Origin: Limnobacter humi
GTDB taxonomy: Bacteria; Pseudomonadota; Gammaproteobacteria; Burkholderiales; Burkholderiaceae_B
Reading direction: 5' to 3'
Length of the DNA stretch: 64,000 nucleotides
NCBI RefSeq assembly: GCF_024518835.1
Contig: NZ_JANIGO010000001.1
Location: 186,001-250,000 of the forward strand
Below, one piece after another: positions 1 through 64,000 of the stretch. A program made the translations under genes and the position numbers. The notes under the pieces are model-generated. The model was not told the origin of the DNA. It did not search any database and saw nothing but the letters and a program-made list of their open reading frames with translations. The first letter of the stretch is position 1. Each line of letters begins with the position of its first letter.

Positions 1-542
1 CTAAGTCATGGATCCATAAGTCAACTGGTGGACAGTTCATCCAGTCGGATATCTCCATGAATGAACCTCTGGCTTCTTGGTACCTCGACCCCGAGATAGG
101 TGGCGTAACGCTGCATGAGACGAGAAGCCATATGGAATCCGATCTGCATCGGTATTTGTTTGCCTCCTCATTCGCTCGAGAGGAAAAGAGATCACCGAGG
201 TTGAGTGACTTTCCTCAAGCCTTGTTACCCAACCATCAAAATTTGAACAACGAATCAACGCCATTTCTAGACAGATTCCGAGTGCAGTTGCGTAATCAAC
301 CATCGACAACAATCGTGTCCCACATTTCCAAGGATGGGCACTACTACATTCATCCCGAACCCTCACAGTGCCGTAGCCTAACGGTTCGCGAGGCTGCGCG
401 CTTACAGACCTTCCCCGATAACTACTTTTTTGAGGGCAATAGAACACAGCAGTATCACCAAGTGGGCAATGCTGTCCCACCGCTATTGGCTAGGAAAATC
501 GCTGAAATTGTCCTCAGGCTGTTGCAGTCGGCAGGTCTTTGA
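1..542 (+). CDS. DNA cytosine-5 methyltransferase, C-terminal part (5' end outside window)
   Basis: The reading frame is open to the left edge (in frame from base 3), so this is the 3' part of a larger gene and the ATG at 57 is internal. The last ~50 residues carry C5-methyltransferase motif IX ([15 protein letters not shown]) and motif X (QVGNAVPP), which pack beside the catalytic domain and bind the cofactor. The catalytic Pro-Cys and the target-recognition domain must lie to the left. It converges on the AIPR operon with 168 bp between stops. Such methylases accompany GHKL-ATPase/Z1/AIPR clusters, where they would protect host DNA; that partnership is inferred from context. A Vsr endonuclease, often linked, is not in the window. 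Confidence 0.88.
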
Positions 543-710
543 ATTCTCCAGAAACCTAATTACCTTAAATCCAGCGAGCTAACCCTGCAGGCTGGACTTC
601 AAGGGAGGCAGACGTCAAGTTGCACACCCAGATCTTCAGAACACACCATTCAAGTGCATGAAGTCTGGAGCGGGTTGTCACATACCTCAAACTATACCGG
701 CCATTTTCTG

Positions 711-2489
711 TCAGCCGTTGTAGCGAACCTCTGGAATTCCTGTGGCTACAGGGGAGTAAGAAGCAGCGAAAACTGCATCCCTACACTCTGGCTTTTTGGC
801 CCATTCCGAAATCATCTTACCACCAGCACTTTCGTGGAGAACCTCACTGACTTGGCGCGCCCATATCTCGATCTGTTTAAGGAGTTCATGGGAGACTGCC
901 TGATTGCTCCAGATCTTATCGAGATCAATGCGATCACCCAACATCTTGGCGGTCACTGATACGGTATATGCCGTGATGTTTGCTTGGAAAGCTTGGAACA
1001 TGGGGCGGATCAGTTTTTGAGTATCGCGGTAGAGCTTTGCCTTCGCGATCATGGATTTGAAGTCGGCAGTAGAGGGCAGTTTGACTTCCTGTCCCTCCGG
1101 AGCAACGAGTGCTGACATGAAACGGTCAAAGTTTTTCTGGGAGCCGAGGCTGACGATCTCTGGTTTCTGAGCCCAGGCATTCAGATACTTTGCAAGATCC
1201 GTTTTGGTCAGGCGGCGACTCGTCGGGATCGCGTCCTTGATCTTCTTTAGCTTGGCAGGTGTTGTTCCTTCCCTAGCCAACAAGGTATTGTAGCTTCCTG
1301 CAGCGCGCTCATAGAACCACTGACTGACTCCATCTGGGCAGTACACATTACGGGAAATCTTTTCGATCTCCACATGGAATGGCTTGTTGGCTGAGAGGTC
1401 TGACTGTCTAACAGCGTTCTGGCTGTTCGCAAATCTGGAAATGTCTGAAACCAGGGCCTCTTCCTTGGCAGGGTCCTGAACTCTCATGACAATGATCTTT
1501 GCGGCCACTCTGACGCCGGACAAGTCGATTTCAGGATACTTCTTCTTTGTGAAGTACAGGGATGCAGTGGTCTGCCCACCGTTGACGATTTGAAGACCCT
1601 TGATCCATGCGATTCCGATCATACCGTCCAAGGAGTTCCCCAGCCTTATTTCGTCGGCGACCATAACAATGCCGTTGTTGTAGGCCATGAAGCGTTCAGG
1701 TGAATTTCTGAGAGTGTTTTGTATGCCGGCATTCACGCCTTTGCCCTTGACGCTCAAAAACGAACGAACGTTGGCTTCAAGAAGTCGCGCACCAAATTTT
1801 TCGTAAAGCAGGCGAAGAGCGTCACCGGGAACAGCGGTCAATGCGTAGTCATAGTCATCGTTCTGCCCATTGACGAATACGCATGGTAAGGGCTGACCAG
1901 ACAACTCATTGAAATCGATGACCAATTCGTCACGCGGCTTACCTTCAGAGATGTGGCGGTATAGCCGCTCAATATCCATAACCTCCAGCCTGACAGCCTT
2001 ACCGTTTATTTCTTTTGTCTTGAAGCTCTTGGAATTGGCGATGCGGTCAGTAATGACGAAGATTCGGATCTGTTCCAAATCGTTGTAGATGGCTTGCAGC
2101 GTCTCAGCTAATGAACGGACATCGTTTGTCGGATCCAGCTTTGGAGCGAGCGTTCCTTGTGCACAGAGGGACAAGAACCGAAAACATTGCTCAACAGCCG
2201 TTTTCGTTTCAGCGTCAGGTATACGCGTTGGCTCATCCTCCCCTAGGTAAAGGCTAACGAACAGATCGAGCTGATCGTTGTCGTCAGACAATGAGTAACC
2301 ACTGAGCCGCAATATGGCGTTGCCAACTTTTCCTTCGAAATAGCACTGGACAGGCTCGAATGTCATACCAATCTCTGCCATGTGATCCATGACGATATTG
2401 GCATAAACAAGTTCTTCGTAGAGGGCCCCGTCCTGCATCTGCGCACGCACGGTTGCCTGTATTTCCCTCAAAAATTCAGCAAGTTCCAT
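711..2489 (-). CDS. AIPR family protein (abortive phage infection-type)
   Basis: 592 aa. It matches the AIPR family, first linked to lactococcal abortive infection proteins. The family core is visible from about residue 240 to 315: a conserved NNG at 271-273 followed by NGGQTT at 303-308. It is the last gene of the five-gene operon; its ATG lies 2 nt after the stop of the PD-(D/E)XK gene, so translation is probably coupled. AIPR proteins recur beside GHKL ATPases, Z1 helicases and methylases in restriction-like islands. The biochemical role is unknown; an effector or target-engagement role is inference. The call is firm on family and weak on mechanism. Confidence 0.85.
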   Translation of the reverse strand: MELAEFLREIQATVRAQMQDGALYEELVYANIVMDHMAEIGMTFEPVQCYFEGKVGNAILRLSGYSLSDDNDQLDLFVSLYLGEDEPTRIPDAETKTAVEQCFRFLSLCAQGTLAPKLDPTNDVRSLAETLQAIYNDLEQIRIFVITDRIANSKSFKTKEINGKAVRLEVMDIERLYRHISEGKPRDELVIDFNELSGQPLPCVFVNGQNDDYDYALTAVPGDALRLLYEKFGARLLEANVRSFLSVKGKGVNAGIQNTLRNSPERFMAYNNGIVMVADEIRLGNSLDGMIGIAWIKGLQIVNGGQTTASLYFTKKKYPEIDLSGVRVAAKIIVMRVQDPAKEEALVSDISRFANSQNAVRQSDLSANKPFHVEIEKISRNVYCPDGVSQWFYERAAGSYNTLLAREGTTPAKLKKIKDAIPTSRRLTKTDLAKYLNAWAQKPEIVSLGSQKNFDRFMSALVAPEGQEVKLPSTADFKSMIAKAKLYRDTQKLIRPMFQAFQANITAYTVSVTAKMLGDRIDLDKIWSNQAVSHELLKQIEIWARQVSEVLHESAGGKMISEWAKKPECRDAVFAASYSPVATGIPEVRYNG

Positions 2490-2491
2490 AG

Positions 2492-3496
2492 TTAGATCAT
2501 TTCCAGTTTCTTGAGAGCTGTTGTCAGGCCAACATCTTGGCTGAGCAAGGGCTCGAGATTGATTTCATATCTAGCACTGATGACTCCGGGCTTCACGTTG
2601 CCGAGCATCAGTCGAGGAAAATTCTCTCCAACTTCAAGCATCGCGATTTCCCGCAGGGAGAATCTCCGATGGTATTGAGGTGAATGCGCTGGCGAGTATC
2701 CAGCAGCGAGAACTCTGTCATCAAACTCGGAAAGGGTGATTGGATTAGATTCCAGCTGTGCTCTGATTGCAGAAATCTTTTCGGGGAGCGTTTGTCCACT
2801 CTCGGTCAACGCATATTTGACGGCACCCAAGAAAAGGGGGCTGCAGTTCGTGTCATCCAGTTGTTCCAGCGAACCAATTTTTGCAACCAACCCAGCGGTG
2901 GCAACAGTGGTCTTTACTTCGATGGCACCAAAGCCAAGTTCGAAATCCCTGAGCCCGTGAAGTGGTCCACTCCAGGCCCTGATTGCAGCTTCAGGAGCCA
3001 TGCCGACCTCCAGCATTTTTTCCAGCACGGTGAGTTCACCTACAAGACCAACTTCATTCTCGGCAGACAAAGGTACAGCACCCTTGCGCATGAACTCTTG
3101 CCACGCTCGAATCCTGCCAAGGAAAGCGCGCAATTCAAGACTGTGGTCTCCGGAACCCGTGTCCAAGATTGCATGGACAATATCCGACACCATGGCCGAG
3201 AATAATTCAAGGTTTCCGTTCGGACTCCGAGTCAATGCAAGCCAGACGAAGCCATCCTGCTCAGAATTGACACGAGTGACATGGAATCCCAATCCTTCAG
3301 GAAATTTTTCGTTTCTCGAGATCACACTTGTACGAAAACCTGCGAGCAAGGCTTCGCATAGGTCTGGGAAATTGCGCCCAGCTCTGAACCTGCCGGGATG
3401 TCTGGGCAAAACTGCCACTGTGTTCCATCCGGACGTGCCTTGTGCGGTCTGGATTGAATTCCAAGCCAGCTGAATTTCGTCAATCAACTTGGCCAT
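2492..3496 (-). CDS. PD-(D/E)XK motif protein (DUF4420-like), putative restriction nuclease
   Basis: 334 aa. A restriction-endonuclease-like core is readable: a helix with GLVGE (E154), then D184 in RDFELG and the E193-V-K195 pair in AIEVKTT, i.e. E...D...ExK. This is the metal-binding signature of DUF4420-type nucleases found with Z1 and GHKL ATPases. It overlaps the end of the Z1 gene by 17 nt and ends 2 nt before AIPR, so it is an operon member. It is the likely DNA-cleaving subunit of the system. The N-terminal ~140 residues are not recognised and could hold a recognition or partner-binding module. Confidence 0.85.
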   Translation of the reverse strand: MAKLIDEIQLAWNSIQTAQGTSGWNTVAVLPRHPGRFRAGRNFPDLCEALLAGFRTSVISRNEKFPEGLGFHVTRVNSEQDGFVWLALTRSPNGNLELFSAMVSDIVHAILDTGSGDHSLELRAFLGRIRAWQEFMRKGAVPLSAENEVGLVGELTVLEKMLEVGMAPEAAIRAWSGPLHGLRDFELGFGAIEVKTTVATAGLVAKIGSLEQLDDTNCSPLFLGAVKYALTESGQTLPEKISAIRAQLESNPITLSEFDDRVLAAGYSPAHSPQYHRRFSLREIAMLEVGENFPRLMLGNVKPGVISARYEINLEPLLSQDVGLTTALKKLEMI

Positions 3497-6377
3497 ATTC
3501 CTGAGCCCATTGTGCTTGAGTTAAATGATCCACTGCATATTTGACTTTCACCCCGGCATCGCTGGCAGGGAAGCTAATGCCGAATGCAATGACAGGTTTT
3601 TTCCAGTCACCAAAGCCAGGACCAAATTCGGCCTGATCAGGGTCCAAGGGGTACAGCATCAGCAAGCCCCTCTCAGGGGCCGCCTGTATTCCTTGTTCTG
3701 GCGCGCCCATACCTCTGATATATCGGATAGCGAGGCCATTGGGAAAAGTAGGTGCCTCTGGCTTTTTGCCGTCTTTAACTCGGGCTGCGTCTGGATTCCA
3801 GTTTTTCAGAGTCAATGCCATGGCTGCGTCCCATGCAGGGCCGTCAAGATCGATAGACTCATCCGGCGGCGAAACGGGACGACCAATCGCATAACGGTCG
3901 CTGCGTGTGTTATCCGCCTTCCGCTTGATCATGCGATCAACCCTTGGCCCACCTGTGAACTGGTAAGAAACTCCCTCACCACCGTCTGCCAAGTAGACTG
4001 TCCACGAGGTCAATTGACCGATCTTGGCCATGGACCGGATGAAATCCCGTATCAGGGGGCTATTGACCTTACGCGCTGCCGGATGGGTGGCGTAGGAATC
4101 AAAGAAGTCTGCGATAGCTTCGCTGGAAACGTTGTCCCAGAGATGCCCGTACCATTTTTTGGGCTTGCTTCCCCGCAGTCTGATGATTTCAGGCGACTCT
4201 TGCGGAGAGCCACATGCTTGGAGAAGCCTCGTGGTTGCGTCCAGATTCTTAGACAGAATATCAGCGGATCTGTGCAGTGCAACGGTCTCAAGGATTTCGC
4301 CGCTGAAAGACAGTTGCAAATCCTTTGCGGTGCGCATTTTCAAAGGTGATGTAACCAGCAGGACGGGATGCGACTGGACCCTGAGACCATAGTCCTTAGG
4401 GGTTGCACCACTGTCTTTCATGGCTTCGAATTCGTCTCGCAGTTCCTCGGATGCATCAGCAATGTGCTGGAACCACTCGATCAGATCATCCGTCGTGTAC
4501 AGACGGCAAAGATCCAGATAGCCCGGGCGGTACCCAAACCATCGCCCCATTTGCATGAGGGTGTCGTACATTTTTGAGGTGCGGACAAAGTAACTGGTGC
4601 AGAGTCCTTCAAGCGTAAGACCTCGAGCAAGCTTGTCGCCGCCAACAGCAATCACTTTCAGCCCCTTGGTGCCGGGTGTGGCGTAATCAAGAATATCCTT
4701 TGCCTTGCCATTGATCATTCGGACTTCAATATCGGACAGTACATCTCCCAGCTTCTGTAAGATTTCATCCCAAGAATGATCTGGCGGCGTGGTCTCGGAT
4801 TCAACCAGTCTCTCAATCACAGCAGTGCGAGTGGGCGAGAAATCCTCCTCCCAGAGCCTTCGCATCTGTTTCAGCGACTCGATATCGTCAACACCACGGG
4901 TAATACGCTGGCGAAGCCCCGTGATGTATTCCTTTACCTGCCTATGAACATCTTTTTGAACGAGGATATAGCGAGTAACGTGAATCAGCATAGAGGAATG
5001 CTCGCTACCCTGGCCGCGTAACTCGCGGGAAGCGCAGGCCAATACAAAAGACTGGATTGCATTCTTAAGAGAGGGAGGCAGTGTGTCTACGCCAAGATAG
5101 AAAGGTTGATGATACTTGTCGTGTTTTTCTGGCATCCATCCTGTCTCACGGTCTTCGCTCATGTGGTCCTTGAATACGCGAACAAGAGGAAGCCCTCCGA
5201 TTCTTCCATCGACGCCTCTCAGGCCAAAGATGCGAGTAGGACCGAAGTAATTTGAAGGAGCTGCGAGATTGATGATGAATGACTTGGGAAACAGGTCTGC
5301 GCCCTCATCAGTGGTGTTCCCTTGCCTATGGATAAACACGTTGGCGAACGGGGTAGCCGTGTACCCGACATAAGCAGACTTTGCAAAGCTGTGCAGTATC
5401 TTCCGGATACGGCTGTTGATGGCCTTGGGCTCGTGATCCGGATCCGGGTTACCTTCGGAGTCAAATGTCTGCTCCCCGGTATCAACTGACCCGTTATCTG
5501 CCTCGTCATCAATCAGAAGCAGGGGCAGATTGCTGACGTATTTAAGTCCGCTTTCATTATCTCTCGTATCGGCGACATGGTTCTTGATCCATTTCAGCAG
5601 GCGATCCAAGACGGTTTTGTTCTTCTTAACGACGAATAGCCAGGGGCGTTCTTCTGGCGTGATAGCTAGGTGATTCGCGATATTTGTGCTGAAGTCGCCG
5701 TTTTCAGTTCGGTTGGTGGCGCAGTTAGGCTTGATCTCCAGATCGCGTCCCATTTCGCCGACACCAATGAATTTGACTACATCATTGTTCGCAGAAGTTT
5801 CGTAGCCCAGAAACCCTTCTTCAAGTCGAATCTGGGTCTGGGATCGCAGGTTGTTGTGAAGACCGGCTAGAATAATGATTATTTTGTACCCAGCGTCAGC
5901 CGCTTTACAGATCAGTCCTGTGTAGTTGGCGGTTTTCCCCGACTGCACATGCCCAACCACCAGCCCACGCCTGTCCCAAGAACCAGTCCGGTTGGGGTCC
6001 TCAAGAAGGCCAAGCATTTCGTCTGTAGAGATTTCCAGTGCATCTATGGCAGCCGGAGGCATTTTCCGCTCCAGCATGTCCCTGTACCTTGGCCAATATC
6101 TCCATCCCTTTTTTCGTGAAGAACCAAGCCAGGTTTCGTGATCACTGTCGTCGGAGAGTGTTGAGTTCTTGCCGATCCAGATGCTGTAACGACGGATCAG
6201 TTCAGCAACGGCGCCCTCGATATCAATGGGTTCATCTTCCCGTCGAGGCATGATGGAAGCGGCCAGCTCAACCATTTCCTTGATCACTGAAGCGGTTGGG
6301 TTCTGGGTGGCCTGTTCCATCAGCAGGTTCTGTGCATTGCTTATGACGGTACTGGTTGGTCGATTGAATTCGCTCAT
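3480..6377 (-). CDS. Z1 domain superfamily 2 helicase-like ATPase
   Basis: 965 aa. It is a Z1-type P-loop protein with helicase motifs in order: Walker A GHVQSGKT (142-149), Walker B with DDEAD (290-294), a VGYTATPFANV motif (337-347), motif V-like GGDKLARGLTLEG (579-591) and motif VI-like QMGRWFGYRPGY (609-620). Z1 proteins are the motor component of restriction-like systems that also carry a MutL/MORC-type ATPase and a nuclease. Its start is 35 nt downstream of the ATPase stop, and its 3' end overlaps the nuclease gene. It probably translocates on or remodels DNA to license cleavage; that role is inferred from the family. Confidence 0.92.
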   Translation of the reverse strand: MSEFNRPTSTVISNAQNLLMEQATQNPTASVIKEMVELAASIMPRREDEPIDIEGAVAELIRRYSIWIGKNSTLSDDSDHETWLGSSRKKGWRYWPRYRDMLERKMPPAAIDALEISTDEMLGLLEDPNRTGSWDRRGLVVGHVQSGKTANYTGLICKAADAGYKIIIILAGLHNNLRSQTQIRLEEGFLGYETSANNDVVKFIGVGEMGRDLEIKPNCATNRTENGDFSTNIANHLAITPEERPWLFVVKKNKTVLDRLLKWIKNHVADTRDNESGLKYVSNLPLLLIDDEADNGSVDTGEQTFDSEGNPDPDHEPKAINSRIRKILHSFAKSAYVGYTATPFANVFIHRQGNTTDEGADLFPKSFIINLAAPSNYFGPTRIFGLRGVDGRIGGLPLVRVFKDHMSEDRETGWMPEKHDKYHQPFYLGVDTLPPSLKNAIQSFVLACASRELRGQGSEHSSMLIHVTRYILVQKDVHRQVKEYITGLRQRITRGVDDIESLKQMRRLWEEDFSPTRTAVIERLVESETTPPDHSWDEILQKLGDVLSDIEVRMINGKAKDILDYATPGTKGLKVIAVGGDKLARGLTLEGLCTSYFVRTSKMYDTLMQMGRWFGYRPGYLDLCRLYTTDDLIEWFQHIADASEELRDEFEAMKDSGATPKDYGLRVQSHPVLLVTSPLKMRTAKDLQLSFSGEILETVALHRSADILSKNLDATTRLLQACGSPQESPEIIRLRGSKPKKWYGHLWDNVSSEAIADFFDSYATHPAARKVNSPLIRDFIRSMAKIGQLTSWTVYLADGGEGVSYQFTGGPRVDRMIKRKADNTRSDRYAIGRPVSPPDESIDLDGPAWDAAMALTLKNWNPDAARVKDGKKPEAPTFPNGLAIRYIRGMGAPEQGIQAAPERGLLMLYPLDPDQAEFGPGFGDWKKPVIAFGISFPASDAGVKVKYAVDHLTQAQWAQEYGQVD

Positions 6378-6412
6378 GTGCTATTCCTGTCTGGTCTGAT
6401 TCATCCCCGCAT

Positions 6413-7936
6413 TCAGGATTCCGGTACGGAAAGCTGTGCAATCAGATGAGGGAAATTCTGAAAAGGATCTGTGCAGGCGAGTCTCGCCCTAGCGTCCTCG
6501 ATATCCATGCCCTTTTGGACAACTAAGTTTCTGAACAGGGATTTCATTACCTTCAAAACAGCTTCATCAGAACTGGAGGCAAAGCTTGTCACAGGCGTTT
6601 CTTTTTGCTCGGCGGTGTCCAGCCAGATTTTTTGAACAGGGACAGTCTCTTCAATGACCCTGATCATGCTGATGATCAGATCCTTCTGGGTAGAGGTGGC
6701 GTCGTCAAGAACCGCAGCAATGCTCGGATGCGCCTCGTCAATCCTATAGCGAATTCCCTTGGACGTGCGTTCCACCTTCCAAGCTTGCTCGATTGGTGTA
6801 TTCGTATTGACTCTCGTTGGGCTTCCCCGATATGCAAAGACCCGGCGGGCACGCTCCCTCGTGTCAGTGGCCATACTAGTCAACCAAGGACGCAACGCTA
6901 CGGGAGGACGTGCAACTGACTTCTTGACGTCAATTTTCCAGTCTGCATCTGCAGTGTTCGGGATATCTAGTCGAATGCGAGCCAGTCTGCATGGCTCTTC
7001 TCGGTTCCAGGCCCTGGGCTGCCCCAGCCCCAACCATCCACCAGCGACCAGAAGCCGCTGGTTTCTATAAATGTAAAAACCTTGCTGAGCATTCCACCCG
7101 GCAGGACCACCGTTGATCTCGTATTCGTTATCTGACAACTTATCCCTGTGAGGTAGGACGTGGCATTGAACTTCAATGTCTCCGCATGAGGTTCGGTGCC
7201 TCTGGACAGGTGATGTCCATGGTTTTGCGGGATGACCACTCAGGAAAGGATCCCACGCTTCGATCTTTTTACCATTCAGGTTGAGTTGCAGCTTTGGACG
7301 GTGTCCTTCGAGTAAACGGTGAAAAACCATAGCTAAGTGACGCTCGACCTGCTCTTCCATTAAGGCCAAGAAGTCATTGACCGTGAAGCTTTCGGTGACG
7401 ACGCGGTCAAGAACCTCCCATATCACGATTGTCCCGTGATCGAGGGAATCCAGCTTTGCGGGCAGGTCCTCGGAGCCGGGTGCCGGTCCTTCAATTAGGA
7501 CCCATCCGATATCCGGATTAGCTTTGAGCAGATCCAGATCCCATCGGAGACAGCTGGTGACACCGTTCTTTCTGGATGCAACTGTGAGGCGTTTGCATTG
7601 AGAAAACGAGGCAGTCTTAAGTCCCATGCCGAATCGGCCAAGATCGTGCGGTGATCGTGCGTCGAGAGGGTTTTTATCGCCTAGTGTCATGGCGCTCTCA
7701 AGCTCTTGGTCACTCATCCCGGACCCATTGTCCAGAATATGGATATTACTCGACGTCTCTTTCCAGTTAAATTGAATATCTACTGTAGTGGCGTCAGCGG
7801 AAAAGCTATTGTCGATGATGTCAGCTAGTGCAGCAGCGGTAGAGTAACCGAGCCCGCGCAGGGATTCCAGCATTGCGCTGGCCCTTGGTGGTGCGCTCCT
7901 TGTAGCCAGCTGATTATTTTGTTTGTATGGACTCAT
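6413..7936 (-). CDS. GHKL ATPase of the MutL/MORC type
   Basis: 507 aa. The N-terminal Bergerat fold is clear: N-box ADIIDNS (38-44, Asp in place of the usual Glu), G1 LDNGSGM (68-74) and G2 [11 protein letters not shown] (100-110), as in prokaryotic MORC/MutL-like ATPases. Iyer, Abhiman and Aravind (2008) described such ATPases coupled to Z1 helicases in restriction-modification systems. The C-terminal ~250 residues are not recognised and may be the S5-like and dimerisation parts. Its ATG lies inside the end of the sigma-factor gene (23 nt overlap), so the two are very likely co-translated. It probably acts as an ATP-gated DNA clamp. Confidence 0.9.
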
Positions 7937-10403
7937 GAGCGATATCCATTAGGTCTTTGAGTTTGTCGCTGCGGGATGGGTGTTTCAACTTGCTCATGGC
8001 TTTGGCCTCAATCTGTCGGATGCGTTCTCTTGTTACACCGAATGCCTGTCCAATTTCTTCAAGCGTGTGATCTGTTGACAGGTCTATTCCAAACCGCATC
8101 CGTAAAATACGTGCCTCATTAAGTGTCAAACTATCCAGCATGTCCCTTACTGTCACATGAATATTGTGCAGCAATGCGGCATTCATGGGAGCGGATTGAG
8201 CACCATCTGCAATGAGCTCAGTTTGCAGATTTCCCTCTTTATCGATTAACGTATCAAGGGGTACGATCTCCATATCGAATGTTACTATCTGTCGAATCTT
8301 GTCCTCGGGTATCTCCATTCGATCCGATAAAACGGAAACGTTAGCCTTGGTCCCGTGCTCCTGTAGATATTGACGAGAGATCCGATTAAGTTTGTTGATG
8401 GTTTCAATCATGTGCACCGGAATACGTATGGTACGGGCCTGGTCGGCGATGGCGCGGGTAATAGCTTGACGTATCCACCATGTGGCATAGGTCGAAAACT
8501 TGTAGCCCAGACGATATTGAAATTTGTCCACGGCCTTCATCAGGCCGATATTTCCTTCCTGTACTAGATCAAGAAATTCTAAGCCTCTATTGGTGTACTT
8601 TTTCGCGATCGACAGCACAAGCCGAAGGTTGGCTTCAATCATTTCTTTCCTGGCTTCTCGGCAGGCGCGTTCGCCAGCGTTCATGCGTTTATTGATGTTC
8701 TTAAGTTCATCCAGTGGAACCATAACGCGATGCTGCAAGTCGATCAGATTTCGTTGAATATCCTGAATCTGGGAAATATGCCGCCCTATGTTAGTAGCCC
8801 AGGGCATCCCAGATACGGCCTGACCCTCTACCCAGTTGAGGTCGAGTAATTTTGAAGCTACAAGGTTGTCCTGTATATCGCGATCACTGAATTCAATCAC
8901 GAATTGGTTATGCGGGTAGCCGCACTTATTTACGATGATGCTGCGAAGCTCGCGCTCGTTCCTGCGTACATCGTCCACCTGGCCACGCACGATGTCGCAC
9001 AGCTTCTCAATAGCTTTGGTAGTGAACCGAATAGTCATCAACTCTTCAGACAGCGCAGTCCGAGCCCTAACGTGGTTGGGTGTTCCCCAACCCTCCTTCT
9101 CGTAGACCTTGTGCAGTTGTTCAAACAGATTGGCAACCTTATCAAACCGTTCCAAAGCCTGGTTTTTCAGTTCCTCAAGATGCTTGTTCTGTGCTTGGGA
9201 CTCGCTATGGTTTTCGTCTTCGTCGGTATCGTCGAACTCGGCGAAGTCTTCTTCGGTCACAGGGTCGTCGATCATGTCGGCGTTGAAGAAGCCAGCTACC
9301 AAGGTGGAAATCACAACCTTGCCTTCACGGATTTCCCTCACCATACGCAGGATTTCGGCAATGGTAGCAGGGGATGTACTAATCTCCTCTGTAATTTCCT
9401 TCAGACCTTTTTCAATGCGATTGGCTACTTTGATTTCGCCTTCACGTGAGAGCAGTTCACCCCTGCCCATTTGTCGTATGTAAAGGCGCCCTAGGTCATT
9501 TGATGACCCCGAAAGCTCGTCTAGATATTCGAGGGCACTATTTAAGGTACGCTCTTCCTCGGCCGTCTCTTCTTCATTAAGGTGACCCGTGAAGGCATCA
9601 AATATGGAAATATATTCGTGTCGTTCGTCCGTCTGCCCCCCCAGATCGTTAATGACCTGACGAATATTGTTGGAGAAATCCAGATCTTCAATTCCAAATT
9701 CCGACGACGCAATATCTTGGATCTGTAAGTCCGGAACACTTCCTTCCCGCAAGACTCTCAGCAGTGCACCTCTAACTGCAGCACGTGTTTCAGCGATTGC
9801 AGTCCTGACAATCGGTTCTGCAAACTCGGGAAGAGAGACGTCAAAATCTTCCCAGTCGGCCGAAGTGTCAATCGCAACGTGCTCTGAAATCGCTTTCTGC
9901 TGAACTTTAACCTTGAGCGCAATTTCAGGATCTTCTTCAGGAGGATGGGCCTCTTCTTCTGGCTCCCAGTCCCCGATACTCCATTCCGAATCTAATTCAT
10001 CCTGATTAAGGTCAATTGTGAAGTCGTTTGACACTGCAGAGGGGTGCGTTACCTGTTCGGTTGTACCAGAAGAAGGTGGTTCTGCTACCTGATCCGTCGG
10101 CTGAGCTGCAACTGGAATTGAAACGAATGACTGTATGAGCGCTGCGGTCTCGCTATACCCTGCCTCTGAGGCTATGCTGACTGCATTCTTCCCCTCTAAG
10201 TTCAATAAGAGTGGATCCGCGCCGTTCTCCAGCAGCAGTCTGCAAGCGTTGGTCTGTTTTTTTCTGGCCGCGATCATTAGCGGCGTGTTGCCCGCGTCAT
10301 CACGGGCATTCAGATTATCACCTTTTGCAATGTGTAACCTTATCGCAGCCTCAACGCCATTTGAGACCGCTATTTTTAGTAGCTTGTTCAATATGCCTTT
10401 CAT
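7914..10403 (-). CDS. RpoD-type sigma-70 factor with N-terminal ankyrin repeats
   Basis: 829 aa. Residues ~1-95 form ankyrin repeats ([25 protein letters not shown]). An acidic linker follows, then a region 1.1-like stretch (~225-262, ending INDLGGQ), region 1.2 (302-332, [13 protein letters not shown]), an RpoD-like non-conserved region with acidic DDTDEDE (391-397), region 2 (~585-655, including [10 protein letters not shown]), region 3 (~660-720) and region 4 (~755-815, [12 protein letters not shown]). The -10- and -35-contacting segments look nearly identical to housekeeping sigma-70, so it should read consensus-like promoters. It is first in the operon and overlaps the GHKL ATPase gene by 23 nt. 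Housekeeping RpoD normally lacks ankyrin repeats and lies beside dnaG. This is therefore a second, island-borne vegetative-type sigma. Confidence 0.93.
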
Positions 10404-10492
10404 GCTATGGACACTCGCTTGCCATTATCTAGGCAGGCCCTATCCGTTAGGCGCAAGTTTTTTGAGGTCCGTGCTTGCATGTTTTTTAAAAA

Positions 10493-10521
10493 AATAAAAA
10501 ATTGCTGAATTTTTGTATCAA
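10493..10521 (-). promoter_or_regulatory. Candidate promoter of the sigma/defence operon
   Basis: On the minus strand TTGATA (10516-10521) and TTTATT (10493-10498) are separated by 17 nt, inside the AT-rich 157-bp stretch between the sigma start codon and the IS3 end. This is a plausible sigma-70 promoter that the encoded sigma could itself recognise. It is a by-eye match only. The rest of 10404-10560 holds A/T runs and nothing else I recognise. Confidence 0.3.
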
Positions 10522-10595
10522 TTCATTTTCGCAATTAGGATTCGCTCTCCGTCGCGTCCGTGGACAACCCCGGCTTTCATTGACAAACCGGAGCC

Positions 10596-11408
10596 TCATT
10601 TTGAGGCTGTTTCAAAGACCTCTGGGCTGACCCCACCGAGATGGGAATGCCTTCGGGTTCGGTTGTAAAACGCTTCAATGTAATCGAAGATATCTTCCTT
10701 GGCCAGATCACGCGTTTTGTAGATACGTTTTTTGATTCGCTCCTTTTTCAAACTACTAAAAAAAGATTCGGCAACGGCGTTGTCCCAACAGTTTCCACGC
10801 CGACTCATGCTGGGCTCAAGCTGGTGGGTTTTACAGAATCGCAACCAGTCATCACTGCTGTATTGCGAGCCTTGATCTGAGTGTACAAGTACCTTTTTCT
10901 TGGGGTGTCTGCGCCACAAAGCCATCAGCAAAGCATCCAGTACAATTTCTCGATTCAAGGATGGTTTCATTGACCAGCCAACCACTTTGCGCGAATACAA
11001 ATCCACTACGACTGCTAAATAAAGCCAACCCTGCCAAGTTCGAATATAAGTAATGTCAGTGACCCAGGCTGTGTCTGGCTCATTGACTGTGAACTCACGC
11101 TCCAATCGATTCGGGGCAATGATGGAAGGCCGGCCAGCAATCGGGCGTGGTGCCTTATACCCGCGCAAAGCCTTGATCTGGTTGACTCGCATGATTTTAG
11201 CCACACGATGTTTGCCACACAACTCACCGGCTTCTGGCATGTCCTGAAACACGCGACGTGCGCCGTACACACCACGACTGGCCGAGTAAGAAGCTCGAAT
11301 CAATTCCAACAATCGGTGATCTTCAATCGCGCGGTCAGAAACAGGTTTGTGCAGCCATGCATAAAATCCAGCCCTGGCAATGCGCAGCACTCTGCACATT
11401 GTGGCCAC
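10596..11408 (-). CDS. IS3-family transposase OrfB (DDE catalytic part)
   Basis: 270 aa from the first ATG. An HTH_21 segment (residues ~25-85) precedes an rve integrase core with the DDE triad: D118 (AWVTDITYI), D178 (HSDQGSQY) and E214 (AVAESFFSSLKKE), ending in the usual RRHSHLGG. In the family the active protein is the OrfAB fusion made by -1 frameshifting. OrfB's frame is -1 relative to OrfA and open across the slippery site at 11480-11486, so the element looks functional. No internal stop is seen. Confidence 0.95.
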   Translation of the reverse strand: MATMCRVLRIARAGFYAWLHKPVSDRAIEDHRLLELIRASYSASRGVYGARRVFQDMPEAGELCGKHRVAKIMRVNQIKALRGYKAPRPIAGRPSIIAPNRLEREFTVNEPDTAWVTDITYIRTWQGWLYLAVVVDLYSRKVVGWSMKPSLNREIVLDALLMALWRRHPKKKVLVHSDQGSQYSSDDWLRFCKTHQLEPSMSRRGNCWDNAVAESFFSSLKKERIKKRIYKTRDLAKEDIFDYIEAFYNRTRRHSHLGGVSPEVFETASK

Positions 11409-11446
11409 ACGAAACTCTTGTTGGTGCTCGTTAATAAATTGGTACT

Positions 11447-11731
11447 TTACTCGGGCTGGCTTGCAAAGTACCTTGCGGCCTTTTTTAAAATATCTCGCTC
11501 CTCTTCGGTGCGCCGAAGTTGGGAGCGCAATTTCAAAATTTCACTTTTAGCTTCAAGCAACTCATTTTTTTGCTGCTCGGTCTCTGTGGGCTTTACCGCG
11601 TTGACCCACTTGTAAAGACTGTGGGACGAAACGCCAAGTCGCTCCGATACCTCAGCGATGGTGTAGCCACGGTCAATAACCTGTTTGACGGCTTCGTCTT
11701 TAAATTCTGGGGTATACCTTTGTCCACTCAT
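11447..11731 (-). CDS. IS3-family transposase OrfA (HTH protein)
   Basis: 94 aa. An HTH_Tnp_1-type N-terminus (YTPEFKDEAVKQV, then a helix-turn-helix to SHSLYKWV) is followed by a leucine-zipper-like helix (about residues 54-80), as in IS3-family OrfA. OrfA binds the terminal repeats and is fused to OrfB by programmed frameshifting. The ATG is preceded by GGAGAAAGTCATC, a good ribosome-binding site. Confidence 0.93.
   Translation of the reverse strand: MSGQRYTPEFKDEAVKQVIDRGYTIAEVSERLGVSSHSLYKWVNAVKPTETEQQKNELLEAKSEILKLRSQLRRTEEERDILKKAARYFASQPE
11480..11486 (-). promoter_or_regulatory. -1 programmed frameshift heptamer (A AAA AAG)
   Basis: Read on the minus strand in the OrfA frame, the codons TTA-AAA-AAG give the canonical slippery heptamer A_AAA_AAG. 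A -1 slip moves ribosomes into the OrfB frame, which is open here, producing the OrfAB transposase. This matches the IS3-family mechanism. Confidence 0.8.
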
Positions 11732-11750
11732 GATGACTTTCTCCTATGCT

Positions 11751-11832
11751 CAAATATTAGCCGGGAGTTGTCCACGATAGGCGGGGTAGTCCAAATATTA
11801 GCCGGGAGTTGTCCACGATAGGCGGGGTAGTC
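11751..11832. repeat. 41-bp perfect tandem duplication at the IS right end
   Basis: The unit 11751-11791 is repeated exactly at 11792-11832. Each copy contains the IS right inverted end (AGCCGGGAGTTGTCCA) plus the stretch CGATAGGCGGGGTAGTC. Two abutting IS ends suggest an insertion beside an older IS end, or a relic of an end-to-end or circle-junction intermediate. Confidence 0.85.
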
Positions 11833-12001
11833 CAAACAATACTTTTGCCACCCGAGAAACGCTGCTCAATTTCCTGCTTACTTCTTCTTCCCATTTTTTC
11901 ATTTCCATAGGCGAAAGCACCTGATGTGTAAAACTGGTACCAAACTGGTACCCAGGTACATTCAAACGCGCCCAGTCAACATAAGGGATCCGAACGTACA
12001 A
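11833..12001 (-). pseudogene. Unrecognised ORF fragment cut by the IS end
   Basis: An ATG at 12001 opens a frame of about 56 codons (beginning MYVRIPYVDWARLNVPG) that runs into the IS-end repeat at 11832 and stops within it at 11798. The host-derived part therefore looks like the N-terminus of a gene truncated by the insertion. I do not recognise the family. Its place next to the att-like tRNA scar would suit a mobile-element gene, but no integrase motif is present in the surviving part. Confidence 0.35.
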
Positions 12002-12046
12002 ATTAACACCTAGGTTATTGATATATTTACATAAAAAGTACTTTCT

Positions 12047-12083
12047 AAAACAAACTACCGCTTGAACACAGCACGTTTGTTTT
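12047..12083. repeat. Inverted repeat near the attachment scar
   Basis: AAAACAAAC (12047-12055) and GTTTGTTTT (12075-12083) form 9-nt perfect inverted arms with a 19-nt spacer, about 25 bp left of the tRNA fragment. The stem is AT-rich with no typical terminator tail. It could be a recombination arm-type site or an incidental repeat. The rest of 12002-12107 shows only AT-rich sequence. Confidence 0.4.
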
Positions 12084-12107
12084 GATTAAAAATGGAAAGT
12101 TTTTTTG

Positions 12108-12152
12108 CTTTTAATCCTTTGGTCGCAAGTTCGAATCTTGCACGACCCACCA
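12108..12152 (+). other. 3' half of tRNA-Lys(TTT): attachment-site scar of the island
   Basis: From the anticodon loop (CTTTTAA) to CCA the sequence reads as a tRNA-Lys: variable loop GGTCG, a perfect 5-bp T-stem (GCAAG/CTTGC) around TTCGAAT, acceptor 3' strand ACGACCC, discriminator A and encoded CCA. The sequence just 5' is a T-run that cannot pair with the anticodon or acceptor strands, so the 5' half is missing. A 3' tRNA duplicate followed by a terminator is the usual right border of an element integrated in a tRNA gene. An intact tRNA-Lys is expected beyond the left edge. Confidence 0.82.
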
Positions 12153-12160
12153 AGAATACA

Positions 12161-12196
12161 AAAAGCCCGAGGTTTTAAAAACCTCGGGCTTTTTTC
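12161..12196. terminator. Rho-independent terminator downstream of the tRNA-Lys scar
   Basis: AAAAGCCCGAGGTTTT pairs with AAAACCTCGGGCTTTT and is followed by T residues; the flanking A and T runs make it usable in both directions. It would have ended the original tRNA-Lys transcript and can also stop the minus-strand desaturase operon, which ends at 12229. Confidence 0.85.
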
Positions 12197-12228
12197 ATTT
12201 GTAGCCCCGCAAATCAGGGCTCATGTGA

Positions 12229-13320
12229 TCAAACAGCCAACGCTTCCTGACTCTTGCGCTTCAAGCTGGGCAAGCTGTACTTGAATGCACGGCCCACAAC
12301 CGTGGAGAACTGTTTAACAATCGATGCCTTGTTGTAATGCTGGCCATAGCGCTTGCAAATTTCCTGCACTTCAACCGACATTTCTGCATACCGGTGTGCA
12401 GGCACCTCCGGGAACAGGTGATGTTCAATTTGGTGGCTCAAGTTGCCAGACATGATGTGGAACAGCTTGCCGCCGGTCAGGTTCGATGAACCCTTCAATT
12501 GGCGCAGGTACCAATGCGCTTGCGACTCACCATCCACCACCGACTTGTCGAACACTTCCGAATCGGCTGTGAAGTGGCCGCAGAAAATAATCGTGAAGGT
12601 CCAGTAATTGCGAATGATGTTGGCCAGGAAATTACCTGCCAGCACCGGCAACAAGAAGGGGCCAGCCAACAGCGGGAAGAAGATGTAGTCCTTGGCGATT
12701 TGGCGCCAGGCTTTCTTCAAGGTTGGAATGGCGCGGTCTTTGGTTTCTTTCAGGGTTTTTTCGCCGCTGATCACTTTTTCAAGTTCAAGCGTTTGCAAAG
12801 CCAGCAGGTTTTCAAAGAAGGTGGCCAGCAAAGCCATCATGGGGATGTTGGCCAGAAAACGCGGCTCCCATTTCTGTTCCGGGAACAAGCGCAGCACGCC
12901 GTAACCGATGTCATGGTCCTCGCCCAGCACGTTGGTGAAGGTGTGGTGGCGGTAGTTGTGGCTGTAGCGCCAGTTATCAGAAGTACACCAGGTATCCCAC
13001 TCATAGGTTTGGCCCATCAGCCGCTTGTTCTGCATGAAGTCGTACTGGCCATGCATCACATTGTGGCCCAGCTCCATGTTCTCCAGAATTTTGGATACGC
13101 CCAAGGTGAGCGTGCCCAATACAAACGCTGGCGGGAAAATGCCGGCCATCAAGAGGCCACGGCCTGCGATCTCGGTGTAGCGCACGGCCTTTTCGATTTT
13201 GGTGATGTACTTGGCATCGCGTTCGCCCACATCCGCCAAATGCTTTTGGCGAATGGCTTCAATTTCGGCGCCAAACTGTTCCAGTTCAGCGGGGCTCAAT
13301 GTGCGGTCAGCTTTTCTCAT
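12229..13320 (-). CDS. desB: Membrane fatty-acid (acyl) desaturase, copy 1
   Basis: 363 aa. The three histidine boxes of membrane di-iron desaturases are present: HNVMH, HNYRHH and QIEHH (in SGNLSHQIEHHLFPEVP), with hydrophobic segments between the first two and before the third. It would introduce a double bond into acyl chains, taking electrons from the reductase encoded 30 nt upstream in the same operon. The arrangement resembles Pseudomonas DesC-DesB (acyl-CoA delta-9 desaturase with its oxidoreductase), so the symbol is by analogy. Regiospecificity cannot be read from sequence. A paralogue lies at 28601-29761. Confidence 0.88.
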   Translation of the reverse strand: MRKADRTLSPAELEQFGAEIEAIRQKHLADVGERDAKYITKIEKAVRYTEIAGRGLLMAGIFPPAFVLGTLTLGVSKILENMELGHNVMHGQYDFMQNKRLMGQTYEWDTWCTSDNWRYSHNYRHHTFTNVLGEDHDIGYGVLRLFPEQKWEPRFLANIPMMALLATFFENLLALQTLELEKVISGEKTLKETKDRAIPTLKKAWRQIAKDYIFFPLLAGPFLLPVLAGNFLANIIRNYWTFTIIFCGHFTADSEVFDKSVVDGESQAHWYLRQLKGSSNLTGGKLFHIMSGNLSHQIEHHLFPEVPAHRYAEMSVEVQEICKRYGQHYNKASIVKQFSTVVGRAFKYSLPSLKRKSQEALAV

Positions 13321-13350
13321 GATGTGCTCCGGTATTTTGAATGTTGGTTT

Positions 13351-14526
13351 TTACAGGTCCAGTGACACTGGGCCTTGGGCGGCGTTGATACACAGGCGCA
13401 AGGCTGTGTTGTTGGTGCCGCACACCGATTTGTTTTGCATGTTTTGCGTGGTGCCTGTCAGCTTTTCGCAGGAGCAGGTGTTGCAAATGCCCATGCCACA
13501 GCCGTGGGGTGGGTTGATGCCCTGCTCTTGCAAAGCCTTGAGCAAGGGTTTGTTGTTGCTCACTTCAACAATGCGATTGCTTTTGGTCAAGGTGACGGTG
13601 AAGGTTTTCACCTCCGCGTCGTCATCGATGGTGAGTGCCATCGGTGTGAACGATTCAGCGTGAAAGCTTTTGGGTGTATCGCCCAGAATGCCGCGCAGTG
13701 CATTCATGAAGCCATCAGGGCCGCAGGCATACACATCGGTGGTTTCCAGGTTGCCGGCAACGGCTGCGAATTGTTCGGCGCTGGGGCGGCCTGCCAAGTC
13801 ACCTTCCGCCAGGTTGGCACCGCTTTCCAGCAAGCGCACATAGTTGAAGTGCGCATTGGTTTTTGCTGCCAAGGTGGCGTCAAACAACACATCGGCTGGG
13901 TTGCGGGCCCAGCTCATCAACGTAACATCGGCTGGCCAGCCTTGCGCTTCCAGCTCTTCAATCAGGCTGATCATGGGTGTAATGCCGCTACCGGCTGCCA
14001 ACAGCAGCATGGTGGGACGTTGTTGGTTCAGTGTAGGCTGTGTGTGTGCAAGGGTCATGTCACCAAACACATCGCCCAGTTCAACCACGGTGCCCACGGC
14101 AAGCTGGTTCACTGCGTAGCGTGAAACCAAACCGGTTGGGGTTTGCTTGATGGTGAGGCGCACCAAACCGCTGTCGGTGGGCGCGCTGCTGAAGCTGTAA
14201 GAACGGGTGTGCACCACTTCATCAATGGTGACACTGAGGTTCACGTGTTGGCCAGCCTGGAAACCTTTGAACAAGGCATTGGGGCGCAACCACACGCTCA
14301 CCGCATCGGCGGTTTCACGGTCAATGCGCACCACTTCAGCCAGGCAACGGTCTGTAGAATGGGTGCTGCCAGCTTGCTCAAGCCAGAAATTGACGAATTC
14401 CTGACCCAGAATTTTGGACAGTCCGCGAACAACTTTGCTGGACAATTGGCTGTTGGTTCTCATGGCGTTTTCCACATTAGTGAACAGATGTGCACCAATG
14501 TAACGAAAAACCCCTGTTTTCTGCAA
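13351..14526 (-). CDS. desC: Flavin- and 2Fe-2S ferredoxin reductase partner of the desaturase, copy 1
   Basis: 391 aa. An FAD-binding domain with RSYSFSSAP, an NAD(P)-binding domain with GSGITPMISL, and a C-terminal 2Fe-2S ferredoxin domain with C-x4-C-x2-C (PHGCGMGICNTC) and a distal Cys (LRLC). It should pass electrons from NAD(P)H through FAD and 2Fe-2S to the desaturase just downstream. It is the first gene of the pair and sits behind a DesT/FabR-like palindrome at 14563. The first ~55 residues are an extension typical of the desaturase-linked group. Confidence 0.88.
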   Translation of the reverse strand: MQKTGVFRYIGAHLFTNVENAMRTNSQLSSKVVRGLSKILGQEFVNFWLEQAGSTHSTDRCLAEVVRIDRETADAVSVWLRPNALFKGFQAGQHVNLSVTIDEVVHTRSYSFSSAPTDSGLVRLTIKQTPTGLVSRYAVNQLAVGTVVELGDVFGDMTLAHTQPTLNQQRPTMLLLAAGSGITPMISLIEELEAQGWPADVTLMSWARNPADVLFDATLAAKTNAHFNYVRLLESGANLAEGDLAGRPSAEQFAAVAGNLETTDVYACGPDGFMNALRGILGDTPKSFHAESFTPMALTIDDDAEVKTFTVTLTKSNRIVEVSNNKPLLKALQEQGINPPHGCGMGICNTCSCEKLTGTTQNMQNKSVCGTNNTALRLCINAAQGPVSLDL

Positions 14527-14562
14527 GAAATTTTGCTGAAAAAACTAGAGCAAAGTGTCAGA

Positions 14563-14580
14563 AGAGTACAAATGTACACT
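14563..14580. promoter_or_regulatory. DesT/FabR-like operator upstream of the desaturase operon
   Basis: AGAGTACAAATGTACACT is an 18-bp inverted repeat with 7 of 9 pairs matching, 37 bp before the reductase start. Read from the other strand (AGTGTACA..TGTACTCT) it resembles operators of the TetR-family lipid regulators FabR and DesT, which have the outline AG-GTACA/TGTAC-CT. No such regulator gene is adjacent, so it would act in trans. Nothing else is evident in 14527-14668. Confidence 0.55.
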
Positions 14581-14668
14581 TATTTTGTTTATAAATAATT
14601 GATTTTATTGATCTTATTTTGAAGCACCTAAATTAACGAATTTAGTGAACACTTTTGCAAAAAACGAC

Positions 14669-15115
14669 TCACGGTGAGTGCGGCTCAATCTGTTTTGCTT
14701 CAAACAACACCCCATCCAACACAAACAAAAAACGGCCATCCTTAAGAAGAACCGGAGACACAAAGTCACCCCGCTGACACTTGAACTCGACCACCCTGGA
14801 ACCTTTCAACCAATCTTGTTCTGGTTCGATTCGGTATTCATCAAAAAACGTTTGGGGTAGTGTCGGCGTCGAATGTGCAGTGGGTTCGTTGCAAACCATG
14901 TCTTCAAACGCCCATTCGTTGGGCTTGAACAAGAAAGTTTGACCCACATGGGCTTGCTCATCGTCGGGGCCCATTGCTGAAATGGGTGCAGAGTCCACAA
15001 CCCGGACAACGGCCCAGTGACCTTCGAGCAAAGGTTTGGATTGCAAACACCCAGCTAGTGTGAAAATAACGTGTACAACTAGCGATGCACTGGAAAGATA
15101 GATCAACCGGTTCAT
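14669..15115 (-). CDS. Hypothetical lipoprotein
   Basis: 148 aa. The N-terminal signal ends in a lipobox LAGC, with lipidated C23. The mature part has no domain I recognise. It is a small acidic beta-rich-looking protein with two cysteines in the body (VCNEP, FKCQRG) that might form a disulfide. It stands alone between the desaturase operon and the divergent photolyase gene. Confidence 0.65.
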   Translation of the reverse strand: MNRLIYLSSASLVVHVIFTLAGCLQSKPLLEGHWAVVRVVDSAPISAMGPDDEQAHVGQTFLFKPNEWAFEDMVCNEPTAHSTPTLPQTFFDEYRIEPEQDWLKGSRVVEFKCQRGDFVSPVLLKDGRFLFVLDGVLFEAKQIEPHSP

Positions 15116-15303
15116 GACTGTAGCCTCACTTCAACTGTATAGAAAACAGTAGGGTAAAGACCCACGTATAACATGAGCGAAATGATCACCCGATGTGTAA
15201 CCTTCCGGGTTAATTGAGGGGTGAGGCTGAGCAATTGCTGCGCCAGAACATGAATTCTTTCCACGTCCATTAAAATATTCAACGCATCAACCCAAACTGC
15301 TCC

Positions 15304-16734
15304 ATGCAACTCATCTGGCACAAACGCGACCTGCGCACCGTTGACCATGTTCCCCTTCAACGCGCACTTGAACAGTCGGGCGACAGTGAGTTGCTGCCCC
15401 TCTACATTCACGAACCGGGCTGGTTGGCGCAACCCTATGTGTCGGGCAGCCACCAGCAATTTGTGCATGAATCACTGGACGACCTTCGGTTGGCCTACCG
15501 GGCAGCCGGTGGGGACTTGGCCGAAACCACAGGCGATGCGGTGGCGATTTTTGCGCGGCTACATGCACAGGCGCCCATCACCGCGATTTGGGCTTATCAG
15601 GAAGTAACAACCCTGTGGGGCTATGAACGTGACCAAACCGTGCGCCGTTGGTGCAAGCAACAGGGCATTGCCCTGCACGAGCTGCCGCAGAATGGCGTGC
15701 ATCGCGGGCGAGATGGGTATTTGAAGTACAACTTCAAGGCCTATTTGGACGACAGTGCCTATACACCGCTCACCTCCTTGAAAAAAATCCATGCCGCAAA
15801 CCCAGCGATTCAACACAGGTGGGCTTTCACACCAGGCTCACCGCTTGAGCTTGGCAATCCCCCCCATCAGCGACCTGCACTGAAATCGCCCCCTGCGCCA
15901 CAGGCCATGAAAGGCGGCATGCGGCAGGCCCATGCACTCATTGCCACATTTTTTCAGGAAAAAAACCTGTTCCGCTACCCGGGCTCGCTGTCCAACCCCA
16001 GCCTGGCTGAACACGGTTGCAGCCGCTTGAGCCCCTACCTGGCCTACGGTGTGGTGTCGGACCGTTTTGTGCTGCAGCGTTTAAACACCGTGTACGAGGC
16101 GGCGCTGCCTGGGCTAGACCGAATCAGCCAGGACAAAATCACGGGTTGTGCCAAGTTTTTTGCCGACCGCATGCATTGGCGGAGCATGTATGCGCAGGCC
16201 ATGGAAGTACACCCGCACAGCGAGGTTCAATGTGACATCGCCGGTTTTAACGGATTGCGGGAACACAGCGAAACAACCGGTTGGTTTGAGGCTTGGGCAG
16301 GCGGGCAGACCGGTGTCCCCATGGTGGATGCAGCCATGCGACAACTCAACCACACCGGCTGGATACCCATGCGCATGCGCGGCATGGTGACCTCATTTGC
16401 CCTCAATGAACTGTGGTTGCCCTGGCAACAAGTGGCGCACCACCTGGCGTGTGCTTTTGTGGATTTCGAGCCTTTTATTCATTTTTCGCAGGTGCAAATT
16501 CATGCAGGTTCATCCCGCTTGTCAGGGCCATTGATCTACGACCCCGTGAAACAACAAGCGGAACAAGACGAGCAAGGGGACTACGTGCAGCGCTGGGTCC
16601 CGGAACACCTGTCGCCAACGTACCCTGCCCCACTGGTGAATATTCATGCCGCGCGGGAGCGTGCACGCAAGCGGGTGTTTGCCATTCGAAAAGGCCAGCC
16701 CGACCCCGGCAACAGCCTCACCCCGTTGGTGTAG
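15304..16734 (+). CDS. phr: Cryptochrome/deoxyribodipyrimidine photolyase family protein
   Basis: 476 aa. The N-terminal alpha/beta domain (LIWHKRDLRTVDHVPL, residues ~3-130) and the C-terminal FAD-binding helical domain are both present, the latter with GQTGVPMVDAAMRQLNHTGWIPMRMR. The family uses reduced FAD and blue light to split pyrimidine dimers. The part after the FAD core differs from textbook CPD photolyases: the usual WQW-containing stretch reads FSQVQIHAGSS. A divergent bacterial clade with altered substrate or sensory use is therefore possible. No strong ribosome-binding site precedes the ATG. It converges with the next gene with a 17-nt overlap. Confidence 0.85.
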   Translation: MQLIWHKRDLRTVDHVPLQRALEQSGDSELLPLYIHEPGWLAQPYVSGSHQQFVHESLDDLRLAYRAAGGDLAETTGDAVAIFARLHAQAPITAIWAYQEVTTLWGYERDQTVRRWCKQQGIALHELPQNGVHRGRDGYLKYNFKAYLDDSAYTPLTSLKKIHAANPAIQHRWAFTPGSPLELGNPPHQRPALKSPPAPQAMKGGMRQAHALIATFFQEKNLFRYPGSLSNPSLAEHGCSRLSPYLAYGVVSDRFVLQRLNTVYEAALPGLDRISQDKITGCAKFFADRMHWRSMYAQAMEVHPHSEVQCDIAGFNGLREHSETTGWFEAWAGGQTGVPMVDAAMRQLNHTGWIPMRMRGMVTSFALNELWLPWQQVAHHLACAFVDFEPFIHFSQVQIHAGSSRLSGPLIYDPVKQQAEQDEQGDYVQRWVPEHLSPTYPAPLVNIHAARERARKRVFAIRKGQPDPGNSLTPLV

Positions 16735-17608
16735 TGGCCCACAGCGCTGTGCGCTCCAGCGCCGCTTGGCGATGCAAGGCTGCGGCCTGATAGCGCGGGT
16801 TGGACAACATGTTGAGGAAGGCGTATCGGCCTGGGTATTGCAACACGGCGATTTCATCCCACAGCCCAGGGGAGGGGTCACCCTCTGCGCCGATCAAGGT
16901 GAGTTTGTAACGCCCCATGGCCACCATGTTGCCACCCAAGCGGAAAATGCACTGGGCTGCCACCGCGCCATAGCGTTGGGCATAGGCTTGCTTGCCGCTC
17001 AAGGATTGATCTGCTGCCCCGTTGTAGTCCGGGTGCGCCCGAAACTTCAGCAGATTGACCATGTGAATGGGTGTGCGTTGCGGGCTGTGCCGATAGACTT
17101 CAAATTGAGACGGACTGGGGTTCACGCCACCGGCCATCATGTCCATCGGAATGGATTGACTGGCTTTGGGGGGCGGCAGGAAGCCCATCACCTTTTGAGT
17201 AAGCTGCATCGCATGGTGTGTGAAGCAGGCTGGCTGCAAGGCCACCAACGCATTCACCGCATCGGCTTGCTCCCCGAGTGCCTTCAGTGCCACACCTTGA
17301 ACCAGCGTGTGCAATGCTGCTGCGCTGGGCAGTGACCACACAGCCACGGTGTGCCACCGTGCGTCGGATTCGCCAATGAACAGCTGATCACACTGCGCGT
17401 GGCTGAGCACTGCGCCGCCCAGTTGCCGAAGTGCTTGAACGGCGGATTGCAAACCAGCAGCGGGCGATTGGCCCTGTGGCCACCGCCAGTGCCAAAGCGC
17501 ATACACACCCCGGTCTTTGGGTAGCAAGGCCAACATGGCCAGTTGCTGGGCACTGGGGGTTCGCCAATTCAACGAAGGATTCATGCTCAAAAGGGTTTGC
17601 TGCCACAC
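16718..17608 (-). CDS. DUF1330-like (dimeric alpha/beta barrel) protein
   Basis: 296 aa. The C-terminal half (~185-290; IHMVNLLKFR, YAQRYGAVAAQCIFRLGGNMVAMG, WDEIAVLQYPGRYAFLNML) has the layout of DUF1330. The N-terminal half (LRQLGGAVLSHAQCDQLFIG) looks like a diverged second copy, giving a tandem ferredoxin-like barrel. The function is unknown. The ATG at 17608 overlaps the end of the glycosidase gene by 22 nt; the ATG at 17584 is an alternative that avoids the overlap. It is the third gene of the SGNH-GH31 operon. Confidence 0.65.
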   Translation of the reverse strand: MWQQTLLSMNPSLNWRTPSAQQLAMLALLPKDRGVYALWHWRWPQGQSPAAGLQSAVQALRQLGGAVLSHAQCDQLFIGESDARWHTVAVWSLPSAAALHTLVQGVALKALGEQADAVNALVALQPACFTHHAMQLTQKVMGFLPPPKASQSIPMDMMAGGVNPSPSQFEVYRHSPQRTPIHMVNLLKFRAHPDYNGAADQSLSGKQAYAQRYGAVAAQCIFRLGGNMVAMGRYKLTLIGAEGDPSPGLWDEIAVLQYPGRYAFLNMLSNPRYQAAALHRQAALERTALWATTPTG

Positions 17609-19878
17609 CTGAAAAAATACGGCAACGAGTCGATGGGAGCTTTCACATTAACATCCCCAGGCCCCTGAAATTGCTGACCACTGTCCACATGCAACCAGCA
17701 GCCTTTGGGTAAATACACCGCCCGGCTGGTAGCACCTTGTGTGACCACCGGGGCCACCAAGACGTCGGGGCCCAACATCCACTCCTGGTCGGCATTGCGG
17801 GCTTTGTCATCGTCTGGAAAATGGAACCACAAGCCGCGGGTGGGCGGTATGCCCGTGGTTTGCGCTTCCTGCCACAGGCGCATGATCAGTGGGGATGCTG
17901 CGGCATGGAGCTTGGCCGCCTTGGTCCAGTGTGCAAGGGTTGTGTCGCCATAAAACCAGGGCATCCGCACACCGTTGCTGGAAGAATTGTGAACCCGGAA
18001 CACCGGTGAAAGCGCCGCCCAGAATGACCAGCGCGTAAAGAGTTCTGCATCGGGTGCGCCAGTGTGGTAGTCAAAGTACCCACCGATGTCGGTGTTGAAT
18101 CCATAGGAACCTGTGGCGCTGCGGCTGAGCATGTCGGTGGTGAGCGAGGCCAAGCCTGACGCGCGCGACCAGTCGCTGGTTTCGTCACCTGGGAAGTTGG
18201 CCGATTCAAATGCTGAGCTGCCTTGCCGGCCCGAGTATCCCGCCCGGGTCCAGAAGAAAATCCGCCGGCCGGTTTTGGCTTCGATGTCGTCCACCACCTT
18301 GCGGGTGGTTTGGTGAAACAGGGTGGGATACTGGTTGTGCATGGTTTCACCGGTGCTGCCATCGTGGAATTGCATGTCCAGGGCGATGTGTTCGCCGAAG
18401 TCTTGCATAAAGCCATCGGCCCCCAGGTCCACCAGCATTTCCCGAATGCGGCCATTCCACCAGGTGACGGCCTCCGGGTTGGTAAAGTCGACGGCTGCGC
18501 CCACACCACCAAAGGGCGTACCAAACAGATACGGCAGGCCTGTGGTGTCTTTCACCACATAGCCTTGGCTCAAGGCCTCGGTGAAGGTCTCCGGTCGCTC
18601 GGTGTTGGCAGGGTCTAGTCCCACATAATTTCGAATGTACAAATAGGCGCGAATGCCCCGGTTGTGAAGTTCGCCGATGATGGCGCGGCTGACATCCCGC
18701 GAGAGAATTTCCCAGCCTTCAAAGGCATACCCTTTAATCGGCAGTTTGTCTTTGTCGATGCGGGCAATGTCGTCCATCACTTTGGCTTCGTAGCTGGCAG
18801 CGTCGTCTGCCTGCGCAGACAGCACCCGCACAGCGCGGGACAGCGTGGGCCCCAGGTCGGCTGGGTCGGGCACCCGGTGCCGGCCTTGTACGGCAGACAG
18901 GCGCTGAAGGCTTTGCGCCACGTCACCAGGCAATACCAGGTAGCTCAATTCCGCCCCGCTGACATTGACCTGCCAAGCCTTGGGATTGGCAGCGCCGAGG
19001 TTGTAGCGGGAAGGCCGGGTGCTGTCCAGGAAAAAGCCATATCCGCCTGTGGAGGCAAAGGCCGTGGAAATGTAGTAGGCCGAATCTTCCCCAGACGGGA
19101 ACATGAAACGATCCCCTCGACCCGACAAAGGCCCTGCCACAGGGCTGGCAGGCCCAGCACCCACATTCTGGGCCTGAATGAAATTGCTCAGCGATTTTCC
19201 CCGCTGGTTGACCGCATTGTGGCGCCCACCAAATCCGTGGAAGGATTCGGTGTCCTGCATCTCGAAACTGTCGGCCATGAAGGCCACACCCTGCGCTGGC
19301 ATGGCTTGTACCTTGACCGAAAAACCACCCACAGGGTCTGGAAGAATGACGGCCTGCAGGGTACGCCCGCTGGGGTCGTTGGTGGCGATGGTGAGTTCAA
19401 TCCCCGCCCCTGCCGCTTTGACAGCAGTGACTTCTGTGCCATGGTACTGAATACCCAAGGACGCACTGGTGAGGGTATTGCCCACCCAGGGTGTTGCCCG
19501 AATTTGGGGCGACGCTTGGCCACCCACCAGAAAACTGAAGGGCGCATGCAGCAAAACATCGGGCACATAGTCGCTACCCAAGGGTTCATCCAACACCACG
19601 CCCGGTTGCAGGGCGCCCCCTGTATCGCTGTTTTGTGCCAGCACCAATTCATCCCGCGCATTGTAAAAACGAATGCGCAAGGGTTTTTTGTCGATTTGAA
19701 CCCGTCCATCGGTAGAGCGTAGGCTCACGGTTTGGGCCTGTTGATTGAACTCGGATGGATTTGTGGCCTGGGCCGCTGTACGGGTTTGGTTTTCGGATTG
19801 GCCGCCCAGATTACAGGAAGCCAGGAGCAGGATTCCGCTGCACGACCAAACACATCGAACCAACTGGGTATTCAACAT
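17587..19878 (-). CDS. GH31 family glycosidase, lipoprotein
   Basis: 763 aa from the ATG at 19878, chosen because it gives a lipoprotein signal (LLLASC, C22) and starts 10 nt after the upstream stop; the frame stays open to 20046 but runs into the neighbouring gene. GH31 catalytic features: nucleophile D493 in GFMQDFGEH and probable acid/base D565 in FPGDETSDWS, followed by SDIGGY-like NTDIGGYF. The C-terminal half aligns by eye with sulfoquinovosidase YihQ. The stretch that in YihQ carries the sulfonate-binding Arg/Trp, as I recall it, is shorter and replaced here, so the sugar is uncertain. It probably hydrolyses alpha-glycosides at the cell envelope. Confidence 0.85.
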   Translation of the reverse strand: MLNTQLVRCVWSCSGILLLASCNLGGQSENQTRTAAQATNPSEFNQQAQTVSLRSTDGRVQIDKKPLRIRFYNARDELVLAQNSDTGGALQPGVVLDEPLGSDYVPDVLLHAPFSFLVGGQASPQIRATPWVGNTLTSASLGIQYHGTEVTAVKAAGAGIELTIATNDPSGRTLQAVILPDPVGGFSVKVQAMPAQGVAFMADSFEMQDTESFHGFGGRHNAVNQRGKSLSNFIQAQNVGAGPASPVAGPLSGRGDRFMFPSGEDSAYYISTAFASTGGYGFFLDSTRPSRYNLGAANPKAWQVNVSGAELSYLVLPGDVAQSLQRLSAVQGRHRVPDPADLGPTLSRAVRVLSAQADDAASYEAKVMDDIARIDKDKLPIKGYAFEGWEILSRDVSRAIIGELHNRGIRAYLYIRNYVGLDPANTERPETFTEALSQGYVVKDTTGLPYLFGTPFGGVGAAVDFTNPEAVTWWNGRIREMLVDLGADGFMQDFGEHIALDMQFHDGSTGETMHNQYPTLFHQTTRKVVDDIEAKTGRRIFFWTRAGYSGRQGSSAFESANFPGDETSDWSRASGLASLTTDMLSRSATGSYGFNTDIGGYFDYHTGAPDAELFTRWSFWAALSPVFRVHNSSSNGVRMPWFYGDTTLAHWTKAAKLHAAASPLIMRLWQEAQTTGIPPTRGLWFHFPDDDKARNADQEWMLGPDVLVAPVVTQGATSRAVYLPKGCWLHVDSGQQFQGPGDVNVKAPIDSLPYFFRCGSKPF

Positions 19879-19888
19879 CACCGCGTAC

Positions 19889-21301
19889 TCAATCCATGGT
19901 TTGAAACAAGCGAAGGTCCACACATTGCGCCATGGCGGCATATCCGGCCGGCGTTGGGTGCAGATTGTCGCCACTGTTGTACTGCGGTGCCAGGTAACCC
20001 GGGCGTTTGGGGTCTTCCAGGCATGTTGCAAAATCCACCACACCATCGCTCAAGGTTTGCTGGCGTATCCAGGCATTCACTTCATCACGGCCCCGGCGTG
20101 CCTGTTCAGTGCCATGCATGACCCTCAATGGCACCAGCAGCCCCTCCGTGACAGCGCCCTCGGCAGGCGGTATGGTTCCCAACACAATGTTCAAGCCGGC
20201 CCGGTGTGCCCGGGCAATCAACTCTTTGTACCCGGCAATCAACGCTTCGGATGTGGGGGGTAGCCCAGCCTTCGGGTTTCCAAAATCATTGGTGCCGATC
20301 ATGAGCAGCACATGGGTAACGCCAGCGGTTTGCAACACATCCGCATCAAACCGGTCCAACAGGGCTTTGCCAAACTGCGGCAGCCAGCCATCCTTCAACA
20401 ATTCGTTGCCACCGATGCCTGCGTTGGCCACGGTCAGCGGCAAGCCTGCAGTCAACAGCCTGCGCTGCAGGTGGTCTGGGTAGCGTTGGTCGGTCGATGT
20501 CATGGGTGATGGCTGGCCATCTTTAAAACCGGTGGTGGAGTCGGACCCATCGGTGATGGAGTCGCCCACGGCGACCAAGGTGCTCACCGATTTTGAGGCG
20601 GCCGTTTCCAGCGCTTCGATCACCAAAAAATTACTGGCATAACCATCGGGTGTGGCCTGGTAAGCACCGCCTGCGGCCTCGGCTGCATGGTCGCCCGGCA
20701 TGCTGACATACACCAGTTCATTGGCGTTGAGGTGGCGAGTCAATTGGGGTGTGGCTTCCGGGGCGTAAAAACTGACCCCCACCCGTTCGAAGGCACGCAA
20801 GGGGTATTGCACCCAATCGCTGAGCACGGTTTGCCCGGCTTGCAAGGTGACTCGGGGCTGCCCATTGAAGGTCAACAGGCATTCAGTGCCAGCAACCATG
20901 TCTGGCAGGCCGGGCGACTTTTCCTTCGCAATGTGAAGGTTCTCAAGGGTGACCGGTGCCGTGGAATACCGATTGCTCAAGCGCAGGCGCACCCAATCGC
21001 CTCCCCAATGCGGTGCCAAGGCGTGGCGCACCGACAACCCGGAGATGGGGTGCGTGATGAGTGCATCACTGGGGGCTGCTTTCCACGCGGTCACGGGGTA
21101 AAGCCCAGCGGGTGCTGAGTCTGAACGCGGACACGCCGGGGTGTTGCCTTGGCTTGCTGATGTGCGTTGTGCTGGGGCAACGGCCCCATCCGACGATGGG
21201 CCACACGCAGTGACCATCAGCAACCATGGCAGGCAAAGCCACATCGACCACCAATGAGCCATGCGGACAAGTTGACGCGGGTTTTGCAGTTCGGAACGCA
21301 T
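19889..21301 (-). CDS. SGNH/GDSL hydrolase, lipoprotein
   Basis: 470 aa. Lipoprotein signal with VTAC (C33). After a ~230-residue N-terminal beta-rich region comes the SGNH core: GDSIT with nucleophile S248, a GNE block (GIGGNE), GTND and DNLHPTPAG near the C-terminus with catalytic Asp/His. It is probably an esterase or deacetylase acting on an envelope-exposed substrate. It is first in the SGNH-GH31-DUF1330 operon and divergent from the TetR gene, behind two TetR-type operators. The start could be the later ATG at 21262. Pairing with a glycosidase suggests de-esterification of a glycan or glycolipid, which is inference. Confidence 0.85.
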   Translation of the reverse strand: MRSELQNPRQLVRMAHWWSMWLCLPWLLMVTACGPSSDGAVAPAQRTSASQGNTPACPRSDSAPAGLYPVTAWKAAPSDALITHPISGLSVRHALAPHWGGDWVRLRLSNRYSTAPVTLENLHIAKEKSPGLPDMVAGTECLLTFNGQPRVTLQAGQTVLSDWVQYPLRAFERVGVSFYAPEATPQLTRHLNANELVYVSMPGDHAAEAAGGAYQATPDGYASNFLVIEALETAASKSVSTLVAVGDSITDGSDSTTGFKDGQPSPMTSTDQRYPDHLQRRLLTAGLPLTVANAGIGGNELLKDGWLPQFGKALLDRFDADVLQTAGVTHVLLMIGTNDFGNPKAGLPPTSEALIAGYKELIARAHRAGLNIVLGTIPPAEGAVTEGLLVPLRVMHGTEQARRGRDEVNAWIRQQTLSDGVVDFATCLEDPKRPGYLAPQYNSGDNLHPTPAGYAAMAQCVDLRLFQTMD

Positions 21302-21313
21302 GGTTTATTTATG

Positions 21314-21331
21314 TGACACGTATTGGTGTCA
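21314..21331. promoter_or_regulatory. Palindromic operator 1 in the TetR/SGNH divergent promoter
   Basis: TGACACGTATTGGTGTCA is an 18-bp near-perfect palindrome in the 74-bp gap between the divergent SGNH and TetR genes. It is probably the TetR protein's binding site and controls both directions. Confidence 0.65.
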
Positions 21332-21340
21332 GAATATATG

Positions 21341-21358
21341 TGATACGGTACAGTGTCA
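21341..21358. promoter_or_regulatory. Palindromic operator 2 in the TetR/SGNH divergent promoter
   Basis: TGATACGGTACAGTGTCA repeats the pattern of operator 1 with centres 27 bp apart, so two TetR dimers could bind on related faces of the helix. The 3' half is identical in form (GTGTCA); the 5' half differs by one base. Confidence 0.65.
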
Positions 21359-21375
21359 AATACAAACTGTTGCCC

Positions 21376-22074
21376 ATGACCCAACCCACCGCCTCCCCAC
21401 CCCAACGCGCTTATGCTGGCAAGTCGGCCCAGGAACGCCAGAAGGCGCGACGGCAACAGTTGATTGCCGCTGCCATTGAATTGATCGGTCAACACGGGTT
21501 TGCAGCGGTGTCGATCGATTCAGTGTGTGCTCAGGCGGGGCTGACCAAACGCTACTTTTACGAGGCGTTTGAATCGCGGGAGGCGCTGCTGGTGGCCAGC
21601 TATGACATGGTTAGCCGGCAATACATTGCCCATATTCTCGAGGGAACAGCCCCTCACCTCACCGACGCACGCCAATTGGTCAAGGCGGGCTTGATGGCCA
21701 CCTTTGGATTTGTGAAAGCGAACCCCGCCAAGGCACGACTGATGATGATTGAGGCCCAGTCCGTGCGAAGCCTCATCGGGCAACTGTATGGCAATCGCTA
21801 TGATGAATTTGTGAATTTGCTGTTGGACTTCACCCGCCCATTCCTGCAAAAACCCGCCCCGCCCGATCCAGTATTCCGAGTGCTGGCCAAGGGCATGGTG
21901 GGGTCCATCATCCACCTGTGTCAGGGCTGGATTGCCACCGATTTCAAACAACCCATGAACGAGTTGGTGGACGGCATGGAGCGGATCATGGGCGGCATTG
22001 GCCATGAACTGGGCGTGAAGGGGTGGAGTACACTGAAAACAGACACATCAAAAACCAGCCAACCATTGCGCTGA
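21376..22074 (+). CDS. TetR/AcrR family transcriptional regulator
   Basis: 232 aa from the ATG at 21376; the frame continues upstream through the operators, so the earlier start at 21226 is rejected. The N-terminal TetR helix-turn-helix is typical (AAIELIGQHGFAAVSIDSVCAQAGLTKRYFYEAFESREAL, residues ~30-70) and is followed by an all-helical ligand domain. It is probably autoregulatory, and represses the divergent SGNH operon and its own operon with the AdeT-like and MFS genes (20-nt and 34-nt gaps). The ligand is unknown; the neighbours suggest a lipid-like or toxic compound. Confidence 0.88.
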   Translation: MTQPTASPPQRAYAGKSAQERQKARRQQLIAAAIELIGQHGFAAVSIDSVCAQAGLTKRYFYEAFESREALLVASYDMVSRQYIAHILEGTAPHLTDARQLVKAGLMATFGFVKANPAKARLMMIEAQSVRSLIGQLYGNRYDEFVNLLLDFTRPFLQKPAPPDPVFRVLAKGMVGSIIHLCQGWIATDFKQPMNELVDGMERIMGGIGHELGVKGWSTLKTDTSKTSQPLR

Positions 22075-22094
22075 GAGACGGAGACACACACCCC

Positions 22095-23216
22095 ATGAAC
22101 CGATTGATTCACCGCGCGGTATTCGCAGCGCTATGCCTGTGTGCACTGGCCACCGGCGGCACACCGAGCCATGCGCAGGATATTCCCAAAATGCCGCCCG
22201 GCATGATCGGCAGTGTTTCAGACCAGTTGATGAAGGAAATGAAACCGCTGGCCAAACCCTTGTATGTGAAGATTTGCATCTTCGACATTCTGGGAAAATC
22301 GGGCCCGGTGTACAGCATTGCGCAAGACGTGGCCATTGAAGCCCGCAAGTGGAATCTGTTCGTCGAACTCATTCCGTTCACCAATGAGAGTGTGGCAGCA
22401 GAATCGTTCCGCACGGGCCAATGCGAAGCGGTGGGGCTGACCACCTTGCGGGCACGCATGTTCAACAATTTCATGGGCAGCTTCGATGCCGTGGGTGCTC
22501 TGCCCAGTTACGAACACGTGAAGGTGGCCCTGCAACTGATGATGGGCAGCGACAAAACTTATCCGCTGTCCATTAGCGGGAAATACCAAGTGGTGGGCAT
22601 GGCCCCGCTGGGCGCTGCCTATGTGATGGTGAATGATCGCGCCATCAATTCAATTGAAAAAGCGGCGGGCAAAAAAGTGGCGGTGATGGACTGGGACCGC
22701 AGCCAAGCCAAAATGATTCAGCAATTGGGTGCGCAGCCCGTGCCCAGTGACATCACCAACTTTGCACAAAAATTCAACAATGGTGTGGTGGACATTGTGG
22801 CGGCACCCGCATTGGCCTTTGCGCCCCTGGAGCTGTACCGCGGGCTTGGAACGAAAGGCGGCATTTACAAAATGCCGCTGATCAACGTAACGGGCTCTGC
22901 GGTCATCAACCGCACACGCCTTGAAAAGGAGGTGCCCGACCTGGATGACCGCTTGATGAAAATGCGCAAGTTTGGGTTGAGTTATGTGGACCAAGCGATT
23001 GCCACCATTCGAAACATCGAGAAGCAGGTGCCGACCAAATACTGGATGGATGTGGCGCCCGCCGACCAGGAGAAATACAACATCATGATGCAACAGGCCC
23101 GACTTCAATTGACGAAAGATGGCGTGTACGACCCCAAGATGATGACCATGCTCAAACGGGTGCGTTGCCACTTGAACCCCAAAGCGGCCGAATGCTCGAC
23201 GAAGGATGAGGAATAA
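22095..23216 (+). CDS. Putative periplasmic solute-binding protein, AdeT1/2-like
   Basis: 373 aa from the ATG at 22095. A Sec signal peptide (MNRLIHRAVFAALCLCALATGG..HAQ) is followed by a periplasmic-binding-protein-like fold. It resembles the AdeT1/2 family, named from Acinetobacter and related to TRAP/TAXI-type binding proteins. Segments such as KPLYVKICIFDILGKSGPVY and ESFRTGQCEAVGLTTLRARMFNNF are typical. It follows the TetR gene closely and precedes an MFS pump, so it is probably co-regulated. A link to drug export is by family annotation only. Confidence 0.75.
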   Translation: MNRLIHRAVFAALCLCALATGGTPSHAQDIPKMPPGMIGSVSDQLMKEMKPLAKPLYVKICIFDILGKSGPVYSIAQDVAIEARKWNLFVELIPFTNESVAAESFRTGQCEAVGLTTLRARMFNNFMGSFDAVGALPSYEHVKVALQLMMGSDKTYPLSISGKYQVVGMAPLGAAYVMVNDRAINSIEKAAGKKVAVMDWDRSQAKMIQQLGAQPVPSDITNFAQKFNNGVVDIVAAPALAFAPLELYRGLGTKGGIYKMPLINVTGSAVINRTRLEKEVPDLDDRLMKMRKFGLSYVDQAIATIRNIEKQVPTKYWMDVAPADQEKYNIMMQQARLQLTKDGVYDPKMMTMLKRVRCHLNPKAAECSTKDEE

Positions 23217-23250
23217 TAACGGCCACACACCTCGGTTCAGCTTTCACACC

Positions 23251-24681
23251 ATGCCCCTGCTTCAAGCCCCCTACACCTACGATGAACTGCTGAACCGTTT
23301 TGGTGAGCGCTACAAATGGATGGCACTCTTCATTTTGGGCTTTGGCACGGTGGCTGGGGTGTTGTGCACATCCAGCTTTAATGTGGCAGTGCCTGCCCTG
23401 AGTGCGCATTTTCAGTTGGGACAAAGCCAAATTCAATGGGCCATGACCGGTTTTCTGGCCGCCATGACCGTGGGCATGTTGCCCACCAGTTGGCTGCTGG
23501 ACCGCTTGGGTTTTCGCGTGGTGTTTTTGGGCGCCCTGCTGGTGCTGACTGCGGCCAGCTTTACTGGCTTTTTTGCATCCAGTTTTACCGTGGTGGTACT
23601 GGCCCGGGTGTTTCAAGGCCTGGCCACGGGCGTGCTGCAGCCCATGGGCACCATGGCGCTGATGCGCCTTATTCCAGCAGAAATGCAAGGCCGTGCCTCG
23701 GGTATTCTCACCTTCAGCATTGCACTCACACCCGCCATTGCGCCGTCCTTTGGCGGCCTGCTACTGGATCACTTTGGTTGGCCCTCGATTTTTTTGCTGG
23801 GCCTGCCCTTCGCGTTGGCTTCCGGATTGGCCGCAATCTTTTTGCTGCCAGCACCACGCGAGATCAAGCACAACGCATTTGACTGGACCGGGCTATGCTG
23901 GCTGACCGTGGCCACACTGGCCTTGGTGGAAAGCGTTTCAAGCCTGCAACACAGTGGGTTGTTGTCATGTCGGTTTGCCGCACCGGTGATGGTGGCACTG
24001 GGTGCAGCAGCGCTGTATCGCCGCCATGCCCTGCGCAACTCGGCGCCCATCATTTCCCTGGGCCTATTTGGTGAACGCACCTTTTCCATGGGCACGGTGG
24101 TGTCGTTTTCCTATGGGTTTGGGTTGTATGCATCAACCTATCTTATTCCGGTGTTTTTGCAGCACGCGCTGGGCTACAGCGCCAGCGACGCCGGTATTGC
24201 CCTGGTGCCGTCTGGCATTGCCTTGGTGTTGATGCTGCCCTTGGCAGGCCGAATGGCTGATCACTACCCGCCCAAGTGGATCACGGTGCTGGGCCTGGCC
24301 GTGTTTGGCAGTTCATTCGCGATGTTTGCGCTGCAAGCCACACACATGCCCTACGGCCAGATTATTGCGGCCACCGTGATTGGCCGCATTGGTTTGGGGA
24401 TGATTTTGCCGGCGCTGAGCCTGGCCACCTTGCGGCATCTGGACAGCGCCCAGCTGGGGCAATCGTCTGTGGTGTTCAGCTATGCCCGCCAGCTGGGTGG
24501 TGTGATGGGTGTGGCTGTGGTGGCTGTGCTGGTGGATTGGCGTGAGTCGCTGTATGCAGCCCACCACCAGGGTGTGGCGATGGCGTATGCACAGGGCTTT
24601 TTGTTTTTGGCCGTGGTGTTTGGCCTGTCGTGCTTTGCAGCGCTGCAGATGCAAGCTCACCGAGTGCGCGCTTCACAATAG
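23251..24681 (+). CDS. MFS transporter, DHA2-type drug/H+ antiporter
   Basis: 476 aa with about 14 predicted transmembrane helices. The ATG at 23251 gives a short cytoplasmic N-terminus (MPLLQAPYTYDELLNRFGERYKW) before helix 1. MFS motif A-like WLLDRLGFR and motif C-like ALTPAIAPSFGG are readable, as in the EmrB/QacA group. It is the last gene of the TetR-AdeT-MFS operon and probably exports the ligand sensed by the regulator. Its 3' end overlaps the opposite-strand CDF gene by 206 nt. Confidence 0.85.
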   Translation: MPLLQAPYTYDELLNRFGERYKWMALFILGFGTVAGVLCTSSFNVAVPALSAHFQLGQSQIQWAMTGFLAAMTVGMLPTSWLLDRLGFRVVFLGALLVLTAASFTGFFASSFTVVVLARVFQGLATGVLQPMGTMALMRLIPAEMQGRASGILTFSIALTPAIAPSFGGLLLDHFGWPSIFLLGLPFALASGLAAIFLLPAPREIKHNAFDWTGLCWLTVATLALVESVSSLQHSGLLSCRFAAPVMVALGAAALYRRHALRNSAPIISLGLFGERTFSMGTVVSFSYGFGLYASTYLIPVFLQHALGYSASDAGIALVPSGIALVLMLPLAGRMADHYPPKWITVLGLAVFGSSFAMFALQATHMPYGQIIAATVIGRIGLGMILPALSLATLRHLDSAQLGQSSVVFSYARQLGGVMGVAVVAVLVDWRESLYAAHHQGVAMAYAQGFLFLAVVFGLSCFAALQMQAHRVRASQ

Positions 24682-25276
24682 TGCGGGCCGCACTCAAGCC
24701 CAGCAGCGCCATCAACACGGCCACCGCCCAATCGGGCCAGGATTGCCCTGTGAACTGCACGGCCACCGCGGCCAGAAACACAGCGATGTTGCCAATGGCG
24801 TCGTTGCGGCTGCACAGCCACACCGAGTGCATGTTGGCATCGCCATCGCGCCAGCGGTAAAGCAGCAAGGCCACCAACACATTCGCGAACAATGCTGCCA
24901 CCGACACCACACCCATGGTCCACGGCTGTGGCAACTGCCCAGTGAGTGCGTTGTAAGCCGTCACACCCAACACGCCCACACCGAATGCACCCAAGGTGAG
25001 GCCTTTCACCAAGGCCGCCCTGGCCCGCACTTGCAGAGCCATCCCGAGTACAAACAGCGACACCGCATAGTTGGCGGCATCGCCCAGAAAGTCCAGTGAA
25101 TCGGCCAATAGGGAAGCCGAGTCTGCCTTCAAACCAGACGCGATTTCAAACACAAACATGCCCGCGTTGACGCTCAAAGCAACCCACAAAACACGACGAT
25201 AGGCCGGGGAACGGCTGGCCGGATGGGTATTGTGGTGGTCGTGGTCATCGTCGTGACAATGCGTACAGCCGGGCAT
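24476..25276 (-). CDS. Cation diffusion facilitator (CDF) family metal transporter with His-rich ends
   Basis: 266 aa from the ATG at 25276. The N-terminus is a metal-binding string (HCHDDDHDHHNTH), followed by about six helices with CDF-type acidic/polar residues (SLLADSLDFLGDAANY; SRNDAIGNIAV). The normal CDF cytoplasmic domain is absent, as in short CzcD-like proteins. The last ~60 residues are Pro/His-rich with eight His and lie antisense to the MFS 3' end, either a real metal-binding tail or readthrough past a lost stop. It is transcribed divergently from a CadR-type regulator whose operator lies in its promoter, so Cd/Zn/Pb efflux is likely. Confidence 0.83.
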   Translation of the reverse strand: MPGCTHCHDDDHDHHNTHPASRSPAYRRVLWVALSVNAGMFVFEIASGLKADSASLLADSLDFLGDAANYAVSLFVLGMALQVRARAALVKGLTLGAFGVGVLGVTAYNALTGQLPQPWTMGVVSVAALFANVLVALLLYRWRDGDANMHSVWLCSRNDAIGNIAVFLAAVAVQFTGQSWPDWAVAVLMALLGLSAARTIVKRALGELASAALQSTTGQTPRPKTKSPVHTPSPHPGGGLHTATHANPPAQPPQPHPSHHPAGGHS

Positions 25277-25303
25277 TTGCTTCTCCAAGGTGGATCGGGT
25301 TAA

Positions 25304-25340
25304 GCTGCATTTAAAACCCTGAAGCCACTTCAGGGTCAAG
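25304..25340 (-). promoter_or_regulatory. MerR-type (CadR/PbrR-like) promoter-operator of the CDF gene
   Basis: The dyad ACCCTGAAG-N3-CTTCAGGGT (25316-25336) lies in a long 19-nt spacer between TTGACC and TTAAAT on the minus strand. That is the MerR-family arrangement, and the dyad matches the CadR/PbrR operator pattern ACCCT...AGGGT. Metal-bound CadR would untwist it to switch on the CDF gene. The regulator's own promoter probably overlaps it. Confidence 0.75.
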
Positions 25341-25356
25341 CCCTGTGGAGCCCTGC

Positions 25357-25752
25357 ATGAAAATTGGAGAACTGGCCGAGCGCGTGGGTGTGTCGGTAGA
25401 GACCATTCGCTTTTACGAAAAAGAAAACCTGCTGTGCCAGCCCGAACGGACAACGGCCAATTACCGCAGCTATGGGGAACACCACTTGGAAGACTTGGCC
25501 TTTGTGGTGTTTTGCCGAAACATGGACATGCCGCTGGACGATATTCGCAAACTGCTGGTGCTCAAGCATTCGCCGCAGGCCTCGTGCGAGCCCATCAACG
25601 ACGCCATCGATCAACAACTGGCGGTGGTGGAGCAACGGCTAACCCAGCTTCACGCATTGAAAGCAGAACTCCAACGCCTGCGGGCCAAATGCACTGGCAG
25701 CCACACGGTGGGCGAGTGTGAAATTGTGAGGACAGCTCTATGCGGTCACTGA
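25357..25752 (+). CDS. cadR: Cd(II)/Pb(II)-responsive MerR-family regulator (CadR/PbrR type)
   Basis: 131 aa. MerR helix-turn-helix (MKIGELAERVGVSVETIRFYE), a dimerisation helix, and cysteines C77, C112 and C121 in the CadR/PbrR metal-binding pattern; these families use three Cys near 77, 112 and 119. The ATG at 25357 fits the family N-terminus; a GTG four codons upstream is possible. It is divergent from the CDF transporter with the operator between them. It converges on aqpS 24 bp away. Confidence 0.88.
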   Translation: MKIGELAERVGVSVETIRFYEKENLLCQPERTTANYRSYGEHHLEDLAFVVFCRNMDMPLDDIRKLLVLKHSPQASCEPINDAIDQQLAVVEQRLTQLHALKAELQRLRAKCTGSHTVGECEIVRTALCGH

Positions 25753-25776
25753 GTGAATTCACGGCATTCTAGAAGC

Positions 25777-26436
25777 TCATGCAGTGAGCCTGCGGTTAAA
25801 CACCACAGCCACCGCCACAGCCAACAAGCCCCCCAATGCTTCGGCCACCACAAAAGCGGGTGCACTGCCTGGCGCAATGCCTGCAAAGCTGTCCGAAAAC
25901 ATTCGCCCGAATACAGCCGCCGGGTTGGCAAACGAGGTGGAGGACGTAAACCAGTAAGCTGCGCCAATATAAGCGGCCACCAAAGCGGACATGCGATCGG
26001 CTTGGCCCAGCACAATGACCAACAACAAGCCAGCAGTGGCCACCACTTCACCCAGCCAAACACCTGCGCCTGTGCGCACATGCTGGGCTGTGTGAAACAG
26101 TGGCCAATCGAACATGGCATTGGCCAGCACAGCGCCCAGCCAAGCCCCCAGCAACTGGGCCGCCATGTAAGGCAGCAGCTCACGCGCGGGTTGGCGGCGC
26201 AGCAGCACTTGCACCCCGGTGACCACCGGGTTGAAGTGGGCACCGCCCACCGAGCCAAACAATTCGATGAGTACAAACAGGCCAAACACTGTGGCCAGGG
26301 TATTGGCCAGAAGGGCAATGGCGTCGTTGCCCTGCGACAGGTTGACCCCCATGATGCCCGAGCCAATCACCGTGCACAGCAGGAGCAAAGTGCCCAGGCA
26401 TTCCGAAACCAGTCGAACCGGCAAAGTGTGTTGCAT
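25777..26436 (-). CDS. aqpS: Arsenic-operon aquaglyceroporin (AqpS-like)
   Basis: 219 aa MIP-family channel with two half-helix motifs: NPV at 69-71 (in place of the usual NPA) and NPA at 171-173 with R178 of the selectivity filter. The NPV variant and the third position after arsR and arsC match AqpS of rhizobial ars operons, where the channel lets As(III) made by ArsC leave the cell. No ArsB or Acr3 pump is in the operon. The start codon is 4 nt after the arsC stop, so translation is coupled. Confidence 0.88.
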   Translation of the reverse strand: MQHTLPVRLVSECLGTLLLLCTVIGSGIMGVNLSQGNDAIALLANTLATVFGLFVLIELFGSVGGAHFNPVVTGVQVLLRRQPARELLPYMAAQLLGAWLGAVLANAMFDWPLFHTAQHVRTGAGVWLGEVVATAGLLLVIVLGQADRMSALVAAYIGAAYWFTSSTSFANPAAVFGRMFSDSFAGIAPGSAPAFVVAEALGGLLAVAVAVVFNRRLTA

Positions 26437-26440
26437 GGCT

Positions 26441-26935
26441 TTAGCTTCGTGAAATCACTGACAACGCCGCTTGTAGTTCGGCAGGCTTTAAGGTATCCAG
26501 CGGCAAAGCCAGCAACTGCAACAGCTTGTAACCAAGGGCCTGCCGCGTGATGTCAAATGCGGTGCGCTTGGCTTCATCACCACCTTGGGCATTGGACGGG
26601 TCCGGAAAGCCCCAGTGCACTTTCACCGGTGCACCGGGCCAGTAGGGGCAGGTTTCGGCGGCTGCGCTGTCGCACACGGTGATCACGATGTTCATCTGGG
26701 GTGCAGCGGGTTGAGCAAATTCATCCCAGCTTTTGCTGCGCACGCCCTCGGTTGAAATGCCCGCCGCGTTCAACACCTGCAGGGCAAACGGATTGACCTG
26801 CCCTTTGGGTGAACTGCCGGCACTGTGGGCACGCACATCTTTGCCCAAAGACTGGGCGAGGTGATTCAGCATGGCTTCGCCCAGCACACTGCGGGCGGAA
26901 TTGTGGGTACACAAAATAAGAACGTGGGTGGTCAT
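26441..26935 (-). CDS. arsC: Arsenate reductase, low-molecular-weight phosphatase type
   Basis: 164 aa. The P-loop CTHNSARS with nucleophile C9 is typical of LMW-PTPase-like ArsC. A second Cys pair (CDSAAAETC) supplies resolving cysteines, and ends of the catalytic region such as FPDPSNAQG fit the family. It reduces As(V) to As(III), probably with thioredoxin or glutaredoxin. It lies 12 nt downstream of arsR and 4 nt upstream of aqpS. Confidence 0.92.
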   Translation of the reverse strand: MTTHVLILCTHNSARSVLGEAMLNHLAQSLGKDVRAHSAGSSPKGQVNPFALQVLNAAGISTEGVRSKSWDEFAQPAAPQMNIVITVCDSAAAETCPYWPGAPVKVHWGFPDPSNAQGGDEAKRTAFDITRQALGYKLLQLLALPLDTLKPAELQAALSVISRS

Positions 26936-26947
26936 GGTGGCCCTGGA

Positions 26948-27268
26948 TTAACAACAGGTTGGAGAGGTTGCTGTTTCACACCCCTGCCCTGCACAACAGT
27001 TGTCCGTTAAAAATGTCAGCAAGGCATTCATGTGCGCAAAGCTGGCGGTGTAAAACAGGTTGCGGCTTTCGCGGCGCGCAACAATCAGCCCCGCATGGCT
27101 CAATTCCTTCAAATGAAAGGACAACGTGGCGGCAGGAATGCCCGCCTGCTCGGCCAACACACCGGGATTGAGGCCCTGCGGCCCGGCCACCACCAGCGCC
27201 CGGAAGATGTTCAGGCGGGTTTCGTGGGCCAAGGCAGCCAAGCTTTGAACAGCGTCTTTGTTTTCCAT
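26948..27268 (-). CDS. arsR: ArsR-family As(III)-responsive repressor
   Basis: 106 aa from the ATG at 27268. A winged helix-turn-helix of ArsR/SmtB type (LAEQAGIPAATLSFHLKELSHAGLI). The As(III) site is probably the C-terminal cysteine cluster C91, C92, C97 plus C105, C106, as in the Acidithiobacillus-type ArsR rather than the helix-3 CVC type of E. coli plasmid ArsR. It is first gene of arsR-arsC-aqpS and is likely to bind the AT-rich palindrome over its own start. Confidence 0.88.
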   Translation of the reverse strand: MENKDAVQSLAALAHETRLNIFRALVVAGPQGLNPGVLAEQAGIPAATLSFHLKELSHAGLIVARRESRNLFYTASFAHMNALLTFLTDNCCAGQGCETATSPTCC

Positions 27269-27288
27269 ATTTCGAATATTTTGGAAAT
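27267..27288 (-). promoter_or_regulatory. Candidate ArsR operator
   Basis: The AT-rich near-palindrome ATATTTCGAATAT (27267-27279) overlaps the arsR start codon and is followed by TTTTGGAAAT. Its position and composition suit autorepression by ArsR; the match is by eye. Confidence 0.4.
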
Positions 27289-27460
27289 GTGAGCAAATAA
27301 TGCCATTCAATGCCTGTGCTTGCAAGGGCTGTATGGCCCACGACGCAGAAATCCATTGTTCTGTTACGCCCTCCTGTGCCATGATCGGACACAAAGAGGG
27401 CAACCAAACCCAGCCCCGAATACAGGCTACGAACATCGGCCAATAATCCAGGAGGAAGAC

Positions 27461-28588
27461 ATGGATGTGAGCACCGCTCCCCGCGGCAATGCTGTATTTC
27501 GTCTTGTTAAAACAGTGAGCGATGCATTCGCGTTTCCACTGAAAGCATCCCACTACATTGAACTGGTTAACCCCTTGTGGGCCGACCACACCTTGCAAGC
27601 CCGCATTGAAAAAGTGTGGGATGAAACATCCACGGCCCGAACACTGACCTTGCGCCCAGGCGGCAACTGGCGAAGCTTCAAACCGGGGCAACACCTGCGG
27701 GTGGGCATTCCAATCGGAGGGCGGCACTTTACCCGCACCTACTCCATCAGCTCGGCCACCGAGCCCATGGACGGCTGCTTCACCATCACGGTGAAAGCCA
27801 TTCCGAATGGTTTTGTGTCCAACCACATTGTGCGTCAGCTCAAGGTGGGCGACTACATTCCCATCGGTATTCCGCAAGGGGACTTTTATTTGCCCGACGC
27901 CCAGCCGGTGCGCCCACTGTTCATTACCGCGGGCAGCGGCATTACCCCCATCATGAGCATGCTGAGCACACTGGACAAAGAGGAGCGCTTCCCCGATGCA
28001 TGCCACATTCACTATGCACCCCATGCGCAGGATGTGATTTTTTCCAAAGCACTGACCGCCCTGGAAAACAAATACAACCGCTACCACTTAAGCCGGGTGT
28101 TTACGCGGGAAGTGGGTGCCGACCTGAATGCACCAGTGTCTACCCACCACCACTTCAGCGAGGCTCAATTGATGAGCCTGTGCCCAGACTGGCGCGAGCG
28201 CGATGTGTATGCCTGCGGCCCACAATCCCTGCTGGATGCACTCGAAGCCTTTTGGGATCAACAAGGCTTGAGGCGCCAACTGCACACAGAGCGCTTCCGG
28301 GCAACCCTCGCCACCAGCAGCCAGCCGGGCCAGGCTGGGCGCGTGAGCTTTTCCAAAAGCGGCACGGTGGTGGATTCGGATGGCACCACCAACCTGCTGC
28401 GCATTGCAGAAGACAACGGACTGAACCCCGAGCACGGCTGCCGCATGGGCATTTGCCATGGCTGCGATGCCAAGCTGGTGGAAGGCTGTGTGCGCGACCT
28501 GCGCACCAACGCCCTGCTGAGCGAGGCCGGACAAGTGATTCAGATTTGCGTGTGTGCCTCGGTGGGCGACGCAACCATTGATGTGTAA
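27461..28588 (+). CDS. desC: Flavin- and 2Fe-2S ferredoxin reductase partner of the desaturase, copy 2
   Basis: 375 aa from the ATG at 27461, chosen for the strong Shine-Dalgarno AGGAGGAAGAC just upstream; the frame extends to 27320 without such support. Domains match copy 1: RTYSISSAT (FAD), GSGITPIMSM (NAD(P)H) and a C-terminal 2Fe-2S domain with HGCRMGICHGC and a distal Cys (QICVC). It feeds electrons to the desaturase 12 nt downstream. Paralogue of 13351-14526. Confidence 0.88.
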   Translation: MDVSTAPRGNAVFRLVKTVSDAFAFPLKASHYIELVNPLWADHTLQARIEKVWDETSTARTLTLRPGGNWRSFKPGQHLRVGIPIGGRHFTRTYSISSATEPMDGCFTITVKAIPNGFVSNHIVRQLKVGDYIPIGIPQGDFYLPDAQPVRPLFITAGSGITPIMSMLSTLDKEERFPDACHIHYAPHAQDVIFSKALTALENKYNRYHLSRVFTREVGADLNAPVSTHHHFSEAQLMSLCPDWRERDVYACGPQSLLDALEAFWDQQGLRRQLHTERFRATLATSSQPGQAGRVSFSKSGTVVDSDGTTNLLRIAEDNGLNPEHGCRMGICHGCDAKLVEGCVRDLRTNALLSEAGQVIQICVCASVGDATIDV

Positions 28589-28600
28589 GGGGAGAAAACC

Positions 28601-29761
28601 ATGGGTATGCCAACACATTTGAGTGCGGCCGACATTGAAGAGTTTGGCCGCGAAATGGACGCCATCCGCAATGAGGTGGTGGATTCACTGGGTGAGCGGG
28701 ATCGCCATTACATCCTGACCCTGATTCGGGTGCAGCGTTCCATGGCCCTGGCCGGGCGCATCATTTTGTTTCTCAGTCTGATTATTTTGCCGGGCAACGG
28801 GCTGGGCTTTGACAGTTGGGCAGCCTTCCTCACCATCGCTGGCGTGGGTGCCACCATGCTGGGGCTCGCCAAAATCATCGAGAACATGGAAATTGGCCAC
28901 AATGTGATGCATGCCCAATGGGATTGGATGCGCGACCCGGCGATTCAATCCAACACTTGGGAATGGGACAATGTGTGCCCCTCCGACCAATGGAAGCACA
29001 GTCACAATGTGGTGCACCACACCTGGACCAATGTGTTCGAGAAAGACCCCGACATTGGCTACGGGGTACTTCGGGTATCCGAACAACAGCGCTGGAAACC
29101 CCAGTTTTTGCTCAACCCCATCATCAACTTCATTCTGATGATGCTGTTCCAGTGGGGTGTGGCCGTACACGACATGGAACTGGACAAGGTGATTGAGGGC
29201 AAGAAAAAGCTGTCCGAGATTGGACCCATGGGCCAACGCATTTGGTGGAAAGTGAAGCGCCAATTGCTGAAGGACTATGTGCTGTGGCCACTGCTGGGTG
29301 CCGCATTCACAGTGCCCGTGACCGTGGTGATGAACCTGCCCATGTTGAGCAATGCGTGGCATGCGTTTGTGGTGGTGGCACTGGGTAACCTGGTGGCCAA
29401 CGGCATGCGCAACATTTGGTCCAATGTCATTATTTTTTGTGGCCACTTTCCGGAAGGGGTACACCATTTCACCAAGGAAGAGGTGGAAGGTGAAACCCGC
29501 GCGCGTTGGTACCTGCGCCAGTTGCTGGGCAGTGCGAATATCGGCGGCGGGAAAATTTTTCATATTTTGTCGGGTAACCTGAGCCACCAGATTGAGCACC
29601 ACCTGTTTCCGGATGTGCCCAGCAACCGCTACCCGGAAATGTCCCAACGGGTGCGGGCGCTGGCCGACCGCTATGGGCTGCCCTACAACACGGGCAGCCT
29701 CACGCGGCAGTTTGGCACCACCACCTGGAAAATCTGGAAGTTTTCCTTGCCGGTTAGCTGA
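28601..29761 (+). CDS. desB: Membrane fatty-acid (acyl) desaturase, copy 2
   Basis: 386 aa. Histidine boxes HNVMH, HNVVHH and QIEHH, with the family hallmarks NVFEKDPDIGYG and SGNLSHQIEHHLFPDVP. It is clearly paralogous to copy 1 but longer between boxes two and three. Good Shine-Dalgarno (GGGGAGAAAACC). It forms a two-gene operon with its reductase and lacks the DesT/FabR-like palindrome seen at copy 1, so the two modules are probably regulated differently. The last 8 nt overlap the converging DUF305 gene. Confidence 0.88.
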   Translation: MGMPTHLSAADIEEFGREMDAIRNEVVDSLGERDRHYILTLIRVQRSMALAGRIILFLSLIILPGNGLGFDSWAAFLTIAGVGATMLGLAKIIENMEIGHNVMHAQWDWMRDPAIQSNTWEWDNVCPSDQWKHSHNVVHHTWTNVFEKDPDIGYGVLRVSEQQRWKPQFLLNPIINFILMMLFQWGVAVHDMELDKVIEGKKKLSEIGPMGQRIWWKVKRQLLKDYVLWPLLGAAFTVPVTVVMNLPMLSNAWHAFVVVALGNLVANGMRNIWSNVIIFCGHFPEGVHHFTKEEVEGETRARWYLRQLLGSANIGGGKIFHILSGNLSHQIEHHLFPDVPSNRYPEMSQRVRALADRYGLPYNTGSLTRQFGTTTWKIWKFSLPVS

Positions 29762-30455
29762 GGCGTTTCAGCAGCGCCTTCATGATCAACACCTCGCGGG
29801 CCTGTTGAACCAGAACCTCATTGGCCAATTGGCGAATGTAGGGGGTTAAGGCCCGCCGGGATGGCAAGGTGCTCATGGCCATGGCGGCCTCGTGGTGGGC
29901 AATCATCCAGGTAAGAAAGCGCCGCTGCCGGTCTGTCATGGGGAGATTGGCATCGCCCAGCTGTTGCAGTTCTTCCGGCATTCTCAAGCCAGCCATGCCC
30001 AAGGGGCTTTGCTTGCATCGCTCCAGGAACAATTTCTCATCCACATTCAGTTCAGCATCTGCGGATTTCATCCACGCCATCAGATCGCCATTCAACGGCA
30101 ACACGGGCGCTTCGCGACCCAATAACCAGCCTTTGAGCTGCTCAACCTCTGCTGACTGCACCTGCACAATGCGGCGGGCCAATTGGACCACATTGGGATC
30201 GGGTTGGGAAACAGCAGGGCTGACCATGTAGGACGCCATCATCAAGGCTTGCTGATGGTGCACCAGCATGGCTTGCGCATAGCCCAGGTCTATGTCAGGG
30301 GGCTCTTCCCCGGGCTCATGTTCTGAGCCCAGGTTCTCGACCAGTGGTGGCTGCTGCATCACATAGCCCACCATTGCACCACCCAACATCATGCCCAGTA
30401 GCAACCAACCCAACGCAGCCCATGGGCTGGTGGCAGCAAACCTCACAGGGCTCAC
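29754..30455 (-). CDS. DUF305 family protein, membrane-anchored
   Basis: 233 aa. One N-terminal transmembrane anchor (~13-34), then an extracytoplasmic DUF305 domain, a four-helix ferritin-like fold, with the two signature segments MLVHHQQALMMA and MIAHHEAAMAMS. These His/Met-rich helices suggest metal (often copper) handling, but the family function is unproven. It is translationally coupled to the upstream LVIVD gene (start and stop overlap by 4 nt). Confidence 0.85.
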   Translation of the reverse strand: MSPVRFAATSPWAALGWLLLGMMLGGAMVGYVMQQPPLVENLGSEHEPGEEPPDIDLGYAQAMLVHHQQALMMASYMVSPAVSQPDPNVVQLARRIVQVQSAEVEQLKGWLLGREAPVLPLNGDLMAWMKSADAELNVDEKLFLERCKQSPLGMAGLRMPEELQQLGDANLPMTDRQRRFLTWMIAHHEAAMAMSTLPSRRALTPYIRQLANEVLVQQAREVLIMKALLKRLS

Positions 30456-32014
30456 CGGGGGACAACGGCCGGGTCATATCGCACCACCTGAAAGCCGGCA
30501 CACTGGGACGTGAACCAGATTTCATTCTTCTCCAGCACAAAACGGGGTTGTGAGGAGGTCCAATCAGCACCGAAACAATTGCCGCTGACATTGAATGTAG
30601 AACCACCTTTTTGGCCCGGTTTCATGGCCGGGTTGAAATAGGCAATTTCCCGCACGTGGGACGGGTTGGTGATGTCGAACAGGCGCAGGCCCGAGTTGAA
30701 ATAGCCACACGCCAACATCTTGGCGTCGGCCGGGTTGTCCACCTGGCAGTAGTGACTGTCGTAACCAAACAAGGCCAGGCCCACCGTGTCCATGGAGGCT
30801 GTCTGGCAATTCTCGGGTTGGTTGATGTCCAAGGTGAGTTTGGACAGCAGCACGGGCTTGCTGGGGTTGGACACATCAAAAATTCTGGGGATACCAAACG
30901 CCAACCGACCGGAACCACAGGTCACCACCCGGTTGGCCACGCTGGATGTACCGTCTGAGCCCAATTCATCGACCGCAATCAGGTAATCCTGCCCTTTGAT
31001 CTTGACCGGAATGGTGTGTTGGGCGGTGCTGCCGTCATTCCAGTAAGTGGCACTGATGAGTTTGGGCGTGGGGTCCGCTGCGCGATTGTGGATTGGGGAA
31101 AAATCGTAAATGGCAAAACCATTCGTGTTGTTGCCCTCGTTGCGGCCAGACCCTGACAAGGTGACATAACCCCGGGTTCCATCCGGACTGACCGACAACC
31201 CGTGTACACCCACCGGTGGCGAAAACTTGGTGATGAACTTGGGTGCAGCCGGATTGGATACATCAATGGCGTAATACTGGCCTTGCGTGAGGTCACCGCC
31301 ATAGTAGGTAAGACCATCGGGCGCCCACTCGCCCTCATGACCAATCACGGTGGTGTCTGACAATTTCCCCGAGTAGAGCAAACGCGGCTTGGTGCAATCG
31401 CCCTTGATGTCATACACATCAAACTCGGGGCCACCATTGTTGGAGCTGGTGCCATTCACCGCGGCCAGCAAACCGCGTGCCGTGTTTACTTTCAGAGACT
31501 CCCAGGGGTCTAACATGGACACTGAGGTGAGCCGCCCCGCATCGCGCGGCTTGGATGAATCGCTGACATCGATCACCACAGCGCCGGGTTTCATCAAGGT
31601 GGGGCGCTTGGGTTCTTTGGGTGCGACTGCAATCAACGCATAGGCTTGGCCATAGTAGGAACAGTCCTTGTAAGAGGTGTGCTGCCAACTGGCCCCCTCG
31701 CCTTCGTACTGGCCCACCAGGTCCATGTTGCAGTGGTAGCCGGTGAAACCCGCCAACCGGTCAGCCAAAGCCACCTGGCCTTGCAGGCCTTTTTCAGGTG
31801 CGTCGCTGGTGCGACAGGTTGCGCGGGGAATGGCGGTTTGAACCACGGTCCCGCCAGGCGACTCTGATGGGCGAACCACAGACCCCGCCGAACCGCCAGC
31901 CGAACTGTTGCTGCCCAAACACCCGGTTAACAGCAACACCCAGCAAGCGCTGCCTGCCAACCACAACCCATGCGCGTGCGCACCCCTGCCCTGCCCGTGT
32001 GAAATACCGGCCAT
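30452..32014 (-). CDS. LVIVD/beta-propeller repeat lipoprotein
   Basis: 520 aa. Signal peptide with lipobox LTGC, then repeats of the form (A/V)xxIDVSDxxxPxxxxxL, e.g. GAVVIDVSDSSKPRDAG, QYYAIDVSNPAAPK, RIFDVSNPSKPVL and LRLFDITNPSHVRE, typical of LVIVD-type beta-propellers. It probably sits in the periplasm or outer membrane as a binding scaffold. It pairs with a DUF305 protein, a combination that recurs in metal-related loci, but the substrate is unknown. It is divergent from the hydrolase lipoprotein at 32243. Confidence 0.75.
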   Translation of the reverse strand: MAGISHGQGRGAHAHGLWLAGSACWVLLLTGCLGSNSSAGGSAGSVVRPSESPGGTVVQTAIPRATCRTSDAPEKGLQGQVALADRLAGFTGYHCNMDLVGQYEGEGASWQHTSYKDCSYYGQAYALIAVAPKEPKRPTLMKPGAVVIDVSDSSKPRDAGRLTSVSMLDPWESLKVNTARGLLAAVNGTSSNNGGPEFDVYDIKGDCTKPRLLYSGKLSDTTVIGHEGEWAPDGLTYYGGDLTQGQYYAIDVSNPAAPKFITKFSPPVGVHGLSVSPDGTRGYVTLSGSGRNEGNNTNGFAIYDFSPIHNRAADPTPKLISATYWNDGSTAQHTIPVKIKGQDYLIAVDELGSDGTSSVANRVVTCGSGRLAFGIPRIFDVSNPSKPVLLSKLTLDINQPENCQTASMDTVGLALFGYDSHYCQVDNPADAKMLACGYFNSGLRLFDITNPSHVREIAYFNPAMKPGQKGGSTFNVSGNCFGADWTSSQPRFVLEKNEIWFTSQCAGFQVVRYDPAVVPR

Positions 32015-32105
32015 GTCTGTCCCCTCTGCCCTGATTTGGTTTTTGTTGTTGTGCTACCTGTGATACTTAGCTTGGGCGAGATTTCTGACGAATCGCTGAA
32101 TGGGT

Positions 32106-32135
32106 GTGTCAGGTTTTGGACATAAACCCAGACAC
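32106..32135. promoter_or_regulatory. Hairpin/operator-like dyad in a divergent promoter region
   Basis: GTGTC-A-GGTTT and AAACC-CA-GACAC form interrupted inverted arms around a 7-nt centre, in the 228-bp gap between the divergent LVIVD and hydrolase genes. A TTGACA box at 32151-32156 could be the -35 of the plus-strand gene. It is a regulator site candidate only; the rest of 32015-32242 shows nothing recognisable. Confidence 0.35.
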
Positions 32136-32242
32136 GTCAATGTCGAGTAGTTGACACAAATCGACCCGTCAATCATTACACCACATCCACTTTCACCCGC
32201 AACCGAGTAACAAAGGTACACGAACAATTCCCGGGCACACCC

Positions 32243-34441
32243 ATGAAATCCATCTGGACACTCAGTCTGGCACTGCTGTTGAGCGCCTGCTTGTCAAACA
32301 ACAATGATCAAACCGCATCGGGCGGCGCGCAGCCCACACCTGTCACGCCCAACGAGGTGCCCACGGTATCGAAGTTTTCGATCGCCAACCAGTGTTATGG
32401 CTTGCAGTCGGTGTTTAGCCGTCAATACGTCAAAACCGCGGGCAACCAATACACAGCCGCGCCAGCCACTGAGGCTGAGAGCTTTACCTTGCGCCCAACC
32501 TCGCTGGGGAATTACCTGCTGTATGGTCGGGACAAGCAGATGGTGACCGCGCAAGGCAGCACCACCGCCGCCAGCGCCGAGCCCACCGATGCAGCCATCT
32601 GGAAGGTGGAGTTTGACGACAAGAAAGGCGTGTTCCGGTTTTTTGATGCAACGGGTCAATTGCTGACCTTGGACAACACCCAAGGCCTGGTGCTCGCCAG
32701 CACAGACAGCGAGAAGAGCCAGTTCAAATTGATGGCGGCCAACAACTGCACGGCGTACCCGGAAATGCCGACCAGCATGGTGGGCAAGCCCTACCCCGGC
32801 AAAGGAATAGATCAACCCATCATCGGTTTTGCCGACACACACACCCACATGGGCATGTCCAGTGAAATGTCGCTCAAAGGGGATGTTGGCCCTTCGGCTG
32901 GTGGTGTGTTGTATGGTGAGGTGGTGCATCGCTTTGGCGTGCCCCATGCCCTGAAGGACTGTGCTGACTTCCACGGCCCCAATGGCATTCGCGATGCCAA
33001 CAACATTCTGGAACAAAACCCCACCGGCACGCATGACACCAAAGGCTGGCCCACATTTGTGGATTGGCCACGCCGCAACTTCCTGACCCACCAGGTGATG
33101 TACCACGCCTGGGTGGAGCGGGCATGGCGCGCCGGCTTGCGCCTCATGGTGATCCACGGCACCAACATTGCAGCCCTGTGCCGGGTTGGCCAGCTGTATG
33201 CCAACAAGCCCGAGGCCGATTGCACCGACATGGGTGTGGCCACCAAGCAGGTGAAGTACCTCTACGACATCCAGGACTATGTGGATGCGCAGTTCGGTGG
33301 CCCCGGTCAGGGCTGGTTCAGGATTGTGAAAAGCCCGGCGGAAGCCCGCCAGGTGGCCAACCAGGGCAAACTGGCTGTGGTGCCCGGCATTGAAGTGGCC
33401 CAGGTGTTCAACTGCGGCGTCACCATCCTGCCGGACGGCACCGAGCAACGCAAGTGCAGTGAACAGTCGATTGACGCAGAAATTGAAAAGCTGTGGGCAC
33501 TCGGTGTGCGCCACGTGTACCCCTTCCACGACATTGACAGTGCCTTGGGCGGCGCCGGTATTTTCAGCGGCGATGTGATCAACTTCCTGAACTTCCTGGA
33601 CACCGGTGCTTTCTGGAAAACCACGGAGTGCCGCGCCTACCCGAAAGACGAGCCGTCTGTTCGCGAGCCAGGCACCAAAATGACCACTGCGGTGCCAGGC
33701 ACCGGTTCAGACCCACTGACCAAGCTGTTGTTTGAAGCCGTGGGTGGCAAGGCACCGCTGTACCCGGACGGCATTCGTTGCAATGCCCGCACCGTAACCG
33801 ACCTGGGCATGTACGCGCTGAAGGCCATCATGAAAAAAGGCTTTGTGATCGACATCGACCATGCCGAGTACCACAGCAAAGACATCATGCTGGACCTGGC
33901 CGAACAGCAGACGCCCGCTTACCCCATGGCCTCGTCCCACGACGCGCATGGTGGTTTGACCAGCGACCAAGCCATCCGCATGCTGAAGGACGGCGGCGTG
34001 ATTTACCCCTACAAAGGCAACGGCATCAAGCACAAGGAATTTTTGCAGAAGCTGAAGTTCTGGCGCCAAAAGGCCGGTGTAACCAACACCCCGATTGCGC
34101 TGGGTTACGGTGCAGATGCCAACGGCTTTGGTGGCCACCCGGGCCCCCGCGGCGGCAACAGCAAACCGGTGCAATACCCCTTCACCCTGTTCCGGGGTGC
34201 CGACTGGGGCCCGCGTTACCAGTCGCTGCCCTCCATGCAGGTCAACCTGCTGACCATTCCGGACAGTGGCAAGTTCTGGCACATCGATGAGGTGGGCATG
34301 GCGCATTACGGGCTGGTGGCCGACTTTGTGGAAGAGGTTCGACTGGAAAGTGGCGCAGAGGGCCTGGATGCCCTGTACAACTCGGCCGAAGCCTATGTGC
34401 GGATGTGGGAGAACGTGTACTACCGCAGCAACCCGCGATGA
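32243..34441 (+). CDS. Metal-dependent hydrolase-like lipoprotein (amidohydrolase/dipeptidase-like TIM barrel)
   Basis: 732 aa. Lipobox LLSAC (C16), an N-terminal ~180-residue beta domain, then a barrel opening with FADTHTHMG (H200, H202), later VIPGIEVA-like, DIDHAEYHSKD and SSHDAHGG motifs, which look like successive metal ligands of an amidohydrolase or membrane-dipeptidase-like enzyme. The substrate is unknown. Its stop overlaps the start of the following membrane-protein gene by 4 nt, so the pair acts together. Confidence 0.65.
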   Translation: MKSIWTLSLALLLSACLSNNNDQTASGGAQPTPVTPNEVPTVSKFSIANQCYGLQSVFSRQYVKTAGNQYTAAPATEAESFTLRPTSLGNYLLYGRDKQMVTAQGSTTAASAEPTDAAIWKVEFDDKKGVFRFFDATGQLLTLDNTQGLVLASTDSEKSQFKLMAANNCTAYPEMPTSMVGKPYPGKGIDQPIIGFADTHTHMGMSSEMSLKGDVGPSAGGVLYGEVVHRFGVPHALKDCADFHGPNGIRDANNILEQNPTGTHDTKGWPTFVDWPRRNFLTHQVMYHAWVERAWRAGLRLMVIHGTNIAALCRVGQLYANKPEADCTDMGVATKQVKYLYDIQDYVDAQFGGPGQGWFRIVKSPAEARQVANQGKLAVVPGIEVAQVFNCGVTILPDGTEQRKCSEQSIDAEIEKLWALGVRHVYPFHDIDSALGGAGIFSGDVINFLNFLDTGAFWKTTECRAYPKDEPSVREPGTKMTTAVPGTGSDPLTKLLFEAVGGKAPLYPDGIRCNARTVTDLGMYALKAIMKKGFVIDIDHAEYHSKDIMLDLAEQQTPAYPMASSHDAHGGLTSDQAIRMLKDGGVIYPYKGNGIKHKEFLQKLKFWRQKAGVTNTPIALGYGADANGFGGHPGPRGGNSKPVQYPFTLFRGADWGPRYQSLPSMQVNLLTIPDSGKFWHIDEVGMAHYGLVADFVEEVRLESGAEGLDALYNSAEAYVRMWENVYYRSNPR

Positions 34442-35853
34442 AGGCAGCAGCAGCCCTGCTGTTGCTTGTACCGGGCGTGGCGTTCGGCCACGCCTTTGGT
34501 GAACCCGTCCAACTGCCCATGCCCTATGGGCTATACATCTGGGGCTCCGTGCTGGCCCTGGTGCTGTCGTTTGTGTTGCTGGCAGCCGGTGGCGGGAAAT
34601 CCCGTCTGCTGAATGCGCAGCTTGCATTGCCTTGGCCGGTGATGCAAGCAACCTCGCTTGAACGGATGCATCGCTGTGCAGCGCTGGTCTGGTTGGCGAT
34701 TTTGGTGGTGTGTGTGCTCACTGGTTTGTTGGGCACCCGCGACAGCATGCGCAACATCAACATGACCACCTTCTGGATTTTGTATGTGCTGGGTGGGGCC
34801 TACATGGCCATGCTGGTGGGCAATTGGTATACCCGCCAATTTCCCTGGCAGGTGCTGATGCTGCCCCACTGGAAAGGCCCATGCCACTACCCGCGCTGGC
34901 TGGGCCACTGGCCCGCCACCGTGCTGTTTGTGGCCATGGTCAGCATTGAACTGTTTCTGCACAACAACCCCCGACAGCTTGCCTGGATGTTGCTTGGGTA
35001 TGGGTTGATCACCTGCACAGGCATGGCCTTGTTTGGCACCCGCCGCTGGCTGCAGCGGGGCGACCCGCTGGCAGCCCTGTTCCGGGTGTTTGCAGCCTGT
35101 GCCCCGCTGCGGCGTTTGCCCAGCCAGCAAGGCCAAATTCGCTGGGACTTGGTGATGCCTTTTTCGCAATTGAAGCGCCTGCGCCTGTGGCACCCTGCGC
35201 AGGCTGTGTTCGTGTTTTTCCTGCTGTCGTCCACCGCATTCGACGGGCTGCGAGAGACCAAGGTGTACTTCAATGTGTTTTGGCAAGATCCGTTCGGCCT
35301 GCTCACCCTGGCATTTGGCGAGCACCCGATGAAAATCTACCCGGTGGTTCGCCCGTGGTTTTTTGCGTGGGAATTCGGATTGCTGCTGGCCTCACCGTTT
35401 TTTTACTTGGGGCTGTTCTGGCTTTTTCTTCGATTGGGGCAAAGCATCACTGGCAAGGCTCACGCCATGAGCCTGATGATGCGCCGCCACCTGCCCAGCC
35501 TGATACCGATTGCCGTGGTTTACCACGTGACGCATTACTACACCTTGCTGCTGAGCCAGGGCCTGAAAATTCGGGGGCTGGTGTCCGACCCCTTGGGCTG
35601 GGGATGGAACCTGTTTGGCACCGCCATCACCGGGCGCCTGCCCTGGCTGCCCGACATGGCCAATATTTGGACCAGCCAGGTGGTGCTGATTCTGGTAGGG
35701 CATGTGGCTGCCGTGTGGCTGAGCCACCAGGAAGCCTTGCGCATGGAAGGGTCGGCTGGCCGAGCGGCCTTGAACCAACTGCCCATGTTGGTGCTGATGG
35801 TGGTGTTTACTGCGGTGGGCTTGTGGGTACTGGCCCAACCCTTGCAGGGTTGA
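34438..35853 (+). CDS. Polytopic membrane protein with an HAFG-type N-terminus
   Basis: 471 aa. A cleavable signal or first helix (MKAAAALLLLVPGVAFG) precedes HAFGEPVQLPMPYGLYIWGS and about ten further transmembrane helices. This N-terminal pattern occurs in membrane proteins annotated from the fenitrothion hydrolase (FedB-like) family, an annotation I would not take as function. The ATG at 34438 overlaps the upstream stop (ATGA) and fits the signal peptide. It probably transports or supports the product of the neighbouring hydrolase lipoprotein. Confidence 0.6.
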   Translation: MKAAAALLLLVPGVAFGHAFGEPVQLPMPYGLYIWGSVLALVLSFVLLAAGGGKSRLLNAQLALPWPVMQATSLERMHRCAALVWLAILVVCVLTGLLGTRDSMRNINMTTFWILYVLGGAYMAMLVGNWYTRQFPWQVLMLPHWKGPCHYPRWLGHWPATVLFVAMVSIELFLHNNPRQLAWMLLGYGLITCTGMALFGTRRWLQRGDPLAALFRVFAACAPLRRLPSQQGQIRWDLVMPFSQLKRLRLWHPAQAVFVFFLLSSTAFDGLRETKVYFNVFWQDPFGLLTLAFGEHPMKIYPVVRPWFFAWEFGLLLASPFFYLGLFWLFLRLGQSITGKAHAMSLMMRRHLPSLIPIAVVYHVTHYYTLLLSQGLKIRGLVSDPLGWGWNLFGTAITGRLPWLPDMANIWTSQVVLILVGHVAAVWLSHQEALRMEGSAGRAALNQLPMLVLMVVFTAVGLWVLAQPLQG

Positions 35854-35867
35854 GCCAGCGCGGGGCT

Positions 35868-37577
35868 TTAGAACCGAACCGTCAAGGCCTGAACATCGGT
35901 GGCCTGTGTGGCACCTGTACCAATCTCGTTGGTGCCAGACGCCGCAGTGGCTGCAGCAACGGCTCCCGTCGCAAGGTCCACGTTGAACAAGCTGAACACC
36001 CCGGTGGTCCCGGTTCGGCCCGCCACCAAACGCATGCCGTTGTCGCCACCCGCAATGTTAAATCCACCATACCGGTTGAAAGTTTGCGTGGTGGAGCCAA
36101 TGAGCGCCAACGTTCCGCCGTTTGCATTGGTTTGCTGCAGCAGTTGGTTGTTCACCGCATCCAGGTCAAACAGCCGGGTGGCAGCAGGCGCTGGCCCGGT
36201 GAAGCTGTTGGTGTAGGCCACCTGTGTGATGGCAAAACCCGCCGTGCCGCCACTCAACGCAGTGTCGGTCGTGGTCGCACCAGTGGACTCCAACCCCGCA
36301 CCCGGAACCCGGAGGTTGCTGGACGTGGTGTCCGTTGCACCTGGTGTACTCACAATGCGCAATGCATCTGCGGCTGGATTGAAGTCGATGGTGTACTGCT
36401 TGCCATCGGCCAAGCCATTCACAATCGCGGTTGCAGCGCTCAGGGTTGAACCCAGGGTGGCTGCGCCACTGCTTGCATCGATCACATAAATTTTGCCGGC
36501 GCTGCTCAATGCATACAACTTGCCATTGCTGGGCCGGTAATCCATCGATAGCAAACGCTCGCCCGATGCAACACCCGTGATGTTCACGGTGGTGGCGGTG
36601 TTGGGCGTGCGCACACCAAACTTGACCAGCCGCTGGGCACCCGCGGTGCTGCCGTCCAGCACCACCACTTCAGGCGCTGTTGGCAATGCCAAGCTCATAC
36701 CCACCACGCCGCTGACCGGCACCACACCCACGGCTGTTGCAGCTGGCCCAGCCACCGGCAAGGTGGCTGTGGAGTCGGGCAACGCAATTCGATAGAAGGT
36801 GAGGTTACCAGCCACCTGCATCAAGGCATAGCCCTGGTTGTTGCTGCCATCCACATCAAACTCGCCGATGGACTGGATGGTGGTGGCGGCAGCAAACAAC
36901 GGGGCAGCCACCACCGATGTTCCATTGTTGGGCACGGTCTGCTGAATCAAGTTGCCATTGCGCACATCAATATTGAACATTCGTGTTGAGGTGGTGCCAT
37001 CAAACGAATTGGTGTAGGCCGTGGCTGAGTCAGCAAATGGTGTTACCGAAGCATCGGTGCGGTTGATGTCACCATCTTCAAAGGTAGACCCCACCCCATT
37101 GCCACCGCCAGCGTTGAGTACGATACGCAGGTTTTGGCCGGTGTTCGTGATCACACGCAAGGCATCTGCCAAGGGGTTGAAGTCCACACCAAACACCGTG
37201 GCGGCGGGGTCCAGTGTGGTGTAGGTTGATCCTGTTGCGGCGGTCAGTGTGGCCACCACAGTGGCCACTCCGGTGTTGGTGTCGATGGTGTACAGGCGCC
37301 CACCGTTGCCTGGCAAGGTGCGCGCCACCGCGTACAGCTTGCGGTCACGGGGTCGGAAGTCCATGCCGATGAAGCTGTCGCCACTCAGCAATCCGGTCAC
37401 GGTCACGCGGGTGCGGATGTCATTCGGGGTGGTTCGGTTGAAGGTCAGCAAATCATTGCTGGTCGTGAGAACGACCACATCCCCCTGTGATCGGGGGCTG
37501 TTTCCACTGCCAAGACAACCCGCCAGCAATACGCTGGCAGCGGCCATGGCCACCCATGTTTTTTTGAATGTTTTCAT
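35868..37577 (-). CDS. DUF4394-repeat lipoprotein
   Basis: 569 aa from the ATG at 37577. Lipobox LLAGC, then two tandem DUF4394-like domains (~35-290 and ~310-565) with paired phrases GDSFIGMDFRPRDRKLYAV / GERLLSMDYRPSNGKLYAL and DFNPLADALRVITNTG / DFNPAADALRIVSTPG. These form a beta-propeller-like structure of unknown role. It is transcribed alone; an inverted repeat lies ~75-110 bp upstream. It converges with the membrane protein 14 bp away. Confidence 0.82.
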   Translation of the reverse strand: MKTFKKTWVAMAAASVLLAGCLGSGNSPRSQGDVVVLTTSNDLLTFNRTTPNDIRTRVTVTGLLSGDSFIGMDFRPRDRKLYAVARTLPGNGGRLYTIDTNTGVATVVATLTAATGSTYTTLDPAATVFGVDFNPLADALRVITNTGQNLRIVLNAGGGNGVGSTFEDGDINRTDASVTPFADSATAYTNSFDGTTSTRMFNIDVRNGNLIQQTVPNNGTSVVAAPLFAAATTIQSIGEFDVDGSNNQGYALMQVAGNLTFYRIALPDSTATLPVAGPAATAVGVVPVSGVVGMSLALPTAPEVVVLDGSTAGAQRLVKFGVRTPNTATTVNITGVASGERLLSMDYRPSNGKLYALSSAGKIYVIDASSGAATLGSTLSAATAIVNGLADGKQYTIDFNPAADALRIVSTPGATDTTSSNLRVPGAGLESTGATTTDTALSGGTAGFAITQVAYTNSFTGPAPAATRLFDLDAVNNQLLQQTNANGGTLALIGSTTQTFNRYGGFNIAGGDNGMRLVAGRTGTTGVFSLFNVDLATGAVAAATAASGTNEIGTGATQATDVQALTVRF

Positions 37578-37649
37578 ACTGTTGCCTCTGTTGCTTCGTT
37601 GAGGGATGCGCAAACCGCTGCCTGTCCCACCCTCCTGCAACAACACAAA

Positions 37650-37687
37650 TTAACATTCAGATGCCACCAAATGTTAACTTATGTTAA
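37650..37687. promoter_or_regulatory. Operator-like repeats TTAACATT...AATGTTAA
   Basis: Perfect 8-nt inverted arms (37650-37657 and 37670-37677) with a 12-nt spacer, plus a further ATGTTAA at 37681-37687. They lie between the stop of the phosphatase gene (37699) and the start of the DUF4394 gene, so most likely regulate the latter. The protein that binds is unknown. Confidence 0.5.
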
Positions 37688-37698
37688 ACAACGAGTAT

Positions 37699-40600
37699 TC
37701 AAAACCACATCAATGTGTGGTTGTGTTCATCAATACGCACAGTCTCAAAGCGGCTGGTTAAGCTATGGACCAAGGCCAAGCCCATACCGCCCAGCGGGAT
37801 GGCCGCATCGTCGTTCACATCGAATTCAAAGTCATGCACCTCGGCCTGCGCCAGGGTGCTGTCCGGAATTGGCACACCTCGGTCAGTGAGCTTCAGCAGC
37901 AAACCACCACGGCCCTTCATCACCTGCACCTGCAGGGTGTCATCCAGGCCCAGCCCGGAATGGCGGCACACATTGCTGGTCATCTCAAACAGACACAGCT
38001 GAATGTTCGCAACCTGTTCCTCATCCACGCCCAGGATGCGCAACACATCCGCCAAGCGATCGGACAACTCCGGAATCAGGTCTGCATTCACCGGCATGGC
38101 CAATTGCCAAGCCTTGTCATAGGACTGCATGTCATCCGACAAAGCCGTCTGCAATAGGCCCTCAATGTCCCGCAGCACAGGCGCCGAGCAGGCTTCAAAC
38201 ACCAAGGGCACATGCTCGCCCCATTGGAACATCAGCAGCGAAATATCCACCGCTTCGCGTTCAGCCTGCAGCGGCAAACGCCGGGCGGGTTTGAGCAAGG
38301 CAGACTGCAGGTGTGGGCGTAAATCATCAAAACCCACAGACACGCTGGATTCAAACAGTTTTTCTTTGTTCTCGACAAAATCGTCGCCCATGGCGGGGTG
38401 TTCATTCAAAGTGCCCGAAAACAGGAAGAGACGATCACCTGCACCCAGGGAGAAAAACACGTCCTGGAATGTCGCATCGGGACTGACACCCAACGGTGGG
38501 CCGTATGCACCCAACTGCTCAATGCCTCCCCGGGCGCGGGTCACGATGGCCATGGGGTATCCCGCATGGCTAATTCTGGCCTCGCCCGTGTTGGGGTCCA
38601 ACACGCCGTAACACAAGGCAAACTGAGAGTCTTGCGAACGCTCGGCATACACCCAGGCATTCAACTCGGTAAGCACCGCCGCTGGAGAGAAGCTGGTGTT
38701 CATGTAACGCGACAGGGTGGAGCGGTCTTCGTTGACCGCATCGGTCAAGCGCCTGAAAAACGTCAAGCCACGCGCCACACCCACCAATCCACTGCCTTGT
38801 GCGGTCACGTGAAAGAACGCGATCAAGCCGTCCTTGAGCGGCATGACATTCATCATCTGGTTGCTGACCAAATGGGCGGGCTGAAACAAGCAGTCCAATT
38901 GAAGGCGGGGCGGATACTGGCGCTGCGCTGGCAAGTTGGCCAGTTGCATGGCGGCAATCCGCTCCATGTCCTCCTGCACCTCTTGGTGCAAGGTATCCGC
39001 CTGCTCTTGGTCCGAGGTAAAGCGCTTGTGAATGTCCGCCAGGCGCAAACCGGTGGCCAGTCGGGTGTAGATTTCCCGGGCGGAATGCACTGGGGTGGTG
39101 ATGTTGTCAACACCGTCTTTCAAACAAGTCATCCAATCGGCCTGAATGGCAGGGTTGCTCACCAGCAGCACATACAGACTGGGGTTTTTGCCTGCGCGTC
39201 GGCCCGATTCGATCAGGTCTGCATGGGCAGGCGTCCAGCGTTGTACATCGAAGAGCAAGAACGTCACCGCTTGCGCCTGCAGCACCGCTGCACACTCGGC
39301 CGGATTGTCCGATACCACTAGCGTGTAGCCCCAGGTTTGCAGCCACTCGGGTAGCTCTGGCGATGCACCGGCATCGCGAAGCAACACCACCCGGCTGTTT
39401 TCCTTTCGCCGTGCAAACTGAAATTCCGGTTCTGTGGTTTGCCGGTCTTCCGGCACATCGAGTGGTGGGTCAGCGGGATCACTGTCGCCGACCGCGACAT
39501 CGGGCGAGTCGTGGTCGGTGGCTACTGAAGGTGCGCTGTCCCTTTCGGCTTCCTTCCACTGCAAGGCCAGCAGGCTGCAGTCATCGTCCAACACCCGGTT
39601 GGCAGGCTTTCCGCTGGTCCAATAGGCCACGCCCTCGCGCACTTGCTGCACTTGCCTGGCAAGGTCTTGCATACTGTAACGGGTTAGCAAGGCCATCAGG
39701 CCACCCTGCTCCAGCGCATTGCCTGCCTCGTCCATCACCTGGGTTAAACCATCGGAATACAAAAACAGTCGCTCCCCGGCCTCCACCTTGAACTGGTGCA
39801 AGGCGTAGTCGGTGTCAGGCACAACGCCGATCGGCAAGTCGCTGTCGCCCTCCACCGAGAACTGGCCATCCAGGTGCTGAACCATGGGGCACGGTGAACC
39901 GGCCGATGAGAAAAACACTTCACCGGTGTGCACATGCATCACCCCGTAGGTGATGCAAAAGTACACATCGCCTTCCCGGGTCATTTGAAAGCGGGCATTG
40001 AGGTCTGCCAACACCTCATTGGGCATGCGCACCCGCTGAACAAACGACAGGTCCTGCTGGTCGAGCAAAATGCCATCGTGTGGATTGGCCGACAACAGGC
40101 GATACAGGTCCAGTGCACGCAGCGCAGCCGGCACTCCATGGCCCACCACGTCAAACACATAGAACCCAGCCCACTGTTCATTCAAGGGCAACACCTGGAA
40201 CAGGTCGCCCGATACAAACACCTTGGGCAACCAGAAGTGGTCATAGAACAACCCTTGAATGTCTTGCCCTTTGTTCGGCAAGAGAGAGGTCTGGAATTGG
40301 GCCATGGCCCGCATGTCGGTGGACAACCGTTGCATGGCGGTGGGCATCGCGGCGCGCAGTGCAAAATACCGCTTTTGCAGATCAATGATTCGGGATGCCG
40401 TGCCGAGCCGAAGCGCCAGCTCACTGCGGTCCACGGGTTTGGAAATGAACTCGTCAGCACCCGCTTGCAAAGCCTGAATGCAAAGCCGCTCACTGGCCTG
40501 CTGGCCCAACACAATCACATACACAAAGAAATCAAACTTGGCCCCATGAATGGCGCTGCACAGATTGAATACATTGACAGCTTCCAATTCGCTGCTGCAC

Positions 40601-40776
40601 AACACCAGGTCAATCTGCTCGCGCTCAATCCATCCCACCACATTGTCCAGCGAGCTGGCCTGTTGCGCGAAATAGCCACCCGCTGACAACACCTTGGTCA
40701 GCCAGGTGCGCTCCAGCACACTGTCGTTCACCACCAGGGCTTTGTGCTGCTTCACGGAACTGGAAATGGCGTTCAT
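37699..40776 (-). CDS. Receiver-PP2C-receiver-PP2C-HATPase fusion regulator
   Basis: 1025 aa from the ATG at 40776. Domains: receiver 1 (~12-130), SpoIIE/RsbU-type PP2C 1 (~150-430), receiver-like 2 (~455-580), PP2C 2 (~600-830), RsbW-like HATPase (~880-1025; FEMTSNVCRHS, DRGVPIP, GGMGLAL). Receiver 1 has Ser61 where the phospho-Asp is expected; receiver 2 lacks the conserved Lys. PP2C 1 keeps its metal Asp residues (GD at 190-191, FD209VVGHG, DDCSLLAL), but PP2C 2 has SN in place of GD and His in place of the central Asp, so is probably inactive. It is the last gene of the pilus operon, starting 1 nt after the DUF882 stop. A partner-switch output toward the STAS protein at 50078 is likely. 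Confidence 0.88.
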   Translation of the reverse strand: MNAISSSVKQHKALVVNDSVLERTWLTKVLSAGGYFAQQASSLDNVVGWIEREQIDLVLCSSELEAVNVFNLCSAIHGAKFDFFVYVIVLGQQASERLCIQALQAGADEFISKPVDRSELALRLGTASRIIDLQKRYFALRAAMPTAMQRLSTDMRAMAQFQTSLLPNKGQDIQGLFYDHFWLPKVFVSGDLFQVLPLNEQWAGFYVFDVVGHGVPAALRALDLYRLLSANPHDGILLDQQDLSFVQRVRMPNEVLADLNARFQMTREGDVYFCITYGVMHVHTGEVFFSSAGSPCPMVQHLDGQFSVEGDSDLPIGVVPDTDYALHQFKVEAGERLFLYSDGLTQVMDEAGNALEQGGLMALLTRYSMQDLARQVQQVREGVAYWTSGKPANRVLDDDCSLLALQWKEAERDSAPSVATDHDSPDVAVGDSDPADPPLDVPEDRQTTEPEFQFARRKENSRVVLLRDAGASPELPEWLQTWGYTLVVSDNPAECAAVLQAQAVTFLLFDVQRWTPAHADLIESGRRAGKNPSLYVLLVSNPAIQADWMTCLKDGVDNITTPVHSAREIYTRLATGLRLADIHKRFTSDQEQADTLHQEVQEDMERIAAMQLANLPAQRQYPPRLQLDCLFQPAHLVSNQMMNVMPLKDGLIAFFHVTAQGSGLVGVARGLTFFRRLTDAVNEDRSTLSRYMNTSFSPAAVLTELNAWVYAERSQDSQFALCYGVLDPNTGEARISHAGYPMAIVTRARGGIEQLGAYGPPLGVSPDATFQDVFFSLGAGDRLFLFSGTLNEHPAMGDDFVENKEKLFESSVSVGFDDLRPHLQSALLKPARRLPLQAEREAVDISLLMFQWGEHVPLVFEACSAPVLRDIEGLLQTALSDDMQSYDKAWQLAMPVNADLIPELSDRLADVLRILGVDEEQVANIQLCLFEMTSNVCRHSGLGLDDTLQVQVMKGRGGLLLKLTDRGVPIPDSTLAQAEVHDFEFDVNDDAAIPLGGMGLALVHSLTSRFETVRIDEHNHTLMWF

Positions 40777-40777
40777 G

Positions 40778-41302
40778 TCACCACCGGGCCGATTGCGGGC
40801 GCACATCGAGGTGCAGGTGTTCATCGTACAGCCCGACACCACTTTGCGGCATGTGCAAGGCCAAGGTGTGCACTTTGCTTAAATCAACACCGCGAGGAAT
40901 GAAGTCCACCGCCCGAAACCGCAATGAAGGGCCCGGCAAGTGGCGCGACTGGTGCGCAGCGCCCTCCGTGGCGGCATTGGTGTTGGGCATGCGCAAGCCC
41001 GACGTGATGTCGAACACACAGTAGCCATAATGCTCCGCCACCCAGCGCTGCAACAGGGCCAAGCGCAACAAGAGATGGGTGTCGGGTTGGCCCACGGTGT
41101 TGTCGGCTTGAACATCCCGCAGCATCCAGGCGGCTGCCTTGTAACCGTCGGACTGCAGCAGGTTCATGCGGTAGCGCTCGCCAGCCCGTTGAACATCCAG
41201 CCACAAGGGGTTTGTGGCTGCCCAACCCCACAATGGCAGCGCGGACATGATCCCGCCAAACAGCAATGTGCGGCGGGTCTGGCTCTGGATTGGCGCGCTC
41301 AT
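40778..41302 (-). CDS. DUF882/YcbK-like (M15-type) murein peptidase
   Basis: 174 aa from the ATG at 41302, which overlaps the minor pilin stop by 4 nt. A twin-arginine-like signal (QTRRTLLFGG...) leads to a small M15-type domain: SGLRMPN, a His in HQSRH, Asp in AVDF and HLHLDVRP, which match the Zn ligands of DUF882 proteins. It probably trims peptidoglycan so that the pilus machine can pass, taking the place of the PilT lytic transglycosylase of R64-type operons. Confidence 0.75.
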   Translation of the reverse strand: MSAPIQSQTRRTLLFGGIMSALPLWGWAATNPLWLDVQRAGERYRMNLLQSDGYKAAAWMLRDVQADNTVGQPDTHLLLRLALLQRWVAEHYGYCVFDITSGLRMPNTNAATEGAAHQSRHLPGPSLRFRAVDFIPRGVDLSKVHTLALHMPQSGVGLYDEHLHLDVRPQSARW

Positions 41303-42207
41303 TTGATGCATGTGAGCGTTGCAATTTGTATGGTCGACATGCCATTGACCGCGAGACACCGAACCGTTAACGTCCCGGTGGTTGAAGTTTGCGTGTTCAA
41401 CACGGTGGCCGATGAACCGAGCACAACGGTTGGATACGTGAAAAAACACTGATTACCGTTACCGTTCCCGTTGGTACCGGTGGCCACCACGTTGTTGATG
41501 GTGCCACCTGGGCAAGGCCCACCCGTGGTGCTGCCGCTCCCTGTGGTGGTGCCCGCGGGGGTATACGAGGCAATGCGCATGCCCACAATGCCGGCCGGGT
41601 AAGGCTGGCCATTCACCGTGATGGTGGGGTGGGCAAAGTTGGTGGAGTTGGTGTAGTTAAATGATCCCACTGCACCCACCAGGTTGCCATTCGGTGCCAC
41701 CCGGGCAAAGGCATCACCGCCCAGGCGCTGCAGCATGGAACCCACTTCAGTGCCGTCGTACTGCCCGCTGGCGGGGTTGTCCCCTTTGGCCAGAAAAGGG
41801 TCGCGCACATACACATACCCGTCAATCACGCAATTGCCCAATGAGCAACCCGATGGGCTCACCGTGAGTTTTAGCACAAACGGGCTTTGGTTCAGCGTGG
41901 CCAGTGTGCTGGCTTGGCTGGGCAGCAACTGCAGGTTGAGCAGCTCGGTCACGGTGGGTGCCAGCGCATTGCTCACCCCAGACACTGAGCTGCCCGACAC
42001 AATCGCAGTGCCATTGATTTGAACATAGGTGCTCAAACCATCTCGAATCTGTTTGATTTGGTCCGCTTGGGCATAGGCGCCCTGCACGGTGTAGTCCTTC
42101 ACGGTGCTTCGAATGGCCATGTAAGCCACCACCGCAGCCACAATCAGGCCCAGTGACATTTCGATCAGGGTGAAACCCCGTTGCTTTTGAAGCAGGCGCT
42201 TGAACAA
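41299..42207 (-). CDS. Minor (PilV-like) type IV prepilin
   Basis: 302 aa from the TTG at 42207, preferred because GGAG lies 8 nt upstream; the frame extends to a GTG at 42237 inside a GC palindrome. A prepilin signal RG^FTLIEMSLGLIVAAVVAYMAI with Glu at +5 is followed by a ~270-residue Ser/Thr/Gly-rich domain with four Cys in the C-terminal half. Size and position after the major pilin suggest a tip or adhesin-like minor pilin. There is no shufflon. Confidence 0.8.
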   Translation of the reverse strand: MFKRLLQKQRGFTLIEMSLGLIVAAVVAYMAIRSTVKDYTVQGAYAQADQIKQIRDGLSTYVQINGTAIVSGSSVSGVSNALAPTVTELLNLQLLPSQASTLATLNQSPFVLKLTVSPSGCSLGNCVIDGYVYVRDPFLAKGDNPASGQYDGTEVGSMLQRLGGDAFARVAPNGNLVGAVGSFNYTNSTNFAHPTITVNGQPYPAGIVGMRIASYTPAGTTTGSGSTTGGPCPGGTINNVVATGTNGNGNGNQCFFTYPTVVLGSSATVLNTQTSTTGTLTVRCLAVNGMSTIQIATLTCIK

Positions 42208-42236
42208 TTCCGGTACTCCGTTTAAACACACTTCCA

Positions 42237-42250
42237 CCCTGCCGGCAGGG
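42237..42250. repeat. 14-bp perfect GC palindrome between the pilin genes
   Basis: CCCTGCCGGCAGGG lies in the gap between the major pilin stop (42283) and the minor pilin start. As an RNA stem it could lower read-through or protect the upstream pilin mRNA, giving more major than minor pilin. There is no T-run, so it is not a standard terminator. Confidence 0.45.
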
Positions 42251-42282
42251 CAGGATGGGAAGCAATCAACACGCGGTGGGTA

Positions 42283-42882
42283 TTAACCGCGGTCAAACAC
42301 CAGGTACAGCGAACCGGTGGTGGTAATTGCGTTGCATGCGGTGGTCGCGTTTGCGGCACTGATGGTGCCGGTGGTGCTCACCACACTGGTGCCGGATGCG
42401 CCACCGATGGACACCGTCGATGTGTTCACCACATAAATGGCGTTGGTGGCTTGGGCCACGGCGTTGATCAGATCGTAACACTGGTCAGCAGGAACACCGC
42501 CCCAGGCCAATGTGGCGTAGGTGCCGGTGGGCGTTGTTTCAACCTTGCCATCAATGCCGCTACCGTACAGGATGGGCTTTACACCGTAAGTGTTACCGGC
42601 CGAGGCAATCGCCTTGGGGATGGTGGAAGAAATGATGGCGGGGTCGGTGGTGTCGTTCTTGCCGTTCAGTGCGGTGTACTGGTTGGTACGGCCAAACTTC
42701 TGCTTGGCTTCGGCCACAATTTCAGTGATGGCCGTGGTGTTTTCACGCACCTTGGTGCGGCGTGCGTTGTTCTGGAATGCAACAAAAGCCACAGCGGCCA
42801 CAATGGCAGCAATGATCAGGCCGATGGACACTTCGATCAGCGTGATACCTGCCTGGTGTTTGCGAAAAGAATATGAATTCAT
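42283..42882 (-). CDS. pilS: Major type IVb pilin (PilS-like prepilin)
   Basis: 199 aa from the ATG at 42882, with GGAAGACCCC as ribosome-binding site. A 12-residue leader ending in Gly, then the mature N-terminal helix ITLIEVSIGLIIAAIVAAVAFVAF (+5 Glu). The C-terminal domain has a Cys pair (ADQCYDL ... TTACNAI) for the D-loop disulfide. It needs a prepilin peptidase encoded elsewhere, since none lies in this operon. A 94-nt gap upstream may hold an extra promoter. Confidence 0.88.
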   Translation of the reverse strand: MNSYSFRKHQAGITLIEVSIGLIIAAIVAAVAFVAFQNNARRTKVRENTTAITEIVAEAKQKFGRTNQYTALNGKNDTTDPAIISSTIPKAIASAGNTYGVKPILYGSGIDGKVETTPTGTYATLAWGGVPADQCYDLINAVAQATNAIYVVNTSTVSIGGASGTSVVSTTGTISAANATTACNAITTTGSLYLVFDRG

Positions 42883-42976
42883 GGGGTCTTCCTGTCTAAA
42901 AATTGTGTGTCGCTTCACGCTGAACACGGGTTAAAAAAACGTCACGGGTACTGCACTTCGGTACTGCTTTAAACAC

Positions 42977-44131
42977 TTAACGGTACTGTTTCATCTTGTT
43001 CACGGGGTCCAAGGCGTCGGTCATGCTTTGCGCAATCGACAACTGGCCCACATACAGAAACAGCACGCAGGCGGCCGAGGCCACCATCAAGAGCGTATTC
43101 ATGCCCTTGGAGGTTTTTTCAATTTCCTTGCGCACTTCAGCCACGCCTTGCGTGCCCAGCTCAATGAGCACGCGGTCAAACCGGGTGTCATTTCGAATGG
43201 TGGTGGCCAAGCGGGCCAGCAACTTGGGGCTGAGCAAGCCATTGGCAAAGGCTTCGACATACTCGGTGGGTGCCACATACAAGTGGCGGCTTACGCGCCG
43301 CAAATGCCATTGCATCCAGGGTTGCGCCATGGACCGCAAGTTGTCGATGGCACCGGTCAGGGTGCTGCCACTTTTGAGGAGCACCGCCAGCGACGTGAGC
43401 AACAAAGTGACTTGAAAATCCCGGTAAATCGACAAGGGCAAGGCGATGGGAAACACCGGAAACAGCAGCAAACCAATGCCCTGGGGAATGCGCTCAATGC
43501 GGCCCCGCCACTTGCCTTTCCAGCGCGGCATTTGATAGATGAAGAAGGTGATGAGCGCGATCATTACCCCCATGGTCTGAAAGCCATGGCTGGCCACCGA
43601 TTCCGAAAAATTGCGAACGGCCGCGTTGTAGGGTGTCCACACCTCGGGCGGCGCAATTTGCGCAATGATGGGAATACTGCGGGTGGCCAGCACATAACTG
43701 AACACAAACACGCCAGGCAGCATGATGAATGGTGGGAACATGGCCTTGAAGATGAGGCTACGGGCCTGCTTTTGCTGTTGAATGGCGACCACCAGCGAAC
43801 GCAGGGTTTCGGGTTTGTCTTTGGACTGGTCCACCGCCGACAGCATCAAGCGGTCCTCATTGGGCATCACCTCACTCAAAATCTGACTGATTTTGAAGTC
43901 CTGCCCCTGACTCAACTTCGCCAGCATCAGGCGCATGGCAAACTCGCGGGACGAATCTCGCGTGGCCTTGGACTTGGCAATTTTCTGCTCTTCCACAAGG
44001 AAGGTGCGAAGCCGCTCGCGCCGCTCCAGCGAGCGGGCCAGCTGCAAATAAAACTCATCCCGCTTGCCTCGGAAATCCATCAACTGGACATAAGTCCAGA
44101 GGGATTTGAACAAGGCCATGATGCCGTTCAC
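42977..44131 (-). CDS. pilR: Type IVb pilus inner-membrane platform protein (GspF/PilR family)
   Basis: 384 aa with two T2SSF-like halves and about three transmembrane segments (ILGVFVFSYVLATRSI-type region ~130-155, ~190-210, ~345-370). It is the cytoplasmic-membrane platform on which the PilQ ATPase works. Start and upstream stop overlap (ATGA), as throughout the operon. Confidence 0.85.
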   Translation of the reverse strand: MNGIMALFKSLWTYVQLMDFRGKRDEFYLQLARSLERRERLRTFLVEEQKIAKSKATRDSSREFAMRLMLAKLSQGQDFKISQILSEVMPNEDRLMLSAVDQSKDKPETLRSLVVAIQQQKQARSLIFKAMFPPFIMLPGVFVFSYVLATRSIPIIAQIAPPEVWTPYNAAVRNFSESVASHGFQTMGVMIALITFFIYQMPRWKGKWRGRIERIPQGIGLLLFPVFPIALPLSIYRDFQVTLLLTSLAVLLKSGSTLTGAIDNLRSMAQPWMQWHLRRVSRHLYVAPTEYVEAFANGLLSPKLLARLATTIRNDTRFDRVLIELGTQGVAEVRKEIEKTSKGMNTLLMVASAACVLFLYVGQLSIAQSMTDALDPVNKMKQYR

Positions 44132-45840
44132 GACAACACCTCAAACCGGTGGAAGCTGTCGAATCGCTCACACACCCGCAGGTCGACCGTGCCCATCAGG
44201 GCCTTGTACAGGGAATGTTCAAACACGGTTTTTCCCGTCATGTCCGGGCTGTCAAACTGACCATTGGACTTGGAACGGAAGTAACGCATGGCGTCGTAAT
44301 CTTTGGACTCCCGTATCAGCTTGAGCCATTCCGTGTCCGGGCTGTACACCTCGCTCACCACGGTCAAGCCCGTGGTACCGCGTCCACGGCAACGGCCACA
44401 GCCCCGCGGGTTTTTAAAGAAAAAGCGATCACGGGTCAAACCAAACCGCTGCTCAGCCAGCGATAAAATGTCGTACACATGCTCGGAATCGGCGTACACC
44501 CGCGAGTACACCGAACCATTGATGCGGCAATTGGTGCACAGCTTGGGCACCAGCGCCTGGTACACCAGCAAGGTCAGCATGTTGGGGTTGGTGAGCACTT
44601 CCCGGCTCATGCCGATTTCATCGTTGGTCAGGCGCGGCACAATGCCGGAAATCAAATGCGCGTGCACCGTGGCGCAGGCCATGTGGCCGGTTTCCACAAT
44701 TTGCTGGGCCGCCATGGCACTGGCGGAATCGCGAATTTCCCCCATCATCACGCAACCCGGGTCGGCGCGCATCAGGCCAGCAATCACTTCCGAGAACTTG
44801 GCCATGGAGGCCTGCCGGTCAATCAGGTCACGCTGAATCGGAATTTGGTGAACACCCTTCAAGGGATATTCCACCGGGTCTTCCAGCGAGTAAAACGCAT
44901 CCGCTTCCAGGTGCGGGTGTGTTTCAATGAAGGTCTTCAACGAGGTGGTTTTGCCCGAGCCGGTCACACCTGAAAAAATGATCAGACCCGATGGGGTGTT
45001 GGAGGCGTTTTTCAGTTCCTGAATTTGCGAACGCGCATAGCCCAACTGCTCATAACTGAGGGTGGGGCTGTCCACATCCACATACAGCAGGCGGCACACC
45101 AGCTTGGTGCCCGACCAACCCCGGATGCTTTGGTACCGCAAGGCCACGCGTTGACCGGCAATTTCCCGGGGCTCGATCATGCAGTACAGGTTTTCGGTGG
45201 TCGAGAATTGCGACTCACTGTTAGAACCCTTGCCCGATGCATTGTTATAAGCCCAGGCCATGGCACGCTCAGCCTGAAGCGGTGTGTAAATGCCGTTCTG
45301 ACCATCACGCAGCGGTTCCAGGTCGCCATCCACCCGCAGGTGTACCTGGGCCACATTGTTGGTTACCCGCACGTGAATGTCGGTGGCTTTTTCACGCACG
45401 GCGGCGTTCACCCAGGATTCAAAAATTTCTTTGGCCTGGCTCTGCGAAAAATTGCTGTCCTCCAGGCCTTCCAAATCCACTTCATTGGAACGGGCCAGCT
45501 CGGTCAGGTGTTCCAGCACACTGAGTGAACAGGGCTGGTCTTTGCCATCCAGTTGGAATTTGTTGGCAATCAGGCGTCCGCGAGCCTGGGCGATAAAGGG
45601 CGCCAACGGAACCGGGGAATCCGGATTGAACAACACCAAGGCCCGTTTAATCCCGGTCTCGATGATCACCAAATGCGACTCAACCGCTGCGGGCAACAAC
45701 ACCAAGTGAGACCCCGTACGCCCGCTGAGCACACTGGTGTAAAACGGCAACTCAGACAACGCATTGATGACCACCGGTCCATCTGCCCGCGGTACCATGC
45801 TGGGCGGCACTTTCACCGATGCTTTGACAGGCGTATTCAT
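44128..45840 (-). CDS. pilQ: Type IVb pilus assembly ATPase (PilQ, GspE family)
   Basis: 570 aa. Walker A GVTGSGKTTS (291-300, K297), an Asp box, Walker B-type MMGEIRDSASA and His box region of secretion ATPases, and a C-terminal CxxC pair (LCTNC, CGRCRG) that probably binds zinc. It powers pilin extraction or polymerisation with PilR. ATGA overlaps join it to pilP upstream and pilR downstream. In R64 nomenclature PilQ is the ATPase, not the secretin. Confidence 0.92.
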   Translation of the reverse strand: MNTPVKASVKVPPSMVPRADGPVVINALSELPFYTSVLSGRTGSHLVLLPAAVESHLVIIETGIKRALVLFNPDSPVPLAPFIAQARGRLIANKFQLDGKDQPCSLSVLEHLTELARSNEVDLEGLEDSNFSQSQAKEIFESWVNAAVREKATDIHVRVTNNVAQVHLRVDGDLEPLRDGQNGIYTPLQAERAMAWAYNNASGKGSNSESQFSTTENLYCMIEPREIAGQRVALRYQSIRGWSGTKLVCRLLYVDVDSPTLSYEQLGYARSQIQELKNASNTPSGLIIFSGVTGSGKTTSLKTFIETHPHLEADAFYSLEDPVEYPLKGVHQIPIQRDLIDRQASMAKFSEVIAGLMRADPGCVMMGEIRDSASAMAAQQIVETGHMACATVHAHLISGIVPRLTNDEIGMSREVLTNPNMLTLLVYQALVPKLCTNCRINGSVYSRVYADSEHVYDILSLAEQRFGLTRDRFFFKNPRGCGRCRGRGTTGLTVVSEVYSPDTEWLKLIRESKDYDAMRYFRSKSNGQFDSPDMTGKTVFEHSLYKALMGTVDLRVCERFDSFHRFEVLS

Positions 45841-46310
45841 GGGCGAGCCCCCACCGAAATGGTTCGGCGACTTTTCGTGCTGCCAGTTTTTTCAATCACC
45901 ACGCCCTGCTCGCTCAAGGACACAATGCGGTGGCCATTCCAAACATCGCCCTGGCGATAGGTTTGCACGCCGCCCTTGCCATCGGCCACCTCCAGCTTCA
46001 GCTCACCCAAAGGGCCATAAATGGCCATCACCGTGTTGCGTGCAGGCACCGGCTCTTCCTCCACCGCGGGGAAGAAGTTGCGCAGGGGCGGCATGGCGGG
46101 TTGGCCAGGTTCGGCCGGTGTAGGCACACCCTCGGCCAAGCTGCTGGCAGCCGGCGTGCCATTCAGCTTGTTCAAAAATTCAGCTTCTTCGATTTTGCGC
46201 TGGCGGTCAGCCAGTGCCCGAATGCTGATGCTGCCCGACGAACCGGCAGCCAGAATTTGCTCGCTGACCAGGAACAACAGCACGAGGAACGCGGTGCGAT
46301 TAATACGCAT
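45837..46310 (-). CDS. pilP: Type IVb pilus biogenesis protein PilP
   Basis: 157 aa from the ATG at 46310. A signal peptide (MRINRTAFLVLLFLVSEQILAA), a Pro-rich linker and a C-terminal PilP-like domain (VQTYRQGDVWNGHRIVSLSEQGVVIEK), an HR-like small beta domain that binds the secretin. It overlaps pilO2 by 11 nt and pilQ by 4 nt. Confidence 0.78.
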   Translation of the reverse strand: MRINRTAFLVLLFLVSEQILAAGSSGSISIRALADRQRKIEEAEFLNKLNGTPAASSLAEGVPTPAEPGQPAMPPLRNFFPAVEEEPVPARNTVMAIYGPLGELKLEVADGKGGVQTYRQGDVWNGHRIVSLSEQGVVIEKTGSTKSRRTISVGARP

Positions 46311-47607
46311 AATAGGCCCCCTGCAAATCCAGCTCGATTTCAGGGGCGGCAGAACTGACCGCAGCAAACGTCATGGTCAATGAATCCCAATACATCGATT
46401 TTTCCTGGGCCCGAATAAAGGCTTCTGCCATGGATACACCGCCTTTGAACCGGAAGCGATAGCGGCTCACCGCGCCTTCCGGCGAAATGTTGGCGTAGCC
46501 TGTGGGCCAAATTTCTGGTTCAGCAAACATTTCAATTTTGAGTTTGGAATGCTCATACACCTGGCGCTGCTTGAGCACCCAGTTGTCCAGCTCGCTTTTC
46601 ACCGCCAGCTCTCGCCAGGCCTTGGGGCCCGACAGCGGCAGGTTAAAATTTCGTGTCACCACCGCCTGCGAGGGCACCGCCTTGTTGATGAGCACGCCAT
46701 ACCCCTCTTTCACCGGAAACGCGGCTTCCAACTGATCGGTGTACCCGCCCACCGACATCCATTTCATGGTGCAGGCCGCATACTTGCACTCCATGCTTTG
46801 CAAAGCCCAACCGTTGATGAAAAACGGCAAGTCATACACAGACTGCAGCAAGGTTTGGTAATCCGCCGTGCTTAACCCAACGCGTCCCAGGCTTTGCTCA
46901 AGCGCTTGCCCGTACTCTTGGGTTTTGTCCTGCAAGGCAATCTGCTGGGCCAGTGCGCGCTTCTGCGACGCATCGCTGTAGTACTGGTAACCCACCCACG
47001 CGCCCAGCACCACCAACACCAAAGCAATCAGTTGCGACAGGTTTTTGTAATCCAGCGGAATGGTCTGTATTTTGTCGGCGCGCTGAACGTGTCGCTTGAT
47101 GAATGCCGAATCATCCTCAATGTGAACATCGGCCACCCAAATCTTGGTGTCATTGCTCACCACGCGAAACAGCTGGCTTTCTTCCCGGCTGCGCTGGTAA
47201 TACTCCATCATCGCCAGCACTTCGCTTTCCGTGGCAATCACATCCATGGTGGGCACACCATGTTCGATCACAACCAAGGCCACCTCACCCAAGCGGTCAC
47301 CCGACCGTATGCGCCAGGCCACCAGGGAATCCGTGTCGCCAAAAGCACGGGCCAACACCGCCGCCAGCGCATAGGGCGCATCATTGCGCTCCTCTTTGCT
47401 CAGGGACTCGTCAAAATTGTCGAACCCGGCCACCACGGTTTTGCCGGCTTTCACCGACGCGTAGAGGCCGCAATCCAACAACAATGCATTTTGGCGAATT
47501 TCAGCCATCTGGCCCCACAGCCGCCGTGCAAACACCGGCTGCCAGGACAAACCCGCCACCAGCAGACGCTTGGCATACTGACCGACCGCGCTGGTCTCGT
47601 CTTTCAT
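46300..47607 (-). CDS. pilO2: Type IVb pilus protein PilO2
   Basis: 435 aa. A cytoplasmic actin-like/PilM-like N-terminal part (~1-170), one transmembrane helix (~190-212, LIALVLVVLGAWVGYQYY) and a periplasmic PilO-like coiled-coil/ferredoxin domain, the arrangement of type IVb PilO2. It links the cytoplasmic motor to PilP and the secretin. It lies 8 nt after the secretin stop. Confidence 0.8.
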   Translation of the reverse strand: MKDETSAVGQYAKRLLVAGLSWQPVFARRLWGQMAEIRQNALLLDCGLYASVKAGKTVVAGFDNFDESLSKEERNDAPYALAAVLARAFGDTDSLVAWRIRSGDRLGEVALVVIEHGVPTMDVIATESEVLAMMEYYQRSREESQLFRVVSNDTKIWVADVHIEDDSAFIKRHVQRADKIQTIPLDYKNLSQLIALVLVVLGAWVGYQYYSDASQKRALAQQIALQDKTQEYGQALEQSLGRVGLSTADYQTLLQSVYDLPFFINGWALQSMECKYAACTMKWMSVGGYTDQLEAAFPVKEGYGVLINKAVPSQAVVTRNFNLPLSGPKAWRELAVKSELDNWVLKQRQVYEHSKLKIEMFAEPEIWPTGYANISPEGAVSRYRFRFKGGVSMAEAFIRAQEKSMYWDSLTMTFAAVSSAAPEIELDLQGAYYAY

Positions 47608-47615
47608 GGCGAAAC

Positions 47616-49484
47616 CTACAAAATAACAGCGCGAATGAACACGATGAAATTCTCACGCCGCGCACTGGAAATGCGTGAGCCTCCAAACCCCAGGCTGATG
47701 CCCTCACCCAGCGTGCGCTCATCGCCACTGGAGATGTCTCTGGACAAACCGGTGATGGCCATGACTTCACCAGGCTTCAATGCAATGGTGTACTGGTCGG
47801 AAATGGCGCTGGTGTTGGGTGTTTGCACCCGCTGCAACGTATCGCCACTGCCGGTGGTCACCTCAAACAAACCCAGCAGATCGGACAGGCTCAAGCCCAT
47901 CTTCACCATCACGGTGTTGTTTTCCAGAATGAACGGCATCACCGCGTATTGGTCGCCGGTCGTGATGGAACTCGTGGTCAAACCGGGCAAACCGGTGCCA
48001 CCGCCCAGTGCTGACCCCACCGAGGGTTTGGTTTCCGACAAATATCCAGTGGTGTTCAAACGGGCCTTGCGTGCCCACTGGCGGTTCAGTGCAATCAACG
48101 AAATTGGACGGTGCTGCACGTTGTTGCCGATCTGGTTCAAGGCATTGATAACGACCGATGAATTGCCAAAACGCCGACTGGTGTCGCTGGTGCCGCCCGG
48201 CAAAATGGTGGCTGTAATCGCGCCCGCATTGAGCGAAGTCAAGGTGGTGGGGGCCGATGAATTCAGGCCGTAATTGCCAGACAGACTTTGATAAAAAGCG
48301 GCCCAATCCACACCCAGTTCATTGGCGTTGGTGGTGGTCACCGAGTAGATGTCCATCTGAATTTGAACCTGCTTGAGCATGTTCGCGTTTTCGGCACGAA
48401 TAAACTCACGCACACTGGCCTGGGCGTCGCGGCTGGTACGCACCACCAAGCGTCCAGAACCTTCCGACACAATCACCTCGGAACCCGGCACGCCCTCCAC
48501 CATTTTCTTCACCACCGCCACCAGGCTGGTCATGCCATTGATGGCACCTTGCTCGGCCACATTCAACTGGGACGAGGCACTCATGCCTTGACCGGTGGTT
48601 GATCCAGTGGTCCCGGAATTGATGGTGTAGTTGTAACCGTTGGGGAAACTGGCCACTTCGTACATCGCGGTGGTAAACCGCATGATGACGATGGCGCCAT
48701 CCCGGTATTCCCAGGACAGGCCCAGCTGATCGGTGAGGTTGTTCAGAAAACCAATCAGGGTGCCGCGCCAATTCATGGATGCCGCCGACAACATCAGACT
48801 GCTGGCTGGCGGGTTGCTGCCGGTGGCCGATACGCCGCTTGCCGCGCCCGGGGCAGCCACTGCAGCTTGCTTGGCCCCCACGGCAGGCAGGGCCTGCACA
48901 GCCTGCAAGGCCTCAGCCAGGGCCGACGCAGAGCCAGGGTCGGATGACTTGGCTGCACCACCGCCAGCGGCAGCAGCGCCAGTTCCACCGCCGGCTGGGG
49001 CAGGGGATGCCGCTGTGCTTGTTTCGCTATTGGTGGTGCTGCCGTTGGTGGCATTGCTGGTGGCCGGGTTGTTGTACACATCCTGCTGAATACGCACCGG
49101 AATACCCACCATTTGCGCCAAGCGGGCCGACACCACCGACAAGGGCAAGGGATTTTTCCCGTCGGCGAAGTTCATGACATATTCGGCCGAGAAACCAGGG
49201 GGCAATTTGTCATCCGCGTTGGTGGGCAACATGGCAGCGCCCACCCAACTGCGGCTGGAAAACCGCAACACCGCTGGCTTGCTCTGACGTTGGGCCGCCG
49301 AATCTGCAAAGTCGGCACCGCCGCGCACCTGGGCATCACCGGGCAAACTGCGTACCACCGCGTCGCGCTTGTCCACGGCCTGGCTGCGTTTAATCTCGGT
49401 GATTTTTTGGGAGATGGGCGTTGCGCAGGCCTGCAACATCAACACAGCAGCGCCTACGTTGCTCAAGCGAAACAAGGACTTCAT
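47616..49484 (-). CDS. pilN: Type IVb pilus outer-membrane secretin lipoprotein (PilN)
   Basis: 622 aa from the second ATG at 49484. Lipobox LMLQAC, an N-terminal domain, a low-complexity Ala/Gly/Ser/Asn linker (~150-230), an N1-type secretin ring domain (SGRLVVRTSRDAQASVREFIRAEN) and the C-terminal secretin barrel (YAVMPFILENNTVMVKMGLSLSDL; KPGEVMAITGLSRDI). It forms the outer-membrane pore for the pilus. It overlaps the TcpQ-like gene slightly. Confidence 0.88.
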   Translation of the reverse strand: MKSLFRLSNVGAAVLMLQACATPISQKITEIKRSQAVDKRDAVVRSLPGDAQVRGGADFADSAAQRQSKPAVLRFSSRSWVGAAMLPTNADDKLPPGFSAEYVMNFADGKNPLPLSVVSARLAQMVGIPVRIQQDVYNNPATSNATNGSTTNSETSTAASPAPAGGGTGAAAAGGGAAKSSDPGSASALAEALQAVQALPAVGAKQAAVAAPGAASGVSATGSNPPASSLMLSAASMNWRGTLIGFLNNLTDQLGLSWEYRDGAIVIMRFTTAMYEVASFPNGYNYTINSGTTGSTTGQGMSASSQLNVAEQGAINGMTSLVAVVKKMVEGVPGSEVIVSEGSGRLVVRTSRDAQASVREFIRAENANMLKQVQIQMDIYSVTTTNANELGVDWAAFYQSLSGNYGLNSSAPTTLTSLNAGAITATILPGGTSDTSRRFGNSSVVINALNQIGNNVQHRPISLIALNRQWARKARLNTTGYLSETKPSVGSALGGGTGLPGLTTSSITTGDQYAVMPFILENNTVMVKMGLSLSDLLGLFEVTTGSGDTLQRVQTPNTSAISDQYTIALKPGEVMAITGLSRDISSGDERTLGEGISLGFGGSRISSARRENFIVFIRAVIL

Positions 49485-49870
49485 GGGCACTCCCGCGTCT
49501 GGTCGCCCAAGCGAGTAATGCGCAGCAGGGGTGGGTTATTGGCGTAGATACAGGCCTCCAGCGGGTATTCAGAATTGGCAATGCCCGGCGTGTCCAGCAC
49601 TTGGGCAATGGCCTCGGTGAAGTTGCCTTCAAACACCGACGGCGCGCCAATTAAAAGATAACGGTCGGCATCCCAGCGAAAAGAATAACCAGCCTGCTTG
49701 GCCCAACGTGCCAAGGCACGGTCCAAACGCAGGTCATCGAGCCGAAGTTCCCACCGCGAGGCCACCGGCGGGGCATCACTGCCGCCCGCTGTAGCGCGTG
49801 CCGGCGCTGTGACAAAACATGCAAGCGCCATCAGGCCCGCGCAAACAACGCGTAAAAATAGATTTGCCAC
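49481..49870 (-). CDS. TcpQ-like pilus accessory protein
   Basis: 129 aa. Signal peptide (to ARATA), then a small TcpQ/PilL-C-type domain: WELRLDDLRLDRALARWAKQAGYSFRWDA and the ANNPPLLRI ending. In Vibrio TCP and R64-like pili this domain helps localise or stabilise the secretin. It is the first gene of the pilus operon, divergent from the STAS gene across ~207 bp that hold no motif I trust. Confidence 0.8.
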   Translation of the reverse strand: MANLFLRVVCAGLMALACFVTAPARATAGGSDAPPVASRWELRLDDLRLDRALARWAKQAGYSFRWDADRYLLIGAPSVFEGNFTEAIAQVLDTPGIANSEYPLEACIYANNPPLLRITRLGDQTRECP

Positions 49871-50077
49871 CCTGTCGAAACCCTGTTTAATGTTTGTAGT
49901 TAATCGTTGTTTACATCCGAACCGCTGGGCCTGCGGTATAAAGCTATAACGACTCAGAACAGAAAATCAACTAAAACAATTGTGAATTTTCTGTCAAATT
50001 GTTAGCCGCACATGAGTGTTGATACTGGCTGACAGCGGTTTTGGATGTTTTTTCGCCATGCAAGGAACGTGTTGTCC

Positions 50078-50413
50078 ATGATGACCATTGAAGAACAGGA
50101 TGAAGTGCAGGTGGTTCACCTGGAAGCCCGGGTGGTGGATGCCAAAACGGCCGGACATATCCGGGAAACCCTGCAGGAACTGATGCCCCATCACAAACGG
50201 TTTGTGCTGGACCTGGCGGCCACACAACTGGTGGACAGCGGGGGCTTGGCCGGCATTGTGATGTTGCTGAAAAACATGAACAGCCAGCAATGCAAGATGG
50301 TGTTGTGCAACCTTAGCAAGCCGGTGGTAACCCTGTTTCAGCTCACCAAGATGGACCGCCTGTTCAAAATTCAACCCGACCTGAAGGCGGCGATCGGCCA
50401 ATGCGTTGAATAA
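50078..50413 (+). CDS. STAS-domain anti-sigma-factor antagonist-like protein
   Basis: 111 aa from the ATG at 50078 (AAGGAA 11 nt upstream); the frame opens at 50045. A single STAS domain (RFVLDLAATQLVDSGGLAGIVML) keeps the phosphorylatable Ser (S54) in the DSGG turn. Such proteins switch between phosphorylated and free forms under a HATPase kinase and PP2C phosphatase, both present in the fusion protein at 37699-40776. It is divergent from the pilus operon that ends with that fusion. Confidence 0.85.
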   Translation: MMTIEEQDEVQVVHLEARVVDAKTAGHIRETLQELMPHHKRFVLDLAATQLVDSGGLAGIVMLLKNMNSQQCKMVLCNLSKPVVTLFQLTKMDRLFKIQPDLKAAIGQCVE

Positions 50414-50417
50414 AGTG

Positions 50418-50440
50418 CTGTGCGCCTTGAAAGCGCACAG
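50418..50440. terminator. Stem-loop between convergent STAS and transferase genes
   Basis: CTGTGCGC and GCGCACAG form a perfect 8-bp stem with a 7-nt loop exactly filling the 27-bp gap between the two stop codons. It lacks a T-run, so it is a weak or bidirectional terminator-like structure. Confidence 0.45.
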
Positions 50441-52096
50441 TCAGGGTCCGACCGATCCCGGCCCAAAGGCCTGCAACAAGGTCGCGGTAAAATCATTCAG
50501 CCCGCCCAGCGGCTTTCTGTGGGCCGGTGTCAAGCCATCGGTGAAACCCAGTTGCTTGAAACGCGCCAACAAGGCGGGATCTTTCGCCACGATGAACACG
50601 GGTACATCCCAGGACGCATCCGGTCCCGTCACGCTGCCGGTGGGTTGATGGTCGCCCAACATCACCACCACCGTGTCGCGTTGCTCGGGCTGCTGAAAAT
50701 ACCCCGCCAGCCACTGATGGCAATAGTTGATGGTGCGCAAGTAATCGGGCCGCATATTGGCCCAATTCACCTGCTCGGCTTGTGCGCGGGCGGCCTGCGC
50801 GGGGTCAAAGGGCGTATCACTCAGCACCCGCTTCCAATCGGGCTGGTAAGGCGGCACCTGATAAAACGGAAAGTGCGTGGAAATGGTGGGAAACACCGTC
50901 AAGCGGGGCTTGTCACCCGGCTTTGCCGGGTATTGCTCTGCGTATTTGGCCAGGGCATATTGATCCGGAATTTTCCAGAAACCAAAGGCTGGCCCGGTGT
51001 AGTTCAAATCAGGGCCGCTGACATAACGGTCAAAACGGTAAAAGCTGCGCTCCACCCAATCCCAGAACACCGAATGGTACAGGCCCACCACCTCATAACC
51101 CTCCCGCTGAAACACCTGCAAGAGCGTGGGGCGCTGAGTGGTCATCAGCACGTCAAACTTGCGGGGTTGGTGCAGGTTGAGGTCGATGCCGGACAACACC
51201 GACATGTGCGCCAAGTCGCTGGCGCCACCCACCGTGGGTGATGTGTAAAACGCAGACACCGCCTGCCAGCCACTGCGCTCAATGGCGTTGGCGAGCTCAC
51301 GCCGTGAGCCTGCCACAGCTGCATTGGCATCGGCCTGGTCATACAGCATGGCACCATAGGTTTCCAGCAACATCAGCATGACATCGCGATGCTTCAGTTC
51401 GGTCAACACGGTGCCAGGCGGCTTTGCCATGGCTGCATCCACCACAGTGCTGGCGGGCAGCAGGCTAGCGGCCCCCGTGGGGGAAAACGCATCCCACAGG
51501 CGCACAGCCTCTTTCCAATAGGTGGGCACCACCGGCTTGCACACCACCTGCCAGGTGGATTCCACGCCAGCATAATTGGCACAAGCCACAGCAGACAAAG
51601 GCAACAGCAATATCCACAGTCGCGCGGTTTTTCGGTAGGCCCACAGGCCGTCCGCCAGCGTTGAGAAACCCCAGTGAATGGCCCGGTACAACCCCACCAT
51701 GAACAGGACCAGCGCGGCAGCAGCCAATACACTCATCCACCCGGGCAAGCCCTTGGCGCTCACCCAAACAAAGCGGGGCAACTGCGGCAAGTCCCAATAC
51801 AGGTTGACGGGGCGACCCAACACATTGGGCACCACCATGTCGGCATAGTGGCCCAGCACCAGCACCAGATAAAAACCGGAGAGCACCGCCAGAAGACGGC
51901 TACCCAACCTGCCGCGCCAGCAGGTCCACACCGCCATCAACAACAGGAGGACTAGAAAGTCTGGCCCCAACTTCAAGGTGGGCTTCACCCACACCGTGGG
52001 CCACACCGCCTCAAAGCCAATCAGCGCATTGAGCAACAGCAGTGCGCACAACCAGGAAACAACGCCTTTTTTAAACAAGTGATTCCGCCTTTTCAT
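50441..52096 (-). CDS. Sulfatase-superfamily membrane transferase (LtaS/OpgB-like)
   Basis: 551 aa from the ATG at 52096. About five N-terminal transmembrane helices (~12-200) are followed by a periplasmic alkaline-phosphatase-superfamily domain: MLMLLETYGA (metal Glu), TSPTVGGASDLAHMS (nucleophile Thr/Ser region), THFPF and LGDHQPTG (Asp/His). Such enzymes move phosphoglycerol or phosphoethanolamine from lipids to glycans. It overlaps the glucan synthase gene by 26 nt, which suggests that it decorates that glucan, as OpgB does for periplasmic glucans; this is inference. Confidence 0.78.
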   Translation of the reverse strand: MKRRNHLFKKGVVSWLCALLLLNALIGFEAVWPTVWVKPTLKLGPDFLVLLLLMAVWTCWRGRLGSRLLAVLSGFYLVLVLGHYADMVVPNVLGRPVNLYWDLPQLPRFVWVSAKGLPGWMSVLAAAALVLFMVGLYRAIHWGFSTLADGLWAYRKTARLWILLLPLSAVACANYAGVESTWQVVCKPVVPTYWKEAVRLWDAFSPTGAASLLPASTVVDAAMAKPPGTVLTELKHRDVMLMLLETYGAMLYDQADANAAVAGSRRELANAIERSGWQAVSAFYTSPTVGGASDLAHMSVLSGIDLNLHQPRKFDVLMTTQRPTLLQVFQREGYEVVGLYHSVFWDWVERSFYRFDRYVSGPDLNYTGPAFGFWKIPDQYALAKYAEQYPAKPGDKPRLTVFPTISTHFPFYQVPPYQPDWKRVLSDTPFDPAQAARAQAEQVNWANMRPDYLRTINYCHQWLAGYFQQPEQRDTVVVMLGDHQPTGSVTGPDASWDVPVFIVAKDPALLARFKQLGFTDGLTPAHRKPLGGLNDFTATLLQAFGPGSVGP

Positions 52097-54677
52097 CCAC
52101 CAGGCCTTCCGCGCGGGCACTGAGCAGAGAAACCACCACGGCCGCCACGCAAGGCACGCTTTGCAGCAACAACACCCCACACCAGGCCAGGTTTTCCTGT
52201 GCCTGCAGTCCCAGCCGTGCAAGCAACAGGACCTGAAGAGACAACAACGCAAGCGCGCAAATGGATTCACCCCGCGCCGCTGCCAAGGCTTGCCGCCAAC
52301 GGGCACGTTGCCCTGTCTTTGGCGTGCGGGCGAACGCAATGGCTCGGCCCAGCAACAAACCGCTCAAGGTGGCGTGCCCGATGGTGTAACTGAGGGACAA
52401 ACCCGCCAGTGTGGCGGCCAAGGCCTGCCCGAGGGTGGTGCCCACCCGGGTGGTGTACAGCGTGAGCAACTTCACCAGCTTGAACACGAAAAACAGGAAT
52501 GGCACCACGCTGATCAGCAAGGGCGGCGCATTAAAGGCCAAGGGATTGATCAGCATCAACACGGACCAGATCACCGCCAGACCGGTGAACAACAGGTTCA
52601 GGCCGTCGGCCATCCAAGGCAGCCAGCCAGCCAAAAAATGGTAGCGTTGCCCAGCCGTCAGGCCTGTTTTCTGGAAACCCAGCAAAGCCGCGGCGTGCGC
52701 ACGCACAATTTGCATCGCCCCATAGGCCCACCGGTGACGCTGTTTTTTGTAATCCAGAAATGTGTCGGGCATCAACCCTTGGCCATAGCTGTGGTCAATG
52801 TAGGTGGCCTCATGCCCCGCCTCAAAAATGCGCAAACCCAGTTCAGCATCTTCCGTCACGGTGTGGGTACCCCAGCCCCCCACATCATCCAGCACGGAAC
52901 GCCGCACCAGCGTCATGGTGCCGTGTTGAATGATGGCATTGCGCTCATTGCGGGTGACCATGCCCACATGGAAAAAACCTTTGTATTCCGCATAGCACAG
53001 GGCTTTGAATGCACTGTCGCTGGCGTCGCGATAATCCTGTGGTGCCTGCACAATGGCAATCGACGGGTTGGAAAAAGCAGGCATCAAATCCCGCAGCCAG
53101 TTGGACGCGACCTGGTAGTCGGCATCAATCACGGCCACCACCTCGGCACGGGCGTCGGTGTGATCCAGGGCCAGGTTCAAGGCGCCCGCCTTGTAGCCAG
53201 CCAGGGGGTTTACATGGAAAAAACGGAATCGATGGTCGCTGCTATCCAGGCTCATGCAATGCGCCTGAACGGGTTTCCAGGTGGCTTCGTTGCGGGTGTT
53301 GTTGTCAATCACCAGCACTTCAAACTGTGGATAATCCAGTCGGGCCAAAGCATTCAGGGTGGCCTTGAGCAATTCGGGTGGCTCTTCATAGGCCGGTACA
53401 TGAATGGATACAAAGGGCAAGGCACTCGAAGCCGTCGCTGTTTCCCGCGGCAACGGTTTGCCCAGCAGCCGTTGCCGCCCTGCCACCCACAAGGCTTCAG
53501 CCCACTCATGGGCTTCGGCCAGCACCACGACCACAATGCCCAGCACACCCAGCAACATCAGTGCCGACACGGCCACACTGGTCCAGGTGTGGTACTGCTG
53601 GGAAAACTCATAGAGGATAAACACCACCAGGGTGGAGGCTGAAAACGCATTGAACATGAGAAATGAGCGCCCGGCAGTGGTCAAGGCTCGAGCATCGGTC
53701 AGCAAAAACAGGGTAATCAACAACGCCACGCCCACCGACACGCCTGCGAGCATTTTCCAGTGCGGCACTGCAATGATGGGGTTGCGCATTTCAAACTTGG
53801 GGTTGCGGTCCGCGTCCAGCACGCCCCAGTGTGCACCCACAGCCCCTTCTATTGTTCGCTTCCAGGGCTGGTCAAAAGCTTCCATCACATAAAACACCAC
53901 CCCTTCAGCCTGTGCACGGTGAATGAAGCGGCGCAGAAAAATCGCTTGGTTGGCTTGCGAAGCAACCGCCTGTTGAATGGTGCGGCCCTGGCTGGGCCAA
54001 CCCACTTCAGACACCACCACCCGCTTGTCTGGGAAACGTGCCTGTACCTGATGCAAGGTGTTCAATGCATAGTCCACCGCCTTGTCCATCTCCACACCTT
54101 CCCAAAACGGCAGCAAGTGAACCGCGATGTAATCCACATGCGCAGCCAGTTCGGGGTTTTGTAGCCACACATGCCAGGGCTCGGCTGTGCTCACCGGGAT
54201 GTCGGTCAAGGCCCGCACCGTGTCTAGATACGCGGTGAGCTGATGCACGGACACATCGGTGCGCAGCAAGGCTTCGTTGCCGACCAGCATGCGGACAATG
54301 TTGTGCGGCGCTGACCTGGAGATGCTCACCAGGCGGTCAATTTCCCGTGCGTTGCTGACCGCATCGGGCCCAATCCACGCGCCCAAAGCCACGTTGATGC
54401 CGTAGGTGTTGGCCAGCTCGGGAATGTCGCCAAACACCCCCTCAACCGTGTAAGTGCGGATGGCCCGGGTTTTGCCCTGCAGGCGGGCCAAATCGCGGAT
54501 GATGTCTTCCCGAGTGGGCAGGACATTGTTTTGTGGATTTTGGTCTTTTTGGTAAGGGGAGAAAGCAAAGCCGGGAATGACGTCAGGCCAGGCGGGCTCC
54601 TGCACGGGTTGGTTGACAGCACCGTAGCCACCAAACACCATCAGGACAAATGCACACAGGGCCAGAAAAGACGGCAT
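52071..54677 (-). CDS. GH17-GT2 fusion: beta-1,3-glucan synthase (NdvB-like)
   Basis: 868 aa. The N-terminal GH17-like domain (~35-300) has probable acid/base E135 (VGNEALLR) and nucleophile E224 (VVSEVGWPSQG). Two transmembrane helices (~310-385) follow, then a processive GT2 domain with DAD (518-520), TEDAE (608-612) and QRHRW (646-650), and further transmembrane helices to the C-terminus. This architecture matches Pseudomonas NdvB-type enzymes that make and cyclise or branch beta-1,3-glucans. First gene of a two-gene operon with the OpgB-like transferase. Confidence 0.88.
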   Translation of the reverse strand: MPSFLALCAFVLMVFGGYGAVNQPVQEPAWPDVIPGFAFSPYQKDQNPQNNVLPTREDIIRDLARLQGKTRAIRTYTVEGVFGDIPELANTYGINVALGAWIGPDAVSNAREIDRLVSISRSAPHNIVRMLVGNEALLRTDVSVHQLTAYLDTVRALTDIPVSTAEPWHVWLQNPELAAHVDYIAVHLLPFWEGVEMDKAVDYALNTLHQVQARFPDKRVVVSEVGWPSQGRTIQQAVASQANQAIFLRRFIHRAQAEGVVFYVMEAFDQPWKRTIEGAVGAHWGVLDADRNPKFEMRNPIIAVPHWKMLAGVSVGVALLITLFLLTDARALTTAGRSFLMFNAFSASTLVVFILYEFSQQYHTWTSVAVSALMLLGVLGIVVVVLAEAHEWAEALWVAGRQRLLGKPLPRETATASSALPFVSIHVPAYEEPPELLKATLNALARLDYPQFEVLVIDNNTRNEATWKPVQAHCMSLDSSDHRFRFFHVNPLAGYKAGALNLALDHTDARAEVVAVIDADYQVASNWLRDLMPAFSNPSIAIVQAPQDYRDASDSAFKALCYAEYKGFFHVGMVTRNERNAIIQHGTMTLVRRSVLDDVGGWGTHTVTEDAELGLRIFEAGHEATYIDHSYGQGLMPDTFLDYKKQRHRWAYGAMQIVRAHAAALLGFQKTGLTAGQRYHFLAGWLPWMADGLNLLFTGLAVIWSVLMLINPLAFNAPPLLISVVPFLFFVFKLVKLLTLYTTRVGTTLGQALAATLAGLSLSYTIGHATLSGLLLGRAIAFARTPKTGQRARWRQALAAARGESICALALLSLQVLLLARLGLQAQENLAWCGVLLLQSVPCVAAVVVSLLSARAEGLVDEKAESLV

Positions 54678-54755
54678 GACAACACCTCACACTGCAACAG
54701 GCAAAGCTAGGTTAACGCAGTTTGACCGGCCGGGGTGGACTTCCGAACATCGGAC

Positions 54756-55103
54756 TCAGAGCGGCCCCTTGAAAATGAAAAAGGCGCCCAGCCCAATGAA
54801 GGCAAACCCCACCGCGTGATTCAAGGTGAGCTGCTCGCCCAGGTACACCACGGAAAACACGGCAAACACCGCCAGCGTGATCACCTCTTGCATCGTCTTC
54901 AGCTCAGCAGTGCTGTACACCGTGTGGCCAATTCGATTGGCCGGAATGGCAAAGCAATATTCAATGAGCGCGATCAGCCAACTCACCAGAATCACCACAT
55001 ACAGCGGTTTTTCACCGAACTTGAAATGGCCGTACCAGGCAAAGGTCATGAACACATTGGACACAATGAGCAGCAGCACCGGCAACAGTTTGGGGGACAT
55101 CAC
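54756..55103 (-). CDS. DUF486 / DMT-like small membrane protein
   Basis: 115 aa with four transmembrane helices. The FMTFAWYGHFKF start and the AIPANRIGH...LKTMQEVITL block are characteristic of DUF486, a small drug/metabolite-transporter relative. The start may be either of two consecutive ATGs. It stands alone after the terminator at 55138. Confidence 0.85.
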   Translation of the reverse strand: MMSPKLLPVLLLIVSNVFMTFAWYGHFKFGEKPLYVVILVSWLIALIEYCFAIPANRIGHTVYSTAELKTMQEVITLAVFAVFSVVYLGEQLTLNHAVGFAFIGLGAFFIFKGPL

Positions 55104-55132
55104 AGCAGCACCTCAAAGAACAGGCATTCAAC

Positions 55133-55155
55133 GAAAAACGCCCCCGAGGGGGCGT
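55133..55155 (-). terminator. Rho-independent terminator of the MBL-fold hydrolase gene
   Basis: On the minus strand ACGCCCCC pairs with GGGGGCGT (55138-55155), followed by a T5 tract (55133-55137), 26 bp after the hydrolase stop codon. It separates that gene from DUF486. Confidence 0.85.
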
Positions 55156-55180
55156 CTTCCAACTCTACACCAGCGATGAC

Positions 55181-56143
55181 TTACTTCAGGCCCTGGTAAT
55201 TGATGGGCAGGAATGTATAACCCTTGCCATTTTTGACCAAGTGACCCACGCCAGGGAAAGACAAATGGCTGGCGCCCACCAGATAACCGTTTTTGGCGGC
55301 ATCGGCGAAAGCCTTCTCACGCTCTTTGCGAGCGGCTTTGCTGTCGCTGTCAAAACCAATGGTGACTTCCGGGTGGTTAAACTGCACGGAAGCCACGTGC
55401 ATGAGGTCACCCCACAGCACCAGCTTTTGGCCTTTGCTGTCGACTTCATACACGGTGTGGCCTGGGGTGTGACCGTAACTGGCAATCGCCTTCACGCCCG
55501 GAACAATCTCGGTATTGCCCTGGAAGGTTTTGAGTTTGCCGGCCTCCACATAGGGGTTCACCGACGCCATGGCACCCTGGAAGAAACCTTTCTTGTCGTC
55601 CGGTGCTGCATCCATGTTGGCCTTGCTCAGCCAGTAGTCGGTGTCTTTCTTGTCAATGTGCAGGGCGGCATTGGGAAACGCCAGCTTGCCATCGGCCACC
55701 AATCCACCCACATGGTCAGGGTGCATGTGGGTAATCACAATGTCATCCACCTGCTCTGGCTTGTAACCTGCGGCTTTCAGGTTGTTCAACACATTGCCCA
55801 GCGTGGGGCCAAACAGGCCAGCGGCACCCGTGTCGATCAGCACCAGTTTGCTGCCGGTGTTCACCAAAAACGCATTCACAGACGTGTCCACTTCATTGCC
55901 CAGGAAACTGTCCTTCAGTGCTTTGCTGGTTTTCTTTTCGTCCTGGTGCAAGAGCTTGGTCACCGGCAACTTCACCGTGCCGTCCGACAGGGCGGTCACT
56001 TCAAAGTCACCCAACAGGATTCGGTAGTAGCCGGGGGCCTGGGTTTTCACCATGGGCGCAGCGGCGATGGCCGGTGCTGTGGCGGCCAGGCCACCCAAGG
56101 CCAAGGCCAGGCTGGCCACGAGTGCAGAAACGGTGTGCTTCAT
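55181..56143 (-). CDS. Secreted MBL-fold metallo-hydrolase (methyl-parathion-hydrolase-like)
   Basis: 320 aa. Signal peptide (to AIAAAP), then a metallo-beta-lactamase fold with THMHPDHVGG, a later GHTPGHT and GDLMH, i.e. the HxHxDH two-metal site and further ligands. The overall layout matches the periplasmic group that includes methyl parathion hydrolase and OPHC2-type lactonases. The natural substrate is probably a lactone or ester. It is single and has its own terminator. Confidence 0.85.
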   Translation of the reverse strand: MKHTVSALVASLALALGGLAATAPAIAAAPMVKTQAPGYYRILLGDFEVTALSDGTVKLPVTKLLHQDEKKTSKALKDSFLGNEVDTSVNAFLVNTGSKLVLIDTGAAGLFGPTLGNVLNNLKAAGYKPEQVDDIVITHMHPDHVGGLVADGKLAFPNAALHIDKKDTDYWLSKANMDAAPDDKKGFFQGAMASVNPYVEAGKLKTFQGNTEIVPGVKAIASYGHTPGHTVYEVDSKGQKLVLWGDLMHVASVQFNHPEVTIGFDSDSKAARKEREKAFADAAKNGYLVGASHLSFPGVGHLVKNGKGYTFLPINYQGLK

Positions 56144-56252
56144 GAATGAGGTCTCCTAAACAACGGGAGCGCTCAGTGTACGCCAATGCCAGGATGGGCA
56201 GCCATCCACATGAAAAAAGTAAGCGCGATAAGCATTTTCCCGAGGGTAAACC

Positions 56253-57482
56253 CTAGCGGGACGGCGGCACGACTGCAGACAAGGGCGTGATTTTTTTCAG
56301 CAGCAACGCACAACCGAGCACCGCCAGCAGGGCCAGCAACAGTGTTGCGCTGACCCCGCGCCATTGACCGAAACCCCAAGCCAGCCCGGCACCGGAACCC
56401 AGCAAACTGCCGCCCAGATAATAGGCGGTGAGGTACACCGCCGAACTGAGTGCGCGGCGCTCACGCGCCCGCTCTCCAGCCCAGCCACTGGCGGTTGAAT
56501 GGGTACCAAAAAAGCCCATGGTGAACAAAGCCACGCCCGCCACAATCACGGGCAACCAGGCAAACTGCGTGAGTGCCAAACCGGCAATCATCAACACCAC
56601 CATGCGCCACAACACATTGCGACGGCCAATTTTGTCGACCCAACGGCCGGCAGTGGCCGACGAGACGGTGCCCAAGGCATACAGCAAAAAGATGGCACTC
56701 ACCTGGGTGTGGCTTAAGCCATAGGGCGAGGCTTCCAGGCGAAAACCGAGATAGTTGTACAGCGCCACAAACACGCCCATGAGCATGAACGACACAGCAT
56801 AAATTTTCGGCAAAGCCGCATCGGCAAACAGGGCACGGGCGTCTTGCAACAGCATGGTCAGGCTCACCGCGCGAGCCCGAAAATGCCTGGAGTCGGGCAC
56901 GCTGCGATAAAACAGAATGGCTGCGGCCATGCCCAAGAGCCCTGAGCACAGAAATGCCATGTGCCACCCACCCACCGAGGTCAGCCAGGAAATGATGAAA
57001 CGCCCGCTCATGCCACCAAAGGCATTGCCGGCGATATACAAGCCCATGGCACGGCCCCGCGCACTGGGTGCAATTTCCTCACCCAAGTACGCCATGGCCG
57101 TGGCCGGCAGGCCGGCTATGGCAACACCCAGCAACACCCGCAGCACGAGGAAGTGGGAAAAAGTGTCCACCAAGGGCACCAACAGTGTAAAAAAGGCCGA
57201 TCCGAACAAGGAGCACTTCATCAACAGGCTTCGGCCATACCGGTCAGAAAGGAGACTGAACGGAATCAACATGAGTGCCAAAGCGGCGGTGCCTGCACTC
57301 AGCGTAAGGCTGGCACCGGCCGGTGACACGTGAAAAGTGTGGGCAAACAGCGGCAACAGGGTTTGGGGCCCGTACAGCAGCGAAAACGTGGCAAAGCCTC
57401 CCAAAAACATGGCCAGGTTGGCTTGCTTGTATTCGGTGGTACCCGCCTCCAGGTAAGTGGAAGCGGTGGACATGCTGGACAT
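56253..57482 (-). CDS. MFS transporter (YnfM-like)
   Basis: 409 aa from the ATG at 57482 (AGGTT upstream); the frame opens at 57536. Twelve transmembrane helices with MFS signatures (LLSDRYGRSLLMK; GRAMGLYIAGNAFGGMSGR), resembling E. coli YnfM-type exporters. Divergent from the LysR gene about 100 bp away, which probably controls it. Confidence 0.83.
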   Translation of the reverse strand: MSSMSTASTYLEAGTTEYKQANLAMFLGGFATFSLLYGPQTLLPLFAHTFHVSPAGASLTLSAGTAALALMLIPFSLLSDRYGRSLLMKCSLFGSAFFTLLVPLVDTFSHFLVLRVLLGVAIAGLPATAMAYLGEEIAPSARGRAMGLYIAGNAFGGMSGRFIISWLTSVGGWHMAFLCSGLLGMAAAILFYRSVPDSRHFRARAVSLTMLLQDARALFADAALPKIYAVSFMLMGVFVALYNYLGFRLEASPYGLSHTQVSAIFLLYALGTVSSATAGRWVDKIGRRNVLWRMVVLMIAGLALTQFAWLPVIVAGVALFTMGFFGTHSTASGWAGERARERRALSSAVYLTAYYLGGSLLGSGAGLAWGFGQWRGVSATLLLALLAVLGCALLLKKITPLSAVVPPSR

Positions 57483-57583
57483 GGGAACCTGTGGGATTTG
57501 CCGGAATGAAAACCAGTTTAGTTGCATGAAAAACACCAGTCCAATATATTTTTAAGGTGTTTTTTATATATGCAGAGTATGAA

Positions 57584-58480
57584 TTGGAACTGCGACACTT
57601 GCGATATTTCGTAGCCGTGGCCGAAACATTGAACTTCACGGCGGCGGCTGAACGTCTTCACATTGGCCAACCGCCCTTGTCCATGCAGATCATGGACCTG
57701 GAAGACGAGCTGGGTGTGAAACTGTTTACACGCACCAAGCGCAAAGTGGAACTGACCGATGCCGGGCAACAATTTTTGCTCCGTGCCCGTGGAATTTTGG
57801 CCGACGTGCACACGGCCAGCCAGGAAGCCCGCAAATTTGCACAAGGGCAACAGGGCCTGATCCGCATGGGCTTTGCCTCCTCCCTGCCCTACAGCTCCAT
57901 CATGCCCCGGCTGCTGTTCGCATTTCGCCAACAGGCCCCAGCGGTGCAATGGCAATTGTCCGAAATGTTCACCAATGAACAGTTTGAGGCGCTGGGCAAC
58001 AACCTGCTCGATGTCGGGCTGGTGCGCTATTCCGGCGGGCCGGTGCCGGATGGGCTGGAAGTCAAAGAAATTGGTCGGGACCCGCTGCTGCTGGTGGTCA
58101 ATGCCCATCACCGGCTGGCCAAACGCCGTCGCGTGGCGTTCAGGGAATTGCAGGGTGAGCATTTCATCACTTTCCCGACGGGTGTGGGGTCCGGCTTGCC
58201 CGGTATTTTGAGCCGCCTTGGGCAATCGGCCGGCTTTGAGCCCCAAGTGGTGCAGGAGGTGAAAGAGGCCACCACACAGATAGGCCTGGTGGCAGCGGGG
58301 TTGGGCGTGGCCTTGCTTCCCGCACCCCTGGCTGTCATTCAACTGCCTGGTGTGCGTTACCTGCCGGTGGTCGATGCAGGGGCTTATTACGCCTTGTCAG
58401 TGGCCCATCGGAAAGCCGATTTGATCAACCAACGCCCCCTGCTCACCCTTTTCTTGAACGTGCTGGCATCGCTTCAATGA
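57584..58480 (+). CDS. LysR-family transcriptional regulator
   Basis: 298 aa starting at TTG 57584, which gives the family N-terminus (M)ELRHLRYFVAVAE; the upstream GTG at 57557 adds nine atypical residues. A helix-turn-helix (FTAAAERLHIGQPPLSMQI) and a LysR substrate domain follow. It probably regulates the divergent MFS gene; the 101-bp gap is AT-rich with T-N11-A-like elements but no single site stands out. It overlaps the MocR gene by 38 nt, tail to tail. Confidence 0.85.
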   Translation: MELRHLRYFVAVAETLNFTAAAERLHIGQPPLSMQIMDLEDELGVKLFTRTKRKVELTDAGQQFLLRARGILADVHTASQEARKFAQGQQGLIRMGFASSLPYSSIMPRLLFAFRQQAPAVQWQLSEMFTNEQFEALGNNLLDVGLVRYSGGPVPDGLEVKEIGRDPLLLVVNAHHRLAKRRRVAFRELQGEHFITFPTGVGSGLPGILSRLGQSAGFEPQVVQEVKEATTQIGLVAAGLGVALLPAPLAVIQLPGVRYLPVVDAGAYYALSVAHRKADLINQRPLLTLFLNVLASLQ

Positions 58481-59906
58481 GTTGGGCCAAACGGGCCACC
58501 GCATGATCGGTCGCATCGCTCCAAGGCTGCCCACAGGCCAGTCGCAAGAAATTTCGATAGCGGCCACTGGCTGAAAACAGCGGACCAGGCACGGTGGCAA
58601 TGCCCTGCTCAATGGCCTTGCCATGCAGCTTCACGGTGTCAATGTCATCGGGCAGCTCAATCCACAACACGAAACCACCCTGGGGATTGGTGACGCGGGT
58701 ATCCGCCGGGAAATGACGGGTAACCGCATCCCGCGTGCGGGCCACTTGCTCAGTCAAACGGCGGCGTAACGTGCGCAGGTGGGCATCAAACCCACGGGAG
58801 TCCATCAACGCGGCCAACACCCGTTGGGTCATCACATTGGTTTTGCCGCTGTTCACGGTTTTTTGAAACAGCACCTGCCGTGCCCGTTTCCCACCCGCCA
58901 CAAAACCAATGCGCAAGGCGGGGCTCACGGTTTTGGAAAACGAGCTGCACAGCATCGTGTTGCCGCTGCGGTCAAAGGCGTAAATCGGCCGGGGCCGCTC
59001 GGGCGTGTTGCACAGGTCACCATACAGGTCATCTTCAATCAGCGGAATATTACGCTCGGCCAATAGGCGGGCCACCGCTTGCTTGTTGGCGTCGGGCATG
59101 ACACAGCCCAGCGGGTTGCTGCCGTTTGGGATGAACAGGCAGGCGGCCACACCGCCGTCTCGCGTGGCCAATTCCAGGGCTTCAACCGACACGCCCGTCT
59201 GTGGATGGGTGGGAATTTCCAGCGCTTTCAAGCCCATGGCCTCCAGCAATTGCAACATCACGTAATAGGTGGGCGACTCCACCGCCACCGTGTCGCCCTG
59301 CCGGGTCACGGTGCGCAGGCAGAGCATGAGGGCCTCGGTGCACGAATTGGTCACCACCACCTGTTCAGGCCGCACTGTGCAGCCCCACTCCAAATAGCGG
59401 CGAACCAACGTGTTAACCAACACCGGCTCACTGATGTTGTCGTGACTGCCCGTGGCCAGCAAGCCCGGCTGGGTGCGGGCAATGCGGCTGTAGAGGGTAT
59501 TCAGCCGCGGGGCCAGCAATAGGGCTGGCGCTGGAATGGCCGAACCCATTTGCACAATACCAGGGGTTTGGTTCAGGTGCAGTACCCGCATCAGTCGGGC
59601 ACTCAAGTCCACATCCACCGCCTCAGGAATGTCGTTCACCGGTTGATAGTTCACCACGCGCTGGGCTTTGCCCCGCACGTAAAAACCCGACTGCGGGCGT
59701 ACTTCCACCAGGCCGTGGGTTTCCAGGCTGCGCAGGGCCTGCATCACCGTGCTGATGGACAGCTTTTGTTGCTGGGCCAGTTGGCGCACCGAAGGCAAAC
59801 GGTCCCCGGGGCGCATCACGCCATCGTGGATGAGCCCGGTCAGTTGGTGAGCAAGGTCTTCGTAGAGCAACATGCCCATAGTGTGCCGGTTTGATCGTGG
59901 ATACAT
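58443..59906 (-). CDS. MocR-type regulator: GntR HTH fused to an aminotransferase-fold domain
   Basis: 487 aa. N-terminal GntR winged helix (LPSVRQLAQQQKLSISTVMQALRSLETHGLVEVRPQSGFYV, ~37-78), then a fold-type I aminotransferase domain with the PLP Lys in SSFSKTVSPALR. The start at 59906 gives 11 residues before the GntR core; the ATG at 59880 region is an alternative. MocR proteins bind direct repeats; CACAGTT occurs twice just upstream. The target genes are unknown. Confidence 0.88.
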   Translation of the reverse strand: MYPRSNRHTMGMLLYEDLAHQLTGLIHDGVMRPGDRLPSVRQLAQQQKLSISTVMQALRSLETHGLVEVRPQSGFYVRGKAQRVVNYQPVNDIPEAVDVDLSARLMRVLHLNQTPGIVQMGSAIPAPALLLAPRLNTLYSRIARTQPGLLATGSHDNISEPVLVNTLVRRYLEWGCTVRPEQVVVTNSCTEALMLCLRTVTRQGDTVAVESPTYYVMLQLLEAMGLKALEIPTHPQTGVSVEALELATRDGGVAACLFIPNGSNPLGCVMPDANKQAVARLLAERNIPLIEDDLYGDLCNTPERPRPIYAFDRSGNTMLCSSFSKTVSPALRIGFVAGGKRARQVLFQKTVNSGKTNVMTQRVLAALMDSRGFDAHLRTLRRRLTEQVARTRDAVTRHFPADTRVTNPQGGFVLWIELPDDIDTVKLHGKAIEQGIATVPGPLFSASGRYRNFLRLACGQPWSDATDHAVARLAQLIEAMPARSRKG

Positions 59907-59910
59907 CAGT

Positions 59911-59942
59911 CACAGTTCTACTGAATGTACACCAGCACAGTT
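59911..59942. promoter_or_regulatory. Direct repeats upstream of the MocR gene
   Basis: CACAGTT at 59911-59917 and 59936-59942, 25 bp apart start to start, lie immediately before the MocR start codon. MocR regulators commonly use direct repeats, so these may mediate autoregulation. The match is short. Confidence 0.35.
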
Positions 59943-60058
59943 GGATTTCACAGCCACTGTCATGGTCACAATTTCGCCCAGCTGAATCTGTACCGGTCAT
60001 GGTCGGCTCTCTAAGATAAACCCATGTTGTCGCACAGTTTCACAACCGGGAGAACACC

Positions 60059-60394
60059 ATGAATGTATCCAGCAGCCTGCGCATGTCCCTATCATCGCTG
60101 TTGAGTTTTCGCAGTCACGGCACGTTGCGTGTGTTGCGTGGTGAGGTTTGGTTAACCAGCGACGCAGACCGCCAGGATCATTTTTTGAAAGCCGGGGACG
60201 AATGGACCCTGAACAAAAAACGCCATGTGGTGCTGGAATCGCTGGACGAGCACACAGTGCTGGAGTACCGACAGCCCACGCCACGGCAGGCGCCCAGCGG
60301 TATGGGTGAAGGCTGGCAGTTTGTTGAAAACTGCGGGCTGATTAAAACCGGCTGGGCAAAAGCCCCCAGAAGCGCTTGGGCGGAGGAGCCTTGA
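60059..60394 (+). CDS. DUF2917 protein
   Basis: 111 aa. A cupin-like DUF2917 segment is readable: GTLRVLRGEVWLTSDADRQDHFLKAGDEWTL (residues ~20-52). The function is unknown; it is common in Burkholderiales. Good Shine-Dalgarno (GGGAGAACACC). It precedes the Nramp gene by 89 bp. Confidence 0.75.
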   Translation: MNVSSSLRMSLSSLLSFRSHGTLRVLRGEVWLTSDADRQDHFLKAGDEWTLNKKRHVVLESLDEHTVLEYRQPTPRQAPSGMGEGWQFVENCGLIKTGWAKAPRSAWAEEP

Positions 60395-60483
60395 ATGCGG
60401 TGCCTTAATACTCGGTAAATGGAATGGGGCGACAATTCGGGAATGAACAGTCCATAAAACATTCCTCCGAAGAAGTCCGCCCC

Positions 60484-61749
60484 ATGACCTTGTTTCGACG
60501 CACCCAGGAAATTACCCAGCGCCTTGGCGCAGGCCTCATCACCGGCGCGGCCGATGACGACCCCAGCGGCCTGGCCACGTATTCGCAGGCCGGTGCTCAA
60601 TTTGGCGGTGGCTTGCTGTGGACATTGGTGCTCACCACACCGCTGATGATCGGCATTCAAATGGTGAGTGCCCGCATCGGCTGGATCACCGGTCGAGGCT
60701 TGGCCGCCAACATTCAGAAAGTGATGTCCAAACCAGTGGCCATGGTGCTGGTGTTGATGCTGGTGTTTGCCAACACCCTGAATATTGCGGCGGACATTGC
60801 TGCCATGGGCGAAGCCCTTCAACTGATGGTGGGAGGCCCCGAACATGGTCATGCCATTCTGTTTGGCCTGCTCTGTGCGGTGCTGCCCGTTTTTTTAAAT
60901 TTTGAGTCCATGGTGCGGGTGTTGAAATACCTCACCTTGGCACTGCTGAGTTATGTGGCCGTTGCACTCACCTTGCGCGTGGATTGGTGGCAAATGTCCT
61001 GGGACAGTGTGCGGCACCTTCAACAAGGTGGACCAGAATTCTGGATGATGGTGGTGGGCGTGTTGGGCACCACCATCAGCCCCTACCTGTTTTTTTGGCA
61101 GGCCTCGCAAGAAGCCGAGATGAAACAGCGCCTGGGTGAACATGCCCAGGTGCTGGAGTCGCCCTTGTTCACGCGGGAGCACCTGTTCCGCATCAAGCTG
61201 GACACCAGCGTGGGCATGCTGTTTTCCAACCTGATTGCCTTTTGCGTGATGCTGTCGGCAGCGGTGGTGTTCAACCAGCATGGCTTGGTGGACATTCAAA
61301 CCACCCGGGAAGCGGCTGTGGCCCTGGAACCCATTGCTGGCAAAATGGCCTTCACATTGTTTGCCTTGGGCATCATCGGCACGGGCATGCTGGCGGTGCC
61401 AGTGCTGGCTGGCTCAGCCGCCTATGCAGTGGCCGATGTGTTCGACTGGAACGCAGGCCTGGACCACCAGTTCAAGGAAGCCAAAGGCTTTTATTGGGTG
61501 TTGATTGTGGCCACATTGGGCGGCACGCTGATTGACTTCACCTCACTGGACCCCATTCGGGCCCTGTTGTGGAGCGCCGTGGTCAATGGTGTGATTGCGG
61601 TGCCCATCATGGTGGTGATGATGCTGTTGGCCTCCAACCGCCGCGTGCTGGGCGATTTCACCATCACCCGCCGTCACCGGGTCACCGGTTGGATTGCCAC
61701 CGCAGTCATGTCCCTTGCCGTGATTGCCATGGTGTGGGAAGGTGTCTGA
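60484..61749 (+). CDS. Nramp-family divalent metal transporter, DPSG variant
   Basis: 421 aa from the ATG at 60484; the frame opens at 60424. About eleven transmembrane helices with Nramp-type helix 1 (GLITGAADDDPSGLATYSQAG) and helix 6 (LIAFCVMLSAA). The canonical DPGN metal motif is DPSG here, a known divergent subgroup whose substrate may not be Mn/Fe. Confidence 0.82.
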   Translation: MTLFRRTQEITQRLGAGLITGAADDDPSGLATYSQAGAQFGGGLLWTLVLTTPLMIGIQMVSARIGWITGRGLAANIQKVMSKPVAMVLVLMLVFANTLNIAADIAAMGEALQLMVGGPEHGHAILFGLLCAVLPVFLNFESMVRVLKYLTLALLSYVAVALTLRVDWWQMSWDSVRHLQQGGPEFWMMVVGVLGTTISPYLFFWQASQEAEMKQRLGEHAQVLESPLFTREHLFRIKLDTSVGMLFSNLIAFCVMLSAAVVFNQHGLVDIQTTREAAVALEPIAGKMAFTLFALGIIGTGMLAVPVLAGSAAYAVADVFDWNAGLDHQFKEAKGFYWVLIVATLGGTLIDFTSLDPIRALLWSAVVNGVIAVPIMVVMMLLASNRRVLGDFTITRRHRVTGWIATAVMSLAVIAMVWEGV

Positions 61750-61770
61750 CAAACCTGCCCATCAACAGGC

Positions 61771-62469
61771 TCAGCCCATGAGCCTGGCCAGCTCATCAAG
61801 TCCTCGAACACTACAATCCACAGTCACGCTGGCCATGGTTTCGCCTTTGCCTGGCCCATGCTCGGATGGTCGGGCGACGAAACAGGTTTTCAAGCCCGCC
61901 TGCCGCGCCGCGGCAAGGTCTGAGGAGTGGGCCGCCACCATCATCACCTGCCATGGCTCCAGGTCAAAAGCCGCTGCTGTGTGTTGATACACCGCCAGCT
62001 TGGGTTTGTAATCCCGGGCAAGCTCTGCGCCCAAAACGGCATCCCACACAAAGCCGTTGCGCCGCGCCAGGTTCACCATCAGCGCAATGTGGCCGTTGGA
62101 ACACGGGGCAATGAACCGTTTTGCACGCAAGGCCTGCAAACCGGGTACAACATCAGGCCACGCATCCAGCCGGTGCCACGCCAAATTCAGTTCATGACGG
62201 GTGGCCTCATCGGCCGGAATATCCATGGCACCCAACACGTGGTCCAGGTTGATTCGGTGAAGCACATCCAGCTTGGAAAACGGAATCTCGCCGCTGCGCA
62301 CCCGCTCCATGGCAGGCTGGTACTGCGCTCGCCAGGCATCGGCCAAAGCACCCCAATCGGCCGCAATGCCCTGCCCACCCAAGATGCGGGCTGCCTCACG
62401 GGCCACACCCGAACGCCAGTCCACCAATGTGCCAAATACATCAAATACCACCGCCTTGATTTCTTCCAT
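61771..62469 (-). CDS. HAD-superfamily hydrolase, haloacid dehalogenase type II-like
   Basis: 232 aa from the ATG at 62469; the frame upstream to 62868 runs antisense to the kinase gene and is rejected. Motif I VFDVFGTLVDW (nucleophile D10), motif II CSNGH, a Lys in YKPK and motif IV VAAHSSDLAAAR. The acid motif IV differs slightly from 2-haloacid dehalogenases, so a phosphatase role is possible. Divergent from the sensor kinase gene. Confidence 0.82.
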   Translation of the reverse strand: MEEIKAVVFDVFGTLVDWRSGVAREAARILGGQGIAADWGALADAWRAQYQPAMERVRSGEIPFSKLDVLHRINLDHVLGAMDIPADEATRHELNLAWHRLDAWPDVVPGLQALRAKRFIAPCSNGHIALMVNLARRNGFVWDAVLGAELARDYKPKLAVYQHTAAAFDLEPWQVMMVAAHSSDLAAARQAGLKTCFVARPSEHGPGKGETMASVTVDCSVRGLDELARLMG

Positions 62470-62586
62470 GCCCTGCACTCCTGACCACATCACCCGCCAG
62501 CTTAACGAATGCGAATGCAGGATGCAGCCCCGCAATTTCCCCACTTCATGTTTAAATGCGGACGTGAACACTCCGATTGACGCTGC

Positions 62587-64000
62587 ATGAGCCGCACTCG
62601 CACCCCCCGTCGCCTTGGGCGAGATGGATTTTTTCAGGCACCGGAATCCATTCGCTGGGGCCTGGGGGTTTGGGGGCTGGGGTTTGCGATCATGATCGCC
62701 GCCGATGGGCACCTGGGATTCCGGGACTTCACAGGCATCCTGGTGGCGGCCAGTTGCCTGGCCAGCTTGCGGCTGACAACCCCCCAAACCCTGGTGTTCA
62801 ACATCGTGGGGCTGCTGGCATTCAACTGGCTGTTCGTGCCGCCACGCTACGACCTGGACATTCACCACAAACAGGATGTGGCCCTGTTGCTCATGGTCTT
62901 TGCATCAGGCGCGTTGATCAGCCTGTTGACCTCGCGTTTGCGCGAACTGCTGCAGGCTGAGCGCCATGTGGCCGATGAAACCGAAGACCAACTCAGACTG
63001 TCCGAGCAACTGTTGGAACAACATTCCCCGGAAAACAAGTTCAAGGTTCTTCAGCACTGGGTTTCCGAACTCGGCATCTCGCCCCTGCACGGGCTCATCA
63101 GCCCACACTGGCCGTATCGTCCGGCCTTGCACGCCCACACTGCGGTGGTTTTGAACAAACCCCACAAAACAGTGATTCGGGGCTTGATCGCCTCCTGCAA
63201 TGAAATCAGTGAACAGGGGCCACTCACCGGTCGGCATGAAAGCTCCAGCCTGCTTTATCTGCCATTGAAGTCTGGGGGACGCGCGTGGGGCTCGGTGGCC
63301 TATGCAGCACCCGTGGGCCTGACGCTGCGCCAGCAACTTCAGCAGATGGGCCAAGTGAAACGCTGGTGTGCCGTGCTGGCCAATGACCTGGAACGCTGGT
63401 ACACCCAAAGTACACTGGACCGTGTGCAACAGGAACATCGCAGTCAACAGTTGCGCAGCACCTTGCTGGCGGCCATTGCACACGACTTTCGGACCCCACT
63501 GGCCACCATGCTGACGGCCGTCGACCATTTGCGACACCGGCAACAGCCGCTGCCGGTGGCCGATGCCCAGACATTGGCCATCACCTTGAGTGATGAAATC
63601 CACCACCTCCAAAAAATGTCGGAGAACACCCTGCAACTGGCTCGGCTGGAGGCCAGCTCGCCGCCAGTGCCCATGCAATGGGAGAGCCTGCAGGAAATCT
63701 GCGGCACAGTGGCCCGGCAATTCCGCAAAGCCTACCCCACCCGAACATTGACTGTCACCTTGCCAGCAGAACCCTTGCTCATGGAATGCAATGCCGTGCT
63801 GATGGCCCAGGCCCTGGACAATCTGTTGGACAATGCGGCCAATTACAGTGCTGCAGATCAGGCGGTAGAACTTCAATTGGCCGAGGAGGGTGACCAGCGG
63901 GTGCTGCGGGTGCTGGACCGTGGTCCAGGCATTCCTGACGCCATCAAACCACGGGTGTTTGAATTGTTTGCACGCGGAGCCGACTTGGGATTGCCCGAGG
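62587..64000 (+). CDS. KdpD-like sensor histidine kinase (3' end outside window)
   Basis: At least 471 codons, open to the right edge with no stop, so the C-terminus is missing. A four-helix DUF4118-type membrane part ends in FNWLFVPPRYDLDIH, as in KdpD. A GAF-like linker follows, then the HisKA box AAIAHDFRTPLATM with the phospho-His, N-box DNLLDNAANYS and G1 DRGPGIP. The large N-terminal KdpD/USP cytoplasmic domain is absent, so it is a short KdpD-like kinase. A response regulator gene is expected just to the right. Confidence 0.88.
   Translation, partial: MSRTRTPRRLGRDGFFQAPESIRWGLGVWGLGFAIMIAADGHLGFRDFTGILVAASCLASLRLTTPQTLVFNIVGLLAFNWLFVPPRYDLDIHHKQDVALLLMVFASGALISLLTSRLRELLQAERHVADETEDQLRLSEQLLEQHSPENKFKVLQHWVSELGISPLHGLISPHWPYRPALHAHTAVVLNKPHKTVIRGLIASCNEISEQGPLTGRHESSSLLYLPLKSGGRAWGSVAYAAPVGLTLRQQLQQMGQVKRWCAVLANDLERWYTQSTLDRVQQEHRSQQLRSTLLAAIAHDFRTPLATMLTAVDHLRHRQQPLPVADAQTLAITLSDEIHHLQKMSENTLQLARLEASSPPVPMQWESLQEICGTVARQFRKAYPTRTLTVTLPAEPLLMECNAVLMAQALDNLLDNAANYSAADQAVELQLAEEGDQRVLRVLDRGPGIPDAIKPRVFELFARGADLGLPE

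Follow-up and report, generated by a model that had tools for sequence, protein, structure and literature searches.

Sequence evidence for repeated capture of housekeeping RpoD by the sigma gene of MZA-type anti-phage operons

The window analysed here (the whole stretch of 64,000 nucleotides) carries an operon of five genes on the minus strand, a strand that the original prediction had left unstated. The first gene (positions 7914 to 10403, ATG start codon at 10403) encodes an 829-residue protein (sequence label P0001) composed of an ankyrin part, an acidic linker, a region-1.1-like domain and the RpoD regions 1.2, NCR (non-conserved region), 2, 3 and 4. It is followed by genes for a GHKL (MORC/MutL-like) ATPase (6413 to 7936), recognised by profile matches, and for a Z1-domain protein (3480 to 6377), a DUF4420 PD-(D/E)XK protein (2492 to 3496) and an AIPR protein (711 to 2489), each recognised with Pfam, PADLOC and NCBIfam. 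The close packing described in the original prediction was recovered, with a 23-nt overlap between the sigma and ATPase genes, a 35-nt gap before the Z1 gene, a 17-nt overlap between the Z1 and DUF4420 genes, and a 2-nt gap before the AIPR gene. Two flanking genes, as well as the region-1.1-like domain, had been overlooked in that prediction. The 3′ end of a cytosine DNA methyltransferase gene lies on the plus strand at the window edge (1 to 542), convergent with the AIPR gene, and its open frame begins at about window position -1005. A transposase gene with an integrase core and HTH_21 (10596 to 11408, minus strand), which we take to be an IS3-family orfB, lies 192 nt upstream of the sigma gene start.

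Pfam matches were obtained for the ankyrin repeats and for each of the RpoD regions 1.2, NCR, 2, 3 and 4, as had been proposed. The ankyrin repeats (residues 9-89; 10137 to 10379, minus strand, as are all features of the protein) match Ank_2 (E = 6e-11), with pLDDT values of about 96-98 across most of their length. The acidic linker, also named in the original prediction (residues 95-150; 9954 to 10121), is predicted to be disordered, with pLDDT below 50 at residues 99-143 and 145-151. The diverged sigma region-1.1-like domain (residues 204-260; 9624 to 9794) was detected with hhalign, in which residues of about 200-260 matched RpoD region 1.1 with a probability of 91 and an E-value of 1e-6 (single comparison), and the block has pLDDT values of 80-92. 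RpoD-type region 1.1 is absent, with 19-23% identity when compared with that region in two near RpoDs. The sigma half comprises region 1.2 (residues 306-335; 9399 to 9488; Sigma70_r1_2), the NCR (residues 345-557; 8733 to 9371; Sigma70_ner, E = 4e-43), which is 62% identical to Comamonadaceae-type RpoD, region 2 with retained core and -10 contacts (residues 588-658; 8430 to 8642), region 3 with a diverged sigma finger (residues 667-739; 8187 to 8405), and region 4 with retained -35 contacts (residues 756-808; 7980 to 8138). The AlphaFold2 model has a mean pLDDT of 81.6, and the sigma-finger stretch (residues 714-736) is predicted to be disordered. The best Foldseek match to the model had an E-value of 6e-29, and the 50 matches listed, mostly from E. 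coli, come from entries named for sigma-70 itself or for RNA polymerase in holoenzyme or promoter complexes. The sigma-factor character of the modelled protein was confirmed far beyond chance.

The five proteins belong, in the right order, to the families MzaA to MzaE of the MZA system, with PADLOC E-values of 6e-84 (MzaA), 6e-200 (MzaB), 0 (MzaC), 5e-61 (MzaD) and 5e-213 (MzaE). Because all five scored below the NCBIfam equivalog cut-offs (score/cut-off 583/800, 749/850, 1241/1500, 348/420 and 912/1050), the operon was classed as divergent MZA-type. By these profile matches, the window gene is identified as mzaA, the sigma gene of an MZA-type operon and not of the equivalog. Almost the whole NCBIfam MzaA profile is aligned (residues 5-822 to positions 2-717 of 726), and the sigma half scores better as RpoD than as MzaA; the protein passes the cut-off of the RpoD model NF004208 (613.7 bits, cut-off 555). 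The genome's own rpoD lies elsewhere (G000:C23; 914 bits), and window MzaA is thus not the genome's primary sigma; the two are 51% identical over residues 279-820. Regions 1.2, NCR, 2, 3 and 4 are common to housekeeping RpoD and window MzaA, whereas the ankyrin N-module, the diverged 1.1-like domain and finger, and the operon context are found only in MzaA.

CalpS is a sigma factor of the ECF class. In the CalpL-CalpT-CalpS system of type III CRISPR, according to the available part of PMC12751052, the transcriptional response in defence also runs through a sigma factor, but CalpS is freed through proteolysis of an anti-sigma factor and, unlike MzaA, is no copy of RpoD joined to ankyrin repeats. 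Genes for a GHKL ATPase, an SFII helicase, an RE-fold nuclease and AIPR, together with Dcm and Vsr genes, are shared by the MZA type with the MORC/paraMORC operons of restriction type described by Iyer 2008 (PMC2292703) and with the related type II systems of PMC9523054, as far as these texts were available; neither "sigma" nor "ankyrin" occurs in the main text of PMC2292703. The available part of PMC9523054 presents the mzaABCDE system of Gao 2020, which has been validated, with mzaA as "a sigma factor", and reports mzaA in only a few of the type II systems. MZA, as described there and by PADLOC and NCBIfam, has the same five families in the same order, with an MzaA that is likewise of the sigma-70 family. 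The original prediction's statement that no described defence system of this type was known to encode its own primary-class sigma was thereby overturned.

The tie between sigma gene and operon was borne out among MZA-type relatives fetched through MzaC, of which the best 80 of 570 were used. The sigma was present in 68 of these 80 loci, or in 68 of the 74 in which the upstream side could be assessed (all but L018, L019, L025, L038, L073 and L075). These operons are spread over many bacterial lineages, and in a Pseudomonas-type clade of the same set B-E are present but the sigma is missing; the sigma-less loci are L035, L037, L049, L053, L057 and L080. The ankyrin-sigma fusion also occurs beyond this genome, as 60 of the 68 MzaA ORFs had an ankyrin BLAST match; in five of the 68, not at contig ends, this match was absent. 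All 46 proteins scanned (window MzaA and 45 of the 68) combine an ankyrin part at the N-terminus with sigma regions 2 and 4; this alignment omits near-copies, rows at contig edges and the greater part of the alphaproteobacterial clade. From the six sigma-less loci it had seemed that the first gene might be either the sigma or a cytosine methyltransferase; this was rejected, as a Dcm-type gene was detected by BLAST (E <= 1e-8) in 54 of the 68 sigma loci and one also lies at the window's operon. When plasmids were searched with MzaA by tblastn, no place covered 80% of the query, and the best 30 of 508 matches started at residue 203 or later, as RpoD would. Upstream of mzaA, no excess of sigma-70-like promoters was found in 61 sequences (60 of the 68 loci and the window, those with a usable upstream stretch; mean best score 7.93, shuffled 8.01), a weak test in G+C-rich DNA, and a stricter scan of the window likewise found none upstream of mzaA.

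Sequence comparison shows window MzaA to be a mosaic: its first 290 or so residues, with the ankyrin part, the acidic linker and the diverged region-1.1-like domain, are operon-inherited, and the stretch from about residue 300 to residue 829 is a captured Comamonadaceae-type RpoD. In 40-residue windows, residues 1-280 were 20-55% identical to MzaA of the operon kin and 8-20% to Comamonadaceae-type RpoD, whereas residues 301-820 were 40-92% identical to Comamonadaceae-type RpoD and 0-68% to the operon kin; the sliding identity places the junction at about residues 281-300 (9504 to 9563). In the operon tree (MzaB+C+E), the window operon groups with L007-L009 (support 100), and their sigma halves are far diverged. 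A chimeric assembly is an unlikely source of the pattern, which recurs in several assemblies with uninterrupted frames (L015, L021, L062, L065 and the window).

Nesting of the sigma half with RpoDs of the own or a related host lineage was seen in eight of the 68 related MzaA from the best 80 of 570. The capture tree comprised window MzaA and 14 of the 68, picked for RpoD similarity or as comparators; three RpoD rows were excluded from it, L147 because it is itself an MzaA, L171 as a duplicate and L176 as partial. For the bootstrap trees, 6 long-branch MzaA and 19 RpoD rows were removed from 79 rows. Six label changes, by the 5-95% range given, were counted in all 200 bootstrap trees and correspond to six separate captures, indicating at least six captures among the nine RpoD-like MzaA compared. 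A single ancient origin of the sigma half was rejected, both by the AU test of one clade (delta lnL 370, p = 7e-44) and by the bootstrap trees. The host's own RpoD ranked in the top three (among 87 RpoDs, L177 being excluded besides the three rows above) for 10 of the 28 MzaA with a host RpoD to compare, including all seven RpoD-like MzaA; the other 18 place it only 5th to 83rd, and capture is not evident for these. The captured RpoD of window MzaA is of Comamonadaceae type, and the present host's own RpoD falls outside that clade. The branches of window MzaA, L010 and L023 are too long for judging one shared Comamonadaceae capture. Region 1.1 was left behind in the captures compared: 10 pairs involving nine MzaA showed 11-23% identity, against 30-66% in 8 RpoD-RpoD control pairs.

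The classification as a primary-class sigma in the original prediction is upheld by the RpoD descent and by retained core- and promoter-binding residues. Window MzaA retains D403, Q406, W433, W434, Q437, T440, R441, R584, E585, R588 and Q589 (E. coli numbering), positions that we take to be core-binding, -10 and -35 contacts. Among the 68 MzaA from the best 80 of 570 relatives, R584, E585, R588, Q589 and Q406 are kept in all, D403, W434 and R441 in 67, and Q437 in 66. The sigma finger and the NCR serve productive initiation and escape. At the finger (512-522), where the alignment is uncertain, window MzaA keeps none of ten scored positions, each of which is kept by 28-30 of 30 RpoD, and the NCR was recognised in only 16 of the 46 proteins scanned. 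An initiation-dead sigma is not claimed from the diverged finger; RpoS-type fingers differ as well. Drift after capture was strongest in 1.2, 3.2 and 4.1, while the core, -10 and -35 contacts stay, and the end branch of window MzaA measures 0.79, compared with less than 0.3 for most RpoD tips. Regions 1.1 and 4.1 vary among housekeeping RpoDs too (30-66% and 52-72% identity). The dN/dS of mzaA was below 1 nearly throughout in 12 pairs, and the ankyrin part is conserved and under constraint. According to the available part of PMC10924106, mzaA evolves fast although purifying selection acts on it, and positive selection is seen in the sigma-70 non-essential domain.

Repeated capture of RpoD without region 1.1, with promoter and core contacts kept in nine cases, suggests that fit to a host RNA polymerase is under selection. 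Our leading explanation, held tentatively and at somewhat less than even confidence, is that MzaA may be a gated substitute primary sigma, which would read sigma-70 promoters, avoid phage-seized surfaces and keep transcription going. MzaA would act as a real sigma, binding core RNA polymerase and recognising promoters of the sigma-70 type, with the N-module as its gate. Re-copying of host RpoD would fit core and promoter binding to the RNA polymerase of the capture host, and omission of host region 1.1 together with drifting exposed surfaces would make takeover by sigma-70-seizing phage proteins hard, such that defence (or host) genes might stay transcribed while a phage redirects RNA polymerase. 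T7 Gp2 requires region 1.1 for full inhibition (PMC3778932, available part) and T4 AsiA binds 4.1/4.2 (PMC2988021, available part), both of which were counted for this reading. The sigma-less Pseudomonas-type clade was also counted for it, because a separable expression part could be missing. However, drift of the finger and region 1.2 is odd for a hard-working initiator, and if evasion drove the drift, recapture of host RpoD would undo it. The promoter result, the non-host RpoD of the window, the five ankyrin-less ORFs, the variability of RpoD regions 1.1 and 4.1 and the 18 MzaA that rank their host's RpoD low were likewise counted against the substitute sigma.

The retention of promoter contacts (R584, E585, R588, Q589, Q437, W434 and R441 in 66-68 of the 68 MzaA), alongside a drifting finger and an NCR that often goes unrecognised, would also be expected if MzaA were a promoter-reading guide, a doubtful alternative in which the sigma-70 promoters of incoming DNA are occupied by an MzaA holoenzyme, the conserved and constrained ankyrin part recruits the MzaB-E ATPase/nuclease machine, and the methyltransferase, so often linked, may mark self. 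Host promoters would be bound as well, however, which leaves the sorting of self from non-self unexplained; sigma-less B-E operons are odd for an aiming part, and contact of MzaA with MzaB-E is a supposition. The sigma half could be an exchangeable cartridge, copied anew from a host's primary sigma behind a fixed N-module and tying promoter-reading RNA polymerase to the Mza ATPase/nuclease so that an invader is found via transcription initiation and not a DNA motif, which we consider unlikely.

Ankyrin repeats are protein-binding domains. MzaA might accordingly mimic host RpoD as a decoy, being bound by phage anti-sigma or RNA-polymerase-binding proteins, upon which the N-module would free effector genes or proteins. 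Such a sensor requires likeness to the host's own RpoD and directly explains repeated recapture, but it is rather improbable given the fast surface drift after capture, the four -35 contacts kept in all 68 MzaA, needless for a pure protein decoy, and the non-host origin of the captured RpoD in the window. The original prediction had raised both possibilities, and the domain anatomy fits back-up transcription better than a phage anti-sigma sensor. Least probable is that MzaA merely controls when or how strongly mza is expressed, like the C proteins of restriction-modification, with no infection role and with recapture keeping it working after horizontal transfer: the first position of mzaA and its overlap with mzaB, the linked methyltransferase, the occasional absence of the sigma beside B-E and the spread across lineages agree with this, but the promoter search, a weak test, found no shared signal upstream of mzaA, and a near-copy of RpoD adds little promoter specificity.

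That MzaA is the sigma factor of an MZA anti-phage operon was already known. What is new, as judged from sequence comparison, is that its sigma half is copied from a bacterial housekeeping sigma factor and that related operons have repeatedly swapped in host-lineage copies. The literature searched held, among the matches listed, no answer to why a defence operon carries an RpoD-like sigma, and repeated capture makes the puzzling role of the MZA sigma open to experiment. For annotation, fresh captures score as RpoD and not as MzaA, and rpoD reads or genes may be confused with mzaA.

The sigma gene, mzaA (7914-10403, minus strand by ORF call), encodes an 829-residue protein, P0001, in which Pfam placed ankyrin repeats (9-89), region 1.2 (306-335), the non-conserved region (NCR; 345-557), and regions 2, 3 and 4. 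The gene shares a 23-nt overlap with the GHKL ATPase gene, and the Z1, DUF4420 and AIPR genes are next and nearly gapless; ORF positions and Pfam thus confirmed the predicted arrangement, a sigma with ankyrin repeats heading such an operon. An AlphaFold2 model (mean pLDDT 81.6) contained a confident ankyrin domain (blocks mostly 96-98), a disordered linker and the full sigma, and the 50 Foldseek matches listed for it all belonged to entries for RNA polymerase holoenzyme or for sigma-70, mostly from E. coli (best E 6e-29). Residues ~200-260 form a diverged region-1.1-like domain (hhalign probability 91; E 1e-6 for a single comparison), which was absent from the original prediction.

PADLOC identified the window's five proteins as MzaA-MzaE, and NCBIfam assigned them to the same five families, MzaA under the title 'MZA anti-phage system associated sigma-70 family RNA polymerase sigma factor'. 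All five scored below the NCBIfam equivalog cut-offs, and the operon is therefore named MZA-type; judged by sequence, it is a divergent variant of MZA. The primary paper on MZA is Gao 2020. The interpretation first put on the gene was partly supported: its claim that no described defence system of this type has its own primary-class sigma failed, because PADLOC, NCBIfam and the available text of PMC9523054, which describes mzaA as a sigma factor within the validated mzaABCDE system, already give the sigma MzaA, so that a sigma as first gene in such an operon is not new. In the excerpts available of three surveys (PMC12629846, PMC12479173, PMC10855318), Mza is listed among defence systems without a worked-out mechanism, and one of them files it under nuclease activity.

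The proposed tie between the ankyrin-sigma fusion and such operons was borne out when MzaC was used to fetch loci from the best 80 of 570 relatives: a sigma ORF lay upstream of MzaB in 68. The upstream side was missing, too short or ambiguous in six (L018, L019, L025, L038, L073, L075), and no sigma ORF preceded MzaB in the remaining six (L035, L037, L049, L053, L057, L080), whose genomes gave no match to an ankyrin-plus-sigma fusion. The first five of these form a clade of Pseudomonas-type operons with B-E, without the sigma, and with a Dcm gene directly 5′ of mzaB. The ankyrin part was matched by BLAST (E <= 0.01) in 60/68 MzaA; a different ankyrin protein encoded by the window's genome, run as a control, scored 46 bits, above the weakest MzaA matches (35-45), so common descent is secure only for the stronger ones, up to 100 bits. 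Of the eight MzaA without a match, L032, L040 and L048 sit at the end of a contig; for the other five (L017, L022, L069, L077, L086), which are not so placed, no ankyrin part was found in other upstream frames. L069 MzaA, near kin of L066/L067, keeps its first residues, and this comparison offers a natural test of the ankyrin part's role. Among 46 scanned proteins (P0001 and 45 of the 68 MzaA), Ank_2, region 2 and region 4 were found in all, region 3 in 37, region 1.2 in 23 and the NCR in 16. When 143 genomes of the class were searched with the MzaA profile, the window's protein was the only one, among the matches listed, to cover the profile from its position 2, the others starting at position 163 at the earliest; MzaC of any kind occurred in 8/369 genomes of the class, close to MZA only in the window's own genome and one other (G257).

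What is new is that MZA-type operons have recaptured RpoD repeatedly; the MzaA sigma itself was known already. In a 79-row tree, with host taxa named from record titles, the MzaA of L015 and L016 (Nitrotoga, Gallionella) nested with RpoDs including their hosts' (starred support, 100), that of L062 (Azonexaceae) with a Rhodocyclales RpoD (99, starred), that of L021 (Pusillimonas) with its own host's RpoD (98, starred), and those of L027, L033 and L034 (Competibacter) with their hosts' RpoDs (99, starred); L065 MzaA (Cupriavidus) fell in a starred 18-row set holding its host RpoD, its exact position being unstarred. A 54-row tree with nine RpoD-like MzaA contained six MzaA/RpoD label changes (bootstrap range 6-6, 200 trees). 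A single origin of the sigma half was rejected, since forcing 15 MzaA into one clade cost 370 log-likelihood units (p 7e-44). When 87 RpoDs were simply ranked by BLAST, the result agreed with the tree, the host RpoD coming first for L015, L021, L034 and L065, second for L027, and third for L016 and L033. Where a host RpoD was at hand, it ranked in the top three for 10/28 MzaA and 5-83 for 18/28; the latter are too diverged to place and may be old captures. The tree of the N-module (ankyrin part, acidic linker and 1.1-like domain, ~residues 1-290) matched the operon tree in outline, and the mosaics of L015, L062, L021, L034 and L065 showed a similar switch close to where region 1.2 begins. L010 is possibly an old, faded mosaic.

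P0001 is itself such a mosaic. Its operon groups with L007, L008 and L009 in the MzaB+C+E tree (100, starred), and their MzaA share with P0001 45-48% identity (ankyrin part) and 46-49% (1.1-like domain), against 15-18% (NCR) and 18-20% (region 3). Comamonadaceae-type RpoD gave the opposite order, 8-20% to residue 280 and 40-92% from 301, with 62% in the NCR, compared to only 17-48% within eight RpoD-RpoD control pairs. The sigma nested among RpoDs of Comamonas, Hylemonella, Hydrogenophaga and related hosts (100, starred; 79-row tree), a clade of Comamonadaceae type. As the RpoD that belongs to this genome branches elsewhere, the present host was not the source of the captured copy.

No report of RpoD recapture by mza operons was found among the papers listed from the literature searched, which excludes most subscription papers. 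In its section 10, PMC10924106 ranks mzaA with the defence genes that vary most, with purifying selection overall and positive selection in its sigma-70 non-essential domain; that section leaves recapture unmentioned. Recapture could feed this positive-selection signal, as could rpoD reads, and the dense variation published for mzaA might in part stem from such reads or from rpoD-like copies assigned to it.

Ten MzaA-RpoD pairs (nine MzaA) were compared with the eight control pairs. Regions 2.1-2.4 retained 76-100% identity and region 4.2 79-97% (except L033, 65%), whereas identity dropped in region 1.1 (11-23% versus 30-66% in controls), region 1.2 (46-77% versus 74-94%), region 3.2 (28-71% versus 75-88%) and region 4.1 (38-70% versus 52-72%). 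The sigma finger, 28-30/30 conserved in RpoD, is degenerate in MzaA, and some fresh captures such as L062 retain much of it. Across 12 close MzaA pairs, dN/dS was below 1 nearly throughout, several dS values being saturated or near zero, and dN was low in region 2 and mostly also in the ankyrin part. Throughout the 68 MzaA, R584, E585, R588 and Q589 (-35 contacts) and Q406 (core contact) are invariant; D403, W434 and R441 occur in 67/68 and Q437 in 66/68.

With modest confidence, MzaA is best read as a gated, phage-resistant substitute primary sigma. Lacking the host's region 1.1 and drifting in 4.1, it would evade phage proteins that target these parts; this reading is favoured because, in the available text of the respective papers, full inhibition by T7 Gp2 depends on region 1.1 (PMC3778932) and T4 AsiA grips 4.1/4.2 (PMC2988021). 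What tells most against it is that the captured copy does not match the present host, that the finger and region 1.2 drift, and that a promoter signal is missing: upstream of mzaA, no sigma-70-like signal rose above shuffles in 61 sequences, nor in a stricter scan of the window, a test weakened by G+C-rich DNA. Possibly, an MzaA holoenzyme on promoters of incoming DNA directs MzaB-E there, yet an aiming part should not be absent where B-E are kept, as in the Pseudomonas-type clade. MzaA may possibly also mimic host RpoD to bait phage proteins, but a pure protein decoy would not need the conserved -35 contacts. That MzaA merely sets the timing or level of mza expression is improbable, as it is not obvious why a pure regulator would need a fresh host RpoD.

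In the surroundings of mzaA, an orfB transposase (10596-11408, minus strand), presumably of IS3 type, ends 192 nt ahead of the mzaA start, with an apparent orfA remnant before it (~11409-11500); this insertion may have taken the place of the operon's promoter region or provided it. A Dcm-type cytosine methyltransferase gene (plus strand, window -1005..539, L186:10995-12539) converges on mzaE with only its 3′ end inside the window, and a look through the 13 kb read there turned up no Vsr gene. Of the 68 loci with a sigma, 54 carry a Dcm-type gene (BLAST E <= 1e-8; among them a few partial or weak), hence a restriction-like neighbourhood, similar to that in the available text of Iyer 2008 (PMC2292703). 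Beyond the transposase, 12229-29761 holds ordinary-looking genes, including two fatty-acid desaturases (12229-13320, 28601-29761), a flavin/2Fe-2S oxidoreductase (13351-14526), a photolyase (15304-16734), GH31 and GDSL enzymes and transport proteins; no defence gene was recognised among ten scanned. Operon genes seem, from their sequences, to have been swapped one by one, because L056, L059, L061 and L078 share 64-67% (MzaB) and 76-78% (MzaE) identity with the window and only 52-54% in MzaC, and dS in the L007/L078 pair is low in mzaA (0.15-0.52) and high in mzaC (1.16). In L042, L050, L051 and L054, mzaE is followed by another AIPR-like ORF that is larger and shares 32-33% identity with MzaE, and the host genome of L042 carries, besides mzaA, two RpoD-type genes (L119, L146) above the RpoD cut-off.
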